NCBI RefSeq assembly: GCF_009828835.1 | Contig: NZ_WTTB01000001.1 | Coordinates: 310,001-374,000 of the forward strand | Direction of reading: 5' to 3' | DNA from: Erysipelothrix urinaevulpis | GTDB lineage: Bacteria > Bacillota_I > Bacilli_A > Erysipelotrichales > Erysipelotrichaceae | Length of the DNA: 64,000 bases | Part shown: one piece after another, positions 1-64,000 of the stretch | Position numbering within the stretch: position 1 is the first letter of the stretch | Layout of the letters: every line of letters starts with the position of its first letter | Notes under the pieces: model-generated | What the model saw: only the letters and a program-made list of their open reading frames with translations | Database searches by the model: none | What the model was told of the DNA's origin: nothing | Program-made: the position numbers and the translations under genes

Positions 1-1
1 T

Positions 2-391
2 GGGCTCTCACTTCAACAAAACCAAGTTGTTGCTGAGGTTTCGACATCAAATCCAGACTTGCTAATAGCAGAAGCCTATATAAATGCACACGACATTTCA
101 AGAGTTGACATAATGCAAGATGTTAAGGTTGCAATGAACGGTGTTAATTCAACAAAATACGGGACTCTACAAGGAACATTGGTTGAAATTGATTCAGGAA
201 CAATTACTCAAGAAACACCAGAAGGCAACTTACTATTGTATAAAGCCAAAGTAGCACTCAATGAAACAGAATTAAAAAACAAAGATGAGGTGATAAAAGC
301 CATTCCCTCGATGCCGATTGAAGCAAGAATTATTTACGAAAAAGAAAGTTATTTCGACTGGCTTTTGGAGAAACTAAACTTTCAAAATTGA
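2..391 (+). CDS. HlyD-like bacteriocin/ABC secretion accessory protein, C-terminal part
   Basis: An open frame runs in from the left edge (codons counted from base 2) to a TGA at 389-391, giving about 129 residues of a protein whose start lies outside the window. The visible part has the alternating beta-strand character of a periplasmic-adaptor type protein (VVAEVSTSNPDLLIAEAYIN, VKVAMNGVNS, GTLQGTLVEIDSGTI) and ends in a short basic/hydrophobic tail. This fits the accessory membrane-fusion subunit that partners an ABC exporter of bacteriocins or peptides. Family membership is inferred from pattern only. The exporter ATPase would be expected upstream, outside the window. Confidence 0.5.
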   Translation, partial: GLSLQQNQVVAEVSTSNPDLLIAEAYINAHDISRVDIMQDVKVAMNGVNSTKYGTLQGTLVEIDSGTITQETPEGNLLLYKAKVALNETELKNKDEVIKAIPSMPIEARIIYEKESYFDWLLEKLNFQN

Positions 392-446
392 TATTGTAAA
401 AAAAATGCATGACATAACAACTTTCACAAAAGAAACCCTTTACATT

Positions 447-464
447 ATAACATTATAATGTTAT
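447..464. promoter_or_regulatory. Perfect 18-bp palindrome, likely operator of the amino-sugar-acid operon
   Basis: ATAACATTATAATGTTAT is identical to its reverse complement. It lies 24 bp before the EIIC start and contains or overlaps -10-like sequences (TATAAC 446-451 with TTTCAC 422-427 at 18 bp spacing, or TATAAT 454-459). A dimeric repressor bound here would block the promoter. No regulator gene adjoins the operon. Confidence 0.6.
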
Positions 465-487
465 CTTTTAGGTAAGGAGGAGAAGAT

Positions 488-1783
488 ATGGAAGCTTTTA
501 TGTCTTACTTAGAAATGAAGTTAATGCCTGCAGCGATGAAAATTAGTAGTCAAAGGCACATGCAAGCAATAAGATCGGGGATTATTGCAACCTTGCCTTT
601 AACGATTGTGGGATCGTTTTTTACAGTTCTTTTAAATCTACCTGTTGATAGTTTGGCGGCGATGATTGAACCTTATCGTGCGGTTTTAGATATTCCGTTT
701 AGGTATACGGTTGGATTAATGAGTTTGTATTGTACATTTACCATTGCGCAACATCTTGCGAATACTTATAAAATTGATTCAACGTCAGCTGGATTATTAG
801 CTGTTCTTGCTTTTTTAATTAGTACAGTTGTTCCAACACGCGTTATCGATCCTGTGGAAGGTGTTATTGGTGCAGGTCGATTCATTAATCTAGGTGCACT
901 TGGTTCATCGTCTCTTTTTGCAGCGATTGTTACCTCGATTGCTGCTGTTGAGATTTTGAAATTTATGAAAGAAAAGAATTGGACCATTAAAATGCCTGAA
1001 GGTGTTCCACCAGAAGTTGCGAACTCTTTTGCAGCATTGTTACCAACTGCAGTCGTGATCTTTATTTTTGTTGGTTTACGCTATGGTTTAAATTTTGATA
1101 TCAATGGATTCTTATCAATGTTACTCATGCCACTCAAAGGATTACTCACTGGAAATAGTTTACTTGGTGGATTATTGACGGTTTTCTTAATTGTTATGTT
1201 CTGGGTAATGGGGATTCATGGACCTGCGATTTTAGGACCCATTATTCGTCCATTTTGGGATATGTCAATTGCTGAAAATATGGAAGCATTTGCAGCAGGT
1301 GTTCCAGCCGATCAAATGCCTAATATCTTTACTGAACAATTTATTCAATGGTTTGCTTGGATTGGTGGTTCAGGAGGAACGCTTGCACTTGTTGTGATGT
1401 TTATGTTCTCAAAATCTAAGTTTTTAAAGAAACTTGGTCGATTATCGTTTGTTCCTGGTTTATTTAATATCAATGAACCGATTATATTTGGTGCTCCAAT
1501 TGTAATGAATCCTATCCTAGCAATTCCTTTCATCATTGCACCAATGGTGATGACAACCATTGCCTATATAGCATTGAAGTTAGGAATCATTCCTATGATG
1601 GTTGCTCGATTACCATTTACAGTACTCGCACCAATCGCCGCTTGGATGAGTACAGATTGGACAGTTATGGCAGGTGTAATTGTATTGGTTAACTTTGTTG
1701 TATCGTTCTTGATTTATTATCCATTCTTTAAAGTGTTTGAAAGACAACAGTTAGAAAAGGAAAAAGAAATTCAAGGGGCATAA
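488..1783 (+). CDS. PTS EIIC permease, lactose/cellobiose family
   Basis: A 431-residue polytopic membrane protein, the sugar-translocating subunit of a phosphoenolpyruvate-dependent phosphotransferase system. It shows the family's N-terminal amphipathic segment, many hydrophobic helices, and the signature FNINEPIIFGAPIVMNP near residue 326. Length is normal for a stand-alone EIIC. A strong AAGGAGG lies 8-14 bases before the ATG. No EIIA or EIIB gene follows, so phosphoryl transfer must come from elsewhere. Downstream genes for a keto-sugar-acid pathway suggest the cargo is a sugar acid or amino-sugar acid rather than cellobiose; that is context inference. Confidence 0.88.
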   Translation: MEAFMSYLEMKLMPAAMKISSQRHMQAIRSGIIATLPLTIVGSFFTVLLNLPVDSLAAMIEPYRAVLDIPFRYTVGLMSLYCTFTIAQHLANTYKIDSTSAGLLAVLAFLISTVVPTRVIDPVEGVIGAGRFINLGALGSSSLFAAIVTSIAAVEILKFMKEKNWTIKMPEGVPPEVANSFAALLPTAVVIFIFVGLRYGLNFDINGFLSMLLMPLKGLLTGNSLLGGLLTVFLIVMFWVMGIHGPAILGPIIRPFWDMSIAENMEAFAAGVPADQMPNIFTEQFIQWFAWIGGSGGTLALVVMFMFSKSKFLKKLGRLSFVPGLFNINEPIIFGAPIVMNPILAIPFIIAPMVMTTIAYIALKLGIIPMMVARLPFTVLAPIAAWMSTDWTVMAGVIVLVNFVVSFLIYYPFFKVFERQQLEKEKEIQGA

Positions 1784-1794
1784 CGCCCCTTTTT
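1773..1794 (+). terminator. Hairpin with T-run at the end of the EIIC gene
   Basis: AAGGGGC / GCCCCTT with a 5-base loop followed by T residues overlaps the EIIC stop codon. It may reduce read-through into the kinase gene, as an intra-operon partial terminator or mRNA stabiliser, because the next gene begins only 31 bp after the stop. Confidence 0.6.
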
Positions 1795-1814
1795 AGACAT
1801 GAGGAGGTCAATGT

Positions 1815-2783
1815 ATGAAAGTATTAGCTTTTGGTGAAGTTATGCTCCGGTTGGAAGTGCTGGATCATGATTTACTCCAACAGTCCAATCAATTTAAATA
1901 TTCATTTGTTGGGACAGGTTTAAATGTTTTAAGTGGTTTATCCTCTTTTGGCATTGAGACAACACTCCTAACAGCATTACCTGACAATAATTTAGGAAAA
2001 GCTGCACTGGAAACAATACAAAAAGTGGGAATTGATAGTCGTCTAATTAAGACTTATGGCGAGCATATGGGATCTTATATTTTGGAAAAGGGCCATGGCT
2101 TTCGTCCAAGTGAAGTTACGTATTTAGATCGAAGTTTAAGTAGTTTTAATACGAGGAAATTAACTGTTTTAGAAATTGAAGAAGCATTACAAGGAGTTTG
2201 TGCGGTTCATCTTTGTGGCATTGCATTAACGACATCAAATACGAGCCGTGAAAATTGTTTAAGGATGATTGAAGTTGCGGATAAACAAGATATCACCATC
2301 ATATTTGATTGTAATGTTCGTCCCTCACTTGTTAAAAAACAAGAAATTAAGAACAATTATGAACAGGTACTGAATTATGCTGACATCGTTTTTGGCTCAA
2401 GATATGATGCAAAAAACTTTTTAGAATTAGATTGTGATGATGAAAAATTGCTCAAAGCATTTATTGAAAAATATGAGATCGAATTATTTTTGGGGACTCA
2501 TAAAAACAATCATGATTATCAAGGATTTATCATGAGTCAAGATGAGTATGTCTTAAGTTCGATTTATGATATACAAGATGTTTTGGATCCTGTTGGAACA
2601 GGTGATGCCTATGCTGCTCGCGCGATTGCGGGAATCTTGAGGGAAGAAAGCCTACAAAGGATTGTGGATAGAGCAAGTATGAGTGGTGTTTTGAGTCACT
2701 CTATACAAGGTGATAAGTGTCTTGTGACAGAAAAGATGATTGAACAAGGTTTATCATCGAACGGTTCGAAAATTATTCGTTAA
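1815..2783 (+). CDS. kdgK: PfkB-family sugar kinase, 2-keto-3-deoxygluconate kinase-like
   Basis: A 322-residue ribokinase-fold protein that would phosphorylate a keto-sugar acid (typically KDG to KDPG) with ATP in the cytoplasm. The N-terminus FGEVMLRLEV and the C-terminal anion-hole/catalytic-base motif DPVGTGDAYAAR (near residues 258-269; catalytic Asp in GTGD) are typical of the KdgK branch. GAGGAGG precedes the start. It is followed by an aldolase that would cleave the product (4982-5725), which supports the KDG assignment. Substrate specificity cannot be read from the sequence. Confidence 0.82.
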   Translation: MKVLAFGEVMLRLEVLDHDLLQQSNQFKYSFVGTGLNVLSGLSSFGIETTLLTALPDNNLGKAALETIQKVGIDSRLIKTYGEHMGSYILEKGHGFRPSEVTYLDRSLSSFNTRKLTVLEIEEALQGVCAVHLCGIALTTSNTSRENCLRMIEVADKQDITIIFDCNVRPSLVKKQEIKNNYEQVLNYADIVFGSRYDAKNFLELDCDDEKLLKAFIEKYEIELFLGTHKNNHDYQGFIMSQDEYVLSSIYDIQDVLDPVGTGDAYAARAIAGILREESLQRIVDRASMSGVLSHSIQGDKCLVTEKMIEQGLSSNGSKIIR

Positions 2784-2809
2784 ATGGCTAGAATGGATGT
2801 GAAGTATCA

Positions 2810-3913
2810 ATGAATAAAATAATACGAAATGCAAGACTCCTCAATAATAAAAGAATTGATATTATTTATAATGATGAGCAAATTATTAAACTTGGAAATA
2901 ACTTAGAGTGCCAATCCTGTGAAGAAGTAATTTTACCCCCAAATAGCTATCTCTCAGCGGGTTGGATTGATATGCATACTCATTGTTTTGAAGGCTTTGA
3001 TCTTTATGAAGCAAATGCTGATACAATTGGTATTCGAACAGGTGTTACAACAATTGTGGATGCGGGAACAACAGGGTTTAATCATATAGATCAATTCTAC
3101 AACGATACACTAACAAGTAAAACGCGTGTATATGCCTTTATAAATATTTCTGAATTAGGTATTGAAAGACAAAATGAGTTAAGCGATATGAATTTTGTTA
3201 ACAAAGAATCGGTGATTAAAAAAATCAATCAATATCCAGAATTTATTGTGGGAATTAAAGCGCGTATGAGTCAAAGTGTTGTTGGTGAAAATGATGTGGA
3301 ACCACTTAAAATTGCGAAAAAAGCTGGTCGCAGTCTCAACAAACCTGTGATGGTCCATATTGGATCAAACCCTCCCAAGCTCAAGGATATCGTGACTTTA
3401 CTAGAAAAAGATGACATTATAACTCATGTTTATAATGGTAAAGCGAATGGAATACTAGATAACGATAATAAGGTTCTTGATTTCATGTGGAAAGCAAAAA
3501 ATGACGGTATTATTCTTGATTTAGGGCATGGCACAGATAGCTTTAATTTTGAAGTTGGTGAACAAGCAATCGCTCAATCATTCACACTGGATACAATCTC
3601 GACTGATATTTATTCACGTAACATGGAGAAAGGTCCGGTTTATGATTTAGCGACAACCATGAATAAAATGCTATTCCTAGGATATGAAAAAGAAAGAGTG
3701 CTTGCAATGGTAACCACCAAGCCTGCGCAAGTATTGAATCTAAAGCATCAAGGTGACCTTGAAGTTGGTAATTATCCAGACTTTACGATCTTTAAATATC
3801 ATGAAATTAACCAATCGTTGTTTGACTCTAATGGTAATGAACGAAAGCAATGTCAAGGATTTGAGACACTTGGCTGTATTGTGAAAGGAGAGTACTATGG
3901 AACTCAAAAATAA
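2810..3913 (+). CDS. Amidohydrolase/deacetylase, EF_0837/AHA_3915 family
   Basis: A 367-residue metal-dependent amidohydrolase of the dihydroorotase-like superfamily. Metal ligands are visible: DMHTHCF near residues 54-60, a candidate carboxylated Lys in VGIKARM (about 150), His in MVHIGSN and THVYNGKANG, and the Asp in STDIYSR. This family is usually found beside a DgaE-type lyase and a KDGP aldolase, as here, and presumably removes an acyl group from the substrate before deamination. Its stop lies 17 bp inside the next gene, indicating translational coupling. The ribosome binding site is weak. The exact substrate is unknown. Confidence 0.82.
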   Translation: MNKIIRNARLLNNKRIDIIYNDEQIIKLGNNLECQSCEEVILPPNSYLSAGWIDMHTHCFEGFDLYEANADTIGIRTGVTTIVDAGTTGFNHIDQFYNDTLTSKTRVYAFINISELGIERQNELSDMNFVNKESVIKKINQYPEFIVGIKARMSQSVVGENDVEPLKIAKKAGRSLNKPVMVHIGSNPPKLKDIVTLLEKDDIITHVYNGKANGILDNDNKVLDFMWKAKNDGIILDLGHGTDSFNFEVGEQAIAQSFTLDTISTDIYSRNMEKGPVYDLATTMNKMLFLGYEKERVLAMVTTKPAQVLNLKHQGDLEVGNYPDFTIFKYHEINQSLFDSNGNERKQCQGFETLGCIVKGEYYGTQK

Positions 3914-4997
3914 TTTAAGTCGAATTATTAATGCGTCAGGAAAGATGACGGTTCTTGGCGGATCTGTTTTATCAGAAAGGGCGGCTCAAGCTCTTAAAGA
4001 AGGAAGTCAAACGTTTTATTTAATGGAGGAATTGCTAAAGGAATCAAGTCAGTTCCTTGCTAAGAGAATTGGTGTTGAAGCAGCCCACATCGTTTCAAGT
4101 GCTTCTTCTGGAATTGCTCAAAGTGTTGGTGCAGCTATTGCCCAAGATAATCGTCAATTTATTATGAATGTTTATAGTGATAAGATTATAAAAAATGAGA
4201 TTGTTATCGCCAAAGGTCATATTGTAAATTATGGAACAAGCATCGAGGTTCCCATTCGTATGGGTGGTGGGAAAATTGTGGAAGCAGGGTATGCAAATGA
4301 ATGTTCAATTGATGATTATGCCCAAATGATTAACAAAAATACAGCTGCAATCCTTTATGTTGTTTCTCATCATGCTGTTCAAAAATCAATGGCAAGTGTC
4401 AATGATGTCATTGAACTAGCTCATCATCATCAAATTCCCATTATCATTGATGCCGCAGCAGAAGGTAACTTAAAGATGTATGCTCACAAGGGCGCTGATG
4501 CAGTTATTTATAGTGGAACCAAAGCAATTGAAGGACCAACTAGTGGTTTAATTGTTGGAAAAAAAGATTTTATAGAATTCATCCGACTTCAAGGATTAGG
4601 AATTGGGCGTGTCATGAAGGTAGGTAAAGAAGCACTGTTTTCACTGACGAATGCGATTGATGAATACTTAGACAAAGAACCAGAAAGTATCGAAAGTCAA
4701 AAAAACAGACTCCAAACATTCAATCAATATTTTGAAGGCAGTGAGTATGTAGCGTGTAAAATTGTCCAAGATGGTGCTGGTCGACCAATATTTAGATCTG
4801 AATTAACATTTACTCCAGCCGCATTAGCACGTTCAATCGTGACGCAAATGCAAACCGGAAACAATAAAATTTATACTCGTGATTATCGACAAAATGAAGG
4901 AATTATAGAAATCGATATTCGAGATGTGAATGACGATGAGTTAAAAGAAATATATAAACGAATTGATAAGGAGATTCAAGAATGCATAAAAGTGTAA
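3897..4997 (+). CDS. dgaE: DgaE-family PLP-dependent ammonia lyase (SelA-like fold)
   Basis: A 366-residue fold-type I PLP enzyme. The probable PLP lysine is in IYSGTKAIEGPTSG (about residue 208) and the cofactor Asp in IIIDAAAEG. Members resemble selenocysteine synthase SelA but act as D-glucosaminate-6-phosphate ammonia lyase (DgaE), giving 2-keto-3-deoxygluconate-6-phosphate and ammonia. AAGGAGA sits before the start. It overlaps both neighbours (17 bp and 16 bp), so the three proteins are translationally coupled. The operon context with a KDPG-type aldolase strongly supports this role over tRNA modification. Confidence 0.83.
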   Translation: MELKNNLSRIINASGKMTVLGGSVLSERAAQALKEGSQTFYLMEELLKESSQFLAKRIGVEAAHIVSSASSGIAQSVGAAIAQDNRQFIMNVYSDKIIKNEIVIAKGHIVNYGTSIEVPIRMGGGKIVEAGYANECSIDDYAQMINKNTAAILYVVSHHAVQKSMASVNDVIELAHHHQIPIIIDAAAEGNLKMYAHKGADAVIYSGTKAIEGPTSGLIVGKKDFIEFIRLQGLGIGRVMKVGKEALFSLTNAIDEYLDKEPESIESQKNRLQTFNQYFEGSEYVACKIVQDGAGRPIFRSELTFTPAALARSIVTQMQTGNNKIYTRDYRQNEGIIEIDIRDVNDDELKEIYKRIDKEIQECIKV

Positions 4998-5725
4998 AGT
5001 TTTTAAATGATAAGATTTGTTTAAATGTCTTATCTCATGATAAAGAAAATGCAAAAGAAATATATGAAGTCACCCAAGGTCATGTTCTCATTGGGATGTT
5101 ATCAAAAAACTACGAAACAAATGAACAAGCAATTACAGCTATGAGTGATTTATCTGTTAATATTAATGGAGCGTTATCAATTGGACTTGGTGCAGGTGAT
5201 CCAAAACAATGGAAAATGGTCGCGGAACTCGCAGGAGAACTCCAAGCTCCTCATGTCAATCAAATCTGCACAGCAACAGGATTTACTAGAGCTAGATTAG
5301 GCCAAGACGAAACGATTGTTAATGCACTTGTTGGTCCAACTGGACGTCCAGGCTATGTTAACATGGCAACTGGTTACTTGAGTCAAGAAAAAGTGGCAAC
5401 AGAGGTTCCTATTGAAACAGCAATTGCAATGTTAAAAGAGATGGGGGCAAGTTCAGTAAAGTTCTTTCCTATGAACGGATTAGAAACGATTGAAGAATAT
5501 AAAGCAGTGTGTGAAGCATGTGCACAAGAAAACTTTATGATTGAACCTACAGGCGGAATCACACTAGACAACTTCAAAGAAATTATTAAAATCGCAATCG
5601 ATGCAAAGGTTCCAAAAGTTATTCCACATGTCTATTCATCAATTATTGATAAAGAAACAGGATTAACTCGAATTGAAGATGTCAAAAAACTTTATGAAGT
5701 CATGAAAGAAGTCTCAAAAGCCTAG
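4982..5725 (+). CDS. dgaF: KDGP aldolase, DgaF family
   Basis: A 247-residue TIM-barrel aldolase that would split 2-keto-3-deoxygluconate-6-phosphate into pyruvate and glyceraldehyde-3-phosphate. Visible elements are GPTGRPGYVNMATGYL, the likely Schiff-base lysine in SSVKFFPMNG (about residue 159) and EPTGGITLDN. It is longer than classical Eda and matches the DgaF/EF_0839-like family. It is the last gene of the operon; AGGAGATTC precedes the ATG inside the end of dgaE. It completes the path from acylated amino-sugar acid to glycolytic intermediates. Confidence 0.83.
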   Translation: MHKSVKFLNDKICLNVLSHDKENAKEIYEVTQGHVLIGMLSKNYETNEQAITAMSDLSVNINGALSIGLGAGDPKQWKMVAELAGELQAPHVNQICTATGFTRARLGQDETIVNALVGPTGRPGYVNMATGYLSQEKVATEVPIETAIAMLKEMGASSVKFFPMNGLETIEEYKAVCEACAQENFMIEPTGGITLDNFKEIIKIAIDAKVPKVIPHVYSSIIDKETGLTRIEDVKKLYEVMKEVSKA

Positions 5726-5759
5726 AGTTTTTCTATGGGTTTTGATAAATGTAATGTAT

Positions 5760-5787
5760 AGAGGCCATTTATTTGAATGGTCTTTTT
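5760..5787 (+). terminator. Terminator of the amino-sugar-acid operon
   Basis: AGAGGCCAT / ATGGTCTTT (with G-U pairs), loop TTATTTGA, then a T-run, 34 bp after the aldolase stop. Confidence 0.65.
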
Positions 5788-6053
5788 ATATTCTCATAAT
5801 ATGAAAAAAACAGTAAATGCAAAGCTTATCAACATTCTATTTTTAGAATTTTTATTTTAATAGTATGAAAAGCCAACACAAAAAATGACTCAATAGATAT
5901 AAAAATTGAGTTTTTTTACATTCAAAATCACCATAAAAACTTTTTATATCAATAGTTTTTATGACTACTTGTGAAAAAGTGATGTTTTTGCACCACTGTT
6001 TAAGCCTTAAAACGAACGTCATAAAAAACATTTATATCTAAAAACAGGTTGTA
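5788..6053. other. A+T-rich spacer with a second hairpin/T-run
   Basis: No credible coding frame. At 5889-5917 CTCAAT / ATTGAG (10-base loop) is followed by seven T, a weak terminator-like structure. Since an operon terminator already exists at 5760-5787, a short untranslated RNA ending at 5917 is possible, but no convincing promoter was seen for it. Confidence 0.35.
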
Positions 6054-6083
6054 TTGGGAAAAAAGTCTAATCAATTCTATAAT
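6054..6083 (+). promoter_or_regulatory. Promoter of the pyruvate dehydrogenase operon
   Basis: TTGGGA (6054-6059), 18 bp spacer, perfect TATAAT (6078-6083). Transcription would start near 6090, leaving a leader of about 90 nt before pdhA. Confidence 0.6.
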
Positions 6084-6094
6084 GAAGTCAAGAA

Positions 6095-6109
6095 GTGATA
6101 GCGCTATCA
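6095..6109 (+). promoter_or_regulatory. cre-like palindrome downstream of the PDH promoter
   Basis: GTGATAGCGCTATCA contains a perfect 14-bp palindrome (6096-6109) and fits the CcpA consensus TGNAANCGNWNNCW except for one A. It lies just after the expected start point, where a bound LacI/CcpA-type protein would block elongation. It could instead be the operator of a dedicated LacI-type repressor. Confidence 0.55.
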
Positions 6110-6180
6110 TTCTTTGATTTATCAAGGTTTATGCAATTTGTATAAGAAAGATATGTCTAAAAAGACGGAAAGGACAAACA

Positions 6181-7278
6181 ATGGCAAAAGTAATAGATTA
6201 CAAGAAAATTCTGAAGGACTCTAACAAGGAGCCGAAGTTATTCCAAATTATGGATGAAACAGGAAAAATCGTTAATAAAGACTATATGCCTGAATTAACA
6301 GATGAGCAATTGGTTGAAATGATGGAGATCATGGTATGGGGACGTGAGTATAACGAACGAGTGAGTATCTTGAGTCGTCAAGGATTGGTAGGTAACTTGC
6401 CTCCAACCGAAGGACAAGAAGCAGCTCAGTTAATTTCTCAATATGCATTAGAGAATGGTGACTGGTTATTACCAACATATCGTGATGTTCCACCATTGAT
6501 TCGTCATGGTATTGATACACGTCAAGCGATGAGTTGGTACAACGGACACACTGATGGCTTCCGTTATGATAAGTCAATTAAAGCTTTCCCACCTCAAGTT
6601 CTAATTGGGGCACAAATTATTCAAGCAGCAGGTGTTGGGCTTGGCTTGAAGAAAAACGGTAAGAAAAATGTTGCAATGACATATATTGGTGATGGAGGTA
6701 CATCACAAGGGGATTTCTACGAAGGAATTAACTTTGCAGGAGTCTATGATGCACCAGTTATCTTTATTGCACAAAATAATGGATTTGGTATCTCAGTACC
6801 ACGTAGTTTCCAAACTCGTGCAGCAACACTTTCACAAAAAGGAGTGGGTGTAGGAATTGCTCATTTATTTGTTGATGGAATGGATCCATTTGCAGTTTAT
6901 GCAGCAACGCGTGCAGCACGTGACTATGCAGTTGCAGGAAATGGTCCTGTATTATTAGAATTCTTAACATTCCGTTATGGACCTCATACATTGAGTGATG
7001 ACCCACGTCGTTACCGTGAAAATGAATTAGTCGAAGAATGGAAACCAAAAGATCAATTAATCAGAATGAGAAATTTCTTAACTGAAAAAGGTCTATGGGA
7101 TGAAGAAAAGGAAGACGCAATCATTGAAGCAGCTCAAGAAGAAGTTAAGGTTGCTTTAGAAGAATCACGTGCACTTCCACCACAAAAAGTTTCAAATTAC
7201 TTAAAAGATTTGTTTGAAGAAATGCCACCGGCAATCGAAGAACAATACAATATTTACTTAGAAAAGGAGAATAAATAA
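6181..7278 (+). CDS. pdhA: Pyruvate dehydrogenase E1 component, alpha subunit
   Basis: A 365-residue thiamine-diphosphate-binding alpha subunit of the heterotetrameric E1. The ThDP motif runs from [13 protein letters not shown] (about residue 170) to AQNN (about 200). The phosphorylation-loop-like region [18 protein letters not shown] is present. The N-terminal part ([15 protein letters not shown]) and overall pattern are those of Bacillus-type PdhA rather than branched-chain dehydrogenases. The stop overlaps the pdhB start as TAATG. With pdhB it decarboxylates pyruvate and acylates the E2 lipoyl group. Confidence 0.93.
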
Positions 7279-8258
7279 TGGCTGTTAAAAACATGGTAGA
7301 AGCGATCACAGATGCATTAGATGTGATGCTAGCAGACGATGAAAAAGTTTTAATTTTCGGAGAAGACGTTGGTAAAAACGGTGGTGTTTTCCGTGCAACT
7401 GATGGCTTACAACAAAAACATGGAGAAGACCGTGTCTTTGATACACCATTAGCAGAATCAGGAATCTTGGGATTGTCAATTGGTCTTGCAGCGGAAGGTT
7501 TTAGACCGATGCCAGAAATTCAATTCTTAGGTTTTATTACTGAAGCAATTGATTCATTGGCTAACCATATGGCTCGTATTCGTTTCCGTACAGGTGGAAA
7601 CATTGTAGCACCAATTGTAGTTCGTGCACCTTATGGTGGTGGCGTTCAAACACCAGAAGTTCACTCAGATAGTTATGAGGGAATGATTGCGCAATACCCA
7701 GGTATTCGTGTTGTTATTCCATCAAACCCTTATGATGCCAAAGGATTACTCATTTCATCAATTCGTAGTAATGATCCAGTGTTATTCTTAGAACACTTAA
7801 AACTATATCGTGGCGAACGTGTTGAAGTACCTGAAGGTATCTATGAAGTTCCTTTAGATAAAGCAAATGTTGTTGTTGAAGGAACTGACGTTACCATTAT
7901 CAGTTACGGACAAATGGTAGTAGAAGCACGTAAAGCAGCAGAAGCTTTAGAAAAAGAAGGTCATAGTGTTGAAGTCTTAGACTTACGTACCATTGCACCG
8001 CTTGATATTCCAACAATTGGAGAATCAGTCTCTAAGACAGGTCGTGTTTTAGTTGTTCAAGAAGCACAACGAACAGCTGGAGTGGCAAGTCATGTTATGT
8101 CAGAAGTCAGTGAAAGATTTTTCTTAGATCTTGAAGCACCGGTAAGTCGTGTAACGGCACCTGACTCAGTGTACCCATTCCCACAACTTGAAAGTACATG
8201 GTTACCAAATGCAACAGATATCGCTGATGCAGCACGTACATTAATTGAAGATTATTAG
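7278..8258 (+). CDS. pdhB: Pyruvate dehydrogenase E1 component, beta subunit
   Basis: A 326-residue transketolase-like beta subunit. It has the conserved start [20 protein letters not shown], the DTPLAESGI segment, and a C-terminal transketolase domain ([22 protein letters not shown]). AAAAGGAG precedes the ATG. It is translationally coupled to pdhA and only 8 bp separate it from pdhC. It forms the alpha2beta2 E1 tetramer with PdhA. Confidence 0.93.
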
Positions 8259-8266
8259 GAGGAAAT

Positions 8267-9526
8267 ATGAACTTTAAATTTAATTTACCAGACTTAGGAG
8301 AAGGAATCACAGAAAGTGAAATCTTGATGTGGCATGTCAAAGAAGGTGACACAGTTAGCAACGATGAACCTTTATTCGAAGTCCAAAATGATAAAACAAC
8401 AATCGAGGTACCATCCCCTGTAAAAGGAACAATTAAAAGCATCTTAGTCGATGCAGGAGTTGTTGCGAAAGTAGGAGAAACACTTTTAGAAATTGAAGTC
8501 GAAGCTGGTGATATGCCAGAAGGCGAAGAAACAGAAACAGCGAAAGAAGTTGTTGAAGAAAAAGTTGAAGAAAAACCAACAACTGCACCTGTTAAACAAG
8601 GAAAAGCTCGTGCAATTCCTTCAGTTAGAAAATATGCACGAGAAAAAAATGTTGATATCAGTGCAGTAACACCAACAGGTAAAAACAATACTGTTACAAA
8701 AGAAGATATCGACACATTCTTACAAGGTGGAACAACACAAGAAGTTGAAGAAACTGTCGCAAGTGCTCCAGTTCAACAAGCTGCACCAGCGCCAGCACCC
8801 GTTAAGATTGATGCTCAAGGATTACGCCGTGAGAAAATGAGTCCAATGCGTCGTGCAACGATGAATGCAATGGTTCAATCAACATCAACAATTCCACGTG
8901 TTACAGTGTTCACAAAAATCAATGTTTCAAAACTTGTGGAACACCGTGATGAGTACAAATTCTATGCAAAAGAACAAGGTGTTAAGTTAACATATACTGC
9001 ATACTTTGTAAAAGCAGCAGTGACAATGTTGAAAAAATACCCAATCTTTAACTCAATGGTTGATACAACTACAGACGAAATTGTCTATCGTGATCAAATT
9101 AACATTGGTGTCGCAACAAACACAGAACAAGGTTTATATGTACCAAACATTAAAGATGCAGATAAGAAAAACTTATTCGAAATTTCACAAGAAATTGAAG
9201 AAAATGCTCGTCTTGCTCGTGAAGGAAAATTACCAATGGATAGCATGAGAAACGGTTCATTCACAATCACAAACGTGGGTGGAATGTCCGCTGATGGTGT
9301 TTATTCAACACCAATCATCAATGCACCTGAAGTTGGAATTTTAGGAACAGCTCGTATTGAAATGGATACTTATGTAACCAAAGATATGACTGTTGAAATT
9401 GCTCCATTCATGAAATTATCATTTACCTTTGACCATAGAATCATTGATGGTGTCGAAGCTCAGGAAGCCTTAGACCACATGAAGAAAGTATTGAGCGATC
9501 CAAACAAGCTCGTGTTGGAGGGATAG
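8267..9526 (+). CDS. pdhC: Dihydrolipoamide acetyltransferase E2 with one lipoyl domain
   Basis: 419 residues. One N-terminal biotinyl/lipoyl domain (about 1-80, lipoylated Lys in QNDKTTIEV near 43), an acidic E/V-rich linker, a peripheral-subunit-binding domain (about 118-155, [17 protein letters not shown]), an Ala/Pro-rich linker, then the acyltransferase domain (about 185-415) with the catalytic motif DHRIIDG near 389. It forms the core of the complex and passes the acetyl group to CoA. AGGAGG lies before the start. A single lipoyl domain is the common arrangement in low-GC bacteria. Confidence 0.93.
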
Positions 9527-9528
9527 AA

Positions 9529-10935
9529 ATGGTTGTTGGAGATTTTGCAAAAAAAGTAGATTTAATCGTTATTGGAAGTGGACCGGGTGGCTATGTTGCT
9601 GCCATCCGTGCCGCCCAATTAGGACAAAAAGTAACAATTGTTGAGAAAGATTCAATTGGTGGAGCTTGCTTGAATGTTGGATGTATTCCTTCAAAAGCAA
9701 TGATCCATGCATCAAGTGAATTTGCGAAAACAAAAGAAAAAACACCATTCGGATTGGATTATGGCAAAGCTAAATTTGACATGAAAAAAGCAATTGAATG
9801 GAAAGATAATAGTGTTGTTAAAGGCTTAACAGGCGGTATCGCTGCACTTCTTAAAAAGAACAAAATTGAAATTGTTCAAGGAGAAGCACACTTTATGTCA
9901 GAAGAAAGAGTTCGTGTTGTTCGTGAAAACGACGTCTTATCCTTTGACTTTAAAAATGCGATAGTTGCAACAGGAAGTCGTCCAATTCAAATCCCAGGAT
10001 TTAAATTTGGTAAACGTGTTCTTGATTCAACCGCAGCCTTAGAACTGAACGAAGTTCCTAAAACAATGACAATTGTTGGTGGTGGATATATTGGTTGTGA
10101 ATTAGCAGGTGTATTTGCTAATCTTGGAACTGAAATTACAATCTTAGAAGGTGCAGATAATATCTTACCGATCTTTGATAAAGATTTAAGTTCATTTGTT
10201 GTTAATAAATTCAAAGAACAAGGCGCAACGATTCACACTAACGTAAAAGCTGAAAAAGCAGTTCAATCAAAAGAAAATGTTAAAGTCGATTACAGTAAAG
10301 ACGGTAAAACAGAAACAATCGAATCGGACTATGTGTTAGTAACGGTTGGTCGTAGACCTAATACAGATGATATTGGCTTAGAATATGCTGGTGTCAAAGT
10401 TGATGATAAAGGTCTCATCCTTGTGGATGATCAAGGCCGTACGAATGTATCAAATATCTTTGCGATTGGTGATGTTATTGCTGGACCAGCTCTTGCACAC
10501 AAAGCAAGTTATGAAGCAAAAGTTGTTGCGGATGTTATTGCTGGGAATGCAGCAGGATTTGACTATACAGTCATTCCATCCGTTAGTTATACCAACCCAG
10601 AAATTGCTGTGGTAGGTATGAATGTTAAAGAAGCAAAAGCAGAAGGAATCAAAGCAAAAGCCTATAAATTCCCATATGCAGCCAATGGTCGTGCATTATC
10701 GATGAACGATACATTAGGATTTGTCCGCATAACAGTCGATGAAGACAGTAAATTCATCGTCGGTGCTGAAATTGTCGGTGCACAAGCAAGTGAGTTGTTA
10801 ACAGAACTAACAATGGCGATTGAAACTCAATTAACCGTTGAAGATTTAACACTCATCATTCACACACATCCAAGTCTTTCTGAAATGATTATGGATACTG
10901 CTGAACTTGCAATGGGACTGCCAATTCATCTCTAG
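9529..10935 (+). CDS. pdhD: Dihydrolipoamide dehydrogenase E3
   Basis: A 468-residue FAD-dependent pyridine-nucleotide disulfide oxidoreductase that reoxidises the E2 lipoyl group with NAD+. Motifs in order are the FAD-binding GSGPGGYVAA, the redox-active pair in GGACLNVGCIPSK (Cys about 47 and 52), the NAD-binding VGGGYIGCELAG, and the C-terminal active-site HTHPSLSE. There is no fused lipoyl domain. The start is 2 bp after pdhC. A separate ribosome binding site (GGAGGGATAG) lies inside the pdhC end. Confidence 0.94.
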   Translation: MVVGDFAKKVDLIVIGSGPGGYVAAIRAAQLGQKVTIVEKDSIGGACLNVGCIPSKAMIHASSEFAKTKEKTPFGLDYGKAKFDMKKAIEWKDNSVVKGLTGGIAALLKKNKIEIVQGEAHFMSEERVRVVRENDVLSFDFKNAIVATGSRPIQIPGFKFGKRVLDSTAALELNEVPKTMTIVGGGYIGCELAGVFANLGTEITILEGADNILPIFDKDLSSFVVNKFKEQGATIHTNVKAEKAVQSKENVKVDYSKDGKTETIESDYVLVTVGRRPNTDDIGLEYAGVKVDDKGLILVDDQGRTNVSNIFAIGDVIAGPALAHKASYEAKVVADVIAGNAAGFDYTVIPSVSYTNPEIAVVGMNVKEAKAEGIKAKAYKFPYAANGRALSMNDTLGFVRITVDEDSKFIVGAEIVGAQASELLTELTMAIETQLTVEDLTLIIHTHPSLSEMIMDTAELAMGLPIHL

Positions 10936-10946
10936 AAAGGAACCTT

Positions 10947-11999
10947 ATGAAGAACAAAATCTTTGAAAAAGGCTTTACAATGAAGATTCTTAACGGAGTC
11001 GCTATTGGATCAGTTGTTGTCTTAATTCCAGGTGCATTATTAAACGAAATTTTTAAAGCATTATTACCTATTTTTCCACAAGGTCAGTTTATTTTAACGG
11101 CAAACGCATTTGCTATGACGTTAATGGGTGTTGTTGTGGGGGTTGCTGTATCAATGATGTTTAAGTTTACACCAATTCAAACAGCCTCAGTTGGGATGGC
11201 GACAGCCTTGGCATCTGGCGCATGGAAGATTGGTGAAGAAGGAAGCTTCATTTTAAAGGGAAGTGGTGACATTATCAACATGACCCTAACAGCAACGATT
11301 GCTGTAATCATCATTCTTGCTATTGCGCATAAGTTTAAAGCTTATGCCATGTTATTAACGCCAACAGTTGTCATGATTGTTGCTGGAGGAATTGGTGTAT
11401 TAACATTACCTTATGTCCAGATGATTACAGGTGCAGTAGCAGTCTTAATCAGTAACTTACTCGATTTGCAGCCGATGCTAATGTCAATCTTAGTATCAAT
11501 GATATTTGCGATGATGATTGTATCACCCCTATCAACAGTTGGTATTGCTCTGGCTGTTAATTTATCAGGTGTTGGATCAGCAGCAGCGAACGTTGGTATT
11601 ACAGCAGCAGCGTTTGGTCTTGCAATTACAGGGTGGAAAGCCAATGAACTAGGGACAAAAATTGCTATTATGGCAGGATCACCTAAAATGGCGATGCCCA
11701 ACGTATTGAAGAATCCTAAAACAATGATTCCGATTCTTGCGAATGCGGCAGTCAGTGCAATCTTTATTGTATTGTTGAATCAACAGGGTACACCTATGTC
11801 AGCAGGTTTTGGAATTAGTGGGTTAATTGGACCCATTAATGCGATTAACTTAGCAGGTGGTTGGACACTTGGAAATATCGCCAATGCAGTTATTGCATTC
11901 ATGGTTGTTCCAATCGGTTTAGCCATTGTATTCCGTAAAGTATTTACAGAAATGAAACCAGTTGTAGATGTCGAAGATTATCGAATTCAGGTAGAATAA
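10947..11999 (+). CDS. EIIC-like membrane transporter (PTS_EIIC_2 type)
   Basis: A 350-residue, almost wholly hydrophobic protein with about ten membrane segments and glycine-rich loops (GMATALASGAWKIG, SAGFGISGLIGPINAINLAGG). It resembles the family annotated as 'PTS sugar transporter subunit IIC' (Pfam PTS_EIIC_2), whose members are not all shown to be PTS permeases. There are no EIIA/EIIB genes or domains. It is 11 bp after pdhD and 3 bp before the acyltransferase gene, so it belongs to a 2-oxo-acid / acyl-phosphate pathway. It may import the oxo acid or export the carboxylate product; that is inference. Confidence 0.68.
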   Translation: MKNKIFEKGFTMKILNGVAIGSVVVLIPGALLNEIFKALLPIFPQGQFILTANAFAMTLMGVVVGVAVSMMFKFTPIQTASVGMATALASGAWKIGEEGSFILKGSGDIINMTLTATIAVIIILAIAHKFKAYAMLLTPTVVMIVAGGIGVLTLPYVQMITGAVAVLISNLLDLQPMLMSILVSMIFAMMIVSPLSTVGIALAVNLSGVGSAAANVGITAAAFGLAITGWKANELGTKIAIMAGSPKMAMPNVLKNPKTMIPILANAAVSAIFIVLLNQQGTPMSAGFGISGLIGPINAINLAGGWTLGNIANAVIAFMVVPIGLAIVFRKVFTEMKPVVDVEDYRIQVE

Positions 12000-12002
12000 A
12001 TT

Positions 12003-12896
12003 ATGAAAAATTTTGTAGAACTAGAAGCTTATTTAGTAAGAAATAAAATTAATCAAAGTCGCTTAGCACTTGTTTGTGCAGATGAAATTAATGCTTTAGA
12101 AGCAATCGCTGATGTTGAAGGACGGGGTTATATAAAACCCGTCTTGATCGGTGATGAAGAGAAAATTAAGGGCTTGATTGAAAGCAATAAATTAATTGCA
12201 AATTATGAAATTATCGATGAAAAAGATCCTAAGGAAGCTGCGAAAATTGCTGTTTCTATGGCTAAAAATGGTGAAGTAGATTTAATCATGAAAGGCTTAA
12301 TTCAAACAAGCGATTTACTTTCAGCTGTTGTTAAACGTGATACAGGAATTCGCGAACAAAAAGTCCTGTCACATGTTGCTTTAGTTGAAATTCCGTTTAA
12401 AGATAAAATGTATATTATGAGTGATGGTGGTATGTTACCGTATCCTAATTTCGAACAAAAAATTGGGATCATCGATAACAGTATTAGCCTTGCCCGTTCA
12501 TTGGGAATGAAGGAACCCAAAGTTGCATTACTTGATGCAGCAGAGCATACCAATCCTCATATTCAATCCTCAGTTGATTCAGAAAAACTTAGTTTAATGA
12601 ATTGGGGACAAGCCATCGTAGAAGGACCAATATCCTTAGATCTAGCTGTTTCAAAGCAAGCAGCAGAAATCAAACAATGGGATGGTCAAATACAAGGTGA
12701 TGCTGACATTTTAATTACGCCAGATATCATTAGTGGAAACATTCTTGGTAAAGTAGGAACACTCTTTACGAATGGTAAAATGGCTGGTGTCATTCAAGGA
12801 ACAAAAGTACCAATTATCTTAACATCCAGAGGATCAGAACGAGAAGAAAAAATTAATTCAATTCTCTTAGCATGTTTAATTGCAGGGGAGGAATAA
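12003..12896 (+). CDS. ptb: Phosphate acyltransferase, phosphate butyryltransferase family
   Basis: 297 residues of the PTA/PTB phosphotransacylase family. It would convert acyl-CoA and phosphate to acyl-phosphate and CoA. Segments typical of Ptb are MAKNGEVDLIMKGLIQTSDLL, SHVALVEIPFKDKMYIMSDGGM and the C-terminal GKMAGVIQGTKVPIILTSR. Length fits Ptb (about 300) rather than classic Pta. The kinase gene starts 2 bp after its stop. Next to PDH it may act on acetyl-CoA instead of butyryl-CoA; specificity cannot be seen. Confidence 0.85.
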   Translation: MKNFVELEAYLVRNKINQSRLALVCADEINALEAIADVEGRGYIKPVLIGDEEKIKGLIESNKLIANYEIIDEKDPKEAAKIAVSMAKNGEVDLIMKGLIQTSDLLSAVVKRDTGIREQKVLSHVALVEIPFKDKMYIMSDGGMLPYPNFEQKIGIIDNSISLARSLGMKEPKVALLDAAEHTNPHIQSSVDSEKLSLMNWGQAIVEGPISLDLAVSKQAAEIKQWDGQIQGDADILITPDIISGNILGKVGTLFTNGKMAGVIQGTKVPIILTSRGSEREEKINSILLACLIAGEE

Positions 12897-12898
12897 AA

Positions 12899-13954
12899 AT
12901 GTATATTTTAGCAATAAATCCAGGTGCAACGTCAACGAAGTTTGCACTATTTGATAACGAAGTAGAATTATTCCGAGAAGATTTAAAAATTCCTCGTGAA
13001 AAAGTAAGTCAATATAAAACATTAGTTGATCAACTTGATGATCGCTATGAATCTATTTACGAAAGTATAAAGCAAGCTGGATACAATCCTGAAGATATCG
13101 AGATTGCTGTAGGTCGTGGTGGTATTCTGCCTCCTGTGGATGCAGGGGCGATTGCGGTTACTGATGAACTCATCGATTACCTTTTACATAATTCTGAAGT
13201 ACTCCATCCAGCAAATTTAGGAGCATCCATCGCTCAAAAATTTGTTGATCAGGCTAAGTCATGTGTAGCATATATATATGACCCAATCTCAGTCGATCAA
13301 TTGGATGATATCGCTCGTATTTCAGGCCTTAAAGGAATTGAAAGAAAAAGCATTGGACACATGTTAAACTCGCGTGCAGTTGCCATAAAACACGCGGAAG
13401 ATACTAATACTCCTTATGATACCTTAAATCTTATCGTAGTCCATGCAGGAAGTGGGATCACAGTAACAGCACATCGTCAAGGCAGAATGATTGACTTAGT
13501 TGGGGATGATGAAGGTTCATTCTCACCTGAACGAAGTGGTGGATTACCCTTGAGACCTTTTGCACAATTGTGCTACAATGAAGATGTGAAAGGGGTTACA
13601 AAACTCACAAGACATGAAGGCGGCCTTGTCTCTTATTTCAAAACAAATGACGTAAGAGAGATTGAAGCCCTTATTGATTCAGGGAATGAAGAAGCTGCGA
13701 TTGTTTTAGAAGCAATGGCCTATCAAATCGCCAAAAGTATTGGTGAATTAAGTACAGTCCTTAAAGGCGATGTTGATGCAATTGTAATTAGCGGTGGTTT
13801 TGCACGATCAAATCGTGTCATGAACTGGATTAAAGAACGCGTTGAGTTTATTGCTCCGCTTAATATTTATCCTGGTGAATTTGAGTTAGAAGCACTCTCA
13901 TCAGGTGGATTAAGAGCTTATCAAGGTAAAGAAAAAATTCAATACTTCAAATAG
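12899..13954 (+). CDS. buk: Butyrate-type acyl kinase
   Basis: An ASKHA-fold kinase of 351 residues that makes ATP and a carboxylate from acyl-phosphate. Motifs are the phosphate-1 loop INPGATSTKFALF at the N-terminus, HAGSGITVTAH and the adenosine motif VISGGFARSN. The ATG at 12899 is chosen because GGGGAGGA precedes it at normal distance; an in-frame ATG at 12872 would overlap ptb and lacks a site. With ptb it completes substrate-level phosphorylation from the PDH product. Confidence 0.86.
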   Translation: MYILAINPGATSTKFALFDNEVELFREDLKIPREKVSQYKTLVDQLDDRYESIYESIKQAGYNPEDIEIAVGRGGILPPVDAGAIAVTDELIDYLLHNSEVLHPANLGASIAQKFVDQAKSCVAYIYDPISVDQLDDIARISGLKGIERKSIGHMLNSRAVAIKHAEDTNTPYDTLNLIVVHAGSGITVTAHRQGRMIDLVGDDEGSFSPERSGGLPLRPFAQLCYNEDVKGVTKLTRHEGGLVSYFKTNDVREIEALIDSGNEEAAIVLEAMAYQIAKSIGELSTVLKGDVDAIVISGGFARSNRVMNWIKERVEFIAPLNIYPGEFELEALSSGGLRAYQGKEKIQYFK

Positions 13955-13969
13955 AATTAAGGGGTCGCT

Positions 13970-14863
13970 ATGGAAATTAGAGAACTAAGATATTTTGTTG
14001 CAGTTGTGGAAACAGGAAGTTTTACAGCTGCCGCGAAAGCATTACATATGACACAACCAGCACTCAGCTGGAATATTAAACAACTTGAAGAAAAACTAGA
14101 AACACAACTGATTGAGCGCACGCAATCGGGTGTTGTTGTGACTGAAAGTGGTCAGGTGTTTTATGATGGAGCAAAAGATGTTGTCGCTCAAATTAATCGC
14201 CTTGACCGGCTTATGAAGTCAGAAGCTTTACGAATTAAACGTAAAATTAAGTTTGGACTCACCATCCTATCTTCCATTAATTATATGGAACAATTTCAAG
14301 GATTTGTTGGTAAATATCCAGGTGTTGAGTTGAATTTCGTGCAACGAGGTTCAAAAGAAATACAAGAGATGATGATTCAGGATAAAGTAGATGTAGCATT
14401 AATTTCTGAACCAATCTACTATCCTAAATTAGCAAGTAATGCTAAAAGACTTGAAGGTTACTATTACGATGTAGGAATTGTTTTACCAAAGAATCATCGC
14501 CTAGCAAATCGTCAGTCTGTAACATTCGATGACATTAAAGAAGAATCCATCGCTTTAGTTTCTGATGCCTATGCCATTGGGCAAGAAGTACCCAAACGTT
14601 GTAAAGCTTTAGGCTTTACCCCCAATATCACCTACCAAAATGATAACTGGGAAGTTGTACTTGAACACGTAGCCGCTTATGATTCGATTAGTATCTTACC
14701 CATTGACCTCGCAAAAATATTTAAGCGTGATGATTTAAAATGGATTGGACTGGATGATGATGTTATAGGAAGATTTCATCTACAACTTGTCACAAATTTA
14801 GATAATAGTAATATTGATGAGTTTAACATCTTCCAAAATTTATATCACGAATTAAATTGTTAA
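13970..14863 (+). CDS. LysR-family transcriptional regulator
   Basis: 297 residues. The N-terminal winged HTH is classic (MEIRELRYFVAVVETGSFTAAAKALHMTQPALS, residues 1-33, split here only for description), followed by a linker helix and a periplasmic-binding-like effector domain from about residue 90. It is the last gene of the PDH-ptb-buk operon, 15 bp after buk, so it is co-transcribed and probably senses a metabolite of this pathway. Family members usually activate their own or a divergent promoter; the target here is unknown. Confidence 0.86.
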   Translation: MEIRELRYFVAVVETGSFTAAAKALHMTQPALSWNIKQLEEKLETQLIERTQSGVVVTESGQVFYDGAKDVVAQINRLDRLMKSEALRIKRKIKFGLTILSSINYMEQFQGFVGKYPGVELNFVQRGSKEIQEMMIQDKVDVALISEPIYYPKLASNAKRLEGYYYDVGIVLPKNHRLANRQSVTFDDIKEESIALVSDAYAIGQEVPKRCKALGFTPNITYQNDNWEVVLEHVAAYDSISILPIDLAKIFKRDDLKWIGLDDDVIGRFHLQLVTNLDNSNIDEFNIFQNLYHELNC

Positions 14864-14876
14864 ACCTTTAACTGTC

Positions 14877-14904
14877 AAAAGAACACTTCGGTGTTCTTTT
14901 TTTT
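14877..14904 (+). terminator. Strong intrinsic terminator of the PDH-ptb-buk-lysR operon
   Basis: AAAAGAACAC / GTGTTCTTTT around a TTCG tetraloop, followed by a T-run. Confidence 0.9.
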
Positions 14905-14964
14905 GCATACTTCTTTATGAAAGCTAAAGTGAACTGTATAATTAATTCATAAGGAGGTTTTACT

Positions 14965-15480
14965 ATGAGCTTAATAGAAGTACTCAAAGACCGTTATGAA
15001 GAAAGTGATTTTAAAGATCAAATATCGTGGAATACGATCGAATCAAGATTAAAAACTGACCCAAAGTTTTATGAAGCGTTAACATATATGGAAGAAACAG
15101 GTGGTGAACCTAATTTATTTCTGCTTAATGAACAAGTCGTTTATATTGATATGGCGATTGAAAGTCCAAGTGGCCGGAGAAGTCTGTGTTTTGATCAAGC
15201 AGCATTAAATGCAAGGAAGAAAAACAAACCAGTAGGCCATATTATGGAGCCAATTAAGGCGTATAATTTAAGTTTATTGAATCAACAAGACTACGAAAGT
15301 TTACAAAAATACTTTAATTTCGACCTCAAAACCTCATCTTGGATCAAAACACCTCAAGACATTCGTTCTCTAGGAGGCGCGCTTTTCTGTGAAAAAAGAT
15401 ATAATACGTCATTTGTATTCCATAATGGAGCCTCATCATACTATGCAGCCAGAGGGTTTAGAGTCTATATCGCAATATAA
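14965..15480 (+). CDS. DUF4256 family protein
   Basis: 171 residues, cytoplasmic, no signal peptide. The C-terminal stretch (DIRSLGGALFCEKRYNTSFV then FHNGASSYYAARGFR) is the characteristic conserved part of DUF4256, a widespread bacterial family of unknown function. AAGGAGG is well spaced from the ATG and a TATAAT lies at 14937-14942. It is monocistronic between a terminator and a non-coding repeat region. No enzymatic motif that I can name is visible. Confidence 0.75.
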   Translation: MSLIEVLKDRYEESDFKDQISWNTIESRLKTDPKFYEALTYMEETGGEPNLFLLNEQVVYIDMAIESPSGRRSLCFDQAALNARKKNKPVGHIMEPIKAYNLSLLNQQDYESLQKYFNFDLKTSSWIKTPQDIRSLGGALFCEKRYNTSFVFHNGASSYYAARGFRVYIAI

Positions 15481-15808
15481 TAATATAAGCAAAAAAGTTA
15501 AGACGGGTAAAAATAGTCAAGAACTGCTAATGACTCTAAAATATGATAAGATTTGTTTATGAGGTGTTAACGTGCCCAAAAAAACGGAAAATTTGGGCAT
15601 GAGTTGTTAACGTGCCCAAAAAAATGCAAAAATTGGGCATGAGTTGCTAACGTGCCCAAATAAACACGTAATTTAATCATGAATTGCCGATCTATATACA
15701 GCATTCAGTGATCGCCTCGTTCATGAACATATACCTGAATTTTAATGCTGTTATTTAGAAATGTATGTGCTTTTTGTATTTACGTAGATTGAAGGAGGAA
15801 ATAGTGCT
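15481..15808. other. Non-coding region with tandem hairpins before fic
   Basis: 328 bp without a credible gene. It holds the 40-bp tandem repeat at 15561-15680. Further on, an imperfect inverted repeat (ACAGCATT 15698-15705 with AATGCTGT 15744-15751) is followed by the fic ribosome binding site. Confidence 0.6.
15561..15680. repeat. Three tandem 40-bp units, two forming hairpins
   Basis: Units at 15561-15600, 15601-15640 and 15641-15680 are in perfect 40-bp register and share the core GTTAACGTGCCCAAA (GCTAACG in the third). Units 1 and 2 match at 36 of 40 positions. Units 2 and 3 match at about 30, and the third has lost the right arm. In the first two, GCCCAA pairs with TTGGGC across an A-rich loop. 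A degenerate fourth start (GAATTGC) follows at 15681. There are no spacers between units, so it is not a CRISPR array. Confidence 0.9.
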
Positions 15809-16858
15809 ATGTTTCATTTACCATTAGACATTGATTTGAATACAACATCGATATTATTGCAGTTAAATAAAGCAAACTATCGTATTGGACAATTAGATGG
15901 AGCCTTGAAACTTCTTCCCAATCCGTCAATTATTTTGAATGCTATCACAATTGGTGAGGCGAAAATATCATCGGAAATTGAAAATATAATTACAACTTAT
16001 CATGAAATCTATGAGAGTATAACCTCAGAAAATTCCAATAAGAATGCGAAGGAAGTTTTGAATTATAAAGATGCAATAAACTTGGCTCACGAAATTGTAA
16101 TAAAAAAACAGATGTTAACGACAAATGATATGGTTGCAATTCACCATGTTATCGAACCGAACAAAGGGGCAATCAGAAATCAAGCAGGAACGGTTCTCAG
16201 AAACGAGAGAACAAAAGAAGTCATTCACACGCCACCACAAAATGAAAAAGAAATTCGTGATTATCTGGAAAATTTAGAAAAGTATATTAATGAAAAGTCG
16301 AGCTATGATCCGTTGATTGATATGGCGTTAATACACTATCAATTTGAAGCAATTCATCCTTTTTTTGATGGCAATGGTCGAACGGGACGAGTTTTAAACG
16401 TAGCATTTCTTACTTTGAAAGAAAAAATAAGTCTACCTGTACTTTATCTCAGCAAATATATTATTAATCATAAAGAAGACTATTATTCATTAATCTCGAA
16501 AGTTCAAGAGGATAAAAAAAATATTGTATATTTTGTACAGTATATGCTACAGGCAGTAGAAGAAACCGCAATATTTACAATAGAATTTATTGATGCTGTT
16601 AATGAAAGTATGGATGAAACCTATAGACTTTTAGGCGAACAATTACCTAAAAGACAGTCTAAAGAACTTGTAGAAGTATTATATTATGATTTCATAACTA
16701 AAAATGAATATTTTAGAGAAAATCTGTCAATAAGTCGAAATACAGCGACGACAATTTTGAAGGAATTAACAAGCATAGGAATTTTAAAAGAACAAACGGT
16801 AGGAAAAGAAGTATGGTATAGAAACATAAGATTGATGGAGTTAATGGAGCAATGGTAA
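15809..16858 (+). CDS. Fic family protein (AMP-transferase)
   Basis: 349 residues. The catalytic Fic motif HPFFDGNGRTGR (about 180-191) is intact, so AMPylation or a related nucleotide transfer to a hydroxyl side chain is expected. An N-terminal segment KISSEIENI (about 52-60) looks like the class II inhibitory helix [S/T]xxxE[G/N]. The C-terminal third (LVEVLYYDFI, SISRNTATTILKEL, LKEQTVGKE) looks like a winged helix that could bind DNA. GAAGGAGG precedes the start. cutC follows after 15 bp. Targets are unknown. Confidence 0.87.
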   Translation: MFHLPLDIDLNTTSILLQLNKANYRIGQLDGALKLLPNPSIILNAITIGEAKISSEIENIITTYHEIYESITSENSNKNAKEVLNYKDAINLAHEIVIKKQMLTTNDMVAIHHVIEPNKGAIRNQAGTVLRNERTKEVIHTPPQNEKEIRDYLENLEKYINEKSSYDPLIDMALIHYQFEAIHPFFDGNGRTGRVLNVAFLTLKEKISLPVLYLSKYIINHKEDYYSLISKVQEDKKNIVYFVQYMLQAVEETAIFTIEFIDAVNESMDETYRLLGEQLPKRQSKELVEVLYYDFITKNEYFRENLSISRNTATTILKELTSIGILKEQTVGKEVWYRNIRLMELMEQW

Positions 16859-16873
16859 GGAAGGAGAATTGAA

Positions 16874-17617
16874 TTGAAATATTTAGTTGAAGTATGTGCA
16901 GGATCAGTTGAAGATTGTTTGATTGCAGAGCAACAAGGTGCGCATCGAATTGAATTAAATAATGCAGTGCACTTAGGGGGGCTTACACCCAGTGTTGGCA
17001 CTTTAATTGAGGCGAAAAAAAGAGTTGATATCCCAATCATTGCCATGTTAAGAGCAAGACCTGGTGGATTTTACTATAATGATGTTGAAATAGAAACTAT
17101 GTTCAGGGATGCAGAAGAACTGATAAAGCATGGTGTTGATGGGATCGTTTTTGGTTTTTTAAATGAAGATGCCAGTGTTGATGTGCAAACGACAAAGAAA
17201 TTTGTTGAATTAGCGAAGAAACACGAAGTGGAAGCTATATTTCACCGTGCGTATGATCGTGCAAATGATCCATATGAAGCGATTGAAGCACTAATTGTTT
17301 GCGGGGTTGATCGTATTTTAACCAGTGGACAAAAGCCTACTGCAGATCAAGGAATCGATTTACTCAAAGACCTTCACAAACGATACGGTCCAAAAATAGA
17401 ACTTTGTGTTGGTGCTGGAGTCAATATTAGTAATGTGGATACCATTTTGGTTAAGACTTCAATTAATCAAGTTCATTCATCATTTAAAGGATGGTTTAAA
17501 GACCCGACAACCCATGGAAAAGTATCCTATCAATATGACGAAAAGGGTGACTATGAAGGTGTGAGTCGTCAGGTTCTTAAAGCATTCATTGATCACTTAG
17601 AAAATGTAGAAAAATAA
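16874..17617 (+). CDS. cutC: CutC-family protein
   Basis: 247 residues of TIM-barrel CutC type (LVEVCAGSVEDCLIAEQQGA, RIELNNAVHLGGLTPS, IIAMLRARPGGFYY, FHRAYDRAND, RILTSGQKPTA). It was named for copper homeostasis but its biochemical function is unsettled. The start is a TTG at 16874, preceded by AAGGAG; no ATG or GTG matches the family N-terminus. It is probably co-transcribed with fic and is followed by a terminator. Confidence 0.88.
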   Translation: MKYLVEVCAGSVEDCLIAEQQGAHRIELNNAVHLGGLTPSVGTLIEAKKRVDIPIIAMLRARPGGFYYNDVEIETMFRDAEELIKHGVDGIVFGFLNEDASVDVQTTKKFVELAKKHEVEAIFHRAYDRANDPYEAIEALIVCGVDRILTSGQKPTADQGIDLLKDLHKRYGPKIELCVGAGVNISNVDTILVKTSINQVHSSFKGWFKDPTTHGKVSYQYDEKGDYEGVSRQVLKAFIDHLENVEK

Positions 17618-17649
17618 GAGAAAAGCTAACACATTGTTAGCTTTTCTTT
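17618..17649 (+). terminator. Terminator after cutC
   Basis: GAAAAGCTAACA / TGTTAGCTTTTC with a CAT loop and following T residues. Confidence 0.88.
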
Positions 17650-17717
17650 ACGCTTAAGGTATAATGTATTAAGGTTATACATGTAGTTTAGAATGGAAAT
17701 GATGTGGAGGTATAAAA

Positions 17718-18578
17718 ATGAAAAACATGTCCTTCTTACAAAGAGTTGGTTTTGTTATACTAGGATCTGGTATTTTCGCATTATCTGTGAATTGGTTTGT
17801 TGTACCAACTCATATTTATAATGGGGGATTAACAGGAACTGCTCAGTTAATTCGAGATGCAATTGTCCACTTTACAGGATTTGATGGATTTGATTTATTG
17901 GGTCTTTTAATAATTATTGTTAACTTACCATTTTTTATTTTTGCATGGAACAAACTATCGAAGCAGTTTGTGTTATTAAATTTAGTCAGCATTGCTTCAC
18001 AAGCCATTTTTCTTTCTGTAATTCCAACGCCGTCAAGCCCAATCGTTGGTGATGTTTTTGTTAATATTATCATTGCGGCAGCATTGGGGTCGTTTGGTGT
18101 ATCACTAATGTTTAGAGTAAAGGGTGGTAGCGGTGGCTTGGACATGTTAGGGTTTTATCTTTCAAAGTATAATAAATTAAGTGTCGGAACAATTTATATA
18201 ATACTGAACACAACAATCTATATCATTTGTATGATTGTGTTTGATGTTCCAACAGCAATTTATTCCTTGGTTTATGCATATTTTTATGGTAAGGGGTTGG
18301 ATCGTTTCCATGAACATAATTTAGAAGCAAGTGTTATGATTTTTACGCGAGATATGGAAGTGAAAGACCGTATTATTGTGGACATGCATCGTGGTGTTAC
18401 GTGTTGGCAGGGAATGGGAGCTTATACAAAAACGGATGTTGAGGTATTGGTTACCGTTGTTGCCCAGTCTGAAGTGAAAGAATTAAGGCGTCTGGTGAAA
18501 AGATTTGATCCACAAAGTTTTATAATCGTGAGCAAGAATATGGCTGTGGATGGTGGATTTGAAAAACGTTTGATTTGA
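17718..18578 (+). CDS. YitT family membrane protein (DUF161 + DUF2179)
   Basis: 286 residues. Five to six hydrophobic helices in the first 195 residues, with the family motif HIYNGGLTGTAQLI and GGSGGLDMLGFYLSKY, then a soluble C-terminal domain (about 210-280; MHRGVTCWQGMGAYTKTDV and FDPQSFIIVS), typical of DUF2179. The cellular function of this abundant Gram-positive family is unknown. TGGAGG precedes the ATG. Confidence 0.87.
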   Translation: MKNMSFLQRVGFVILGSGIFALSVNWFVVPTHIYNGGLTGTAQLIRDAIVHFTGFDGFDLLGLLIIIVNLPFFIFAWNKLSKQFVLLNLVSIASQAIFLSVIPTPSSPIVGDVFVNIIIAAALGSFGVSLMFRVKGGSGGLDMLGFYLSKYNKLSVGTIYIILNTTIYIICMIVFDVPTAIYSLVYAYFYGKGLDRFHEHNLEASVMIFTRDMEVKDRIIVDMHRGVTCWQGMGAYTKTDVEVLVTVVAQSEVKELRRLVKRFDPQSFIIVSKNMAVDGGFEKRLI

Positions 18579-18655
18579 TAGAAAAGAGTTTATTGCTTCA
18601 TTGCATGATGAATTAATGATAAAATCTTACAGTAATATAAAGTGAGGAAATGTGT

Positions 18656-19624
18656 ATGAGTCAAAATTTTTGGAAAAGTCTTCCTAAGCCTTTTTTTGTT
18701 TTAGCACCGATGGAAGATGTTACAGATATAGTGTTTCGAAAGGTTATCAGTGAAGCAAGTCGACCAGATGTGTTTTTTACAGAATTCACCAATAGTGAAA
18801 GCTATTGTCATACGGAAGGGAAAGAAAGCTTACGTGGTCGTTTAACGTTTGAGAAAGATGAAGGGCCAATTGTCGCTCATATATGGGGAGATGACCCTGA
18901 GTACTTTAAAGAAATGAGTCTTGGTCTTGCGAAAATGGGTTATGATGGCATTGATTTGAATATGGGCTGTCCTGCACCCAATGTTTTTAAACACGGTCGT
19001 GGATCAGGTTTAATCTTAAGACCAGAAAAAGCAGCAGAAATAATTCAAGCTACCAAGGCAGGTGGACTACCAGTCAGTGTAAAGACACGATTAGGTCACC
19101 GTTCTACATCAGAGTGGAAAGAATGGTTAGGTCATTTATTAAAACAAGACATTGCGAATCTTTCAATTCATTTAAGAACAAAAACGGAGATGAGTAAAGT
19201 AGATGCACATTGGGAACTCATTCCTGAAATAATGAAGTTAAGAGATGAAATAGCTCCAAATACCTTGATTACAGTTAATGGTGATATTATGGATTACCAA
19301 ATGGGTATGGAATTATATGAAAAATATGGGGTCGATGGCATCATGATAGGAAGAGGAATCTTCCATAATCCATACGCATTTTCAAAAGATAATTTTAAAG
19401 CTTCTCCTAAGCAATTGCTAAACTTATTAAGGTTTCATCTTGATACCTATGATCACTATGTAAAATTAGAGCCAAGTTTAAGAAAACCTTTGAAGAGATT
19501 CTTTAAAATATATGTTCGCGAAATGAAGGGTGCAAGTGATCTTCGTGTACAATTAATGGAAACAAAAACTACCGATGAAGTACGAAAAGTGTTAGAAGAA
19601 TTTGAAAGGCATATGGATATCTAA
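18656..19624 (+). CDS. dus: tRNA-dihydrouridine synthase
   Basis: 322 residues of FMN-binding TIM-barrel Dus type, which reduces uridine in tRNA to dihydrouridine. Markers are the FMN-binding N-terminus [11 protein letters not shown], the catalytic Cys in [18 protein letters not shown] (about residue 104), VKTRLG, and [16 protein letters not shown]. The ATG at 18656 is preferred because GTGAGG is 8 bp before it; the in-frame ATG at 18650 would be only 2 bp away. It is more like the divergent 'DusA/DusC-like' group than the usual Gram-positive DusB. Confidence 0.87.
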
Positions 19625-19655
19625 AAACGATCATTTCAAATGATCGTTTTTTTTT
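19624..19655. terminator. Bidirectional terminator between dus and deoR-type gene
   Basis: AAACGATCATTT / AAATGATCGTTT followed by a T-run on the plus strand and an A-run on the other side. It serves convergent genes. Confidence 0.88.
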
Positions 19656-20358
19656 ATAGCTGAATTTGTTCTGAGTAGACAACATAATTTATAGCTTCAA
19701 TGGAACATAATTTGTAGTTTGATTTGTAATTTTGTTTATGTTTTTCTAAAAGTACCACCTTTGTCTTGCTATGTTCGATTAAACTTTTCTTAACAATTGC
19801 CTCCATCATTGTACCTGTAAATAATGTATTGTCTTGGATACCATTAAAACCAATTAAAGCAACGTCAATGGTGTGACGAAGCATGGCTTCTTTAGTCTCT
19901 TCACCTTCAAAAGAGTTTGTACTCTTCATATAAGATCCACCTGTAAGAATAACACGAGAAAATTTATCTTTAATAATCTCAAAAACATTCATGGAATTAG
20001 TAATAACTGTTATATCCATCTTATCGGGCAACATTAAGCAAAATGTTTCATGAATCTTACTGGGGGTAACTGCTACAACATCACCAGGTTTAATAAGATC
20101 GAGTGCGTGTTTAATGATTTCGTGGTGTTCACCAAGATTTGAAATCGGTGAGCTCATGTTCATTCTATCAGCATACGATTCATCTAAAATCGCTCCTCCA
20201 TAATAGCGTTTAATCATTCCAATTTTTTCTAATTGATCAAGATCTCTTCGAATCGTTAGAGGACTTACTTGGTAACGTTCACTTAAATCTTTAACTCGTA
20301 CAATTTGTTTTTGTAGTAATAAATCAACAATTCCTGCTTGACGTGTATGTGGCATCAT
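19654..20358 (-). CDS. DeoR/GlpR-family transcriptional regulator
   Basis: 234 residues. The N-terminal HTH region (VRVKDLSERYQVSPLTIRRD, about 20-39) is followed by a DeoR sensor domain that normally binds a phosphorylated sugar (DVVAVTPSKIHETF, ILTGGSYMKSTNSFEG, DVALIGFNGI). GGAGG lies upstream of the start (minus strand). It is divergent from the mannose-family PTS operon, so it most likely represses that operon and itself from the shared intergenic region. Confidence 0.86.
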   Translation of the reverse strand: MMPHTRQAGIVDLLLQKQIVRVKDLSERYQVSPLTIRRDLDQLEKIGMIKRYYGGAILDESYADRMNMSSPISNLGEHHEIIKHALDLIKPGDVVAVTPSKIHETFCLMLPDKMDITVITNSMNVFEIIKDKFSRVILTGGSYMKSTNSFEGEETKEAMLRHTIDVALIGFNGIQDNTLFTGTMMEAIVKKSLIEHSKTKVVLLEKHKQNYKSNYKLCSIEAINYVVYSEQIQL

Positions 20359-20390
20359 ATCCTCCTTGTGAAATTATATCAATTAAATCA

Positions 20391-20410
20391 TAAAACGTTC
20401 ATAAACGTTC
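20391..20410. promoter_or_regulatory. Direct repeat AAACGTTC, likely DeoR operator
   Basis: Two copies of AAACGTTC stand 10 bp apart (one helical turn; 20393-20400 and 20403-20410) in the divergent promoter region. Helical phasing and place fit the binding site of the adjacent DeoR-type protein. Confidence 0.5.
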
Positions 20411-20466
20411 GTACTTGAACTCTTTAAAAATATTATACATCAATAATTACAATAAACCAGTCAAAA

Positions 20467-20481
20467 ATGAAAGCGCATACT
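20467..20481 (+). promoter_or_regulatory. cre site before the mannose-family PTS operon
   Basis: ATGAAAGCGCATACT matches the CcpA consensus WTGNAANCGNWNNCW at every defined position, 28 bp before the EIIA start codon. It implies carbon catabolite repression. Confidence 0.75.
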
Positions 20482-20509
20482 TTATACTTTAGTTAAGGAG
20501 GTGGAAAGA

Positions 20510-20908
20510 GTGTTCCAAGTATTGGTATTAAGTCATGGTAATTTGAGTGTGGGAATGAAAGAAACCCTTGATTTATTTGAGATCAATTATGATTGCTGTA
20601 GGTTTGTTAATGCTTATGTGAGTGAAGAGGATCCACGTTCACTGATTAAAGATTTTTTAACATTGACCCCAAAGAAAGTAATTTTGACGGACCTTAAATC
20701 AGGGAGTTTAACAAGACTTGCTATTGAAGAGGGTGTATTAGATAGAGATGATGTTTATTTAATTAGTGGATTCAATTTAGCAATGTTGATTGGTATTTTG
20801 ACTCAACAATCACTGAATGACACTGTGATTGAGGAGGTAATCGCTTTTTCACAAATGGATATAGAGCGCTTAGAGAATCAAGAAGTGGAAGAAGAATCAT
20901 TCTTTTAG
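20510..20908 (+). CDS. PTS EIIA, mannose/fructose/sorbose family
   Basis: 132 residues. The phospho-accepting His is in VLVLSHGNLSVGM (about His9), as in EIIA(Man) domains. It accepts phosphate from HPr and passes it to EIIB. The GTG at 20510 is chosen because AAGGAG ends 9 bp before it and the protein then starts right at the family's first beta strand; GTG at 20501 lies inside the ribosome binding site. It is the first gene of a IIA-IIB-IIC-IID-aldolase operon. Confidence 0.8.
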   Translation: MFQVLVLSHGNLSVGMKETLDLFEINYDCCRFVNAYVSEEDPRSLIKDFLTLTPKKVILTDLKSGSLTRLAIEEGVLDRDDVYLISGFNLAMLIGILTQQSLNDTVIEEVIAFSQMDIERLENQEVEEESFF

Positions 20909-20919
20909 GAGGAAGGTAT

Positions 20920-21405
20920 ATGATTGAATTAAGAGTTGATGATCGTTTAATTCATGGTCAAGTAGCACTATTGTGGAGCAAGCATTTAAAGATAAAAGGG
21001 ATTATTGTCGCTAATGATGCTGCAGCTACAAGTAAGGTACAACAAGCATCTTTAAAAATGGCTGCACCACAAGGAATTAACGTATTAATTAAATCCTTGG
21101 ATGAAGCAAGTGACATTTTAAATGATCCACGCGCTGGTTCAATGAACATCTTGTTGTTGTGTAAAAGTGTTACTGATGCATATGAAATGTTAAAAAATGT
21201 AACGTCAATTGATCGGATTAATATTGCGAACGTTGGTCGATTTGATGGGGAAGAACTATCAACGAAGCACAAATTATTTTCTACACTTTATTTAGATAAC
21301 AGTGATTTGGAGAGTTTTAAGGCCATTCAAAAAATGTCGGTTAAAATGGTCCATCAAATCTCACCAGATTCAAATGAAAGAGACTTGAAAGGAGTCAATG
21401 TATGA
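20920..21405 (+). CDS. PTS EIIB, mannose/fructose/sorbose family
   Basis: 161 residues starting with the diagnostic RVDDRLIHGQVALLW; His12 is the phosphorylation site. It transfers phosphate to the incoming sugar at the IIC/IID membrane complex. AGGAGGAAGG precedes the ATG. It overlaps the IIC gene by 4 bp (ATGA). Confidence 0.9.
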   Translation: MIELRVDDRLIHGQVALLWSKHLKIKGIIVANDAAATSKVQQASLKMAAPQGINVLIKSLDEASDILNDPRAGSMNILLLCKSVTDAYEMLKNVTSIDRINIANVGRFDGEELSTKHKLFSTLYLDNSDLESFKAIQKMSVKMVHQISPDSNERDLKGVNV

Positions 21406-22196
21406 TTACGACGATGCAAGCAGTTATGTTGGGATTAGTACTCTTTGTAACGTTTGGTGGTAACTGGTTAACAGGGCAATCGATGTTAGATAGACCAATT
21501 GTGGTAGCGCCTTTAGTTGGTTTAGTTTTTAATGATTTACAAACAGGAATTATTATCGGTGCATCGTTAGAAGCCTTGTTTATGGGGGCAGTTAATATTG
21601 GAGGGGCAGCACCTATAAATCCATCTTTTGGAACCTTACTGTCCGCAAGTTTTGCATTAGCAACTCAAGGTGGTGTGGAAACGGCACTGGCTCTTGCATT
21701 ACCATTGGGATTATTTGGTGGTGCATTAGAAACTGTTGCTGGAATAATTATGAGCTTATTTGTGAATAAGCAAGAGGAACTTGCTTCTCAAGGTAAAGTT
21801 AAAGAAATAGTTAGAATGCATTATGGTTTATGGTTTGGAAAATATATGGTATTTGGTATAATTGCAGCTATTTTAGTGAAAATAGGATTAGAACCTGTCA
21901 AGCACTTAATGGATATATCACCAGAATGGATCATTCATGGTTTCCAAGTAGCGGGTGGATTACTACCAGGCCTTGGATTTGCAATGTTACTCAAGTTATT
22001 GTGGGATAAAAAACTTGCAGTTTTCTATCTACTTGGCTTTGTTTTAGCAGCATATTTCAATATACCTTTAATTGCTTTAGCGGTCATTGGTTTTGCTCTT
22101 GTTTACATAATTGCAATGCAAAGCTATGAAAATCTAGGAAGCAATAAAGCTGTTGATGTAGAACAGGATGAAGTGGAGGGATTCTTTGATGTCTAA
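21402..22196 (+). CDS. PTS EIIC, mannose/fructose/sorbose family
   Basis: A 264-residue membrane subunit with the family motif GGAAPINPSFGTLLSASFALATQGG and about seven to eight helices. The C-terminal tail is short and acidic. It is coupled to IIB by a 4-bp overlap and to IID by an 8-bp overlap. Confidence 0.88.
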   Translation: MITTMQAVMLGLVLFVTFGGNWLTGQSMLDRPIVVAPLVGLVFNDLQTGIIIGASLEALFMGAVNIGGAAPINPSFGTLLSASFALATQGGVETALALALPLGLFGGALETVAGIIMSLFVNKQEELASQGKVKEIVRMHYGLWFGKYMVFGIIAAILVKIGLEPVKHLMDISPEWIIHGFQVAGGLLPGLGFAMLLKLLWDKKLAVFYLLGFVLAAYFNIPLIALAVIGFALVYIIAMQSYENLGSNKAVDVEQDEVEGFFDV

Positions 22197-23007
22197 AAAC
22201 CAATTAACAAAGCAAGAAGAGAAAAATATTAACAAAATGTTTTGGCGATCATTTACACTGTTTTCTTCCTTTGGATATGCAAACCATGGAGCAACAGGAT
22301 TCTTGTACTCAGTATTACCTTTCCTAGAAGAATATTATGAAGGGGAAGAATTAAAAGAAGCGATGGATCGAAACATTGTATGGTTTAACACAACCCATCC
22401 TTTCTCAACCTTTATCATGGGGTTAGTCAGTTCCATGGAAAAAGAAAATTCAGAAAATCCAGATTTTGACACTGATTCAATTAACGCTGTAAAAACCAGT
22501 TTAATGGGGCCACTTGCGGGTATTGGTGATTCAATATTTTGGGGAATTATACGAATTATTGCAGCAGGGATCGCAATTGGTTTAGGAATGCAAGGAAATG
22601 TTCTTGCACCGATTGTGTTCATACTAATTTATAATATTCCATCAGTCCTTTTAAGATACTATAATGCAAGAATTGGTTATTTGTTAGGTTCAACATATTT
22701 AGAAAAAGTTTATGAATCAGGCTTAATTCACATATTAACGAAAGCCGCAAGTTCATTAGGCTTATTTATGATTGGTGCTATGACAGTTAGTTTTATTTCA
22801 TTTAATACAAGCTTGGAGATTGTGTTCTCGCCAGAAAACACGATGGTTGTTCAAGATGTGTTAGATCAATTATTTGTCGGTTTAATTCCACTTGTTTATA
22901 CCCTTGGTTCCCATTACTTAATGAGCAAAAAGAAATGGTCATTTAATAGAGTGTTAGTGGTAACCATTGTGATATGTTTAATTTTATCATTTATAGGAGT
23001 TGTATAA
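22189..23007 (+). CDS. PTS EIID, mannose/fructose/sorbose family
   Basis: 272 residues. The N-terminal half holds the family pattern MFWRSFTLFSSFGYANHGATGFLYSVLP (described in part) and GPLAGIGDSIFWGIIRIIAAG; the C-terminal end is hydrophobic. The ATG at 22189 has GGAGGG in front; an upstream in-frame ATG at 22168 falls before that site. It forms the transport complex with IIC. Confidence 0.88.
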   Translation: MSKNQLTKQEEKNINKMFWRSFTLFSSFGYANHGATGFLYSVLPFLEEYYEGEELKEAMDRNIVWFNTTHPFSTFIMGLVSSMEKENSENPDFDTDSINAVKTSLMGPLAGIGDSIFWGIIRIIAAGIAIGLGMQGNVLAPIVFILIYNIPSVLLRYYNARIGYLLGSTYLEKVYESGLIHILTKAASSLGLFMIGAMTVSFISFNTSLEIVFSPENTMVVQDVLDQLFVGLIPLVYTLGSHYLMSKKKWSFNRVLVVTIVICLILSFIGVV

Positions 23008-23873
23008 TGTTAGTAAATTCAAAGAAAATATTAGAAATGGCAAAAGATATGAAAGCTGGTATTCCAGCCCCAAATGTTTATAGTTCAAAAAATATTAAGG
23101 GATTAATAGAAGTAGCTGATGAAATGAATTGCCCATTAATCATTAGCTTTGCAGAAGCGCAAGAAGATTTAATGGATTTAAGTATCGAAGAGATGGCGAC
23201 ATTAGTGCGCTATTATGGTGAAAAAGCCAACGTTCCAATTTGTCTACATCTTGATCATGGACAAACATACGAAGCAATTGAAAGAGCCGTCCATAGTGGA
23301 TTTACTTCGGTAATGATTGATGCATCAAGTGAAACATTTGATGACAACGTTGCCATATCAAAGAAAGTTGTTGAGCTAGCAAGACCTTTGAATATAACGG
23401 TTGAAGCAGAAATTGGTCATGTAGGATCAGGGGAAAATTATGAAAATCATGAGCTAAGAGATTCTCAATTAACGGAAGTTGAAGAGGCAGTATCGTTTTA
23501 TCAAGAAACAAAGGTGGATTCACTCGCAATTGCAATTGGAACAGCACACGGTAGTTATGTTGGTGTGCCTGAAATTGATTTTGTTCGTTTAGAGGCCATT
23601 AAAAACGCAATCGAAATACCATTAGTTCTACACGGTGGTTCATCGTCTGGTGAACAAAATTTACAGACGGCAGTTTCATTAGGTATTACAAAAGTGAATG
23701 TATTTACAGATTTCTTAACAGCGAGCATGAATGCATTAAAAGAAACAGATGACTTCATGGTTAATTGGAATCGAATGTATGAGGAACAGAAAAAAGTTTT
23801 ACGGTCATATTTCAAATATCTGAACACTGAAAAAATTCAAGACCATAAAGACTGGCAAGATTTAATCAAATGA
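23007..23873 (+). CDS. Class II fructose/tagatose-bisphosphate aldolase
   Basis: A 288-residue zinc-dependent aldolase. Metal and catalytic motifs are CLHLDHGQ, VEAEIGHVGSGEN, IAIGTAHGSY, VLHGGSS and KVNVFTDF. The ATG at 23007 shares bases with the IID stop (TAATG) and has AGGAG in front. It cleaves a ketose-1,6-bisphosphate, or a related phosphorylated sugar, delivered by the preceding PTS. The operon lacks a 1-phosphofructokinase or isomerase, so the PTS cargo may be a ketose acted on by shared enzymes. Fructose versus tagatose type cannot be settled. Confidence 0.86.
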   Translation: MLVNSKKILEMAKDMKAGIPAPNVYSSKNIKGLIEVADEMNCPLIISFAEAQEDLMDLSIEEMATLVRYYGEKANVPICLHLDHGQTYEAIERAVHSGFTSVMIDASSETFDDNVAISKKVVELARPLNITVEAEIGHVGSGENYENHELRDSQLTEVEEAVSFYQETKVDSLAIAIGTAHGSYVGVPEIDFVRLEAIKNAIEIPLVLHGGSSSGEQNLQTAVSLGITKVNVFTDFLTASMNALKETDDFMVNWNRMYEEQKKVLRSYFKYLNTEKIQDHKDWQDLIK

Positions 23874-23878
23874 TAGAC

Positions 23879-23912
23879 AAGAAACTCCAAGTAAAATTTG
23901 GAGTTTCTTTTA
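23879..23912 (+). terminator. Terminator of the mannose-family PTS operon
   Basis: AAGAAACTCCAA / TTGGAGTTTCTT, 7-base loop, T-rich tail. Confidence 0.88.
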
Positions 23913-23981
23913 ATTCATAAAGCGTCATTGAATAAAAAAATTAAAAATATGCTATATTAATAGAGACGAAAGGAGTATTTT

Positions 23982-24101
23982 ATGAAAACATATTCAGATA
24001 TTATTAAAAAAATTGCTCCTGTACCCGATGTGGATGTTTTAATCTAAAGTCCCATTGTGGCAGGAATAAAACATCTAAATACTAAAAAAGAATCAAACTA
24101 A
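23982..24101 (+). pseudogene. Short broken ORF (21 codons, in-frame stop, 17 more)
   Basis: A good ribosome binding site (AAAGGAG) precedes an ATG that reads MKTYSDIIKKIAPVPDVDVL and stops with TAA at 24045-24047. The same frame then continues through SPIVAGIKHLNTKKESN to a second TAA at 24099-24101. It could be a real 21-residue peptide or, more likely given the decayed gene just downstream, a gene remnant with a nonsense mutation. I do not recognise the family. Confidence 0.35.
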
Positions 24102-24105
24102 CATT

Positions 24106-24142
24106 AACTCGGAGTTCCGATACAATGTCAGTGCTCCGAGTT
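24106..24142. repeat. Inverted repeat before the typA-like pseudogene
   Basis: AACTCGGAG / CTCCGAGTT, 9-bp arms separated by 19 bases, 19 bp before the pseudogene start. No long T-run follows. It could be a leader hairpin or an old terminator. Confidence 0.5.
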
Positions 24143-24160
24143 CATAATAAAAGGAGTACT

Positions 24161-25786
24161 ATGAAGAATATTAATATAGGTATAGTTGCCCATGTCGATG
24201 TTGGTAAAAGCACGTTTGTTGATGCACTATTGCATGAACACTATTTTAATAGTGCACAAACAAATGACCAAATCATTGATAAATTTGACTTAGAACAAGA
24301 ACGTGGTATCACAATATATTCTAAAAATTGTTCCATAAACTATAAAAATACAAAAATAAATAATATCGATACACCAGGACATGCTGATTTTTCGAGTGAA
24401 GCCGAAAGAGTTGTCAAAACAGTTGATACGGTCTTATTGCTGCTTGATCTAATATATAACTTATTCATAGATCTTGATGCAAACGATACTCAGTTTAACT
24501 TTCCTATTCTTTATGGGACAGCACGGGATCGCGTATTTATAAAGATTTAAATTCTTATAATGAAGGCATAACAATAGTTTTAGATTAATTTATAGAACGA
24601 TGTCGATTTCAAAATAATACATCTCTACCGGCTCTATATCAAGCGTATTCAAAAGAATACAATAATCATTATGGCTTATTAACCATTGGTCGGCTTTATC
24701 AAGGTACACTCGAGAAAAACAAATCGTACTTTAAAAAATCCGCTGATAAACAAGACTCAACGATTAAAATCAAACAATTATTTACTTATGATGGTCTAAC
24801 GTTCAAACCAGTTAAAAAAGTTTGTGCTGGTGATATTACGATAATAGTAAGAATTGATACGATTGAATTAGGTGATTCACTTGCAGAAACGAGTGATCAA
24901 GAGGCTCTTTCGAGAGTTGAAATGGACAAACCTAAGATTTCTTTTATTTTAGGGGTCAATGGCTTAGCGATGTCAGGATTAGAAGGTCAGTACAAAACTT
25001 CGACACAAATATATGATCGACTTAATCATGAAACGAAAATTAACCCAGGAATAAAAATTGAAAAAAAGCAAACTCTAATAACTTCAAAGTGTTAACACGA
25101 GGAATGTTACAGTTTTCTGTTTTAGTAGAAACCATGCGTCGTGAAGGTTACGAATTTGAAGTCCCAAGACCCAATGTTGAATACCGTTTTGTTGGTGAAA
25201 AAATGGAACCGATTGAAAGGTTGGAATGCATTATCTTTATTGAATTCAATAATAACGTATCGCATGGCCTTGAAATGAGAAAAGCAGAACTTGAAAATGT
25301 GGAGTATTACGACACTTATTTAAAGCAAATTTGGTTAATGCCGAGCCAATCATTAGTTGGATTAAATGATTTAATTTTAAACCTTACAAGAGGGAAAGGA
25401 ACTTTTTCTCGTCGATTCTATGATTATCTTTCTTATAAAGGTGATTTAATGAAATGCATTAACGGATCGATGATATCCAATGAAAACGGCATATCCATGT
25501 TGTATTCCATGTTTCACTTAAAGGATAGAGGCGATTTTTATCCAAGAGAAAACAATGGTCTATAAAGGAATGATTGTTGGTGTTGTCATCGAATCAATAA
25601 TTAGAAGTAAATGTTATTAAAAATAAGCGTTTAAATAGTTTTAGAGGTAATGGAAGTGGTGGTAAAGAAGAAGCATTAAAAATTGATCCACCGATTCAAG
25701 TAAATTTTGAGTATTTGATTGCTTACATTAACGATGATGAATGTATAGAAATAACGCCATCAAATATTAGAGCAAGAAACAAGTAA
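24161..25786 (+). pseudogene. Decayed TypA/BipA-like translational GTPase
   Basis: Collinear fragments of a TypA/BipA-type GTPase lie in at least four successive frame changes. Fragment 1 (24161-24550) has the P-loop IVAHVDVGKSTFVDALL, switch I DLEQERGIT and DTPGHADF. It then jumps from VDTVLLLLD to LIYNLFIDLD, missing about 40 residues including the NKxD motif. Fragment 2 (from about 24607, another frame) has NNHYGLLTIGRLYQGT and the EALSRVEMDKP region. Fragment 3 (25089-25565) has SVLVETMRREGYEFEVPRP. The last pieces (YKGMIVGVVIE; EITPSNIRARNK) end at 25786. A nonfunctional paralogue is the best reading; an intact typA probably exists elsewhere. Confidence 0.85.
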
Positions 25787-25818
25787 AAAAGTTCAGGAAA
25801 CTGAACTTTTTTACTTGT
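25779..25818. terminator. Perfect 18-bp-arm bidirectional terminator
   Basis: ACAAGTAAAAAAGTTCAG, GAAA loop, then its exact reverse complement. The arms contain the final stop of the pseudogene and the stop of the convergent AraC gene; both end with the same ACAAGTAA. T-runs exist in both directions. Confidence 0.9.
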
Positions 25819-26716
25819 CTAAGTCAGCTGAAAAGTAGACTCCATTAATTTCGTGGTTAATAGCCTCCCCAAACGTACGAATACTTTTCGCTTCTTTTTT
25901 CCAAGAGATTGATAAGGCTTCTGAGGGAGTTATTCCAAATTGGTTTTTAAATGATTTAGAGAAATAAGGGACTGAATTAAAACCACAATAATTGCTAGTT
26001 TCTGATACATTCATTTTTTGTTTTATAAGTAAATTATAGGCTTGAAAACATCTAAACTTTAAAACATAATTACTGAAATTAGTTTGAGTTAATTCTGTAA
26101 ATAGTCTAGATAAATAAAACTTACTGACACCAATACTTTCACTAACATCTTCCAAAGTTAATGGCTGTTGATAATTAAAATGAATATAAGTCATTGCATT
26201 TTGAACTAAATCTAATTTTGATTGTGAGTTTTCGATTGGAGTGTCAGCGACTAATTGGTTTCTGAATAGAGTAATTAGAATGGTATTACATAATGCTTTA
26301 ATCGCAAGTTCATAGTGATTTTTTAATTCCTTTATTTCATATGCTACAAGCTCCATTAGCCGTATGAGTTCAGGATCTTGATTGATACTCTTAAAGGTAT
26401 TAAGTTGAGTATCAAAATCAAAAGAACGGCAAAAACTATAATCAAGAATTAAACAGTAATATTCTACTTCGTTTGTGATTGGTTTGATTGCATGAATCTC
26501 ATTACTATTTATAACAACCACACTACCCTGATTTACTGTGTAAATAGTTTGATCGAGATTTACTTCAATGGTACCTTCTATAACTAAAAGTAATTCTAGA
26601 TTAGCGTGCCAATGGGGAAGGATATGTGAATAGCCTCTCACGAGTCGATCGTTATGAAAAATGATTGGAATATGAGGATTATCAAATGTATGAAGTTCAT
26701 AAATTATTTTAGCCAA
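25811..26716 (-). CDS. AraC-family regulator 1 (cupin sensor + AraC HTH)
   Basis: 301 residues from a TTG at 26714-26716, chosen because AGGGGTGA precedes it and the start then aligns with the paralogue at 40782-41696 (both begin with a short lead to YELH.FDNP). An N-terminal cupin-type sensor has HWHANLELLLVIEG and GSVVVINSNEIHAI. Two C-terminal HTH motifs follow (LEDVSESIGVSKFYLSRLF and ETSNYCGFNSVPYFSKSFK). It is divergent from the LPXTG protein gene and probably activates the 26869-40795 block in response to a sugar. Confidence 0.85.
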   Translation of the reverse strand: MAKIIYELHTFDNPHIPIIFHNDRLVRGYSHILPHWHANLELLLVIEGTIEVNLDQTIYTVNQGSVVVINSNEIHAIKPITNEVEYYCLILDYSFCRSFDFDTQLNTFKSINQDPELIRLMELVAYEIKELKNHYELAIKALCNTILITLFRNQLVADTPIENSQSKLDLVQNAMTYIHFNYQQPLTLEDVSESIGVSKFYLSRLFTELTQTNFSNYVLKFRCFQAYNLLIKQKMNVSETSNYCGFNSVPYFSKSFKNQFGITPSEALSISWKKEAKSIRTFGEAINHEINGVYFSADLDK

Positions 26717-26817
26717 AATAATCACCCCTATCTGCACCAAGTATATCATAGGAAATTTTATAAATGAGAAAAATATTGCTATTTGATTAAACTGTTTTGT
26801 CGGAATTAAAGAAAATG

Positions 26818-26832
26818 ATGAAAACGCTATCA
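26818..26832 (+). promoter_or_regulatory. cre site before the LPXTG surface-protein gene
   Basis: ATGAAAACGCTATCA matches WTGNAANCGNWNNCW at every defined position, 37 bp before the start codon. Confidence 0.75.
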
Positions 26833-26868
26833 AGGTGTGATAAATTTAGGGCAAAAGGAGGAAAAGTC

Positions 26869-29802
26869 ATGAAGAAAATGATTTGTTTAGTTTTGGTTTG
26901 TATGCTCTTATCAACAGGGATTACTATAAAAGCGGAAGAAACTAATTTGTTAAGAAATCCTAGTTTTGAGGATGGGTTGCTAGGTTGGACTAAAGAACCT
27001 GTTAAACCATTAGAAGGTACAAATGTAGAAATACAAACGGATATCGTCTCGGATGGAAATAAGGGAATTGTCATTAATGACCAATCAAGTAAAGCATCCA
27101 TTGGTTTGAAAAGTGATCGTTTTGCTATCGCAAGCGACACTCAATATAAAGTATCTGGTAAGGCTTTGGCTCATCAAAATCCAAGCAGAGTTTATATCTA
27201 TTTCTTTGATAGTGAGGGTAAAACTTTGGATGCAACAACTTCATTTGCCATTAATCCTAGTTTAGAAACAATACGTGAATTAACTTTATTTTCTCAGGAA
27301 ATTACAAGTCCTGAAAATGCTCATGAAGCTCAAATAATGTTGTATATAGGAGCTGGCCATACAGGAACAGCTTATTATGATGAATTATCATTTGTAGAGA
27401 AAGTAGAATCAGATCAGGTGCCAGATGTTAAGTACCATAAACCCAGATACATCAATGACCCTGTACAAACATCACTTGCTCAAGGATCAGCATTTACAAA
27501 TCGAAAAGGCGATGTTTATCAATTTTTTGGCTTGTCAGGGTTACCTGTTCGTTTTACAGCATTAAATCACACAAAAAACACTATTGAAGCTGATATTGAA
27601 ATAAAAAATGAGAATACTATTTGGGGAATAACAGTTGCTCCAAATGGTCATGTCTATTTTTCCGGTACAGAAACAGGAAACCTGTATGAATACAATATTG
27701 AAACAAAATCAATAAAAACATTGACACAATTATCTGATAATCATCGTCATGTATGGGACATTAAAGCCGATGAAAACGGCTTGTATCTTGGGACATATAT
27801 GAAAGATAAACCAGGTGGAATTATTTATTATGATTTTGAAACTGAAAAATCAAGTGTGTTTGCGACTGCCCCAGAAGGGGTATCTTATGTCAGGGGGCTT
27901 GGACTTAGTGAAAGATTTGTTTATGCAGGTATTGGTGGTACTGTAGGACAGATTATGCGTGTTGATAAGAAAACAGGTGAAAAAGAAATCATAGATATAG
28001 TCATTGATAGCGTAAAAACACCGTCTATGTTTTCAGAAATAACGATTGTTGATGGAAAAATCCTTGCTTCTTCTGGTATCTTATTCGTTATTCTTGACGA
28101 GGAAACATTGGAAGTTGAAGGATACAGTCGTTTTGATGGAAAGGTAAGTGGGATTAATCCAATCGATGGTGTACACCATTATTTTAAAACAGAAGTTGGG
28201 ACAATCCGCTCTTATAATATTGAAACAAAAAAATTCCAGGACATGAAAGAATTAGGACTGTTACCAACTCGTAATTTTAGAACAGCACAATGGATAAAAA
28301 ATGAAAAAAATGAAGATGTAGTTGCCTTTATGACAACAAATCTTGAGGTGTTTTTCTTTAATCCTAAAACAAATGAACTTGAAGAAAAACAGAGTAACTT
28401 ACCATCGAATGGTGTCATTATTCAATCAATGGAATCAGGAAATGATGGGAATATTTACATTGGTGGTTATATGTCGGGAATGTCAATCTTTGATCCAGTT
28501 CTTGAAGAAATAAAAACTTCAATTCCAACATTTCATCAGCCAGAAGGTATTGGATTTGTGGATGATGAGGTCTATTTTGGAACGTATGGTGGTGCAGTGA
28601 TTTATAATTACAGTTCAAAAAATGATTTGAATTACCAAGAATTTAAAGAAGGGAATCCTGGTAAAATATTCACGATTGGCGACCAACAAGATCGACCATT
28701 TGTTATGCACGAACACGATGGATTATTGTATATTGGAACATTTCCGACATACGGAGTAACTGGTGGAGCCCTCACCATTTATAATCCTAAGACAAAAGAA
28801 AAAATTGTGAAGAGGAATATTGTCGACCAACAATCAATCACAGGCATTGATGTCGATGAAAACTATATTTATTTATCTACTAGCAACAGTGGCGGTTTGG
28901 GTGTTGATCCAAATATTAAATTACCTTCTGCAAGAGTTGCAATTTTGGATAAGCATAGTTTAGAAGTAATCAAGGAAGTAACACCAAATCTTCCGAATGA
29001 CTCTAATCCTGACTTTATTGGCAGTATTAGTAAAGGTCCTGATGGAAAATTATGGGCAGCAACTGTTAAAGATGCGCTGATATTCTCAATGGATTCGAAG
29101 ACACTAGAAGTGGAAAAAACGATTAAAACATCGCCAGGTACACAACATACCCCTGGATTTAGACCTTATTACATAAAGTGGGGAATTGATAATAAACTTT
29201 ACACAAGTGCTGGTAAGCAACTGAGCGTTATAGATATTGAAAAACAAACTGTAAAAAAACTAGTTAGTGGAATTGTTACAAACTTTGCAATTGATGATAT
29301 CGGAAATATTTTCTACAACATTGGTTCGGAAATGTATAAACTAACAATTATTCATAATGAATTAAATATGGACATAACTGACAAAAAAATAAAGCTTGGT
29401 GAAGTAATGAAAGTGGATTATAGATTGAGTAATCATTATATGGATAATGAACTCATTAACAATAATTTGATAACGATTAAATCATCAGATGAATTAATTA
29501 TGAATTCAAATCTAGAAGCACTTGCAGTAGGACGTGTAAAAATACAAGCGTGTTTTGAGGATTTATGCAGTGATGAGATAACGATAGAAGTTAGCGATAC
29601 TAAAGAAGAAAAAGAACCAGAAGTTAACCCAACCGAAGATAATTCAGAGCAAGAAGATAAACCAGAGCAGGATAAGGGAATTGCAGAATCCGACAAGGAA
29701 CTACCAAAAACTGGAATGAACTACTCACTTTACCCTATATTTTTGGTTATTACTGGATCACTCTTACTTGCAATCAACTCGGTTCGAAAAGAACGACATT
29801 AA
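26869..29802 (+). CDS. LPXTG-anchored surface protein with CBM-like and beta-propeller regions
   Basis: 977 residues. A signal peptide covers about 1-24 (basic MKKM, hydrophobic core, cleavage near IKAEE). Residues about 27-190 look like a carbohydrate-binding jelly roll (LLRNPSFEDGLLGW). About 200-840 hold repeated propeller-like blades (WGITVAPNGHVYFSGT, YIGGYMSGMSIFDP, LYIGTFPTYG). An Ig-like segment covers about 840-925, then an acidic Glu/Pro/Asp linker, then LPKTG, a membrane helix and a basic tail RKERH for sortase anchoring. GGAGG precedes the ATG at 26869. It likely binds or cleaves an extracellular glycan for the downstream importer. A catalytic role is not evident. Confidence 0.86.
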   Translation: MKKMICLVLVCMLLSTGITIKAEETNLLRNPSFEDGLLGWTKEPVKPLEGTNVEIQTDIVSDGNKGIVINDQSSKASIGLKSDRFAIASDTQYKVSGKALAHQNPSRVYIYFFDSEGKTLDATTSFAINPSLETIRELTLFSQEITSPENAHEAQIMLYIGAGHTGTAYYDELSFVEKVESDQVPDVKYHKPRYINDPVQTSLAQGSAFTNRKGDVYQFFGLSGLPVRFTALNHTKNTIEADIEIKNENTIWGITVAPNGHVYFSGTETGNLYEYNIETKSIKTLTQLSDNHRHVWDIKADENGLYLGTYMKDKPGGIIYYDFETEKSSVFATAPEGVSYVRGLGLSERFVYAGIGGTVGQIMRVDKKTGEKEIIDIVIDSVKTPSMFSEITIVDGKILASSGILFVILDEETLEVEGYSRFDGKVSGINPIDGVHHYFKTEVGTIRSYNIETKKFQDMKELGLLPTRNFRTAQWIKNEKNEDVVAFMTTNLEVFFFNPKTNELEEKQSNLPSNGVIIQSMESGNDGNIYIGGYMSGMSIFDPVLEEIKTSIPTFHQPEGIGFVDDEVYFGTYGGAVIYNYSSKNDLNYQEFKEGNPGKIFTIGDQQDRPFVMHEHDGLLYIGTFPTYGVTGGALTIYNPKTKEKIVKRNIVDQQSITGIDVDENYIYLSTSNSGGLGVDPNIKLPSARVAILDKHSLEVIKEVTPNLPNDSNPDFIGSISKGPDGKLWAATVKDALIFSMDSKTLEVEKTIKTSPGTQHTPGFRPYYIKWGIDNKLYTSAGKQLSVIDIEKQTVKKLVSGIVTNFAIDDIGNIFYNIGSEMYKLTIIHNELNMDITDKKIKLGEVMKVDYRLSNHYMDNELINNNLITIKSSDELIMNSNLEALAVGRVKIQACFEDLCSDEITIEVSDTKEEKEPEVNPTEDNSEQEDKPEQDKGIAESDKELPKTGMNYSLYPIFLVITGSLLLAINSVRKERH

Positions 29803-29821
29803 TTTGAATAAAGGAGAGCAA

Positions 29822-31171
29822 ATGATAAAAGACTTTATTTTAAACGAAGCAAAGCGTTTGGATATTGAAATAAATGTTAGTATTAAAGCAAAAGAACTAG
29901 AATATTTCACCTATGATTTTAAAAACAATGTATTGACCATAGTCGCTGATCAGCAACGGTCAGTTCTCTATGGACTTTATGACTATCATCGTAGCAAGGC
30001 GCCTAATGCGAATAAAAAAGCAAGGTTTAATCGGCGTGGTAATATTTATGAAGTGATTAATGATGTTTCTTATCTAAAAAGCCAAATTCAGTTCGGAGCA
30101 GAATACTATCACAATGAAATATTTTTCACATTCTTTTTGTGGGATGAGGTAAAAGAAGAGTTGAAAGAAGAATTATTAAAAAGAGAGATTAACGTAACAT
30201 TAGGTGGACATAGTTTACAGTTTTTACTTAAAGAATCGATTAAAGAAAAAAAACTGGAAAACGTATTTTTATTTGAAAGCGAAATTTTACAGGAAATATT
30301 AGTAAAAAAAATTATAGACTATATTAAAGAATTTAAACTAATTACAAGAATATCACTGTGGCCAGAGGATCTATCAATCGAACGACACAATGGACAAGAA
30401 TTTTTTAAATCTTATCTTTCGTTTGTGAAGTACTTACAAAAAGAAATAGATCGACAAGCCTTAGGGGCGGAAGTAGAATTCATTGCTTACAATGCTGGCT
30501 TGTCTTGGGAAATGTTAGAAGTAACAAACTATGAGGAAAATTTAAAAGACGTTAACGCTTTGTTCGCCTATTGGGGCCATAATTATGGTGACTATCATGA
30601 AAAAAATTCTTTAAGGGGAATGAAAACCCTAGAAAAACTCACATCAAAATGCTCATCAACAACAGTATTGGAATATTATAGTGATTTTTTTATGCTGAGT
30701 GAGATTTATCCAAGTTTACTCAGACGAATTGAAACAGACATGAATTATTATGAAAGACTAAAATTGGAGGGCGTACTGAATTTGCATGTACCTTATTTTA
30801 CGGCACATCATTTTGATCAATTCAAAGAAAAATATAATTACCAAAGAATTCACCAACTTAATAATACTGCATACAGTTATCTTGGTTTTAATCCAACATT
30901 AGCAAGCTTGCATATTGAGGAGCGAAATGTTCATTTAGAAGTTGAAGATGTTTTAGCGCCATTAACTAAATATAACACGGTACTTTTTCCCAATAGGTTG
31001 ACGGATGTTAAGAATCCAGAATATCAGGCAATAATTTCGAAGGAATTAATGGAAGCAAAGACTAAGATGAAAGAAATTAAAATAGAATCACATACTTTAA
31101 AAGTATATCAAAAGTTAATAATTGAAATCCTTAGTGCATATCAGGAAAGTTGGGATACACTAATCGACTAA
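29822..31171 (+). CDS. Putative glycoside hydrolase (GH20/GH67/DUF4838-like), cytoplasmic
   Basis: 449 residues with no signal peptide. The N-terminal alpha/beta part ends in TIVADQQRSVLYGLYDYHR, a pattern seen in the non-catalytic domain of several glycosidase families (GH20, GH67, GH84, DUF4838). It is followed by a barrel-like region with RISLWPEDLSI and LFAYWGHNYGD. The distant pattern makes family assignment tentative; catalytic acids cannot be named. GGAGAG precedes the ATG at 29822. It lies 19 bp after the surface-protein gene, so one operon. It probably hydrolyses the imported oligosaccharide. Confidence 0.5.
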   Translation: MIKDFILNEAKRLDIEINVSIKAKELEYFTYDFKNNVLTIVADQQRSVLYGLYDYHRSKAPNANKKARFNRRGNIYEVINDVSYLKSQIQFGAEYYHNEIFFTFFLWDEVKEELKEELLKREINVTLGGHSLQFLLKESIKEKKLENVFLFESEILQEILVKKIIDYIKEFKLITRISLWPEDLSIERHNGQEFFKSYLSFVKYLQKEIDRQALGAEVEFIAYNAGLSWEMLEVTNYEENLKDVNALFAYWGHNYGDYHEKNSLRGMKTLEKLTSKCSSTTVLEYYSDFFMLSEIYPSLLRRIETDMNYYERLKLEGVLNLHVPYFTAHHFDQFKEKYNYQRIHQLNNTAYSYLGFNPTLASLHIEERNVHLEVEDVLAPLTKYNTVLFPNRLTDVKNPEYQAIISKELMEAKTKMKEIKIESHTLKVYQKLIIEILSAYQESWDTLID

Positions 31172-31624
31172 AAAACCAATCTGAGCAATAAAAACTAACC
31201 GAAAAGCAAGATAGTTACGAATAGACCGACAAAAGAAGATGTTAGTATGGTGAAATAAAGCAAAAAAATAAAGAAATAACGTCTATATACTAGGGTTTTA
31301 GAGGTATATGGCAAGATAGTTATAATTATTGGCAAGTTCGGTAATTTTCTAAGAGAGCAATAAAGGGTATAATGAAAGCGTATACAAGGGAGGGGCGTTT
31401 GCATTTAAATGAAAAATGTAGGAAATAAATGTAAACCTGTAGTTTATAAAACCGATTATTACCTTGTTACGTTGGATAGGATTCTATCCTAATGAGGAGT
31501 CTTGAGCTGTATTGATGATCATAAGGAGGTGCACTCAAAAAGAAGCTCAAATTGGAAACATTAGTAACTGTAATAAAGTTATGACATCGTGAAGATGCGT
31601 ATAAAAATCGTAGGAGGAAAATCG
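31172..31624. other. Long untranslated region before the ABC importer genes
   Basis: 453 bp with no credible gene. It holds a 12-bp direct repeat GCAAGATAGTTA (31206-31217 and 31311-31322), a promoter-like TATAAT at 31368-31373 overlapping a cre site, and then a leader of roughly 240 nt. A small hairpin GGATAG/CTATCC lies at 31474-31489. No known riboswitch fold was recognised. Confidence 0.5.
31372..31386 (+). promoter_or_regulatory. cre site overlapping the -10 of the ABC importer operon
   Basis: ATGAAAGCGTATACA fits WTGNAANCGNWNNCW at every defined position and overlaps the TATAAT at 31368-31373, so CcpA binding would exclude RNA polymerase. Confidence 0.78.
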
Positions 31625-32866
31625 ATGAAAAAAGCAATAAGAAATACAATAATTGTTTTACTATCATTATTAGTACTTGCAGGATGTGGAAAAAAAGCAG
31701 AAGAAACAAATAATGAGGACGTTGAACTTACAGTATGGGTTCATCCATATGTCGGTGCGGAGAAGAAAGAAGCCATTGAAGCAGTTTATGCTAAGATGAC
31801 TGAAGAATTCAAAAAAGATAATCCAAATGCAAAAATTACATTTGAAGAAATTCCATGGGCAGACCGTGAAACAAAAATCACAACAGCACTTGCAGCTAAA
31901 GAAGGACCAGACGTGTTCTACTTAATTCCTGACCAAATTTCACAATTTGCTGAAAAAGGATTATTAGCAGATCTTAATGAGCATATTACAAAAGATGATT
32001 TAAACGGATTCACAGAAACATCAGTTTCAGCCGTTACATATAAAGATAAATTATACGGATTACCAATCTTACGAGAATCACAAACATTATTCTATAATAA
32101 AGCAGTTCTTGAAGACATTGGTGGAGATGTAAATAACTTACCAACAACTTGGGATGAGTTTAACGAGTTAGGTAAAAAAGCAGTTGCTAAAGGATACTAT
32201 GCACGTACTTATGAAGGTGGAAATACATTAAACACCTCACTATACCCATTAGTATGGCAAGCAGGTGGAGATATTGTTAACGATAAAAACGAAATCTCAA
32301 TCAATAATGAAAAATCAGTAAAAGCATTTGAACAAATTAACGAATGGTATAAAGATGGATTAATTGCAAAAGATTCAATCACATCAGATGACCAAGGATC
32401 AATGTTCTTAGAAGGAAAAATCTTAGCAACATGGTCAGCAAACAATATGATTAACTTGGCAAAAGAAAATGATGTCGAAGTTTTAATTGGTTCACCATTA
32501 AAACAAGAAGTTGAAGTAACTTATGGAACAACAGGAGCATTTGTTGTTGCAAGCACATCAACAAACCAAGCAAAAGCAGCAGAATTTGTTAAAGTTATGA
32601 CAAACGAAGACAATATGCGTGAATTTAACACAGTTACAGGGCACATTCCAGCACGTGAAGCAGCAATGGATATTCTAAAAGACAATCCAGCAATGCTCCA
32701 AATGGCTGAATTAACAAAGATTGCTAAACCAGGTGTTATTAACTCTGAAGCACGTGTATTTATGCCAGATGTTCAAGCAGCAGTTCAAGCAATGTTGGAG
32801 GGTAAATTAACACCTCAACAAGCAGCAGATAAAGCAGCAGAAGATATTCAATCATACTTAAAATAA
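31625..32866 (+). CDS. ABC sugar-binding lipoprotein (family 1 extracellular solute-binding protein)
   Basis: 413 residues. A lipoprotein signal peptide ends in the lipobox LVLAGC (Cys about 21), followed by a Lys/Glu linker and a large two-lobed binding protein (LTVWVHPYVGAEKKEAIEAV, GPDVFYLIPDQ, ILRESQTLFYN, GAFVVASTSTNQAKAAEFVK). It delivers a sugar or oligosaccharide to the two permeases that follow. AGGAGG lies before the ATG at 31625; upstream in-frame ATGs lack the signal-peptide fit. Preferred codons are strongly used, suggesting high expression. Confidence 0.92.
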   Translation: MKKAIRNTIIVLLSLLVLAGCGKKAEETNNEDVELTVWVHPYVGAEKKEAIEAVYAKMTEEFKKDNPNAKITFEEIPWADRETKITTALAAKEGPDVFYLIPDQISQFAEKGLLADLNEHITKDDLNGFTETSVSAVTYKDKLYGLPILRESQTLFYNKAVLEDIGGDVNNLPTTWDEFNELGKKAVAKGYYARTYEGGNTLNTSLYPLVWQAGGDIVNDKNEISINNEKSVKAFEQINEWYKDGLIAKDSITSDDQGSMFLEGKILATWSANNMINLAKENDVEVLIGSPLKQEVEVTYGTTGAFVVASTSTNQAKAAEFVKVMTNEDNMREFNTVTGHIPAREAAMDILKDNPAMLQMAELTKIAKPGVINSEARVFMPDVQAAVQAMLEGKLTPQQAADKAAEDIQSYLK

Positions 32867-32905
32867 TTGAGTTTTAGTTTAAAATTTAGAATGTGAGGGT
32901 TTAAC

Positions 32906-33853
32906 ATGGAAGAAATTAAACAAACAATTGAAACCAAGAAAAGCCCACAAGAACTGAGTATATTTCAAAGAGTGCTTCGTCATTTCAAGAAGCACTCTCT
33001 GATTTATTTATTTTTAGTACCAATACTAATTCATTTCTCAGTTTTCTATGTGTGGCCAATTATATTTAGTTTTATTATTACATTTACAGACTATCAAATT
33101 GTTGGAAGTCCCAAGTTTATTGCGTTTGACAACTGGAAACGATTTTTCAATGATGCGAATGCGTGGAGATCAATTTGGAATACATTCAAATTCTCCTTGT
33201 ACTACATTGTGCCAACGATGGCATTAGGATTGTTCTTCGCAGTTCTAATTCAATCATTGAAACGTAAATGGGCGACGCTATTCAAGGGGATATTCTTTCT
33301 TCCTGTTGTAACCTCATTTGTCGTTATTTCTGGTATCTGGGCATGGATGTTTAAAGGGAACAGCTCAGGTTTTATTAATCAACTTTTATCGATATTTGGA
33401 ATTGAAGAACAATTGTTCTTATCGAGTTCAACCCAAGCACTGTTTGTCTTAGCGGGTTTATCGGTCTTTAAAGTTGTTGGAAATACAATGATCTATTATT
33501 ATGCAGGCTTACAAGGTATTCCAGATGATGTCTATGAAGCTGCAGAAATTGATGGCTCAGGTCGATTTAGAACATTTTTCAAAATCACCATGCCATTGCT
33601 ATTGCCAATTCATTTATATGTCGCAATAACAACCACAATTGGTTCGTTCCAGATTTTTGATTCTGCTTATTTATTAACAAATGGTGGACCAAATTATGCA
33701 ACAAATACAATTGTATTCTATATGTACCAACAAGGATTTAATGCATTCAACTTTGGTTATGCGAGTGTGTTAGCCTATGTACTATTCTTCTTTATCTTTA
33801 TTATATCAATGATACAAAAACGCTACCTTGGAAAACAGGTAGACTATAATTAG
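32906..33853 (+). CDS. ABC sugar permease, MalF/UgpA type
   Basis: 315 residues with six predicted membrane helices. The EAA loop is YEAAEIDGSGRFRTFFKITMP, the contact site for the ATPase. An N-terminal cytoplasmic stretch of about 30 residues precedes helix 1. No ATP-binding subunit gene is present in the cluster, so a shared multi-operon ATPase (MsmK-like) encoded elsewhere is expected. Confidence 0.92.
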   Translation: MEEIKQTIETKKSPQELSIFQRVLRHFKKHSLIYLFLVPILIHFSVFYVWPIIFSFIITFTDYQIVGSPKFIAFDNWKRFFNDANAWRSIWNTFKFSLYYIVPTMALGLFFAVLIQSLKRKWATLFKGIFFLPVVTSFVVISGIWAWMFKGNSSGFINQLLSIFGIEEQLFLSSSTQALFVLAGLSVFKVVGNTMIYYYAGLQGIPDDVYEAAEIDGSGRFRTFFKITMPLLLPIHLYVAITTTIGSFQIFDSAYLLTNGGPNYATNTIVFYMYQQGFNAFNFGYASVLAYVLFFFIFIISMIQKRYLGKQVDYN

Positions 33854-33862
33854 GAGGAAATT

Positions 33863-34681
33863 ATGAGCGAAAAAACAGCGAAGATAATTCGCAATATTAT
33901 ATTAGTTATATTTGGTATCTCGTTTCTAGTTCCTTTCATAATTATGATTACTGGAGCATTTATTGATGCGAAAATACCGGTAGGAAGTCCGTTTTTATGG
34001 TTAAAAACACATGAGATTACACTCAACAACTTCCGCCACATATTTAAGTATTCACAAATCTTAAGATGGTTAGTCAACTCGATCATAATTTCGGTAATAC
34101 CAACAGTATTACAAATGTTCTTTGCAGCTATTTTAGGGTATGTATTTGCAAGAAAAGACTTTTTTGGAAAAGAAATATTATTCTGGAGCATGATGGCGGT
34201 TGTTATGGTGCCAACGCAAGTCTTGATTATTCCACGATACATTATGTTTAGTGGCTTTAATCTTGTGAACAAGCGTGCAGCATTAATTCTGCCGGCAGTC
34301 TGGTCGATTATGGGGGTATTCTTAGTCAAACAGTTTATGGCACAATTACCAAAATCATTGGAAGAATCGGCCAAAATTGATGGCGCAAGTGATATGAAAA
34401 TATTCTTCTCAATTATGTTACCCTTATCCAAACCAGTTATCGCTACAGTTGGAACGTTTGCATTCATTTCAGCATGGAATGATTTCTTAACGCCTTTAAT
34501 TTTCACAACAAGTAGTGAGATGTATCCAATTACGGTTGGATTAGCATCACTGTTGACTAAAGAAGGAAACTTTGGAATTGAGATGGCAGGCGCATTATTA
34601 TCCTTTATTCCAACATTCCTAATATTCTTGTTCTTCCAAAAATACTTTACTAAAGGAATTGCATTTACGGGGGTTAAATAA
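33863..34681 (+). CDS. ABC sugar permease, MalG/UgpE type
   Basis: 272 residues with six helices. The EAA motif is LEESAKIDGASDMKIFFSIM. TAGGAGG precedes the ATG, 9 bp after the partner permease. Together they form the translocation pore for the ligand of the 31625 lipoprotein. Confidence 0.92.
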   Translation: MSEKTAKIIRNIILVIFGISFLVPFIIMITGAFIDAKIPVGSPFLWLKTHEITLNNFRHIFKYSQILRWLVNSIIISVIPTVLQMFFAAILGYVFARKDFFGKEILFWSMMAVVMVPTQVLIIPRYIMFSGFNLVNKRAALILPAVWSIMGVFLVKQFMAQLPKSLEESAKIDGASDMKIFFSIMLPLSKPVIATVGTFAFISAWNDFLTPLIFTTSSEMYPITVGLASLLTKEGNFGIEMAGALLSFIPTFLIFLFFQKYFTKGIAFTGVK

Positions 34682-34686
34682 TAAAT

Positions 34687-35703
34687 ATGAAATATATTGG
34701 AGCACAAAATGGTCGTATCGATGTATATAACGATGATAAACCAGAAGTAAAAGAGAATTATGTTTTAGTTAAAGTTGTTTACTCGGCTGTGAGTCCTGGT
34801 ACTGAAGGGACCATGAGCAGTCAATCTAAAGACGATATTGTTCGTTTAGGTTATTCTGCAGCAGGGATTGCTGAAGAAGTTGGGGAAGGTGTTGAGGGCA
34901 TTAAGGTTGGTGACAAAGTTGCAGTCTATGGTGCACCCTATGTCGGTCATCGCTCATACTTGAGTGTGCCTAAAACATTAGTAGCGAAAGTTCCTGAATC
35001 AGTTTCGTTAAGTGATGCTTCTTTAGCAGGGCTTGGAGCGATTGCGATTCATGGATTACGTCAAGGAGAACTGCAATTTGGTGAGATTTGTGTTGTGGTT
35101 GGCTTAGGAATTTATGGTCAACTCATTGCTCAAATTGCTCATAATGCAGGAATGGTTGTCTTAGCGCTTAATCGTTCACAAAGTCGTGCTGATCTTTTAG
35201 CAGATGTCTCAGGCTTGAAAACATACTCAGATGAGGCAGAACTAGAAAAAGATTTAGATATCCTTAGTGATGGAAAAGGCGCAGATGCAGTCTTCTTGTG
35301 TGCAGGATCTGGCGCAAGTTACTTAACAGATAAAAGTTTGGATTGGTTAAAAGATAAAGGGAAGTCCGTGATTGTTGGGGATATACAACCTCACTATACT
35401 CGAGAAAAAATGTTTGCGAAAGAGATTGATATTCGTATTTCTAGAGCGGGTGGACCGGGTCGTTACCAAACATCCTATGAACGGGATGCCGTTGATTATC
35501 CGTATGGATTTGTCCGTTGGACAGAAGGTAGAAATACAGCAGAATTTATTCGCTTACTAGAACAAAAGAGAATTAGTGTCAAAGAATATTACGATACACC
35601 AAGTTCATATGCTGACTTTGAAAAAGTTTATGAAGAACTTTCACAAAGAGGTTGTGAGTACTTGACGCATTGCTTCACTTATGACGATGAACAGGGGAGT
35701 TAA
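34687..35703 (+). CDS. MDR-family dehydrogenase lacking zinc-site residues
   Basis: 338 residues, medium-chain dehydrogenase/reductase fold with the nucleotide loop VVGLGIYGQLIAQIA. The usual catalytic-zinc Cys (GxCxSD) is replaced by AVSPGTEGTMSS, and the GHE motif by GYSAAG, so it is a zinc-independent member. It resembles the N-terminal half of so-called bi-domain oxidoreductases, which are fused to a Gfo/Idh domain; here two separate Gfo/Idh genes follow nearby. The start is 5 bp after the permease stop. It likely oxidises or reduces a sugar intermediate with NAD(P). Confidence 0.78.
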   Translation: MKYIGAQNGRIDVYNDDKPEVKENYVLVKVVYSAVSPGTEGTMSSQSKDDIVRLGYSAAGIAEEVGEGVEGIKVGDKVAVYGAPYVGHRSYLSVPKTLVAKVPESVSLSDASLAGLGAIAIHGLRQGELQFGEICVVVGLGIYGQLIAQIAHNAGMVVLALNRSQSRADLLADVSGLKTYSDEAELEKDLDILSDGKGADAVFLCAGSGASYLTDKSLDWLKDKGKSVIVGDIQPHYTREKMFAKEIDIRISRAGGPGRYQTSYERDAVDYPYGFVRWTEGRNTAEFIRLLEQKRISVKEYYDTPSSYADFEKVYEELSQRGCEYLTHCFTYDDEQGS

Positions 35704-35705
35704 AA

Positions 35706-36728
35706 ATGAATACAATACTAGAAAACATTGAAAAACAAATGAATACAGCATCCTCAATTTTGGTTGAAGATGTAAAAAAAATAGACGGGGATATTATAAT
35801 TTTAGGTGTAAGTGGTAAAATCGGTTATAACTTATCAGCGTTATTAATGGATGCATTAAAGAAAGCTGGTAAGGATACAACGGTTTACGGAGTTGCTCGA
35901 TTCTCAGGTGGTCCAGAGTCACGACAAGATCTTGAAGACCTTGGTGTAAAGACCATCGTAGCAGATTTCATGAATGATGAAGAACTTGGATCATTGCCAA
36001 AGGTAAAAAATGTTATTTACATGGTTGGTTATAAGTTTGGAAGTACTGGTAATGAATCGTATACATGGGCATTGAACAGTTATTTACCAGGACGTGTTGC
36101 TGAACATTATAAAGACTCAAGAATTGTTGCCTTCTCAACGGGGTGTGTTTATCCGCTTGTTGATGTTAAAGATGCAGCACCTTCTGAAGAATTTATGCCA
36201 GATGCTATTGGGGAGTATGCACAATCTTGTCTAGGACGAGAAAGAATCTTTGAACATTTTTCAAAGACAAACAATACAGAGATGTTAATTTATCGATTAA
36301 ATTATGCCATTGATGTTCGTTATGGTGTTCTTGTTGAATTAGGAACCGCAGTTTATGAGGGACGTCCTGTTGATGTTACGATGGGACAAGTTAATGTCAT
36401 TTGGCAACCTGATGCAAGTGAGATGGCAATTCGTAGCTTATTACACTGTACATCACCTGCAAACATCATGAATATCACAGGACCTGAAACTTTATCAGTT
36501 CGTTGGATTTCAGAACGATTTGCAGAAGTTATGGATAAAGAAATTGAATTTGTTGGTGAAGAAGCCACAACAGCATTGTTGAATAATGCTTCAAAATCTC
36601 ATGAGATTTTTGGTTATCCTCAAACAACAATTCGCGAGATGATTGATATTGTTGCGACATGGATTATGGAAAATGGTGCAATGATTGATAAACCAACTCA
36701 CTTCCAAGAAAGAGAAGGAAAGTATTAA
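35706..36728 (+). CDS. NAD-dependent epimerase/dehydratase-family protein with altered YxxxK
   Basis: 340 residues, extended SDR fold. The Rossmann loop ILGVSGKIGYNLS is intact and FSTGCVYPL gives the Ser/Thr strand. At the catalytic YxxxK the sequence reads EYAQSCLGRERI, so Lys is replaced by Cys (TGT codon). Either catalysis differs or the protein binds NAD without classical SDR chemistry. It overlaps the next gene by one base (TAATG). Confidence 0.8.
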   Translation: MNTILENIEKQMNTASSILVEDVKKIDGDIIILGVSGKIGYNLSALLMDALKKAGKDTTVYGVARFSGGPESRQDLEDLGVKTIVADFMNDEELGSLPKVKNVIYMVGYKFGSTGNESYTWALNSYLPGRVAEHYKDSRIVAFSTGCVYPLVDVKDAAPSEEFMPDAIGEYAQSCLGRERIFEHFSKTNNTEMLIYRLNYAIDVRYGVLVELGTAVYEGRPVDVTMGQVNVIWQPDASEMAIRSLLHCTSPANIMNITGPETLSVRWISERFAEVMDKEIEFVGEEATTALLNNASKSHEIFGYPQTTIREMIDIVATWIMENGAMIDKPTHFQEREGKY

Positions 36729-37789
36729 TGATTGAAAATAAACGTGAGATTTTACGTAAGGGAACAGTCATCCCAGCTCATCCTTTAGCACTTAATGAGG
36801 ATCGTAGTCTTGATGAATTAAATCAAAGAGCTTTAACTCACTATTACATCGATGCTGGAGTAGGGGGGTTAGCGGTGGGAGTTCATACCACACAATTTGA
36901 GATTCGCGATCCTGAATTTAACCTGTACGACGATGTGTTAAGAATGGCAAGTGAAGAAGTTGTTAAACGTGATGTTGAAAAAGAATTAATCATGATTGCA
37001 GGTTTAGCAGGGCCAACAGAACAAGCATGCAATGAAGCAAGGATTGCTAAAAAATATAATTATGATTCAGTCTTATTGAGTATGGGTCATCTTCCTGATT
37101 ATTCAGAAGAAGAATTGTTGGATCGTGCTCGTAAAGTTGCAGAAATCATGCCAGTGTTTGGTTTTTATCTTCAACCTTCAGCGGGGGGGCGAATTCTTTC
37201 TTTTGATTTTTGGAAAGAATTTATGCAAATTGAAAATGTTATTGCTGTCAAAATTGCACCGTTTAACCGTTACCAATCCATTGATGTGATGAATGCAGTT
37301 CTTTTATCACCACGATGGAAAGATATTACGGTTTATACAGGAAATGATGACAACATTGTTGCTGATTTATTGACAGAATATAGCCTTGTTGTTGATGGGG
37401 AACTTCGACAAAAACAAATTGTTGGTGGATTATTAGGTCACTGGTCAGTCTGGACTCAAAAAGCTGTTGAATTATTTGAAGATATTCAAGCTTATCGTGA
37501 TGGCCAAGGGTCAGCCCATGAATTGTTGAAACGCGGTACCCACGTTACTGATACCAATGCAGCATTCTTTGATGTACGTAATAATTTTAAAGGATGTATT
37601 GCAGGAATTAATGAAGTGCTTGCACGTCAAGGTCTTTTAAAAGGAAACTGGTGTTTATTAGACAAAGAACGTCTTAGTGCAGATCAAAGTGAATACATTG
37701 ATTTAGTGTATGAACGTTATCCGGAACTGAATGATGATCAATTTGTTAAAGAAAATCTTGAAAAATGGCGAGGATATGCAAGTAAATAA
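36728..37789 (+). CDS. DapA/NanA-family lyase or dehydratase
   Basis: 353 residues, TIM barrel of the dihydrodipicolinate synthase / N-acetylneuraminate lyase superfamily. The probable Schiff-base lysine is in VIAVKIAPFNRY (about residue 172), with Tyr in VFGFYLQPS. It is longer than DapA (about 290). In this context a retro-aldol cleavage or dehydration of a keto-deoxy sugar acid is more likely than lysine biosynthesis. Confidence 0.78.
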   Translation: MIENKREILRKGTVIPAHPLALNEDRSLDELNQRALTHYYIDAGVGGLAVGVHTTQFEIRDPEFNLYDDVLRMASEEVVKRDVEKELIMIAGLAGPTEQACNEARIAKKYNYDSVLLSMGHLPDYSEEELLDRARKVAEIMPVFGFYLQPSAGGRILSFDFWKEFMQIENVIAVKIAPFNRYQSIDVMNAVLLSPRWKDITVYTGNDDNIVADLLTEYSLVVDGELRQKQIVGGLLGHWSVWTQKAVELFEDIQAYRDGQGSAHELLKRGTHVTDTNAAFFDVRNNFKGCIAGINEVLARQGLLKGNWCLLDKERLSADQSEYIDLVYERYPELNDDQFVKENLEKWRGYASK

Positions 37790-38636
37790 GAAGATTTCAA
37801 TAGGAATAATCGGTGCCGATACGACTCACGTATCGGCATTTGTTGAAGCATTGACATTGAATCCGGAGTATTCCCAAGTCTTTGAAGTCTTGGGGATATA
37901 TGATGATGCCTTAACCCAGAATAGTTTTTTTATTCAACGAAAAGATGCAATAAAAACAAAATTAAAAGAGCTTGGTTTTGAGTGCACACAGGATGATAGT
38001 TTTTTGAAAAAATGTGATGGATTGCTTATTTTAACGGGTGATGCTTCTGTTCATTTAAAGCTATTTAAAATGTATGCTCATCAGAATCAAGCGGTTTTTA
38101 TCGATAAACCAGCCACCTATGATCGTGCATCCTATCAAACGATGGTTGACTATGCAACTAAGCATGATATAGCAATGTTTAGTTCATCCGCGATGCGATT
38201 TGCACAGTTTGTTCAAAAGGCAAAAGAACAGGTACAAACTCATTCAAGTGTTGTTGTGAGGGGACCTTTGTCATTTATCGAAGGAATACCAGATTATCAT
38301 TGGTATGGCATTCATTTACTTGAAATGTTGGATGAAGTTGTAGAGGGTCCATTAAGAATCAAAAGCTTTTCTATGTCAGACACCAAAGAGCGAATTATCT
38401 TTCACGATGAGACGAAACACTTGGAAATCGTAGGGATAAAAGTTGGTAATCCAAACTTTGAGGTCTTTGTCGATGATGTTAGCTACGAATTGAAGGATAC
38501 CTTGTATGTATCGTTATTAAAAGAGATTACGACATTTATTCAAACAAAAGAAAGTCCGGTTAAGACAACTGGAAAAATAATGAATTTATTAGAGGAAATT
38601 AATCTGTGGAAAAGCGAGGCGAGCAAAAATGATTAA
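37776..38636 (+). CDS. Gfo/Idh/MocA-family oxidoreductase 1
   Basis: 286 residues. The N-terminal Rossmann domain has IGIIGADTTHVSAF; the conserved motif EKP appears as IDKPATYD, so the lysine is present. The start is uncertain: ATG 37776 gives the family-like N-terminus but has AGGA only one base away; ATG 37731 would overlap the lyase gene by 59 bp. It overlaps the next gene by 8 bp. It likely interconverts hydroxyl and keto groups of a sugar. Confidence 0.78.
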   Translation: MQVNKKISIGIIGADTTHVSAFVEALTLNPEYSQVFEVLGIYDDALTQNSFFIQRKDAIKTKLKELGFECTQDDSFLKKCDGLLILTGDASVHLKLFKMYAHQNQAVFIDKPATYDRASYQTMVDYATKHDIAMFSSSAMRFAQFVQKAKEQVQTHSSVVVRGPLSFIEGIPDYHWYGIHLLEMLDEVVEGPLRIKSFSMSDTKERIIFHDETKHLEIVGIKVGNPNFEVFVDDVSYELKDTLYVSLLKEITTFIQTKESPVKTTGKIMNLLEEINLWKSEASKND

Positions 38637-39591
38637 GGTTGGATTTATTGGTTGTGGAAAGATTTTTTATAAACATTGTCTCGCGTTGGAAAAAGTTGAG
38701 GGTGTTAAAATTGTTGCGATGAGTGATTGTAATTTCAATAAAGCGAAAGTTGCGACCTCACTTCATGGTGGTGTTGCTTATAGTAGTTATGCTGAGATGT
38801 TAAAACAAGAAAAGATTGATGTGGTTCATGTATGTACACCGACAAAGACTCATTATGAGATTAGTTCGTATTGTTTAGAACATGGAATATCAGTGATCGT
38901 TGAGAGTCCACTTGAATTTGATGCTGTAAAATCACTCAAAATCATGCAGAAGGCTCAAGAAAATGATGTAAATATTTATGTTGTTAATCCTTATGAGCAT
39001 ATTGAATCTCATATAAAATTGATGAGAACGATGGAAGAAGGAATTCTTGGTGAAATTCTAGGGGGACGGTTGATTTTGTCTTGGAAAAAAGATAGTCAAC
39101 AAATGCCTGGAGTGATGAGTCATTCGATGTTTCAAATCCTTGATTATGTTAATCAGTGTATTGAACTTGAGATCAAGGATGTGAATTTTATGGCTGATCG
39201 TCGGTTTGGTGAAGTCTATGATGTATTGGATGGTATAATTCGCTATAAGAACGATTCTGTGCTAGCTGTATGGGCTAATTCTTATGCTTCAATGGATTAT
39301 CCTATGCAGCTTGAAATTGAGTGTGAGAAAGGCTTAATTAAGCTTGTTGGTAACGAATTAGAAATTAACCGACATGATCATATGATTTGTCGTGAAAACT
39401 ATTCCCTTCAAGATTATATTAATCAAGATATCGGAATAAGTAATCCCCTCCATCTTGCTTATATCCATGCTCTTGAAGACTTCTATCACAACTATGAATC
39501 GTATGAATTTTCAGATAAACACCTCATCAAAACTCAAATGCTTGTCGCTAATATTCAGTCATCACTTAATCATGGTGATTATTATGAATAA
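38629..39591 (+). CDS. Gfo/Idh/MocA-family oxidoreductase 2, catalytic Lys missing
   Basis: 320 residues. Rossmann loop VGFIGCGKIFYKH at the N-terminus, HVCTPTKTHYEI in the NAD-binding domain, and a C-terminal alpha/beta domain (GGRLILSWKKD). The EKP motif reads VESPLEFD, so Lys is replaced by Ser (AGT codon). GAGGCGAG precedes the ATG. The previous gene overlaps it by 8 bp and the following start overlaps by 8 bp. Confidence 0.82.
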   Translation: MIKVGFIGCGKIFYKHCLALEKVEGVKIVAMSDCNFNKAKVATSLHGGVAYSSYAEMLKQEKIDVVHVCTPTKTHYEISSYCLEHGISVIVESPLEFDAVKSLKIMQKAQENDVNIYVVNPYEHIESHIKLMRTMEEGILGEILGGRLILSWKKDSQQMPGVMSHSMFQILDYVNQCIELEIKDVNFMADRRFGEVYDVLDGIIRYKNDSVLAVWANSYASMDYPMQLEIECEKGLIKLVGNELEINRHDHMICRENYSLQDYINQDIGISNPLHLAYIHALEDFYHNYESYEFSDKHLIKTQMLVANIQSSLNHGDYYE

Positions 39592-40795
39592 TTTAACTCA
39601 ATGGATCGAATCTCAAAGTCTGCGGCATCTTGAAAAAATTACGCAGTTAAGTGATACGATTTGGTCTTTAAAAGAAGTGAAATTTGAAACACAAGAATCT
39701 GCTAAACTAATGGCAAATACTCTAGAAGAGCAAGGTTTTTCCATTGAATTTGGTGTTGCAGGACTTCAAAGTGCTTTTGTCGCAAGCTATGGTGAGTTTG
39801 GTCCAACTGTTGGATTTTTAGCTGAATATGATGCCTTAGAAGGTGTTGGACATGCTTGTGGTCATAATTTACTGGGTTCAGGGTCCACATTAGCGGCCAT
39901 TCTTTGCAAAGAATATCAACAAGAAACACACAAACCATTCCAAATAAAACTCTTTGGCTGTCCAGCGGAAGAAAGTGGTTATGGGAAATCAATTATGGCT
40001 GCAGCAGGGGTCTTTGATGATGTTGATATTATGTTAACATGGCATCCCAATAATTTTACTCAAATTTGGGCAGATGAAACACTCGCTGTTCGACAAGCTG
40101 AATTTGAATTTAAAGGAATTGCGAGTCATGCAGCAGGGGCCCCTGAATTGGGTCGATCAGCCCTTGATGCGTGTGAGTTAATGAATGTCGGGGTCAATTA
40201 TCTAAGAGAACATGTTTTGCCAAGCGTCAGAATGCATTATGCATACTTAGATGCAGGGGGTCCTTCTGCTAATGTTGTGCAAGAAACAGCAAAGCTGTAT
40301 TATTTTATCCGAGATGAGACCTTAGCAGGAGTCAATGAGGTCTTAGAAAGAGTTGAAAAGATTGCTCAAGGGGCAGCCTTAATGACTGAAACCACCTTAG
40401 ATATTCACTATGATGGACTGTGTAAAAGTTATCATGCGAATCAAGAACTCTCAAAGCTGTTACATGAATCATTAGTAGCGTTAGGACCCATTGATTATGG
40501 GGATCAAAGTTCGGACTATGATTCCAAAATATTAGAGCCTATCTTTGAGCAAAAAGGCATGGTTTCAACCGATGTTGGCGATGTGAGTTGGATCACACCA
40601 ACAGCCCAAGCCTTCATCGCTTGTGAGCCCATAAAATACCCAATGCACTCCATACAATGGACTGAAAATGGCACAACGAAAATTGCACATTTAGGCATAA
40701 AAAAAGCAGGAGAAGCACTCGCTCTCACTGCTATAAAAGTTATGAATGATTCATCATTGCTCGAGTCAATCCAAGCTTCATTTAAAGGGGAATAG
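39584..40795 (+). CDS. M20-family amidohydrolase (AbgB/IAL-like)
   Basis: 403 residues, zinc peptidase-like hydrolase. Metal-site motifs are EYDALEGVGHACGHNLLGSG and CPAEESGYGKS, with the dimerisation domain around FKGIASHAAGAP. Relatives hydrolyse N-acyl or p-aminobenzoyl amino acids. In a sugar operon it could remove an acyl or aminoacyl group from an amino sugar. The ATG at 39584 matches the family start; the longer frame upstream is unsupported. Its 3' end overlaps the convergent AraC gene by 14 bp. Confidence 0.85.
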   Translation: MNNLTQWIESQSLRHLEKITQLSDTIWSLKEVKFETQESAKLMANTLEEQGFSIEFGVAGLQSAFVASYGEFGPTVGFLAEYDALEGVGHACGHNLLGSGSTLAAILCKEYQQETHKPFQIKLFGCPAEESGYGKSIMAAAGVFDDVDIMLTWHPNNFTQIWADETLAVRQAEFEFKGIASHAAGAPELGRSALDACELMNVGVNYLREHVLPSVRMHYAYLDAGGPSANVVQETAKLYYFIRDETLAGVNEVLERVEKIAQGAALMTETTLDIHYDGLCKSYHANQELSKLLHESLVALGPIDYGDQSSDYDSKILEPIFEQKGMVSTDVGDVSWITPTAQAFIACEPIKYPMHSIQWTENGTTKIAHLGIKKAGEALALTAIKVMNDSSLLESIQASFKGE

Positions 40796-41696
40796 GTTCC
40801 TGTTGCCCATTTGAGGCAATAAAAACAGAACGTTGTGTTGGTGTTGTATTGCTCTCATGAGCAACTTTAATCCCTTCTTGTTTAAAATGATGGATTTTAG
40901 AAGGTGGAAAACCAAATTGAGCTTTGAAGCATTTGGTAAAATATGCTGTTGAATTAAACCCACACAATTCGCCACATTCCGCAACACTAATATCAGACTC
41001 AGCTAAGAGTTGATGGGCATGATTACAACGGACTTGAATAATATAATTATTCACCGTAATACCTGTGATTTCTTTGAATATACGACAGAAATAATATTTA
41101 CTAATCCCAACTTCTTGACTGATTTCATCAAGACTTAAATCACGTTGAAAATTATGATGAATATATTCAATTGACTGTTTAATTACAGACATTCGGTTAG
41201 ATTTTGAACGGCTTGGTTCTCTTTTTTCAATTAATTGATTGCGATAAAGAAGAATCAACATGGTATTACATAAAGCCCGTACAGCCTTTTGGTAATGAGG
41301 TTTAGATTGATGACATTCATTCGCAATAATTTGAAAAATATTACGCATCTCAGGATCGCGTGTAAGGTTATGGAACCGACAATTAATCGTATCAAAATTT
41401 AATGAACGACAGAAATTGGAGTCCATAATCAAACAAAAATAAACGACTTCGTCGCTATAGCTTTCAATACTGTGGATTGAGTTCGAATTAATTATCACAA
41501 TTTCACCACGGTTAGCGATGACTTTCTCATCATCAATTGAAACCAATGCTTTACCCGAAACAATGTATAAAAGCTCAATGTTTGCATGCCAGTGAGGCAG
41601 AATTTCAGATTGATGCTTACTGAGAGAATTAAAGTGAAAAATAATTGGATAACTAGGATTATCAAAATAATGTAATTCATAATGTAACTGTTTCAT
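40782..41696 (-). CDS. AraC-family regulator 2, paralogue of regulator 1
   Basis: 304 residues. A cupin-like sensor (HWHANIELLYIVSG, GEIVIINSNSIHSIES) and a C-terminal double HTH (LDEISQEVGISKYYFCRIF; AECGELCGFNSTAYFTKCFK). The layout and many positions match the protein at 25811-26716. It is divergent from the GH4/EIIC genes and convergent with the M20 gene. The ATG at 41694-41696 has GGGGGTAT upstream. It probably activates the GH4-EIIC operon or the neighbouring block. Confidence 0.87.
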   Translation of the reverse strand: MKQLHYELHYFDNPSYPIIFHFNSLSKHQSEILPHWHANIELLYIVSGKALVSIDDEKVIANRGEIVIINSNSIHSIESYSDEVVYFCLIMDSNFCRSLNFDTINCRFHNLTRDPEMRNIFQIIANECHQSKPHYQKAVRALCNTMLILLYRNQLIEKREPSRSKSNRMSVIKQSIEYIHHNFQRDLSLDEISQEVGISKYYFCRIFKEITGITVNNYIIQVRCNHAHQLLAESDISVAECGELCGFNSTAYFTKCFKAQFGFPPSKIHHFKQEGIKVAHESNTTPTQRSVFIASNGQQEPIPL

Positions 41697-41756
41697 AGAT
41701 ACCCCCTATGTGATCTCTTTTCTATTTTAGTATAGGAGTGTTCACATAAAAGGTCA

Positions 41757-41770
41757 AGTAAACGCTTACA
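41757..41770 (-). promoter_or_regulatory. cre site before the GH4 gene
   Basis: On the minus strand TGTAAGCGTTTACT matches TGNAANCGNWNNCW at every defined position. It lies 15 bp before the GH4 start codon. Confidence 0.7.
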
Positions 41771-41785
41771 CAAGGAGGAAAAGAA

Positions 41786-43108
41786 ATGAAAAAAGATTTA
41801 ATAATTTGTATTGCAGGTGCTGGTAGCACCTATACCCCAGGAATTATTCAAAGCATTTTGAGTCGTTATGAACAATTTCCAGTTAGTGAAATAAGACTCT
41901 ATGATGTATCACAGAAACGAAATCATCGAACCTATGTGATTGTGGAATATTTAACGCAACGATTGAATCAATCGATTAAGCTCGTAGAAACAACAGACCC
42001 AGAACTTGCCTTCACTGGCGTTGATTATATTTTCTCTCAAATTCGTGCGGGTGGCTTAAAAATGAGAGAACTAGATGAAAAGATTCCGCTTAAACATGGA
42101 CTTGTTGGTCAAGAGACATGTGGTGTAGGTGGCTTTGCTTATGGAATGCGCTCAATGGTCCAATTTTTAGATTTAGTCAAGGACTGCATCACCTATGCAC
42201 CCGATGCATGGATTCTAAACTATACCAATCCAGAAACGATTATATCTGAAGCGGTTCGTCGTCAATTTCCATCTGCTAAAATTATCAATGCCTGTGACAT
42301 GGCCATTAGTATTAGTAAAACAATTGCTGATATTTATGACTATGATCATGATGGATGGGTTCCGACTTATTATGGCTTGAACCACTTTGGTTGGTTTACT
42401 GAAGTTTATGATAAAAACTTAGATAAGGATGTTCTTCCTGAGATTATCAAACGAGCTCAACAAGAAGGTGTTTGGCTTAATGAAGGAGATGATAGTTGGA
42501 AAGAAACGTATGTTAATTTGGGTCGAATGATTCAATACTTTCCAGATAGTATTCCCAACAACTATCTTGAGTATTATTTAATGGGCGATGAGAAAGTTGC
42601 GAAAGCAGATCCAAGTTATACTCGTGCTAATTACGTCATGGATAATCGTGATAATTATATGGAAAACTTTTATCAAGCAATTCTTACAGGATCGAAAAAA
42701 GACCTTGAGGCTTATTCAATGGAGAATGAGATTCATGGTCAATATATTACAGATATTGCTATTTCATTGCATTGTGATCTTAACCAACGTTTTAATCTCA
42801 TTGTTCCAAACAAAGGGGCAATTCCAAATTTAAGATCGGATGCAGTCGTGGAGGTTCCTGCTTATGTCAGTGCCAAAGGTGTAGAACCCATTGCCTTACG
42901 ACATGAGATATCGGATTTCCATAAAGGGTTGATGGAAGCACAGGTCGCTTCAGAGAAGTTATGGGTGGATGCATTCTTTGAACAATCGTATCTTAAAGCA
43001 CTTCAAGCCTTTACATTGAATCAAACGGTGCCTTCAATGTTAGTAGCCAAAAAAGTTCTTGATGATCTAATTGAAGCCAATAAAGGCTATTGGCCTGAAC
43101 TGAAATAG
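41786..43108 (+). CDS. GH4 6-phospho-glucosidase, alpha-type motif
   Basis: 440 residues. NAD-binding N-terminus CIAGAGSTYTPGI; Mn/NAD-dependent family 4 chemistry. The motif around Cys170 reads NACDMAIS. Family 4 6-phospho-alpha-glucosidases (GlvA/MalH) carry CDMP, whereas beta-enzymes carry CN[VI]P, so an alpha-linked 6-phospho disaccharide is suggested, with Pro replaced by Ala. YYGLNHFGWF supplies further active-site residues. Strong AAGGAGG. It precedes an EIIC gene by 2 bp, so it hydrolyses the phosphorylated product of that permease. Confidence 0.86.
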   Translation: MKKDLIICIAGAGSTYTPGIIQSILSRYEQFPVSEIRLYDVSQKRNHRTYVIVEYLTQRLNQSIKLVETTDPELAFTGVDYIFSQIRAGGLKMRELDEKIPLKHGLVGQETCGVGGFAYGMRSMVQFLDLVKDCITYAPDAWILNYTNPETIISEAVRRQFPSAKIINACDMAISISKTIADIYDYDHDGWVPTYYGLNHFGWFTEVYDKNLDKDVLPEIIKRAQQEGVWLNEGDDSWKETYVNLGRMIQYFPDSIPNNYLEYYLMGDEKVAKADPSYTRANYVMDNRDNYMENFYQAILTGSKKDLEAYSMENEIHGQYITDIAISLHCDLNQRFNLIVPNKGAIPNLRSDAVVEVPAYVSAKGVEPIALRHEISDFHKGLMEAQVASEKLWVDAFFEQSYLKALQAFTLNQTVPSMLVAKKVLDDLIEANKGYWPELK

Positions 43109-43110
43109 GA

Positions 43111-44301
43111 ATGGACAACCACGCTGAAAAATTGCTGGCACCATTATTAAAAAGTCAAGATAATGCTCTTTTAAAAGCCTATCATAAGGCACATGGAAAC
43201 CTGTTAATGGGATTAATTTTAATCTCATTAACAAGTTTATTATCACAAGGAGTTACGCGAGTTTTGGGACATGATTTTGGAATGATAACACTCCTTCAAA
43301 CTGTCTATCGTTATCTCAATGTGTTTTCGCTAATCTTAATTGCATATGAATTAGCAAGTAACTCTGACACATCTCCTTATAATTCAGTGCTCTTATCACT
43401 ATTTATCTTCTTTTTAAGCATCAATGCATTCGATAAGATCGATGCCCACTCAGTTCTAGCCTATCCATTTGTTATGATAGCACCCTTGATATCTCAAGGA
43501 TTGATTCAAATTATGACGTTTATAATTGAGAAAATCATACCCCAAGAATCAAAAAAGTTCCCAGATAAAATCAATTCACTTATCAGCGAATTGCTGGTGT
43601 TTATGATTAGTGTTTTACTTGTTTTTGTTCTTGTTCATATGTTTAAGTATCAGTTTGTAGTGCTCATATCTTTGTATCTTGATGTTGCTTCATCAATTTT
43701 TAACCTTTACCAAAGTGTGTGGGTGTTTTTAATCATTTTATTTTTACTGAATTACATCTGGTATTATGGCTTTCATGGTGATCAAGTCTTATCACTGTGG
43801 TTTGAACCGATGCTTATTATTTTTACAATGTTTAATCTTGGAAAATGGCTTGGTATTGCAGATCATACCTATATTATTAATGCATCGTTCTATACTGCAT
43901 TTTCAGGTGTAACAGGGTCAGGGATTACGGGAGCAATCATCGTTAACCTCATCTTGAAAAAGAAAAAGAATCTTGCAATTGTGAAAAGTTCAATGGTCCC
44001 AGCCATTTTCAATATCAATGAAACAGTCATGTTTGGGTTACCAATCGTTGGCAATAAAATATTTAAAGTGCCGTTTCTATTGGCGCCAATCATTGCTGGG
44101 AGTCTTGCATACTTGGCAACAAGTGTTGGGTTGATGAAACCTTACATGTTGGCAGTTCCTTGGTATTTTCCGATTGGATTAAAAAGCTTAATTGCTACAG
44201 GGGGCCATTTACCCAGTGTGTTAATTGAGTTGGGAATATTTTTAACAATTGTATTGCTTTACTTACCAGCAACACTAAAATACATAAGAGAGCTTGATTA
44301 A
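43111..44301 (+). CDS. PTS EIIC permease, lactose/cellobiose-like, slightly short
   Basis: 396 residues with about ten helices. The EIIC signature is FNINETVMFGLPIVGN (about residue 300). It diverges from typical CelB at the N-terminal half and has an expanded hydrophilic loop (PQESKKFPDKINS). EIIA and EIIB are absent. Only AGGA abuts the ATG; translation is probably coupled to the GH4 gene. Cargo is a disaccharide hydrolysed by the GH4 enzyme. Confidence 0.82.
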   Translation: MDNHAEKLLAPLLKSQDNALLKAYHKAHGNLLMGLILISLTSLLSQGVTRVLGHDFGMITLLQTVYRYLNVFSLILIAYELASNSDTSPYNSVLLSLFIFFLSINAFDKIDAHSVLAYPFVMIAPLISQGLIQIMTFIIEKIIPQESKKFPDKINSLISELLVFMISVLLVFVLVHMFKYQFVVLISLYLDVASSIFNLYQSVWVFLIILFLLNYIWYYGFHGDQVLSLWFEPMLIIFTMFNLGKWLGIADHTYIINASFYTAFSGVTGSGITGAIIVNLILKKKKNLAIVKSSMVPAIFNINETVMFGLPIVGNKIFKVPFLLAPIIAGSLAYLATSVGLMKPYMLAVPWYFPIGLKSLIATGGHLPSVLIELGIFLTIVLLYLPATLKYIRELD

Positions 44302-44311
44302 GCTCTCTTAT
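44284..44311. terminator. Bidirectional terminator between EIIC and rpiR-type gene
   Basis: ATAAGAGAGCTT / AAGCTCTCTTAT with a GATT loop. It spans both convergent stop codons. Confidence 0.8.
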
Positions 44312-45051
44312 TTCATGGTGTCCAAATATGAGAAGACGAAGTAGTCTAACAATGCTTTCAAGGTTAAGCCAGGCCAAGGCATGATGCTGCTATGAATACT
44401 GTCATCATTAAAATAAAAACGAAGTTTAGATGCTTGTGCAATTTCATTCAAACCATACGAGGTTAAAGAGACGGTGGTAACACCTTTCAGAGTTAAGTAT
44501 TGAATGATTTCAGCAACGGATTCTGTGTTGCCACTCAATGAACAAACAATCACCAAAGAATTAGGTTCAATACTTTTCGCAATCCGGTCAAAATCTTGCA
44601 ACGCTTGAATATTAATGAATGGCTTATGGTAGGTAAACATATCATTGCTAAATAACTCCAGCATTTTTGCTTGTTTCCATCCAGTACCAAAAACATACCG
44701 TTGTGAGGATTCGTTGATCGATAAAAATAGTTCCTCTAAACTTTCGTTGTTGACACCATCAAGTGTAATGCGTATATTTTCGACAATGACTTGTTTGTAA
44801 TCGATCGTGTGTGCAGTTTTTTCTTGTTTATTTTCTTGGATCATGGCGTATTTAAACTCACTATACCCATCAAAACCCAATTTCTTAATCAAACGATAAA
44901 CCGTTGCATTCGAAGAATTACTCATTTTAGAAAACTCTTCGATTGTTAATGAATCAAACTGTAAATCTTCCTTCAACATATAGTTTAGAATATGTAAATC
45001 ACTATCCGTTAAACGATCATAATATGTGTTAACTCTTTCTCTTAAAGTCAT
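44308..45051 (-). CDS. RpiR-family regulator 1 (HTH + SIS domain)
   Basis: 247 residues. The HTH region (SLTIEEFSKMSNSSNATVYR, about 34-53) is followed by a SIS sugar-phosphate-binding domain (VFGTGWKQAKM, IVCSLSGNTESVAEII). The ATG at 45049-45051 is chosen because AAGGTG lies at proper spacing; the longer frame to 45084 lacks one. It is adjacent to the GH4/EIIC and deacetylase genes and probably senses a phosphorylated sugar of that pathway. Confidence 0.84.
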   Translation of the reverse strand: MTLRERVNTYYDRLTDSDLHILNYMLKEDLQFDSLTIEEFSKMSNSSNATVYRLIKKLGFDGYSEFKYAMIQENKQEKTAHTIDYKQVIVENIRITLDGVNNESLEELFLSINESSQRYVFGTGWKQAKMLELFSNDMFTYHKPFINIQALQDFDRIAKSIEPNSLVIVCSLSGNTESVAEIIQYLTLKGVTTVSLTSYGLNEIAQASKLRFYFNDDSIHSSIMPWPGLTLKALLDYFVFSYLDTMK

Positions 45052-45060
45052 TCTGACACC

Positions 45061-45081
45061 TTTTTTCACAAAGTGAAAAAA
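45061..45081. promoter_or_regulatory. Palindrome at the rpiR-type promoter
   Basis: TTTTTTCAC AAA GTGAAAAAA is a perfect inverted repeat (9-bp arms) 9 bp upstream of the regulator start. It is a candidate autoregulatory operator or an mRNA leader hairpin. Confidence 0.45.
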
Positions 45082-45209
45082 CACCCTTTCTTTTGATAAT
45101 TATACATCATTTCCAATAACTATGGTCGACAAATTGTCTCTATGGTATAAGTAAAGTGTAGGAAATAAAATAAATTGTTCATGAGAAAAACAATAAAAGG
45201 AGTAATACT

Positions 45210-45968
45210 ATGGGAAAAGTAATCATTAATGCCGATGATTTCGGCTACAGTCGTGGAATAAATTATGCAATAGTTGATAGTCATCAACTCGGAATTTTAA
45301 CGTCAACAACAATCATGGCAGGAATGCCAGGATTTGAACATGCTGTCGAACTGTCAAAGAGCAATCCTAACTTAGGAATTGGCGTACACTTAACATTGAC
45401 TTGCGGCTATCCATTATTGAAAGATCACAAAACAATTATTGACTCATCAGGAAGATTTAAAAATTTAGCTTTTTTCACTCAAGAGAATGATTATGATCTT
45501 GAAGAAGTGTATAGAGAATGGGAAGCACAGATTGAGAAAGTCATCGCTGCAGGAATTAATCCTAGTCACCTGGATTCGCACCACCACACACACAGCTTTC
45601 CAAAACAACAAGCTATTGTTGTAAAGTTAGCAAGAAAATATAATCTTCCAGTCAGAAATAATTTGTCATTACCATCAGATATCGTGAAAGTAAATCGATT
45701 TGAACCACTATTTGATACTGTTGCGATTGAAAGTGAAGAGGCTCTAAAAGTATATTTAGCAAATGTTAAAAACGATATTGAACATTGGGGAACTGTCGAA
45801 ATTATGGTTCATCCAGGATACCTTGATTCTGATGTTTATCAAGGATCCAGTTTAACCGAAAATCGAAGTTATGTTGCTGATTTTCTGATGAATTCAACGT
45901 TTGCTAAAACGCTAAAAAAGAGCAAGGTTATCAAGCTGATTTCTTATCATGAGTTATCGGATCGATAA
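45210..45968 (+). CDS. ChbG/HpnK (YdjC) family carbohydrate deacetylase
   Basis: 252 residues. Metal ligands are visible in INADDFGYSRGIN (Asp-Asp) and LDSHHHTHSFP (His pair), with GVHLTLTCG following the fold. The family removes N-acetyl groups from amino-sugar oligosaccharides or their phosphates. Placed beside a GH4 glycosidase and EIIC, it suggests an N-acetylated disaccharide substrate. AAAGGAG lies before the ATG. Confidence 0.86.
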   Translation: MGKVIINADDFGYSRGINYAIVDSHQLGILTSTTIMAGMPGFEHAVELSKSNPNLGIGVHLTLTCGYPLLKDHKTIIDSSGRFKNLAFFTQENDYDLEEVYREWEAQIEKVIAAGINPSHLDSHHHTHSFPKQQAIVVKLARKYNLPVRNNLSLPSDIVKVNRFEPLFDTVAIESEEALKVYLANVKNDIEHWGTVEIMVHPGYLDSDVYQGSSLTENRSYVADFLMNSTFAKTLKKSKVIKLISYHELSDR

Positions 45969-46020
45969 GAACCTTATGAATTGTTAAAGGTTATTATCTT
46001 TTATTATTCATAAAAAGGTG

Positions 46021-46026
46021 TATAAT
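46021..46026 (+). promoter_or_regulatory. -10 element for the ABC-F leader transcript
   Basis: A perfect TATAAT directly after GGTG. No clear -35 was found at 17 bp. Transcription would start near 46033, giving a leader of about 200 nt. Confidence 0.5.
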
Positions 46027-46050
46027 TAAAAATAGAGGTGATTAGCTGAA

Positions 46051-46071
46051 ATGAAATTACAATCTATATAG
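46051..46071 (+). CDS. Leader peptide MKLQSI before the ABC-F gene
   Basis: GAGGTG ends 10 bp before an ATG that encodes MKLQSI and stops at TAG. It lies between the promoter and an intrinsic terminator, the usual position of the upstream ORF in antibiotic-sensing attenuators of ABC-F resistance genes. The coding inference rests on position and ribosome binding site only. Confidence 0.5.
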   Translation: MKLQSI

Positions 46072-46156
46072 CAAGTAAAGACCGTAAATCAAATCATAAT
46101 GTATAATTTGTATTTTTAGGTCGCCGTATAGATAAAATGATCAGCCAAATCAAGAC

Positions 46157-46192
46157 AAAGAGTTTGCATCATTTTTGCAAACTTTTTATTTT
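46157..46192 (+). terminator. Attenuator-like terminator in the ABC-F leader
   Basis: AGTTTGCA / TGCAAACT (extended by A-T and G-T pairs) followed by TTTTTATTTT, all upstream of the ABC-F start. Flanking segments AGGTCGC (46118-46124) and GCGACCT (46217-46223) are complementary and would enclose it, the second one lying just before the AGGAGG site. I could not identify a clear antiterminator pairing. Confidence 0.65.
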
Positions 46193-46235
46193 ACCAAACA
46201 TCACTATCTGTATTAAGCGACCTCTAGGAGGAAAA

Positions 46236-47798
46236 ATGTTTAATATAAAGAATTTAAATATAAGTCGGAACAATCAATCACTTTCATTAGTGAAAAACTT
46301 CAGTTTTACCTTTGCTGATCAAGACAAAGTCGCTCTTGTTGGCGAGGAAGGGACAGGAAAGTCTAGTTTAATTAAAGCGATGGTTTTTAAAGATAGTTTA
46401 GACTATGCAAGTGTAAAATTTGACGAAATGTCAGATTCTTTAGTTGTTGGATACGTCCCACAATTATTGAGCTATCAAGGAAGTGTAGATGACATGTTTT
46501 ATAAGAATGTTGACTGGGAATTTTTTGATTATGCACTGTTTAATGAATTACTCAACGACTTTGGACTTGTTGATTTAGATATTGACAAGCGACCTTATGA
46601 AGTCTTGTCAGGTGGAGAGAAAGTCAAGTTAAAAATCATTCAAGAACTCATGAAACAACCTGATATTTTACTTTTGGATGAACCAACCAATGATTTAGAT
46701 ATGAAAAGTATTGAAGCACTGGAAAAACATTTAAAAGCAGTAAATTATCCAGTTGTCATCTCATCTCATGATCGAAGTTTTATTGAAAATGTTGCGAATA
46801 CGATCATTCATTTTGAACAAGTGAAACGACGAACAGAAAGTTATCAGACAATTTATCGAATGACTTACTCGGATTTCATTGAAGAACGACACTATCGAAT
46901 GACTAAGCAAGCCAGTCAACATACAAAAGAAACTGAAGAATTTGATAAAGCTATGGAACGATTTGAATCAATTCATGATCGAGTCCATCATAGTTTAAAA
47001 ACGGCAACGCGACAAGATCCCCAAGCAGCAAAAAATCTTAAAGATAAAATGAGAACTGTAAAATCAATGGAAAAACGATTACAACGTCAACAAGATACAA
47101 TTACAAGCCGACCAGAGTTTGATAAGCCAATCGATTTCCAATTAAACAATAAAGGATCGATTCACACCACAAGAAAAGTGTTAGATATTTCCATAAAACC
47201 GTTAAAAATAAAGGACAAGGTATTGAGTAAAGGCGTTGAATTACAGCTTTATGGTCCTGAAAAAATTGCCATTATTGGTGAAAATGGAATTGATAAAAGC
47301 ACATTACTTTATGCAATCAAGGAGTCTTTAGAAAGTAGCGGGTTGAACGTTGCATGGATGCCTCAAAGTTATTCAGAGGTCATGGATGTAAAGAAAAATT
47401 CAATTGAACAACTTGCTGATATAAAAGATAAAGAAGCAGTAACGAAGGCAAGAACTTTTTTGGGGAGTTTGAATTTTACAGCGGAGGAAATGCTTGTTCC
47501 TTTTTCTGAACTTTCTGGGGGACAAAAAGCAAAGTTATACTTTGGTAAGATGGCTTTAGATTCATCTGATGTATTGTTACTTGATGAACCCAGTCGTAAT
47601 ATATCTCCGCTTTCACTCGAAAGCCTTGAAACAGCATTGAAAAATTATACAGGAGCTGTGATTATGGTCAGCCATGATCGACAACTCATCGCCCATGTTG
47701 CCGATAAAATATACGAACTTGATGTTGAAGGATTACATTTAAAGGAGACGTTAAATGACAATGAAAAAAAATCTACATTTATACTCACAGATAATTAA
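46236..47798 (+). CDS. ABC-F subfamily ribosome-protection-like ATPase, altered second Walker A
   Basis: 520 residues with two ABC domains and no membrane helices. NBD1: GEEGTGKSS (about 34-42), LSGGEKVK, LLLDEPTNDLD. An interdomain arginine/glutamine-rich linker follows (about 200-310). NBD2: GENGIDKST (about 348-356), LSGGQKAK, LLLDEPSRNISPLS. In the second P-loop an Asp (GAT) replaces the conserved Gly before Lys. The DEPSRNISPLS motif resembles Lsa/Vga/Sal-type antibiotic-resistance ABC-F proteins. The ATG at 46236 has AGGAGG; it overlaps the next gene by 44 bp. Confidence 0.85.
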   Translation: MFNIKNLNISRNNQSLSLVKNFSFTFADQDKVALVGEEGTGKSSLIKAMVFKDSLDYASVKFDEMSDSLVVGYVPQLLSYQGSVDDMFYKNVDWEFFDYALFNELLNDFGLVDLDIDKRPYEVLSGGEKVKLKIIQELMKQPDILLLDEPTNDLDMKSIEALEKHLKAVNYPVVISSHDRSFIENVANTIIHFEQVKRRTESYQTIYRMTYSDFIEERHYRMTKQASQHTKETEEFDKAMERFESIHDRVHHSLKTATRQDPQAAKNLKDKMRTVKSMEKRLQRQQDTITSRPEFDKPIDFQLNNKGSIHTTRKVLDISIKPLKIKDKVLSKGVELQLYGPEKIAIIGENGIDKSTLLYAIKESLESSGLNVAWMPQSYSEVMDVKKNSIEQLADIKDKEAVTKARTFLGSLNFTAEEMLVPFSELSGGQKAKLYFGKMALDSSDVLLLDEPSRNISPLSLESLETALKNYTGAVIMVSHDRQLIAHVADKIYELDVEGLHLKETLNDNEKKSTFILTDN

Positions 47799-48270
47799 TA
47801 CGGATGTTGCTGTGTTGTATGCATTGAGCGATAACTCACATTTATATTTACTTTGTTTTATAGACGAAAAAGAGAAAAAACTGAAGACACTAAGACAGTA
47901 TTTTACTGTGGAGATAAGTGAACAACCCACCAGCATTCATCGAAACCTTGAAAAACAAATGAATGAATATTTCTTGGGAAATAGAGTTGAGTTTGATGTT
48001 CCGCTTAAATTATGGGGAACTGATTTTCAAAAAAAAGTGTGGAAGCAACTGATCAACATCCCCTATGGTACAACCATTAGTTATGAAGCTTTAGCTCATC
48101 AGATTGGTCATGACAAAGCCTACAGAGCAGTGGGAAGTGCAAATGGTAAGAACAATCATGTTATTTTAATTCCATGTCACAGAGTTATTGCAAAGGGTGG
48201 AAAATTAGGTGGTTATACTGGAGGGCTCCATATCAAGGAAAGATTGTTAGCCGTTGAAAATATTGAATAA
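47755..48270 (+). CDS. ogt: Methylated-DNA-[protein]-cysteine S-methyltransferase
   Basis: 171 residues. The acceptor-Cys motif IPCHRVIAKGGKLGGYTGG (Cys about 141) and the HTH-like GTDFQKKVWKQLINIPYGTT are diagnostic of O6-alkylguanine-DNA alkyltransferase, a suicidal DNA repair protein. AAGGAG is 7 bp before the ATG at 47755, inside the ABC-F reading frame. The long overlap suggests translational coupling. Confidence 0.92.
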   Translation: MTMKKNLHLYSQIINTDVAVLYALSDNSHLYLLCFIDEKEKKLKTLRQYFTVEISEQPTSIHRNLEKQMNEYFLGNRVEFDVPLKLWGTDFQKKVWKQLINIPYGTTISYEALAHQIGHDKAYRAVGSANGKNNHVILIPCHRVIAKGGKLGGYTGGLHIKERLLAVENIE

Positions 48271-48304
48271 CAGTCAATATTTGTTGTCAAACGATAAATA
48301 AACA

Positions 48305-48335
48305 TTGACAAACAGTAAAAAGAACGTAATATAAT
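48305..48335 (+). promoter_or_regulatory. Promoter of the DUF2975/XRE/DUF3955 module
   Basis: A perfect TTGACA (48305-48310) with TATAAT at 48330-48335 (19 bp) or TAATAT at 48327-48332 (16 bp). Confidence 0.6.
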
Positions 48336-48353
48336 ACATGAAGGAGTGATTGT

Positions 48354-48824
48354 ATGAAACGTGTAGATTCAAGTCGGGTGTTAAGGGTTCTCATTCTTAG
48401 TTTTTTTATTTTAGGAGTCTATATCATGATAGGATTTGCTCCGAAAATATGGATAATCTACTTTCAACATCAGGTATCCAAGATTATCTTTAGTTTGTTT
48501 ATGATGTTGAGTTCAATTCCATATTTTTTATCACTTGTGATATTATGGCGTTTAGTGGATTCGTATGCTAAGAATCAGTTTATTAATGCCAATAATGTGA
48601 AAGCAATCAAAACTATTTCGTACTTTAGTTTAATTGAATTCATTCTATATCTCTTCATTTCAATACTTTTAATTATTACAAATATAACAGTTGGAATTGA
48701 AGGGAAAATGTTTATCTTGGTTATTTTACTCGTCTCGTCGTTATTAACGATAACTCTTTCAGTATTTTCAACCATTCTTTATGAGGCAGTTCACTTAAAA
48801 GAAGAAAGTGAGCTGACAATATGA
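48354..48824 (+). CDS. DUF2975 membrane protein
   Basis: 156 residues with four hydrophobic helices and the pattern LWRLVDSYAKNQFINANNVKAIKTI. DUF2975 proteins of Bacillota are usually encoded next to a small XRE regulator of the YozG type, as here (4-bp ATGA overlap). Function unknown; it may be a membrane sensor or target of the regulator. Confidence 0.8.
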   Translation: MKRVDSSRVLRVLILSFFILGVYIMIGFAPKIWIIYFQHQVSKIIFSLFMMLSSIPYFLSLVILWRLVDSYAKNQFINANNVKAIKTISYFSLIEFILYLFISILLIITNITVGIEGKMFILVILLVSSLLTITLSVFSTILYEAVHLKEESELTI

Positions 48825-49051
48825 AAGATAAAATTGAAGTCAATCTCGATGTCATGTTGGCTAAACGAAAAATGTCTGTGACAGAATTAGCAGAAAGAGT
48901 TGGTATTACGATTTCAAATATATCGATTCTCAAAAATGGTAAAGCGAAAGCAATTCGATTCGAGACGTTGGCCAGCATATGCGAAGCACTTGACTGTCAA
49001 CCTGGTGAAATATTATATTACAGAAAGGACGATGAAAATGAAGAAAATTAA
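48821..49051 (+). CDS. Small XRE-family regulator (YozG-like)
   Basis: 76 residues, essentially a lone helix-turn-helix: NLDVMLAKRKMSVTELAERV then ITISNISILKNGKAKAIRF and CEALDCQPGEILYY. It is translationally coupled to the DUF2975 gene. It probably regulates its own three-gene module. Confidence 0.87.
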   Translation: MKDKIEVNLDVMLAKRKMSVTELAERVGITISNISILKNGKAKAIRFETLASICEALDCQPGEILYYRKDDENEEN

Positions 49052-49241
49052 CAATAAAATCGTAACGATACCTTTTGTTTTGGCAATCGGTTTATTAATT
49101 ATAAGTGTATTGAATCCAGCATACGTTGATGATGCAGGATTTCTACATGAAAAATTTTTCCTGATTCCAATGACTTATATGTTCTTATTTATTGGAATTA
49201 TCTTAGTTGTTTATAATGTCGTTGTTAAAGTTAAAAAATAA
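49038..49241 (+). CDS. DUF3955 membrane protein
   Basis: 67 residues, two membrane helices around the loop VDDAGFLHEKFFLIPMTYMF, a pattern of DUF3955. The ATG at 49038 has AAGGA nine bases upstream; ATG 49032 is too close. It overlaps the regulator gene by 14 bp. Confidence 0.72.
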   Translation: MKKINNKIVTIPFVLAIGLLIISVLNPAYVDDAGFLHEKFFLIPMTYMFLFIGIILVVYNVVVKVKK

Positions 49242-49247
49242 TACAAA

Positions 49248-49311
49248 GAAGACTGTTGTGAGCGTGATGTTTCTCTTAAATGAGATGGATCACTATCAAC
49301 AGTCTTTTTTT
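49248..49311 (+). terminator. Long-stem terminator after the DUF3955 gene
   Basis: AGACTGTTG (49250-49258) pairs with CAACAGTCT (49297-49305), with further internal pairing, and a run of seven T follows. Confidence 0.8.
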
Positions 49312-49350
49312 AAAAAACGTGGAATGTAATCCTAAAAACTGTCTAAATGA

Positions 49351-49364
49351 TGGGAAATTTCCCA
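49351..49364. promoter_or_regulatory. Palindrome TGGGAAATTTCCCA upstream of EIIC-malY operon
   Basis: A perfect 14-bp palindrome about 33 bp upstream of the TATAAT at 49397-49402. It is a candidate operator for the RpiR-type regulator encoded in the same operon. Confidence 0.55.
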
Positions 49365-49406
49365 AAAGAATGAATATACATTTATCAAGGAGACACTATA
49401 ATGTAG

Positions 49407-49421
49407 TTGAAAGCGATATCA
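49407..49421 (+). promoter_or_regulatory. cre site before the EIIC-malY-ridA operon
   Basis: TTGAAAGCGATATCA matches WTGNAANCGNWNNCW at every defined position and lies just after the TATAAT at 49397-49402, near the expected start point. Confidence 0.78.
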
Positions 49422-49447
49422 AATGAATCGCTATAGGAGGAAAGAAA

Positions 49448-50734
49448 ATGGATCGTTTTATTCAATTTATTGAAGAAAAGATGGTACCAAAGGTTGCGAA
49501 AGTAACAAATACACGTTATTTTAATGCCTTGAAATCAGGGTTTTTGGTTATCATGCCACTGACAATCATTGGTTCAATATTTTTATTAATCACTGATTTT
49601 CCATTGCCGGGTTATGCAGAATTTATGGCTGGTATATTTGGAGCGGATTGGACAAGTTATTTAGACTCTGCTTACAGAGCAACATTCAATTTAATGGGCT
49701 TTTTGTTAGCAGGAACAATTGCTTATCGTCTTGCAGAAGATTATAATATGGATGCCTTATCAACAATGATTTTATCATTAGTTGCTTATGTTGTTGTTTT
49801 ACCTAAATCTGTAATCACAGAATCAGGAGAAGTTGTTGGTAGAGTTCTATCATTTACTTGGCTTGGTACACAAGGGGTTATTACAGCTTTGGTCATGGCG
49901 TTTTTAACAGTAGAAATTGTACGCTTTTTTGTTGAGAGAGACCTGACAATTAAAATGCCTGATTCAGTGCCTACCATGGTATCTCAATCATTCAGTGCTT
50001 TAATACCAGGGTTTGCAGTTGTTATGGTTAGTTTACTGCTTGCTGGGTTATCAAGAGCAGTTGCTGGTTCATTTCCAGAACTAATTTATCAAATCATTCA
50101 AATTCCTTTAGAAGGTCTTACGTCATCTTTAGGTGCAATCGTGGTTGTCGCCGGATTAAATGGTTTCTTATGGTGGTTTGGTATTCATCCAACAGTTGTT
50201 AATTCAGTTGTAAACCCGTTACTAAACGCAAACTCAGTTAAAAATTTAGAATTATTTAAAGCAAATAATCTAACATTAGCTACAGGTAACGTTGGAACAA
50301 TCCAAATGATTGATCAATTTGCAACAATTGGTGGAGCAGGTCTTACACTTGGTTTAGTGATAGCTATGTTATTAGTAGCACGCTCATCACGTTTGAAAGC
50401 AATGTCAAAATTAATTGGTGTTCCATCACTCTTTAACATTAATGAACCAATAATCTTTGGTTTACCAGTTGTTTTTAACCCATTGATGTTAATCCCTATT
50501 ACAGTTGCACCAATGGTCTCAGTTTTAATTGCATATTTCGCAATGAAAATAAACTTTATGCCAATGTTCAATGGTGTAGTTGCACCTTGGCCAACACCAC
50601 CAATCTTCTCAGGATTTTTAGTAGCTGGGTGGCAAGGGGCTGTCGTACAAATTATCTGTATCATTGCAGCCACAATAATATATTATCCATTCGTCAAGGC
50701 ATTGGATAATCAATATTTAAAAGAAGAAGCATAA
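49448..50734 (+). CDS. PTS EIIC permease, lactose/cellobiose family
   Basis: 428 residues with the family layout (N-terminal amphipathic segment, about ten helices) and FNINEPIIFGLPVVFNP near residue 325. It resembles the EIIC at 488-1783 in length and N-terminal design. TAGGAGG precedes the ATG. No EIIA/EIIB adjoin. Its partners are a regulator, a C-S lyase and RidA, so the cargo is uncertain. Confidence 0.88.
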   Translation: MDRFIQFIEEKMVPKVAKVTNTRYFNALKSGFLVIMPLTIIGSIFLLITDFPLPGYAEFMAGIFGADWTSYLDSAYRATFNLMGFLLAGTIAYRLAEDYNMDALSTMILSLVAYVVVLPKSVITESGEVVGRVLSFTWLGTQGVITALVMAFLTVEIVRFFVERDLTIKMPDSVPTMVSQSFSALIPGFAVVMVSLLLAGLSRAVAGSFPELIYQIIQIPLEGLTSSLGAIVVVAGLNGFLWWFGIHPTVVNSVVNPLLNANSVKNLELFKANNLTLATGNVGTIQMIDQFATIGGAGLTLGLVIAMLLVARSSRLKAMSKLIGVPSLFNINEPIIFGLPVVFNPLMLIPITVAPMVSVLIAYFAMKINFMPMFNGVVAPWPTPPIFSGFLVAGWQGAVVQIICIIAATIIYYPFVKALDNQYLKEEA

Positions 50735-50782
50735 ATAAATAGATAAAATAAGGTATAATTCAAGAGATAAGGGAGGTTAAAA

Positions 50783-51574
50783 ATGGTACTGAGTAAACAA
50801 ATTTCACTCCATGCTTATACACTCACTGAGATGGAAAAGCAACTTCTTCGAAATCTCTTGGATTATTCTGATGAGTTTGAATATAAAAATTTTACAATCG
50901 AATTTATTTCTGAACAATTTAATGTCTCAAAAACAAGTGTTCATCGTTTTACACAAAAATTAGGATATGAGAGTTTCGTTTATTTTAAAGATGACTATTT
51001 TAACCGGGATGTCATGTCGAAAACAAGTCAAGAAGAACCAAATCAATATGTTGATATGTTGAAACATACCTATGAATTAGTCAATGATTCTATTTCAGAA
51101 GATCTATTAATTGCAATGATCCAGGCAAAAAGAATTGTGATCTATGGTATGGGTATGAGTAATTTTCTTGGCAAAATGTTCCAAATTAAGTTGCAATTGT
51201 TTGGAAAAACAGTGGAACAATTTGATGATTCACGCTACATGAGACTGTCAGCGAAAAGTTTAAATTCAAAAGAGGATTTGGTGTTTGTTTTATCAAGAAG
51301 TGGTAAGCCACCTGAAATTGTTGAAGCAATTATCGAAGCAAATTTTAGGAAAGTAAAGATTGTATTAATAACAGAAGAACCTAAGTCTCCATTGGGGGGC
51401 TTATCGGATTTTATCATTCAAACTTCATTCAGTAAAGATTCTGACCAGGCAATTGATACAAGAATTAATGCTCATGTAGCATTAGATGTCTTAATGAATC
51501 GCTTTATTGAAAGAAAAGAGAAAGAAGTTTTAGAGAATGACACAAAAAGTATCGACCCTCAACAGGGAGAATAA
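50783..51574 (+). CDS. RpiR-family regulator 2
   Basis: 263 residues. The N-terminal HTH (FISEQFNVSKTSVHRFTQKL, about 43-62) is followed by a SIS domain (VIYGMGMSNFLGKMF, VFVLSRSGKPPEIVEAI). It is encoded inside the EIIC-malY operon and likely senses the phosphorylated PTS product. GGGAGG is well placed before the ATG. Confidence 0.85.
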   Translation: MVLSKQISLHAYTLTEMEKQLLRNLLDYSDEFEYKNFTIEFISEQFNVSKTSVHRFTQKLGYESFVYFKDDYFNRDVMSKTSQEEPNQYVDMLKHTYELVNDSISEDLLIAMIQAKRIVIYGMGMSNFLGKMFQIKLQLFGKTVEQFDDSRYMRLSAKSLNSKEDLVFVLSRSGKPPEIVEAIIEANFRKVKIVLITEEPKSPLGGLSDFIIQTSFSKDSDQAIDTRINAHVALDVLMNRFIERKEKEVLENDTKSIDPQQGE

Positions 51575-52724
51575 TGGTTCTAAAAAGTGGAACAGGAACT
51601 ATATCGAAAAACGATTTAATATTCAAGAAAAACAAAAGATATATCCATTGTTTATTGCGGATATGGATTTTAGACATTCCGATAAAATAATAAAACAGCT
51701 GGAGAAGGTCGTTTTGGACGATGATTTTGGATACTTTGATGTCTGTGAATCGTATTATCATAGTATTTGTCGGTGGCAAAAGAAAGTCCATCACATTGAA
51801 TTAAAGGAAGAATGGATTATTCCAGCAAATGGCACGATTGCAGCTTTACATATGGCGGCAAGTGCACTTGCAGTCAATGACAATTTTTTAATTATGACAC
51901 CAGTTTATGGCGTATTTAAAACAATTGGGTTATCGTTTGGGAAACTATATGACTATGCATTAAAAGAAGTTAAAGGGCGATATAGTTTTGATTTAAAAGA
52001 AATTGAACAAGCGATTATCACTCAGAACATAAATACACTGATTTTTTGTAATCCACATAATCCCTCAGGTAGAATGTGGACAAAGGATGAATTGAAGAGC
52101 CTTGTTGGTGTTTGTAAAAAACATAAGGTTAAGATATTTTCAGATGAGATTCATGGTGATCTTATTTTAACTGACGAAAAATTTGTTTCATTGATAGAAT
52201 TCAATGACATTTATTCTGACATTTTAGTCAGTACTTCCCCTAATAAATCCTTTAATCTGTCTGGATTAACAACGTCGTATTTATTAACGAATAATTCAAC
52301 ATGGAAAAATTTAATTGAGCAAGAAATGCTTAAGTACCACATCTCAATGAATCGTATGGGTATTGAAGCATCGAGAATTGTATATGATTATGGCCAAGAA
52401 TGGTTTAGTGATGTCCTTGTCGTTATTAAGGAAAATATACTGATAGTTGAAGAAATGTGTCGGGACACTGATTTAGGATTTATGGCACCTGATGCTGGTT
52501 ATCTTTTATGGATTAAGCTTGATAAAGTTAAAGATATTGACCGATATATTCAAGATTTGTCATTCAAAACAGGTGTTTTGCTCGAAACGGGAAGTCGATT
52601 TATTGGTAATTATAATCAGTATATTCGTATTAATGTTGCAACTGATCGAAACTTACTCATTGAAGCAATGACACTCTTTAAAAATCATTATGAAAACTAT
52701 GAAGGAGATTCAAATGAAAACTAG
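51537..52724 (+). CDS. MalY/PatB-family PLP C-S lyase
   Basis: 395 residues, fold-type I aminotransferase-like. Motifs are IADMDFRHSDKI, FCNPHNPSGRMW, KIFSDEIHGDLIL and the PLP lysine in STSPNKSFNLSGL (about residue 237). Members cleave cystathionine or other cysteine S-conjugates to a thiol, pyruvate and ammonia, and MalY also moonlights as a regulator in E. coli. The start is uncertain: ATG 51537 overlaps the rpiR-type gene by 38 bp and has no strong ribosome binding site. Confidence 0.86.
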   Translation: MTQKVSTLNRENNGSKKWNRNYIEKRFNIQEKQKIYPLFIADMDFRHSDKIIKQLEKVVLDDDFGYFDVCESYYHSICRWQKKVHHIELKEEWIIPANGTIAALHMAASALAVNDNFLIMTPVYGVFKTIGLSFGKLYDYALKEVKGRYSFDLKEIEQAIITQNINTLIFCNPHNPSGRMWTKDELKSLVGVCKKHKVKIFSDEIHGDLILTDEKFVSLIEFNDIYSDILVSTSPNKSFNLSGLTTSYLLTNNSTWKNLIEQEMLKYHISMNRMGIEASRIVYDYGQEWFSDVLVVIKENILIVEEMCRDTDLGFMAPDAGYLLWIKLDKVKDIDRYIQDLSFKTGVLLETGSRFIGNYNQYIRINVATDRNLLIEAMTLFKNHYENYEGDSNEN

Positions 52725-53088
52725 TTATTACACGCCTAATGCACCAGAGGCAGTAGGACCATATGAACAAGCGTGTGCAAGCAATGGATTTTTGTTTACA
52801 TCAGGTCAGTTAGGAATAGATCCTAAAACTAAGCAATTTGTTGATGGGATTGAAGCACAAACGCATCAAGTCATGAAAAATATTCAAGCAATTTTGGAAC
52901 AAGCAGGTAGTAGTTTGGATGACATTCTAAAAACAACGATTTATTTAACGGACATGGATGACTTTGGTGTTGTGAATGAAGTCTATGCAAGTTATTTTAC
53001 AGAAAGTGTTCCAGCACGTTCGGCATTTCAAGTGGTGGCACTACCCTTGAATGGTTTGATTGAGATTGAAGTTATCGCAAACCAATAG
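52714..53088 (+). CDS. ridA: RidA enamine/imine deaminase
   Basis: 124 residues, YjgF/YER057c/UK114 family. The N-terminal YTPNAPEAVGPYEQA, the GQLGIDP segment and the substrate Arg in ESVPARSAF are present. It hydrolyses 2-aminoacrylate and related enamines that PLP lyases release, so its place directly after the MalY-type lyase is chemically sensible. The ATG at 52714 has GAAGGAG; the longer frame is unsupported. Confidence 0.92.
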   Translation: MKTSYYTPNAPEAVGPYEQACASNGFLFTSGQLGIDPKTKQFVDGIEAQTHQVMKNIQAILEQAGSSLDDILKTTIYLTDMDDFGVVNEVYASYFTESVPARSAFQVVALPLNGLIEIEVIANQ

Positions 53089-53121
53089 AAAAACGAACAA
53101 TTTGTTCGTTTTTCTATTTTC
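53084..53121. terminator. Bidirectional terminator after ridA
   Basis: AATAGAAAAACGAACA / TGTTCGTTTTTCTATT with a 3-base loop and T-rich tail, overlapping the ridA stop and abutting the convergent antiporter gene. Confidence 0.88.
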
Positions 53122-54336
53122 TTAAGTAGCTTGGTTAAATTCATTTGCCCATTCAAAGGCTTTTTTTGATAACACAACGGCAATGATTTCGTTAATAACG
53201 GCTGCAGCAGCAATCGTACCTTGAATTAACAATGCTGCGTTCGGATCTTTTATCATAAGTGTACTTGCAGCAATCCCTGTAAAGACTAGCGAAACACCAG
53301 AGTGCGGTAAAAGGGTTAGACCAAGATATTTTTGTACTGTATGAGGAAGCTTGGTATATTTCGCTCCAGCATAAGCACCGATATATTTTCCCAACGCTCT
53401 TGAGAGAATATAAATTAACGTAAATAATCCAGCACCAAAGATTAATTCATAATTGAGCGGTGCACCTAAATTCATAATAACTAGTAAGAGCCCTAAACCA
53501 ATCACTGGATTTAGATTATGCATGATAATTTCTTGTTTTTGTTGTGGAATGAGATTGGAAAACCCGGACGAGAAAGCCATGCCTAGTAGCATAAAATTAA
53601 TTAAATCTTGTTTAAATACATAAGAGTTGATAATGATAGAAAAGCCAGCAATGAGTATAATCCCAAACAAAACCAATATTTCATTTGAATACGATGTTTT
53701 ATTCATGAGATATCCAACACAAAGTCCGCTGACTAATCCAATGATTAAAGGAACGGCAATCATTGCGATGACATTTAATACAATAGAACCGATTCCTTGA
53801 CTTGCATCGGATGCAATGAGTGAATTTGTTGTCAAGAAGATGACAATCGCAACAATATCATCCAATGCAGCCATTGGAATGAGGGTATCAGTTAAAGGTC
53901 CCTTTGTTTTAAACTCTTTCACGATGGACAACGCTGGTGCAGGCGCGGTCGCTAAAGCAATCGCTCCAAATAAAGGTGCTATGTAAGTTGGTTGTTTTAA
54001 AATAAATAATGCAATGTAAAATATAAAGGTAACAAATACAAACGTGAAGAGTGATTGGAAAAGTGTTGTTATCACGACCTTAGATCCTGTCTTCTTTAAT
54101 TTATCAATGACAAGTTCCGAACCTATAATCAATCCAACAATTGTTTCAAAGACAGCAAGTAAAACATGATACCAATTCGAAGTGATAAGGTTATCACTCA
54201 GTATATTTAAACCAAAAGGTCCAATGACCATGCCGGTAATGAGCCAACCTAAAATTTCTGGTAAGCCAAGACGACTGACTATTTTTCCAGCGATAAAAGC
54301 TAAACAAATTGAAAAAAACAAGCGAATTATTAACAT
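53122..54336 (-). CDS. Cation:proton antiporter, CPA2/Kef-type
   Basis: 404 residues, about 12 helices. Family features: LAFIAGKIVSRLGLPEILGWLITG at the N-terminus, AIALATAPAPALSIVKEF, and IPMAALDDIVAIVIF, which supplies the Asp pair region of CPA antiporters. No C-terminal TrkA-N domain. It exchanges Na+ or K+ for H+. It is one base overlapped (TAATG) with the upstream TetR gene, so regulated with it. Confidence 0.87.
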   Translation of the reverse strand: MLIIRLFFSICLAFIAGKIVSRLGLPEILGWLITGMVIGPFGLNILSDNLITSNWYHVLLAVFETIVGLIIGSELVIDKLKKTGSKVVITTLFQSLFTFVFVTFIFYIALFILKQPTYIAPLFGAIALATAPAPALSIVKEFKTKGPLTDTLIPMAALDDIVAIVIFLTTNSLIASDASQGIGSIVLNVIAMIAVPLIIGLVSGLCVGYLMNKTSYSNEILVLFGIILIAGFSIIINSYVFKQDLINFMLLGMAFSSGFSNLIPQQKQEIIMHNLNPVIGLGLLLVIMNLGAPLNYELIFGAGLFTLIYILSRALGKYIGAYAGAKYTKLPHTVQKYLGLTLLPHSGVSLVFTGIAASTLMIKDPNAALLIQGTIAAAAVINEIIAVVLSKKAFEWANEFNQAT

Positions 54337-54941
54337 TATATACCTCTTTCTATTGTGCCATAAAGTAAAGTATCAATTAAGATATCAAATAAGTCTAAAT
54401 ATTCTGTCAATGATTCTTTATTGGTGAACATAAAGTTATGGTTAAATGTATCAAGTACAAGTAAGTAATAATTAATTACTTGATTTTTACTTAAACCTTC
54501 TCTTAATGGCGCATGACGAACAATTTCCTTTAAAATGTTTTCATTTAGTTCTTTAATATTATGATGTAATTGATTGATTTCCACTCTAAGGTGTTCTGGT
54601 GGAGTAATGATGGATTTGAAGAACACACTTGAATAAACAGGGTAATGGATCGAAAAATTTTTACGTGTATCAAGATAGTTCTTTAAATCTGACTCAAAAC
54701 CATTGCCTAATACAACATTTTCTTTTAAATTAAGATAAAACAACGAATAAACATAGTTTACAGTTTCAAGATACAAGGCGTCCTTGCTCTGGAAATGATG
54801 ATAAAATTGTCCCTTAGAGATTTTATTATCTTCACAAAACTGGTTGAGTGATAAAGAATCATAACTTTCATCTGCTAATACTTGACATGCAGAGTCAATA
54901 ATCATCTCTTTGCTGCGTTTTCCTTTAATTGTTTTTGCCAT
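54336..54941 (-). CDS. TetR-family regulator
   Basis: 201 residues. The N-terminal HTH has SLNQFCEDNKISKGQFYHHFQSKD spanning about 34-57 (described in part); the ligand-binding C-terminal domain is variable. ATG 54939-54941 is preferred because GGAGG lies at the right distance. It precedes the antiporter in one operon and most likely represses it. Confidence 0.87.
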   Translation of the reverse strand: MAKTIKGKRSKEMIIDSACQVLADESYDSLSLNQFCEDNKISKGQFYHHFQSKDALYLETVNYVYSLFYLNLKENVVLGNGFESDLKNYLDTRKNFSIHYPVYSSVFFKSIITPPEHLRVEINQLHHNIKELNENILKEIVRHAPLREGLSKNQVINYYLLVLDTFNHNFMFTNKESLTEYLDLFDILIDTLLYGTIERGI

Positions 54942-54951
54942 ATAAACCTCC

Positions 54952-54973
54952 AAACAGACCAAGTGGTTTGTTT
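54952..54973. promoter_or_regulatory. Likely TetR operator
   Basis: AAACAGACC AAGT GGTTTGTTT is an inverted repeat with one mismatch, just upstream of the TetR start codon and its ribosome binding site. Confidence 0.65.
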
Positions 54974-55089
54974 ATGATAACACAGAAAAATTCTAAACAC
55001 AAGGATTCATAACATTAAACGAAGGATTTGTGAATCAAGTTTAATTTAATCACATAAATATGTTATTATAATCAAGAATTGGAGGAAAT

Positions 55090-55545
55090 ATGAAAAAATT
55101 AGTCAGTGTTTTAATTGTCTTGTTGTTGATAACAGCTTGTTCAACAACCAAGAAACCCGAAGAAGAAGTGAAAGTTCCTGAAGAAAGTGAAACAATCGCA
55201 ACAACTGAGGATGAAAAAGAAAACGAAGTAGAAGAACCAAAAGAAGAAGAAAAAGAAGAACCAAAAAAAGAAGAAACTGAAAAACTAACAGAAACCCCAA
55301 AGGTTATGAGTCGTGATGAATTTATTGTTTCGACATTTTCTAAATATGGTTATAATGCCGATTTAGGAAACTTCAGAATTAATAACCAAGGTCCCAAAAA
55401 AGTTGTTGCAATCTACAAACAACCTGTTTCAAAGGGACGACCAATTATAAATAAAATGGTCTTCCTTGCTGATGATTCTAACGGTAATCATGAACTGCTC
55501 TTTGTCATGGTTAACAATCAAGTTAAATTTGGCAATGATCAATAA
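55090..55545 (+). CDS. Small lipoprotein with Glu/Lys-rich linker
   Basis: 151 residues. A lipoprotein signal peptide ends in the lipobox LLITAC (Cys about 17). A long low-complexity Glu/Lys/Pro stretch (about 23-72) acts as a spacer from the membrane, and a small C-terminal domain follows (MSRDEFIVSTFSKYGYNADL, VVAIYKQPVSKGRP). I do not recognise the domain. TTGGAGG precedes the start. Confidence 0.78.
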   Translation: MKKLVSVLIVLLLITACSTTKKPEEEVKVPEESETIATTEDEKENEVEEPKEEEKEEPKKEETEKLTETPKVMSRDEFIVSTFSKYGYNADLGNFRINNQGPKKVVAIYKQPVSKGRPIINKMVFLADDSNGNHELLFVMVNNQVKFGNDQ

Positions 55546-56679
<1,134 letters not shown>

Positions 56680-56750
56680 AAATTAAGTTTATCAGGTGTT
56701 ATAAGTGTTGAAAGTTGTGATAACAAATGTTAGAAAGTAGGATAATCACT

Positions 56751-57326
56751 ATGGAAGGTAGACCAGATTTGAAAATTGGATTAAATGCAGAAGAGTTTAG
56801 AAAGTATTACTATTTAAAAAAAGAATTGGTTAGTTTTTGCAAAGACAATGGTCTTTCTACTTCTGGGGGTAAGTTGGAAATAACTGATAGGATATATAAT
56901 TATTTAGACTCAGGAATCAAACGAAATCATCAATCTCATTTAAAAACAAAAACTTTTGTTCCCGATAATTTAGATTTAACAACTAAAATCGAGGATAATA
57001 TCAAATGTTCTGAATTTCATCGAGCATTTTTCAAAAAACATTTAGGAGAAACGTTCTCATTTAATGTTGTCTTTCAAAAATGGCTTAAAGAGAATTCAGG
57101 CAGGACTTATGCAGAGGCATGTGAAGCATATAAAAGAATTAAAGAAGAAAAGAAAGTAACAAAGACAAAAATTGATCGACAGTTTGAATATAATACTTAT
57201 ATAAGAGATTTTTTTGAGAATAACAAAGGTAAAACTCTACAAGAGGCAATACAATGTTGGAAATATAAGAAGGGTCTTTCGGGTCATAATAAATATGAAA
57301 AGGATGATTTAATAGTACTAGAGTGA
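56751..57326 (+). CDS. SAP-domain protein (DUF6434-like)
   Basis: 191 residues. An N-terminal SAP-like motif (LKKELVSFCKDNGLSTSGGK, about 18-37) is a putative nucleic-acid-binding helix pair. A C-terminal repeat-like part follows (FNVVFQKWLKENSGRTYAEA and YIRDFFENNKGKTLQEAIQC), resembling DUF6434 proteins. Function unknown. ATG 56751 has AGGA at normal spacing. Confidence 0.7.
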   Translation: MEGRPDLKIGLNAEEFRKYYYLKKELVSFCKDNGLSTSGGKLEITDRIYNYLDSGIKRNHQSHLKTKTFVPDNLDLTTKIEDNIKCSEFHRAFFKKHLGETFSFNVVFQKWLKENSGRTYAEACEAYKRIKEEKKVTKTKIDRQFEYNTYIRDFFENNKGKTLQEAIQCWKYKKGLSGHNKYEKDDLIVLE

Positions 57327-57377
57327 AATGAGTACGTATTTTATTATCTATAAATAAATGTTAACAAATATTTTTTG

Positions 57378-57403
57378 AAACCAAACTAAATTTGGTTTTT
57401 TTT
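57378..57403 (+). terminator. Terminator after the SAP-domain gene
   Basis: AAACCAAA / TTTGGTTT with a 5-base loop and a T-run. Confidence 0.85.
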
Positions 57404-57508
57404 ATATTGACCAAACGATTACTCATTGCTTGAGTGATCTTTAAACAGCTTTGGTTCAAACCTATGGAATGGGTGATATGTTTACTTCATTTATGGGACA
57501 CTTCATGC

Positions 57509-57537
57509 TTGACACCTAAGCTTCCTTTTATTATAGT
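57509..57537 (+). promoter_or_regulatory. Consensus promoter of galK
   Basis: TTGACA (57509-57514), 17 bp, TATAGT (57532-57537), 46 bp before the galK start. No cre site or obvious operator overlaps it. Confidence 0.75.
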
Positions 57538-57583
57538 AAAAGAAAGGTAAAAATTTAGTAAAATAGATAGGTGGAAATGAAAA

Positions 57584-58747
57584 ATGATAAAAAACGAACT
57601 AGAGAAAAAATTTGAGACAGTGTTTCAAAAAAAAGCTGAAGCGACATATTTTGCACCAGGAAGAATAAATTTAATCGGTGAACATATTGATTACCATGGT
57701 GGGAAAGTATTACCTGCCGCGATAAGTATTGGAACTTACGGTGTTGTCAAGAAAAGAGAGGATAACCTTATTCAATTTTATTCTGCAAACTTCGAGGGTG
57801 AAGGAATATATCAATTTACATTACCAGTTGGTGAGTATGATAAAAAAGATAGTTGGACAAATTATACAAAAGGAATCATAAAAATTTTAGATGATGCAGG
57901 GTATAGTTTAAGTCATGGATTTGATTTATTAGTCTACGGAAACATTCCCTATGGATCAGGTTTATCCAGCAGCGCATCGCTGGAAGTGCTCATGGCATGG
58001 ATATTAAAAGAATTGTATAACTTTGATTATAGTCGTGTAGATACAGCTATTTATACCAAACAATCAGAAAATGACTATGTTGGAGTTAATTGTGGAATCA
58101 TGGATCAATTTGCCGTTGCAATGGGGAAAGTAAACCAAGCGATGTTGTTAGATACTAATGATCTCAGTTACGAATATGTCCCCATTGAATTAACAGATAG
58201 TAGTATTTTAATTATGAATTCAAATAGAAAACGCGGCCTTGAAGACTCGTTATATAACCAAAGAAGAACTGAATCAGAACAAGCCTTCGAACTTATTAAT
58301 TCAACGCTAAAAAAAGAGTATTTAAGTGATTTTACACTTGATGAACTTTATGAAAATAAAGAAATGATTTCAGATGAATTACTTTATCGAAGAGCCCATC
58401 ATGTTGTTAGTGAAAACGTAAGAACAATGGAGGCAGTGCAAGCACTTAAAAACAACGATCTTATTGAATTTGGGAACTTACTAAATCAAAGCCATGCTTC
58501 ATTAAAAAACGATTACGAAGTCAGCAGTTTAGAACTTGATCTTTTAGTCGAAACAGTTCAAAATCTAGAAGGTGTTTACGGTGCACGAATGACAGGAGCA
58601 GGTTTTGGTGGATGTGCAATTGCTCTTGTAGAGAATAGTCAACTTGAAAAAGTAAGTGAAATTGTTAAAAGGGTATATAAAGAAAATACCGAATATGAAG
58701 CAGACACATATGTTGCAGAAATATATAATGGGGTACAAAAAATATAA
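57584..58747 (+). CDS. galK: Galactokinase
   Basis: 387 residues, GHMP kinase. The galactokinase signature GRINLIGEHIDYHGGKVLPAA, the phosphate loop IPYGSGLSSSASLE and the C-terminal MTGAGFGGCAIALV are intact. It phosphorylates alpha-galactose with ATP. galT and galE are not beside it; a convergent galM follows. GGTGGA lies 9 bp upstream. Confidence 0.94.
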   Translation: MIKNELEKKFETVFQKKAEATYFAPGRINLIGEHIDYHGGKVLPAAISIGTYGVVKKREDNLIQFYSANFEGEGIYQFTLPVGEYDKKDSWTNYTKGIIKILDDAGYSLSHGFDLLVYGNIPYGSGLSSSASLEVLMAWILKELYNFDYSRVDTAIYTKQSENDYVGVNCGIMDQFAVAMGKVNQAMLLDTNDLSYEYVPIELTDSSILIMNSNRKRGLEDSLYNQRRTESEQAFELINSTLKKEYLSDFTLDELYENKEMISDELLYRRAHHVVSENVRTMEAVQALKNNDLIEFGNLLNQSHASLKNDYEVSSLELDLLVETVQNLEGVYGARMTGAGFGGCAIALVENSQLEKVSEIVKRVYKENTEYEADTYVAEIYNGVQKI

Positions 58748-58784
58748 AATAAAAGCAGCTTATCTCAAGCTGCTTTTATTTTAT
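58744..58784. terminator. Perfect bidirectional terminator between galK and galM
   Basis: ATAAAATAAAAGCAGCTT, ATCTC loop, exact reverse complement. It contains the galK stop and reaches the convergent galM stop. Confidence 0.92.
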
Positions 58785-59703
58785 ATTTAATTGTTTGTCG
58801 ATACGGGTTATCTAATGTATGAATTTGATTGTAGCCAAGATTGATACCATTGGGTAAACCTTGAGGCTCAATCGCAATCATTTCATGATTTTTTGCCAAA
58901 CCATATTGCTTAAATTCATAAGACTTTTCAAAGAAATTTGCGAAGTAGATTACAGCGAAGTTTTCAGTGGATGAAATTTCTAAAGAGATATCCTTCATTG
59001 GACTAACTAAAGTAATCGGGTAATCATTAATCTTATAGGGATGGTCAATATGGCGAGTGATCTTAAACTGCGGGTGATCTTTGGATAAATGATCACAGAT
59101 TTGACGTGTTTGATTAAAATCAAACACAGACTCAGTCGCAAATGAGTTCTCATTTGTGGGAACATTACTCGAATCTAAGGTCGATACAAAATGACTGTTA
59201 ATGGTCAAATGGTGATCAGCAATTGTTTTTGATTGACCTAAATTAAAGTAAGTGTGTTGAGTCATATTGATTAATGTAGGTTCATGTGGAATGGCTTGAA
59301 TGTCAATGGTAAGTGTATCATTCGATAGTTTGTAGTCAACCGAATAATTAACATCTTCATGGACAAGTGTTGCTTGTAGCCATCCATCCTTCATTTTAGT
59401 AATTTTGAAAGTTTGAAATGACACGCCACTGCTTCCACCATGCAAATGATTTGAACCTTGATTTTTATCTAATTTAATGACATCTCCATTATATTGATAC
59501 CTTGCATCCTTAACACGACCCGCATGGGGACCAACCAAGGCATTTAGATAATAACCATTGTTTTGATAATCATCAAGCGAGACAAATTGTCTTGTTAAAT
59601 CTATCCATTGTCCACTAACAAGTCGTTTTAGACTATAAATTGTACAACCATAATCTAAGAGTTCAAGTTCCAAAACATCATTCTTAATTTTATATACATT
59701 CAC
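58765..59703 (-). CDS. galM: Aldose 1-epimerase
   Basis: 312 residues. Catalytic and binding residues are in SNHLHGGSSG (His about 93), MTQHTYFNLG (general acid His) and MIAIEPQGLPNGIN (general base Glu). It interconverts alpha and beta anomers and so feeds galactokinase with alpha-galactose. GAGGTGAAA precedes the start on the minus strand. It is convergent with galK. Confidence 0.9.
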   Translation of the reverse strand: MNVYKIKNDVLELELLDYGCTIYSLKRLVSGQWIDLTRQFVSLDDYQNNGYYLNALVGPHAGRVKDARYQYNGDVIKLDKNQGSNHLHGGSSGVSFQTFKITKMKDGWLQATLVHEDVNYSVDYKLSNDTLTIDIQAIPHEPTLINMTQHTYFNLGQSKTIADHHLTINSHFVSTLDSSNVPTNENSFATESVFDFNQTRQICDHLSKDHPQFKITRHIDHPYKINDYPITLVSPMKDISLEISSTENFAVIYFANFFEKSYEFKQYGLAKNHEMIAIEPQGLPNGINLGYNQIHTLDNPYRQTIKYKIKAA

Positions 59704-59824
59704 TATGGTTTCACCTCTTGTTTATTTTATCATAAATAAGAAAGGATAATTAAGACAAACTAGAAATTATAATGGCATCATTTAGAATGATTGGGAAAAG
59801 CGATGAATGTCATTATGGTTTTGC

Positions 59825-59852
59825 TTTACAAACATCTTAAGCATGCTATAAT
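59825..59852 (+). promoter_or_regulatory. Promoter of glgP
   Basis: TTTACA (59825-59830), 16 bp, TATAAT (59847-59852). Confidence 0.65.
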
Positions 59853-59858
59853 GAAAAT

Positions 59859-59872
59859 GGAAAACGTTTTCT
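59859..59872. promoter_or_regulatory. MalR/LacI-type operator at glgP
   Basis: GGAAAACGTTTTCT contains the perfect palindrome GAAAACGTTTTC at the transcription start region. The same core recurs before malQ (63032-63043). Confidence 0.75.
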
Positions 59873-59883
59873 AAGGAGGAAAT

Positions 59884-62124
59884 ATGGAAAAGAAAATATT
59901 AGATTATCTAACACTAGATTTAGATACATGTACTACGGATGAATTATATAATGAAGTGCTTTCGATGACAAAAGAAATGTCAAAAATTAAAAAAGAAGTG
60001 ACCGGAGAACGCACAGTTTATTACATGTCAGCTGAATTTTTAATTGGAAAGTTACTCAGTAATAATTTAATGAATTTAGGAATTTATGACGAGCTAGAAT
60101 CTATTCTTGTTAAACATGGCCGCTCAATAACGGAATTAGAAGATTATGAACCTGAACCATCATTGGGGAATGGTGGACTTGGACGTTTAGCAGCTTGTTT
60201 CTTAGATTCAATTGCGACTCTTGGAATTAAAGGTGAAGGACTTGGTTTGCTATATCACTTCGGTTTATTTAAACAAGTCTTTCAAAATAATCAACAAACC
60301 GAGCATAAAGATGCCTGGTTGGATCGACCATCTTGGGCAATGCCAACAGATTTTAAAACAACATTTAAAATTGGTGATGTTGATGTCGTAAGTCGAATGT
60401 ATAAAATTGATGTACTTGGCTATAATGAGTATAAAATACCGTTGAATTTGTTTGATCTAGAGTCTGTTGATGAAAAGCTTGTGAGTGACGGCATTCGTTT
60501 CGATCAAGAAAAATTAGAGAGTAACCTCACCCTTTTCCTTTATCCTGATGATTCAAATGAAAAAGGACTTCGATTACGGTTTGCGCAACAATTTTTCATG
60601 GTTAAAAGTGGATTAGCGTGGATTTTAGAAAATCACAAAAACCACTTGGAAGATCTTGATAAACATGCAGTGATTCAGATTAATGACACCCATCCAGCAA
60701 TGGCCATTGTTCTTTTATACCAAGCGTTATTGAAGCATGGGATAACGAACGATAAAGCATTAAAAATTGTTGAAAATACATTTGCTTACACCAATCATAC
60801 AATTTTAGCAGAAGCGCTTGAAAAATGGCCTATTCATTATTTTGAAAGTGTTGATCATTCTCTTGTTCCTCTCCTTCATGAACTTAATGAAAAAGCAAAA
60901 TCAAGAAGCAATGATTCTAAAACATTAATTATCGATGAACAAGGTCTTGTCCACATGGCTGCCTTATCGATTCATTTCAGTCATAGTACTAATGGTGTTG
61001 CTGCATTACATACGGATATCTTAAAGAACACTGAATTAAAACATTTTTATGACTTGTATCCTGATAAATTTAATAACAAGACGAATGGTATTACGTTTAG
61101 ACGCTGGTTGCAATTTTCAAATCCAGAATTAACTAAATACATTGAATCTCTCATAGGATCAGAATTTAAGGAAAACGCAATGGAATTAGAGAAACTAAGT
61201 CAGTTTGCAGAAGATAACACTGTACAAAAAGAAATAGAAAATATTAAATATATGAATAAAAAACGACTTGCGGAGTTTTTAAAGCGTGAACAATCAATCG
61301 AAATTAACGTTGATTCTGTCTTTGATATTCAAATCAAACGACTCCACGAGTATAAACGTCAACAGATGAATTTACTTTATGCGATTGATATGGTCGAAGA
61401 AATTCGTTCAGGTAAGATTCCATCGAGACCTCTAACAATGTTTTTTGGATCAAAAGCTGCTCCTGCATATACACTAGCAAAAGATATTATTCATGCTTTG
61501 TTAGTTTTATCGAAAATCATTGATAATGATCCAATTGTTTCACCTCATTTAAAAATTGTATTTGTTGAAAATTATAATGTAACCAAAGCTGAGTATTTGA
61601 TCCCAGCCTGTGATATTTCGGAACAAATATCTTTAGCAAGTAAAGAAGCAAGTGGAACTGGTAATATGAAATTTATGCTTAATGGTGCATTAACGTTAGG
61701 AACTTTGGATGGAGCAAACGTTGAAATATCAGAACTTGTTGGTTCTGAAAATATTTATATTTTTGGTGAGTCTAGTGAAACTGTTATTGCTCATTATGAA
61801 CATGAAGATTATGTCTCAAAAGTTTACTATGAAGATAATGTGAGAATTAAAAGAGCTTGTGACTTTTTAGTAACTGAAGAAATGTTGGCTCTTGGAAATC
61901 AAACTAATTTAGATCGTCTCTATCAAGAATTGTTGAATAAAGACTGGTTTATGACTTTATTAGATCTAGAAGACTATATCAACACAAAGAATCGAATGTT
62001 AGAAGATTATGAAGATCGAGAAGCTTGGAATACCAAGGTTATTCATAATATTGCGAAAGCAGGATTCTTTTCAAGTGACCGTACTATTGCCCAGTATAAT
62101 GAAGAAATTTGGAATATCAAGTAA
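59884..62124 (+). CDS. glgP: Glycogen/maltodextrin phosphorylase
   Basis: 746 residues, GT35 family. ERTVYYMSAEFLIGKLL and EPSLGNGGLGRLAACFLDS open the catalytic core; the PLP lysine lies in EASGTGNMKFMLNGA (about residue 595). It releases glucose-1-phosphate from alpha-1,4-glucans. Shorter than animal enzymes and typical of bacterial types. The shared operator with malQ suggests a maltodextrin role rather than glycogen storage only. CTAAGGAGG is well placed. Confidence 0.94.
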   Translation: MEKKILDYLTLDLDTCTTDELYNEVLSMTKEMSKIKKEVTGERTVYYMSAEFLIGKLLSNNLMNLGIYDELESILVKHGRSITELEDYEPEPSLGNGGLGRLAACFLDSIATLGIKGEGLGLLYHFGLFKQVFQNNQQTEHKDAWLDRPSWAMPTDFKTTFKIGDVDVVSRMYKIDVLGYNEYKIPLNLFDLESVDEKLVSDGIRFDQEKLESNLTLFLYPDDSNEKGLRLRFAQQFFMVKSGLAWILENHKNHLEDLDKHAVIQINDTHPAMAIVLLYQALLKHGITNDKALKIVENTFAYTNHTILAEALEKWPIHYFESVDHSLVPLLHELNEKAKSRSNDSKTLIIDEQGLVHMAALSIHFSHSTNGVAALHTDILKNTELKHFYDLYPDKFNNKTNGITFRRWLQFSNPELTKYIESLIGSEFKENAMELEKLSQFAEDNTVQKEIENIKYMNKKRLAEFLKREQSIEINVDSVFDIQIKRLHEYKRQQMNLLYAIDMVEEIRSGKIPSRPLTMFFGSKAAPAYTLAKDIIHALLVLSKIIDNDPIVSPHLKIVFVENYNVTKAEYLIPACDISEQISLASKEASGTGNMKFMLNGALTLGTLDGANVEISELVGSENIYIFGESSETVIAHYEHEDYVSKVYYEDNVRIKRACDFLVTEEMLALGNQTNLDRLYQELLNKDWFMTLLDLEDYINTKNRMLEDYEDREAWNTKVIHNIAKAGFFSSDRTIAQYNEEIWNIK

Positions 62125-62148
62125 AAAAAGACCTACAGGTCTTTTTTT
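62123..62148. terminator. Bidirectional terminator between glgP and the creatininase gene
   Basis: AAAAAAAGACC / GGTCTTTTTTT with a TACA loop, spanning both stop regions. Confidence 0.88.
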
Positions 62149-62936
62149 GTTAATTGTTCGTAAGAATTAATAATTCTTTTTGATAATGTTTCAATTTGAA
62201 TTTCAAAATGTTGTCTTCCTAAATCAGCGTTTGATTCTTTGACAGGTATTTCTGTACCAACTCCCAAATCTTCGATAAGCATCTTGTCGTTTTTTGATAA
62301 ATCCACCAGATCAGGACAAAGGTGCATCATATATGATGTTTCATAACCTCCCGCATGATCACCATATTTTAGAGGATGTCCGTCTTCTAATGCCTCAAAT
62401 TCCATGAATGCTAGAACAGGTTCAAGACCATTGTCGTGTTTGAATTGATATGCTATTTGTTTCATCATATCATCTTGAACAGGTGGATTATGACCTGATA
62501 TTAAAACGACCATTTTAATGCCGCGATCTAATAAGTTCTTAACAATGCTTCCAATATAACCAACAAGCACAGATGTTTCTACATGATAATAATTTCCTGG
62601 CAACATAAAACCGGCAACAGCATCCATACCAATGCCAATTCCATGTCCAGCATCCCAGTGAGCATCAGCAGCACCATAAATTGGTGGCATAACAATCCCG
62701 CCCGTTATTTTTGCACATGATTGACACAGAGCTTCAGCTTTAATCGTGTCCACGCCTAAGGGATTATGACGACCATGCCACTCAACAGTCCCTAATGGAA
62801 TGTAAGCAATTGAAGCTTGATCCAAACGAGTTAACAGTTGTCCTGGTCGTAATTTGTTGACATCAGGGTCATTAGACGTTAATGATTCCAAGGGTACATG
62901 TTTGTGAACGGTATCGCAATTATATTTTTTTTCCAT
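62133..62936 (-). CDS. Creatininase-family amidohydrolase
   Basis: 267 residues. Family residues are in PLGTVEWHGRHNPLGVDTIK (Glu, His, Asp metal ligands), ISGHNPPVQDDMM and GDHAGGYETSYMM. The family includes creatinine amidohydrolase, formamide hydrolases and sugar-lactam or mycofactocin-type enzymes, so substrate is open. AGGTGATAG lies before the start. It sits alone between glgP and malQ on the opposite strand, with a cre-like site 30 bp upstream. Confidence 0.83.
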   Translation of the reverse strand: MEKKYNCDTVHKHVPLESLTSNDPDVNKLRPGQLLTRLDQASIAYIPLGTVEWHGRHNPLGVDTIKAEALCQSCAKITGGIVMPPIYGAADAHWDAGHGIGIGMDAVAGFMLPGNYYHVETSVLVGYIGSIVKNLLDRGIKMVVLISGHNPPVQDDMMKQIAYQFKHDNGLEPVLAFMEFEALEDGHPLKYGDHAGGYETSYMMHLCPDLVDLSKNDKMLIEDLGVGTEIPVKESNADLGRQHFEIQIETLSKRIINSYEQLTKKDL

Positions 62937-62965
62937 TTTCTATCACCTAGATTTAGGATAGCACT

Positions 62966-62980
62966 AGAAACCGCTTTCCA
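62966..62980 (-). promoter_or_regulatory. cre/LacI-type site before the creatininase gene
   Basis: Read on the minus strand, TGGAAAGCGGTTTCT fits the 15-base cre consensus with one mismatch and resembles the glgP operator. Confidence 0.5.
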
Positions 62981-62993
62981 CAATCTTTTTTTC

Positions 62994-63021
62994 TTGCATA
63001 ATAACAAAACTAGGCTATAAT
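62994..63021 (+). promoter_or_regulatory. Promoter of malQ
   Basis: TTGCAT (62994-62999), 16 bp, TATAAT (63016-63021). Confidence 0.65.
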
Positions 63022-63029
63022 AGAAAGTA

Positions 63030-63045
63030 TAGAAAACGTTTTCTA
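63030..63045. promoter_or_regulatory. MalR/LacI-type operator at malQ
   Basis: TAGAAAACGTTTTCTA is a perfect 16-bp palindrome just after the promoter; the core GAAAACGTTTTC equals that at glgP. Confidence 0.78.
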
Positions 63046-63056
63046 GGAGGTTTAAG

Positions 63057-64000
63057 ATGAGAAAGTCAGGTATACTTTGTCCTGTGTTTTCTTTGCCGGG
63101 CACTTATGGTATTGGTGACTTTGGTAAGGATGCATATGACTTTGTCGATATATTACATCATGAAAAGGTTAAAATTTGGCAAATCTTGCCATTAAATCCT
63201 GTTGGATTTGGCTATTCACCCTATCAACCATTTTCGTCCTATGCAGGTGATGAGATGTATGTTGATTTAGAAAATATAGCAGAATTAAAAGATGTTGTTT
63301 TACCAGAAAAATTTGTCAACAACAAGGTAAATTATTTAGAAGCAAAGAACATTAAAGAACGTTACTTACGCCGAGCATTTTTATTGTTTGATGCGAATAA
63401 TGAGAATTATCAATTGTTTACAAAGGATGCTTTTTGGTTAGATGATTATGTAAAATTTAAAGTACTTAAAATGTATAATGGCCAAAGAAGTTGGACAGAA
63501 TGGGATGAGAGTGTTGAAAATTATTACTTTCCTCAAGGAGAACCTATTTCTGAAGCGGCTTATGAAATGGATTTTGAACGGTATAAACAATTTATTTTCA
63601 TGAAACAATGGCACGATTTAAAAGACTATGCAAATGCTAAAGGTATTGAAATTATGGGCGATATTCCATTTTATGTTGGTTTGGACTCAGCGGATGTTTG
63701 GGCAAATCAAGCATTGTTTGAGCTTAAAGATAAAGAACCAATTTTTGTTGCAGGGGTTCCGCCAGATTATTTTGCAAAAACAGGTCAACGTTGGGGGAAC
63801 CCAATATACGACTGGCAGGCCTTGAAGGATGAAAATTACAAATTTTGGATAGACCGACTATCTTGGAATCAAGATCTCTATGACATTATTCGCCTTGATC
63901 ATTTTAGAGCATTTGATACCTATTGGAAGATTAATGCTGATTGTGAAACAGCAATTGATGGGGTATGGGAACTTGGTCCAGCTTATGATGTGTTGGACGA
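63057..64000 (+). CDS. malQ: 4-alpha-glucanotransferase, N-terminal part
   Basis: An open frame of 314 codons running off the right edge (family length about 500). GH77 features: MRKSGILCPVFSLPGTYGIG at the start, WQILPLNPVGFGYSPYQPFS, GIEIMGDIPFYVGLDSADVW and the nucleophile region YDIIRLDHFRAFDTYW (catalytic Asp in RLDHFR). It transfers maltodextrin segments and works with glgP on starch or maltodextrin. TAGGAGG precedes the ATG at 63057. Confidence 0.93.
   Translation, partial: MRKSGILCPVFSLPGTYGIGDFGKDAYDFVDILHHEKVKIWQILPLNPVGFGYSPYQPFSSYAGDEMYVDLENIAELKDVVLPEKFVNNKVNYLEAKNIKERYLRRAFLLFDANNENYQLFTKDAFWLDDYVKFKVLKMYNGQRSWTEWDESVENYYFPQGEPISEAAYEMDFERYKQFIFMKQWHDLKDYANAKGIEIMGDIPFYVGLDSADVWANQALFELKDKEPIFVAGVPPDYFAKTGQRWGNPIYDWQALKDENYKFWIDRLSWNQDLYDIIRLDHFRAFDTYWKINADCETAIDGVWELGPAYDVLD

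Follow-up and report, generated by a model that had tools for sequence, protein, structure and literature searches.

Gene content of the locus

The window analysed here is a 64,000-nucleotide stretch of contig NZ_WTTB01000001.1 of Erysipelothrix urinaevulpis. The genes of interest all lie on its + strand. They share an operon with a carbohydrate ABC transporter (positions 31589 to 34681; a binding protein and two permeases) that is syntenic in three congeners and in Vagococcus. The block itself comprises: a 338-aa MDR-type oxidoreductase resembling the 'zinc-binding alcohol dehydrogenases' (34687 to 35703; assigned by PF00107/PF08240 and by conservation among homologues); a 340-aa extended SDR of the NAD-dependent epimerase/dehydratase type (35706 to 36728); a 353-aa protein of the DHDPS/NAL family, of the class I aldolase type (36728 to 37789; PF00701, with NAL relatives in the PDB); a short Gfo/Idh protein of 286 aa (37776 to 38636); a second Gfo/Idh protein of 320 aa (38629 to 39591); and an M20-family amidohydrolase (39584 to 40795; TIGR01891 above its cut-off). 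All reading frames of the block are intact, as originally predicted, and coordinates and residues agree with the earlier description. The frames of the two Gfo/Idh genes overlap.

The MDR-type protein lacks the usual zinc-ligand motifs. Zinc-dependent alcohol dehydrogenases usually carry Cys and GHE at the sites where this protein has S33, S36, G38-T39-E40 and G55-Y56-S57, all of which are kept in its 23 homologues (23/23).

An extended SDR family without the YxxxK lysine

The motif region of the SDR reads ...GEYAQSCLGRER..., and alignments place Cys175 (codon TGT, 36228 to 36230) on the YxxxK lysine of GalE and other epimerases, as the original prediction had it. We compared 99 distinct homologues, which come from Bacillota, Bacteroidota, Actinomycetota, Alphaproteobacteria, Planctomycetota and haloarchaea. 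At this position 80 of them have Cys, 12 Thr, four Ser and three Val, and none has Lys. Because lysine is absent from all 99, the protein is to be regarded as a member of a Lys-free extended-SDR family and not as a mutant; since 19 of the homologues have Thr, Ser or Val, the thiol of Cys175 is not essential to that family. The remainder of the active site and of the cofactor site is invariant: Ser144, Tyr171, K38, K110, R65 and R178 are found in 99/99 homologues, and so is the Gly-rich GxxGxxG cofactor loop (G34-x-x-G37-K-x-G40). Position 145 is Thr in 60 and Ser in 39, and a catalytic Ser/Thr and a catalytic Tyr are thus both present. Lys110 aligns with the GLK lysine of this genome's own GalE-type epimerases. 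YxxxK is retained in the other GalE/epimerase-type SDRs of the genome that we examined by family searches.

A search of genome contigs with the single SDR sequence gave no match, and a profile search of the contigs gave at least 580 confirmed relatives. Judged from these alignments, the SDR belongs to a large and widespread family, apparently uncharacterised, in which absence of the lysine is fixed. The claim that the substitution is not simple decay therefore stands for the SDR, where the lysine is missing family-wide and the other key residues do not vary.

The match to PF01370 is weak (28.7 bits), and the sequence alone finds no relative in the PDB; a profile finds TerB as its best match, though weakly (1e-7). 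The AlphaFold model, predicted from an alignment whose rows were the window and the related loci, is a confident extended SDR with a Rossmann core (pLDDT 91.4, pTM 0.92). Over about 290 residues it matches TerB with a Z of about 31 and GalE and RmlB with 28-29. With the PF01370 enzymes GalE, RmlB and UDP-glucuronate 4-epimerase the SDR shares the Rossmann fold, GxxGxxG, the catalytic Tyr and Ser/Thr, a GLK-type lysine after beta4 and the two-domain extended fold. It differs from them in the YxxxK lysine (0/99 family members), in having about 25 additional residues at the N-terminus, and in a conserved KPTHFQER-like C-terminus. The closest solved fold is that of TerB (6d2v/6nd7), an NADP-dependent oxidoreductase of terfestatin biosynthesis, which is 19-20% identical to the SDR but keeps Y-x3-K in the alignment. 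It is encoded by a natural-product gene, and we know of no pairing of TerB with an aldolase.

The SDR-aldolase gene pair

A gene for a DHDPS-family aldolase stands beside the SDR gene in 94 of 98 loci, and in 90 of the 98 the two are directly adjacent on the same strand. The Schiff-base lysine of the aldolase (Lys175) is kept in all 94 rows that have a letter there, and its active-site Tyr147 in 92 of 95. A search of the open-access literature for the SDR-DHDPS pair found no relevant paper; its coverage was limited and its silence is weak evidence of absence. Gene adjacency alone is no proof that the SDR and the aldolase share a pathway or a complex.

A second Gfo/Idh protein that has lost its active site

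The first Gfo/Idh protein keeps the IDKP motif, as had been noted; its Lys111 and its active-site His180 (WYGIH) are each conserved in 33/33 homologues. The second reads ...VESPLEF..., and Ser93 (codon AGT, 38905 to 38907) aligns with the EKP lysine, so that the serine reported earlier is likewise borne out. The loss extends further: the Asp and His of the canonical GGGVxxDxxxHxxD motif are replaced by His165 and Gln169 (GVMSHSMFQILD, 39121 to 39135), and some 15 residues of the substrate loop that precedes them are gone. A counterpart in one congener (G108) has Ala at the lysine site, no Asp, and Gln for His. The lysine is found in 103 of 105 distinct Gfo/Idh proteins of the fetched loci, the two exceptions being the window protein and this counterpart, and all other Gfo/Idh proteins resolved in the same genome by family searches keep E/D-K-P. 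Since the other SDRs examined and the other Gfo/Idh proteins resolved in the genome retain their motifs, the two lysine losses are not a matter of chance.

The NAD-binding domain of the second protein is well recognised (PF01408, 76.7 bits; cut-off 24), and the C-terminal alpha/beta domain (PF22725) scores 23.6 bits with a cut-off of 27. Its predicted model, with a pLDDT of only 77.9, gives fold matches over about 340 columns. It shares PF01408 with the dehydrogenases DgpA, WlbA and BsIDH and reaches a TM of 0.75-0.84 to WlbA/DgpA2; unlike DgpA, WlbA and BsIDH, it has lost the EKP lysine, the Asp and the His. The closest man-made analogue, found among the fold matches, is the structure of the BsIDH K97V mutant (3ntq). 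In the open-access literature, of which our coverage was limited, we found nothing relevant on Lys-less or heteromeric Gfo/Idh enzymes, which is weak evidence.

In the tree the window protein and its counterpart form one rapidly evolving clade (support 99/99) nested in Lys-bearing relatives: its stem is 1.4 and its tips 1.3 and 2.2, where the median tip is 0.48. The nearest relatives of the window protein, a paralogue elsewhere in its own genome and a Vagococcus gene directly upstream of M20 in the homologous operon, have the lysine. Two further congeners (G499 and G500) have the operon without the second Gfo/Idh gene, M20 following directly after the first; within the order, 2 of 294 genomes carry the gene. 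The loss is thus lineage-specific, as the nearest relatives carry the lysine and two congeners do not have the gene. Taken from sequence comparison, the second Gfo/Idh protein is a lineage-specific pseudoenzyme that recently lost its whole active site in only two related species. For this gene, what the original prediction named as refuting it, Lys in orthologues of the same context, is in part observed, in those same Lys-bearing relatives alongside the gene-less congeners.

Interpretation

The original prediction treated the two oxidoreductases as a pair with one explanation. This finds no support: the SDR loss is fixed family-wide and that of the second Gfo/Idh protein is recent in two species, and their causes therefore differ. 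The best reading of the sequences, which we think somewhat better than an even bet, is of a cofactor-binding, Lys-free SDR that would act with the aldolase in sugar catabolism, and of a second Gfo/Idh protein that would be an accessory, dead dehydrogenase. The SDR most likely binds NAD(P), in part through Lys110 as the equivalent of the conserved GalE lysine; it probably still employs Ser144/Thr145 and Tyr171 on a substrate derived from sugar, at a step that would depend on the adjacent Schiff-base aldolase. As the lysine is absent family-wide and the other active-site and cofactor residues are invariant, it is plausible that the SDR carries out different chemistry or serves to bind a cofactor; the conservation of Ser and Tyr is not proof of redox catalysis without the lysine. 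SDR reduction is possible without the canonical lysine, as SimC7 and triad mutants of E. coli FabG demonstrate (PMC5039031, PMC7973133). In SimC7, however, the Tyr is missing too and catalysis is substrate-assisted, whereas the window SDR keeps Tyr171; FabG was for a long time taken to be a classical SDR, and neither is closely related to the family described here.

The SDR might, instead of being an oxidoreductase, bind the cofactor as a partner or sensor that is complexed with the aldolase and regulates it in the manner of MATbeta or HSCARG; this seems to us unlikely. The near-obligate gene pair and the loss of the general-base lysine alongside retained nucleotide-binding residues speak for it, and the SDR fold is on record as an NADP-binding regulatory subunit or NAD(P) sensor in MATbeta (MAT2B) and HSCARG/NmrA (PMC3793261). 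A pure sensor, however, would have no need of Ser144 and Tyr171, which are universal in the family. MAT2B, likened here by the role of its fold and not by sequence comparison, keeps Ser-Tyr-Lys, unlike the window SDR, and loss of the lysine is hence by itself no sign of a sensor. It is far less probable still that Cys175 replaces the lysine as a catalytic nucleophile or as a redox or metal residue: cysteine prevails in the family, but many of the Thr, Ser and Val members occur in the same SDR-DHDPS context, and a required nucleophile is rejected on account of those members. Sequencing error or a strain-specific mutation has next to no probability as the source of the missing lysines, and is rejected by the orthologues: independent genomes carry the same SDR residue, and the congener's second Gfo/Idh protein lacks its lysine as well.

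The second Gfo/Idh protein would descend from an ordinary Lys-bearing gene near the M20 gene, the lysine, Asp, His and substrate loop having presumably been lost, with the reading frame intact, in an ancestor that two species of the genus share. Most likely it has no catalytic activity and serves as a subunit with an accessory or regulatory role; its partner may be the first Gfo/Idh protein, with which its frame overlaps. The gene may instead simply be decaying after loss of its substrate, still open only for want of time, an outcome to which we give a little more than one chance in three. All catalytic residues and the loop are gone, the branches are long and two congeners lack the gene; as the two copies are only 28% identical in protein, gradual decay of a dispensable gene stays conceivable. 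Against it, neither copy has a broken frame in more than 300 codons, although the proteins have diverged by about 72%, and their C-terminal segments (EIxRHDxMIxRxN) match. Moreover, identity between them is 0.57 at codon position 2 and 0.37 at position 3 (0.31 and 0.30 when shuffled), and because position 2 exceeds position 3, some constraint at the protein level has persisted.

The pipeline labels 'NAD-dependent epimerase/dehydratase' and 'Gfo/Idh/MocA oxidoreductase' thus predict activities that these active sites may not support. With the pair in 94/98 loci and at least 580 SDR relatives, knowing the reaction of the SDR and the aldolase would explain a common, apparently uncharacterised sugar pathway; it would also put to the test the way in which an extended SDR manages without the lysine. 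More tentatively, and with the odds rather against it, a phylum-crossing Lys-free SDR family could be a near-obligate partner of class I aldolases, in an undescribed sugar-degradation chemistry or a cofactor-gated aldolase complex. The second Gfo/Idh protein appears to have passed from sugar dehydrogenase to pseudoenzyme within one genus, and an active paralogue, an active relative and congeners without the gene would make up its comparison set.

At other loci Gfo/Idh and sugar-isomerase genes are neighbours, which gave us the idea, and it is an idea only, that the whole block might be a 3-keto-glycoside elimination pathway.

The gene block and its catalytic residues

The block forms one run on the + strand, in the order ABC transporter, MDR-type dehydrogenase, SDR, DHDPS-family protein, first and second Gfo/Idh proteins, and M20 amidohydrolase, with reading frames that overlap or almost touch; the Pfam calls herein are Epimerase (PF01370, 28.7 bits; the SDR), GFO_IDH_MocA, and DHDPS. 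The original prediction that two of its oxidoreductases lack the catalytic lysine is confirmed: the SDR (35706-36728) reads YAQSC, with TGT at 36228-36230, and the second Gfo/Idh protein (38629-39591) reads VESP, with AGT at 38905-38907; the first (37776-38636) keeps the lysine of IDKP, and all three genes are intact. What we demonstrate here are residues, conservation, neighbourhoods, fold, and phylogeny, and a common explanation for both losses is not supported: the loss in the SDR is old and family-wide, that in the second Gfo/Idh protein recent and limited to one genus, so that each needs its own explanation. The first Gfo/Idh protein, with Lys111, His180, and Trp176-Tyr177-Gly178 in 33/33 homologues, is probably active. 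In the ‘zinc-binding dehydrogenase’ (34687-35703, MDR-type) the ligand motifs typical of Zn-ADHs are missing, and the sequence reads SAVSPGTE and LGYSAAG instead of the expected Cys and GHE. Since its SxxSxGTE and GYS motifs are conserved in all 23 homologues, three of the block's four oxidoreductases have non-canonical active sites.

An SDR family without the general-base lysine

A tblastn search of plasmid records, together with a profile search across 84,980 species genomes, recovered homologues of the SDR (38-68% identity) from Bacillota, Bacteroidota, Actinomycetota, Alphaproteobacteria, Planctomycetota, and haloarchaea. At position 175 the 99 distinct homologues carry Cys (80), Thr (12), Ser (4), or Val (3), and never Lys, a pattern also seen in alignments of 16 and 102 rows. 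Ser144, Tyr171, Lys38, Lys110, Arg65, Arg178, the three GxxGxxG glycines, and many more residues are invariant, while position 145 alternates between Thr (60) and Ser (39). From this conservation, the family lacks the general-base lysine but keeps Tyr, Ser/Thr, and the cofactor loop; cofactor use and a catalytic role for Tyr171 are likely. The loss is thus ancient and fixed in this SDR family, which is apparently uncharacterised. Position 175 seems to need only a small residue, and Cys175 as a new nucleophile was rejected because Thr, Ser, and Val also occur there. In an alignment with canonical epimerases from this genome, Lys110 matches the GLK lysine of GalE-type enzymes; in E. coli GalE this lysine is Lys84, which contacts NAD.

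The AlphaFold model (pLDDT 91.4, pTM 0.92; 39-row alignment) is nearest to TerB (Z about 31), followed by GalE, RmlB, and related epimerases/dehydratases (Z 28-30, about 290 residues matched). Profile searches give weak matches to TerB and GalE, whose lysines fall on the Cys column. By its modelled fold the protein is an extended SDR, yet it lacks YxxxK. Some SDRs are known to function with an incomplete triad: SimC7, which has neither Tyr nor Lys, relies on substrate-assisted reduction (PMC5039031), and activity persists in triad mutants of E. coli FabG (PMC7973133); SDR folds are also known as NADP-binding regulators, though MATbeta retains the triad (PMC3793261).

In 94/98 loci a DHDPS-family gene lies within 1 kb of the SDR gene, and in 90/98 the two share a strand and are no more than 300 bases apart. 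The DHDPS-family protein probably works as a class I aldolase, since the Schiff-base lysine K175 is kept in 94/94 rows with a letter and Tyr147 in 92/95; its nearest solved relatives, at low similarity, are N-acetylneuraminate lyases. The conserved pairing suggests that the two proteins may catalyse consecutive steps or form a complex. No paper on the pair was found in the open-access literature.

The second Gfo/Idh protein

Among 105 distinct Gfo/Idh proteins from all loci, 103 carry the lysine; the exceptions are the window protein and its counterpart in congener genome G108, whose operon is fully syntenic. That counterpart reads VIEAP, with Ala in place of the lysine, and its active-site Asp and His are likewise gone. 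This type occurs only in these two of 294 genomes of the order; congeners G499 and G500 have the same operon with no such gene between first Gfo/Idh and M20. The most similar canonical proteins are one from Vagococcus (EKP, DQAIH), encoded directly 5' of an M20-like gene in a homologous operon, and a paralogue elsewhere in the window's genome (SEKP, DQAIH). At L049:2380-5384, in that genome, three canonical Gfo/Idh genes stand in tandem, the third being the closest active-type paralogue. In the tree the window and G108 proteins form a clade (support 99/99) on a long stem (1.4) inside the canonical group. We read the protein as a lineage-specific pseudoenzyme that lost its entire active site recently, within one genus: a dead dehydrogenase presumably retained as an accessory protein.

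The main rival is gradual decay of the gene. Window-G108 identity is 28% for this protein, beside 79% for SDR, 74% for DHDPS, 41% for first Gfo/Idh, and 57% for M20; codon identity, however, is higher at position 2 than at position 3 (0.57 vs 0.37; shuffled 0.31 and 0.30), which argues for some constraint on the protein after the split. For a natural Gfo/Idh protein without Lys, Asp, and His, no paper was found in the open-access literature; the structure matches include an engineered Lys mutant, BsIDH K97V (3ntq).

Neighbouring genes

A large secreted protein (26797-29802) has a CBM_4_9 carbohydrate-binding module, beta-propeller-like repeats, and, at the C-terminus, an LPKTG-type anchor; propeller relatives also adjoin the SDR-DHDPS pair at several further loci. 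The following 449-residue protein (29822-31168), possibly an unrecognised glycoside-active enzyme, has no match in Pfam, NCBIfam, or PDB, and homologues (36-38% identity) in SDR operons of Fredinandcohnia (L058), Psychrobacillus (L061), and Bacillus (L116). Adjoining the block, 41786-45968 encodes, as assigned by eye, a GH4-like glycosidase, a PTS-like membrane protein, an RpiR-type regulator, and a ChbG/YdjC-like deacetylase, a gene set suggesting that the region handles amino-sugar oligosaccharides.

Follow-up and report, generated by a model that had tools for sequence, protein, structure and literature searches.

Organization of the ABC-F Locus

In the 64-kb stretch of Erysipelothrix urinaevulpis DNA that was analyzed (hereafter, the window), a gene for an ABC-F ATPase is preceded by a leader of 200 nt, which carries a short upstream open reading frame (uORF) with its own Shine–Dalgarno (SD) sequence, a terminator-like hairpin, two long pairings (P1 and P2), and a small hairpin at the SD sequence of the gene (P3) (table 1). 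The first-pass annotation of this DNA had listed a promoter box, a six-codon uORF with its own SD sequence, a terminator-like hairpin, complementary arms, and the gene, and the positions of all of these elements were confirmed. The promoter stood only in part: the TATAAT box is present, but it lacks a good −35 partner, and a promoter scan returned 14 calls against 12.2 in shuffled sequences, which is not above chance. The leader folded with a z score of −2.9, an Rfam search of the 64-kb window gave no match, and 2.1% of dinucleotide shuffles of the window leader produced by chance a short uORF with an SD sequence (at least five matches). The frame of the ABC-F gene is also open back to an ATG at 46137 and runs through the terminator hairpin with no stop (46137–46235); because the relatives start at 46236, this upstream ATG is probably a chance occurrence.

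The ogt-type gene downstream starts inside the ABC-F gene, so that the two may be induced together, and it is a possible operon partner. The ABC-F gene is flanked by two sugar-uptake clusters (41786–45968 and 49448–51574) with PTS IIC and RpiR-type regulators, one of which also has a YdjC-type deacetylase.

Table 1. Features of the ABC-F locus, with coordinates in the window
Feature	Coordinates	Strand	Basis or remark
−10 box TATAAT	46021..46026	+	sequence; no convincing −35
SD of uORF, GAGGTGA	46035..46041	+	sequence
uORF, ATG AAA TTA CAA TCT ATA TAG (MKLQSI, six codons)	46051..46071	+	sequence and relatives
P1 hairpin, 46062–46069/46126–46133, 46071–46072/46123–46124, 46080–46083/46119–46122	46062..46133	+	folding; conserved in G011
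P2 long-range helix, 20 bp, 46118–46124 (AGGTCGC)/46217–46223 (GCGACCT), 46126–46134/46205–46213, 46138–46141/46200–46203	46118..46223	+	folding; G011 counterpart
Intrinsic-terminator-like hairpin AGTTTGCA/TGCAAACT (46161–46183), then TTTTATTTT	46161..46192	+	folding, scoring
P3 weak anti-SD hairpin CCUC-UAG-GAGG, −3.5 kcal/mol	46221..46231	+	folding
SD of ABC-F gene, AGGAGG	46226..46231	+	sequence
ABC-F ATPase, 520 aa, intact	46236..47798	+	Pfam, model, alignment
ogt-type methylated-DNA-protein cysteine methyltransferase	47755..48270	+	start overlaps ABC-F end by 44 nt

Two Mutually Exclusive Helices in the Leader

Folding of the leader placed one segment in two alternative helices. The 5′ arm of P1 overlaps the uORF from codon 4 to the stop, and within P1 the shared segment pairs with the end of the uORF as well as with a GACC; the same segment forms the 5′ arm of P2, the loop of which encloses the terminator-like hairpin, and P1 and P2 cannot coexist. 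The arms AGGTCGC and GCGACCT, which had been flagged as part of an attenuator-type leader, are indeed complementary, but they make up the end of the P2 helix and not an antiterminator. Pairing of the shared segment with the uORF end was computed at −14.3 kcal/mol, and its pairing with the stretch preceding the gene SD sequence at −20.3 kcal/mol; this double pairing (shuffle mean, −6.0) was matched by none of 500 shuffles of the window leader.

A gene with a leader of this type was patchy in the genus (2 of 13 species), and the only related leader outside the window was found in one other genome, that of another species of Erysipelothrix (G011, locus L022). This leader has diverged, and its pre-gene stretch aligns poorly with that of the window. 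It keeps a uORF (MNI*), P1 (UCUAUGUGG/CCAUAUGGA), P2 (GGUCGCCC/GGGUGACC), and a stronger SD hairpin (ACCCU/AGGGU, −8.0 kcal/mol), the pairs being retained despite base changes, and its double pairing (−16.0 and −19.1 kcal/mol) was likewise reached in 0 of 500 shuffles. The conservation of P1 and P2, as judged from two sequences and thus short of a full covariation test, supports a switch. Taken alone, the promoter and terminator calls do not exceed chance, as would be seen if the pairings were fortuitous and the gene constitutive; such a reading is nevertheless highly improbable, given that the switch was unmatched by shuffles in each of two diverged leaders and that uORFs are enriched across the family (see below).

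The computed balance between the two helices depended on the transcript and on the ribosome. P1 had a probability of 0.99 in the transcript ending at the U-tract, and in the full, unblocked leader P1 (0.64) and P2 (0.31) were near in energy. When a ribosome footprint was blocked on the uORF start, P1 fell from 0.64 to 0 and P2 rose from 0.31 to 0.95. For the G011 leader, later modeled stalls lowered P3 from 0.94 to 0.28–0.64 and raised P2 from 0.00 to 0.70–0.90.

The effect on the SD sequence of the gene was modest. With the footprint blocked on the uORF start, computed SD openness rose from 0.51 to 0.65. When the 3′ end was made shorter, the rise was from 0.35 to 0.50, and a stall at codon 5 or later then moved it only from 0.35 to 0.38. 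Tested directly and on its own, P3 gave p 0.29 in the window, which is within chance, and p 0.04 in G011, and in a family-wide test for anti-SD pairing 17–48 nt upstream the window was not significant because its anti-SD sequence sits closer to the SD sequence. Since P2 encloses the terminator and competes with both the uORF hairpin and the anti-SD sequence, the computed switch is a translational one.

The Terminator and the Level of Control

The intrinsic terminator of the first-pass annotation was retained with reservation: the hairpin and the following TTTTATTTT are present, but the score is borderline (−8.4 kcal/mol for the hairpin, d = −3.3 by the formula used here), and a generic terminator scan reported the 46161–46192 hairpin on the opposite strand only. 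The hairpin had a probability of at least 0.99 even with a stalled ribosome and was folded in all states. No stall-dependent antiterminator was found when full and nascent window transcripts were folded with blocked footprints, a procedure that can miss one, and in the vga(A) leader, which served as the control for nascent-transcript folding, a stall-dependent antiterminator was recovered. These results indicated that the computed switch acts on translation, and regulated termination is possible but, as the folding gave no stall-dependent antiterminator, unproven.

The leader might still act mainly on transcription, with stalling on the uORF preventing termination through an antiterminator or, for example, RNA polymerase pausing, and with P2 in a secondary role. 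A hairpin with a U-rich tail lies between the uORF and the gene in the window and in G011 alike, strong terminators occupy this position in several relatives from Lachnospiraceae and Erysipelotrichaceae (e.g., L062, L072, L039, and L002), and the vmlR and cplR leaders both terminate (PMC9226507, PMC10201436). However, the computations yielded no such antiterminator, P2 can form only once the terminator has been passed, and in G011 it is the unblocked P1 that excludes the terminator, the opposite of the expected direction. We regard control that is mainly transcriptional as a tentative possibility.

The published systems combine the two levels. The vmlR leader of Bacillus subtilis contains a uORF hairpin, a terminator, a hairpin at the SD sequence, and an alternative pairing by which the SD sequence is freed, and it works in both a transcriptional and a translational layer (PMC9226507); in cplR, transcriptional and translational attenuation act together, and the gene stays regulated under translational control alone (PMC10201436). 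The window leader resembles vmlR (ARE2) in its short uORF in a 5′ hairpin, its terminator-like hairpin, its weak SD hairpin, and an alternative pairing predicted to free the SD sequence, and its protein resembles VmlR in fold; however, its uORF encodes MKLQSI instead of MIN, and no antiterminator was computed. With cplR of Clostridioides difficile (ARE1) it shares a uORF of few codons, whereas the cplR terminator stem covers the SD sequence and the terminator and anti-SD sequence of the window are separate. Listeria Lmo0919/VgaL and staphylococcal Vga(A) are also leader-controlled ABC-F proteins of close fold; they differ in the interdomain linker tip of VgaL, which is longer (see below), and in the computed stall-dependent antiterminator of vga(A).

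The ABC-F Protein Belongs to a Separate Clade

Pfam ABC_tran matches the protein twice, and the two ABC domains lie in a single chain with a long helical linker between them (helices at residues 211–256 and 262–288 in the AlphaFold model, pLDDT 87.9). This layout, together with best matches to ABC-F proteins, places it in the ABC-F family. The best fold matches were VmlR2 (8buu; Z 36.5), VgaL (35.9), and VgaA (34.9), with VmlR at 33.5. VmlR2, although the closest in fold, shares 26% identity with the protein. By profile alignment, the linker tip is shorter than those of VmlR, VgaL, and VmlR2 by ~3, ~9, and ~11 residues, respectively, and the linker is ~18 residues longer than that of YheS.

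The protein lies outside the named resistance families. It missed the curated NCBIfam cut-offs for Vga (231 of 725 bits), Msr (230 of 680), CplR (217 of 780), Sal (187 of 725), OptrA (165 of 1450), and Lsa (143 of 750), and it scored below the cut-off of the general ribosomal-protection-like model (304 of 380 bits). In a tree without Sal and CplR, 29 relatives formed one clade (support 100/100) on a long branch of 1.46. Vga(A), Msr(E), Lsa(E), OptrA, and PoxtA fell outside this clade, as did two further ABC-F proteins of the same genome, and the window protein grouped with L002 (97/88). Because long branches were flagged in this tree (Lsa(E), PoxtA, and one other ABC-F protein of the genome), only the separation of the clade was used.

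The NBD2 motif DEPSRNISPLS had been read as fitting the lincosamide/streptogramin/pleuromutilin group. This reading was abandoned. The strict pattern DEP[T/S]RNxSP occurs in 26 of the 29 clade members, whereas DEPSRNISPLS was absent from Vga(A), VgaL/Lmo0919, VmlR (DQPTNHLD at this place), VmlR2, Lsa(E), Msr(E), OptrA, and PoxtA, the named resistance proteins examined. The motif thus marks a separate Bacillota clade and is not supported as a drug-class signature, and a resistance spectrum cannot be read from the sequence. A survey of 2019 described two subfamilies restricted to Firmicutes, FAF1 and FAF2, as predicted resistance ABC-F proteins (PMC6723617). A literature search for "ribosomal protection-like ABC-F" found no paper.

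The Walker A motif of NBD1 (GEEGTGKS) is intact. In P-loop ATPases the Walker A glycine is almost always kept, and the aligned relatives have GxGK[ST] with glycine at this position; in NBD2 of the window protein, however, the motif reads GENGIDKS (47277–47300, residues 348–355), with Asp in place of Gly, so that the protein departs from the usual, though not strictly defining, ABC-F trait of an intact Walker A in both domains. The substitution may impair one ATP site, and with it the protein, and ATP binding at NBD2 may be lost; seen in one genome, the Asp may also reflect an error in the sequence or a change peculiar to the strain.

The altered motif and the position outside the named resistance families would suit a regulated gene whose product serves mainly as a translation factor in housekeeping or stress, or as a modulator in which one of the ATP sites is dead, and has no part in resistance. 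We consider this unlikely, since the best fold matches are resistance ABC-F proteins, the linker is longer than that of Escherichia coli YheS and near the length of that of VmlR, the gene has a patchy distribution across the genus, and the two other ABC-F proteins of the genome, both full-length, can do the housekeeping. A role in resistance is plausible.

uORFs Are Common Upstream of Relatives

Searches of the genus, the family, the order, and named genomes returned many relatives at ~30–44% identity; the viral contigs searched contained no relative. Among the 63 relatives with a readable upstream region, 44 had a short uORF with an SD sequence within 260 nt of the gene, against 4.3 expected from shuffles. 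Common peptides were MKL, MKN, MKK, MYK..., MYR, and MRK, and MNI* occurred too. The window uORF begins with MKL, and seven relatives have MKL*; the published consensus for VmlR2, MK[L/Q], resembles it, and published uORFs of this kind also include MIN for VmlR and MR[I/M] for CplR (PMC10201436). These data extend uORF-controlled ABC-F genes to a clade that is present in numerous genomes of Erysipelotrichaceae and Lachnospiraceae and is missed by the curated resistance models.

A Model for Induction

The claim that the locus has the uORF-attenuator architecture of inducible ABC-F genes was strongly supported, and the leader fits those published for vmlR and cplR (PMC9226507, PMC10201436). Because the leader has two mutually exclusive folds and a tiny uORF, drug-stalled ribosomes probably switch the gene on. 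We proposed, with fair confidence, that a uORF attenuator makes this ABC-F gene inducible by antibiotics, with translational control as the best-supported step; the stalling itself, the identity of the inducing drug, the extent of termination, and a function in resistance are what we infer. In the absence of drug, the six codons would be translated, the ribosomes would leave, and P1 would fold and trap the segment AGGUCGCCGUAUAGAU; many transcripts would end at the hairpin, and in those that read through, the anti-SD sequence CCUC could cover the gene SD sequence. A drug acting at the peptidyl-transferase center would stall a ribosome over the first codons of the uORF, and the ribosome would mask the 5′ arm of P1 with its footprint. 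The segment thus released would then pair with 46200–46223 as P2 and remove the anti-SD sequence, translation of the ABC-F gene would start, and its product would release drug-stalled ribosomes.

This type of control is already known, and it is the branch of the protein that is poorly studied and uncharacterized. A broader proposal would be that the large Bacillota clade with DEP[T/S]RNxSPLS, mostly controlled by short uORFs, consists of uncharacterized inducible ribosome-protection factors. The window copy would then have a translation-only switch, in which a helix closes around a terminator that is not itself regulated, and would work with a degenerate second ATP site; this full combination is speculative and rather improbable. 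If the clade does comprise resistance factors, intrinsic resistance in Erysipelotrichaceae and Lachnospiraceae would be under-annotated, and the uORF would be a simple handle for finding further members.

Other ABC-F Copies in the Genus

Paralogous ABC-F genes, mostly from other species of the genus (L009, L010, L012, L013, and L016–L021), have a uORF of 3 to 9 codons within the upstream 60 nt. The uORF itself, through its start region and its codons, pairs with the SD sequence and the start of the ABC-F gene to form a single long hairpin, which in L017 includes 11 bp of ungapped pairing over the SD sequence; in 8 of these loci the SD pairing exceeded that of shuffles (p ≤ 0.05). By prediction, these hairpins are compact translational attenuators without a terminator. 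Three congeners carry two related ABC-F copies 8–10 kb apart (G002:C1:678674 and 687145; G009:C1:1290084 and 1298543; G006:C1:884532 and 894284).
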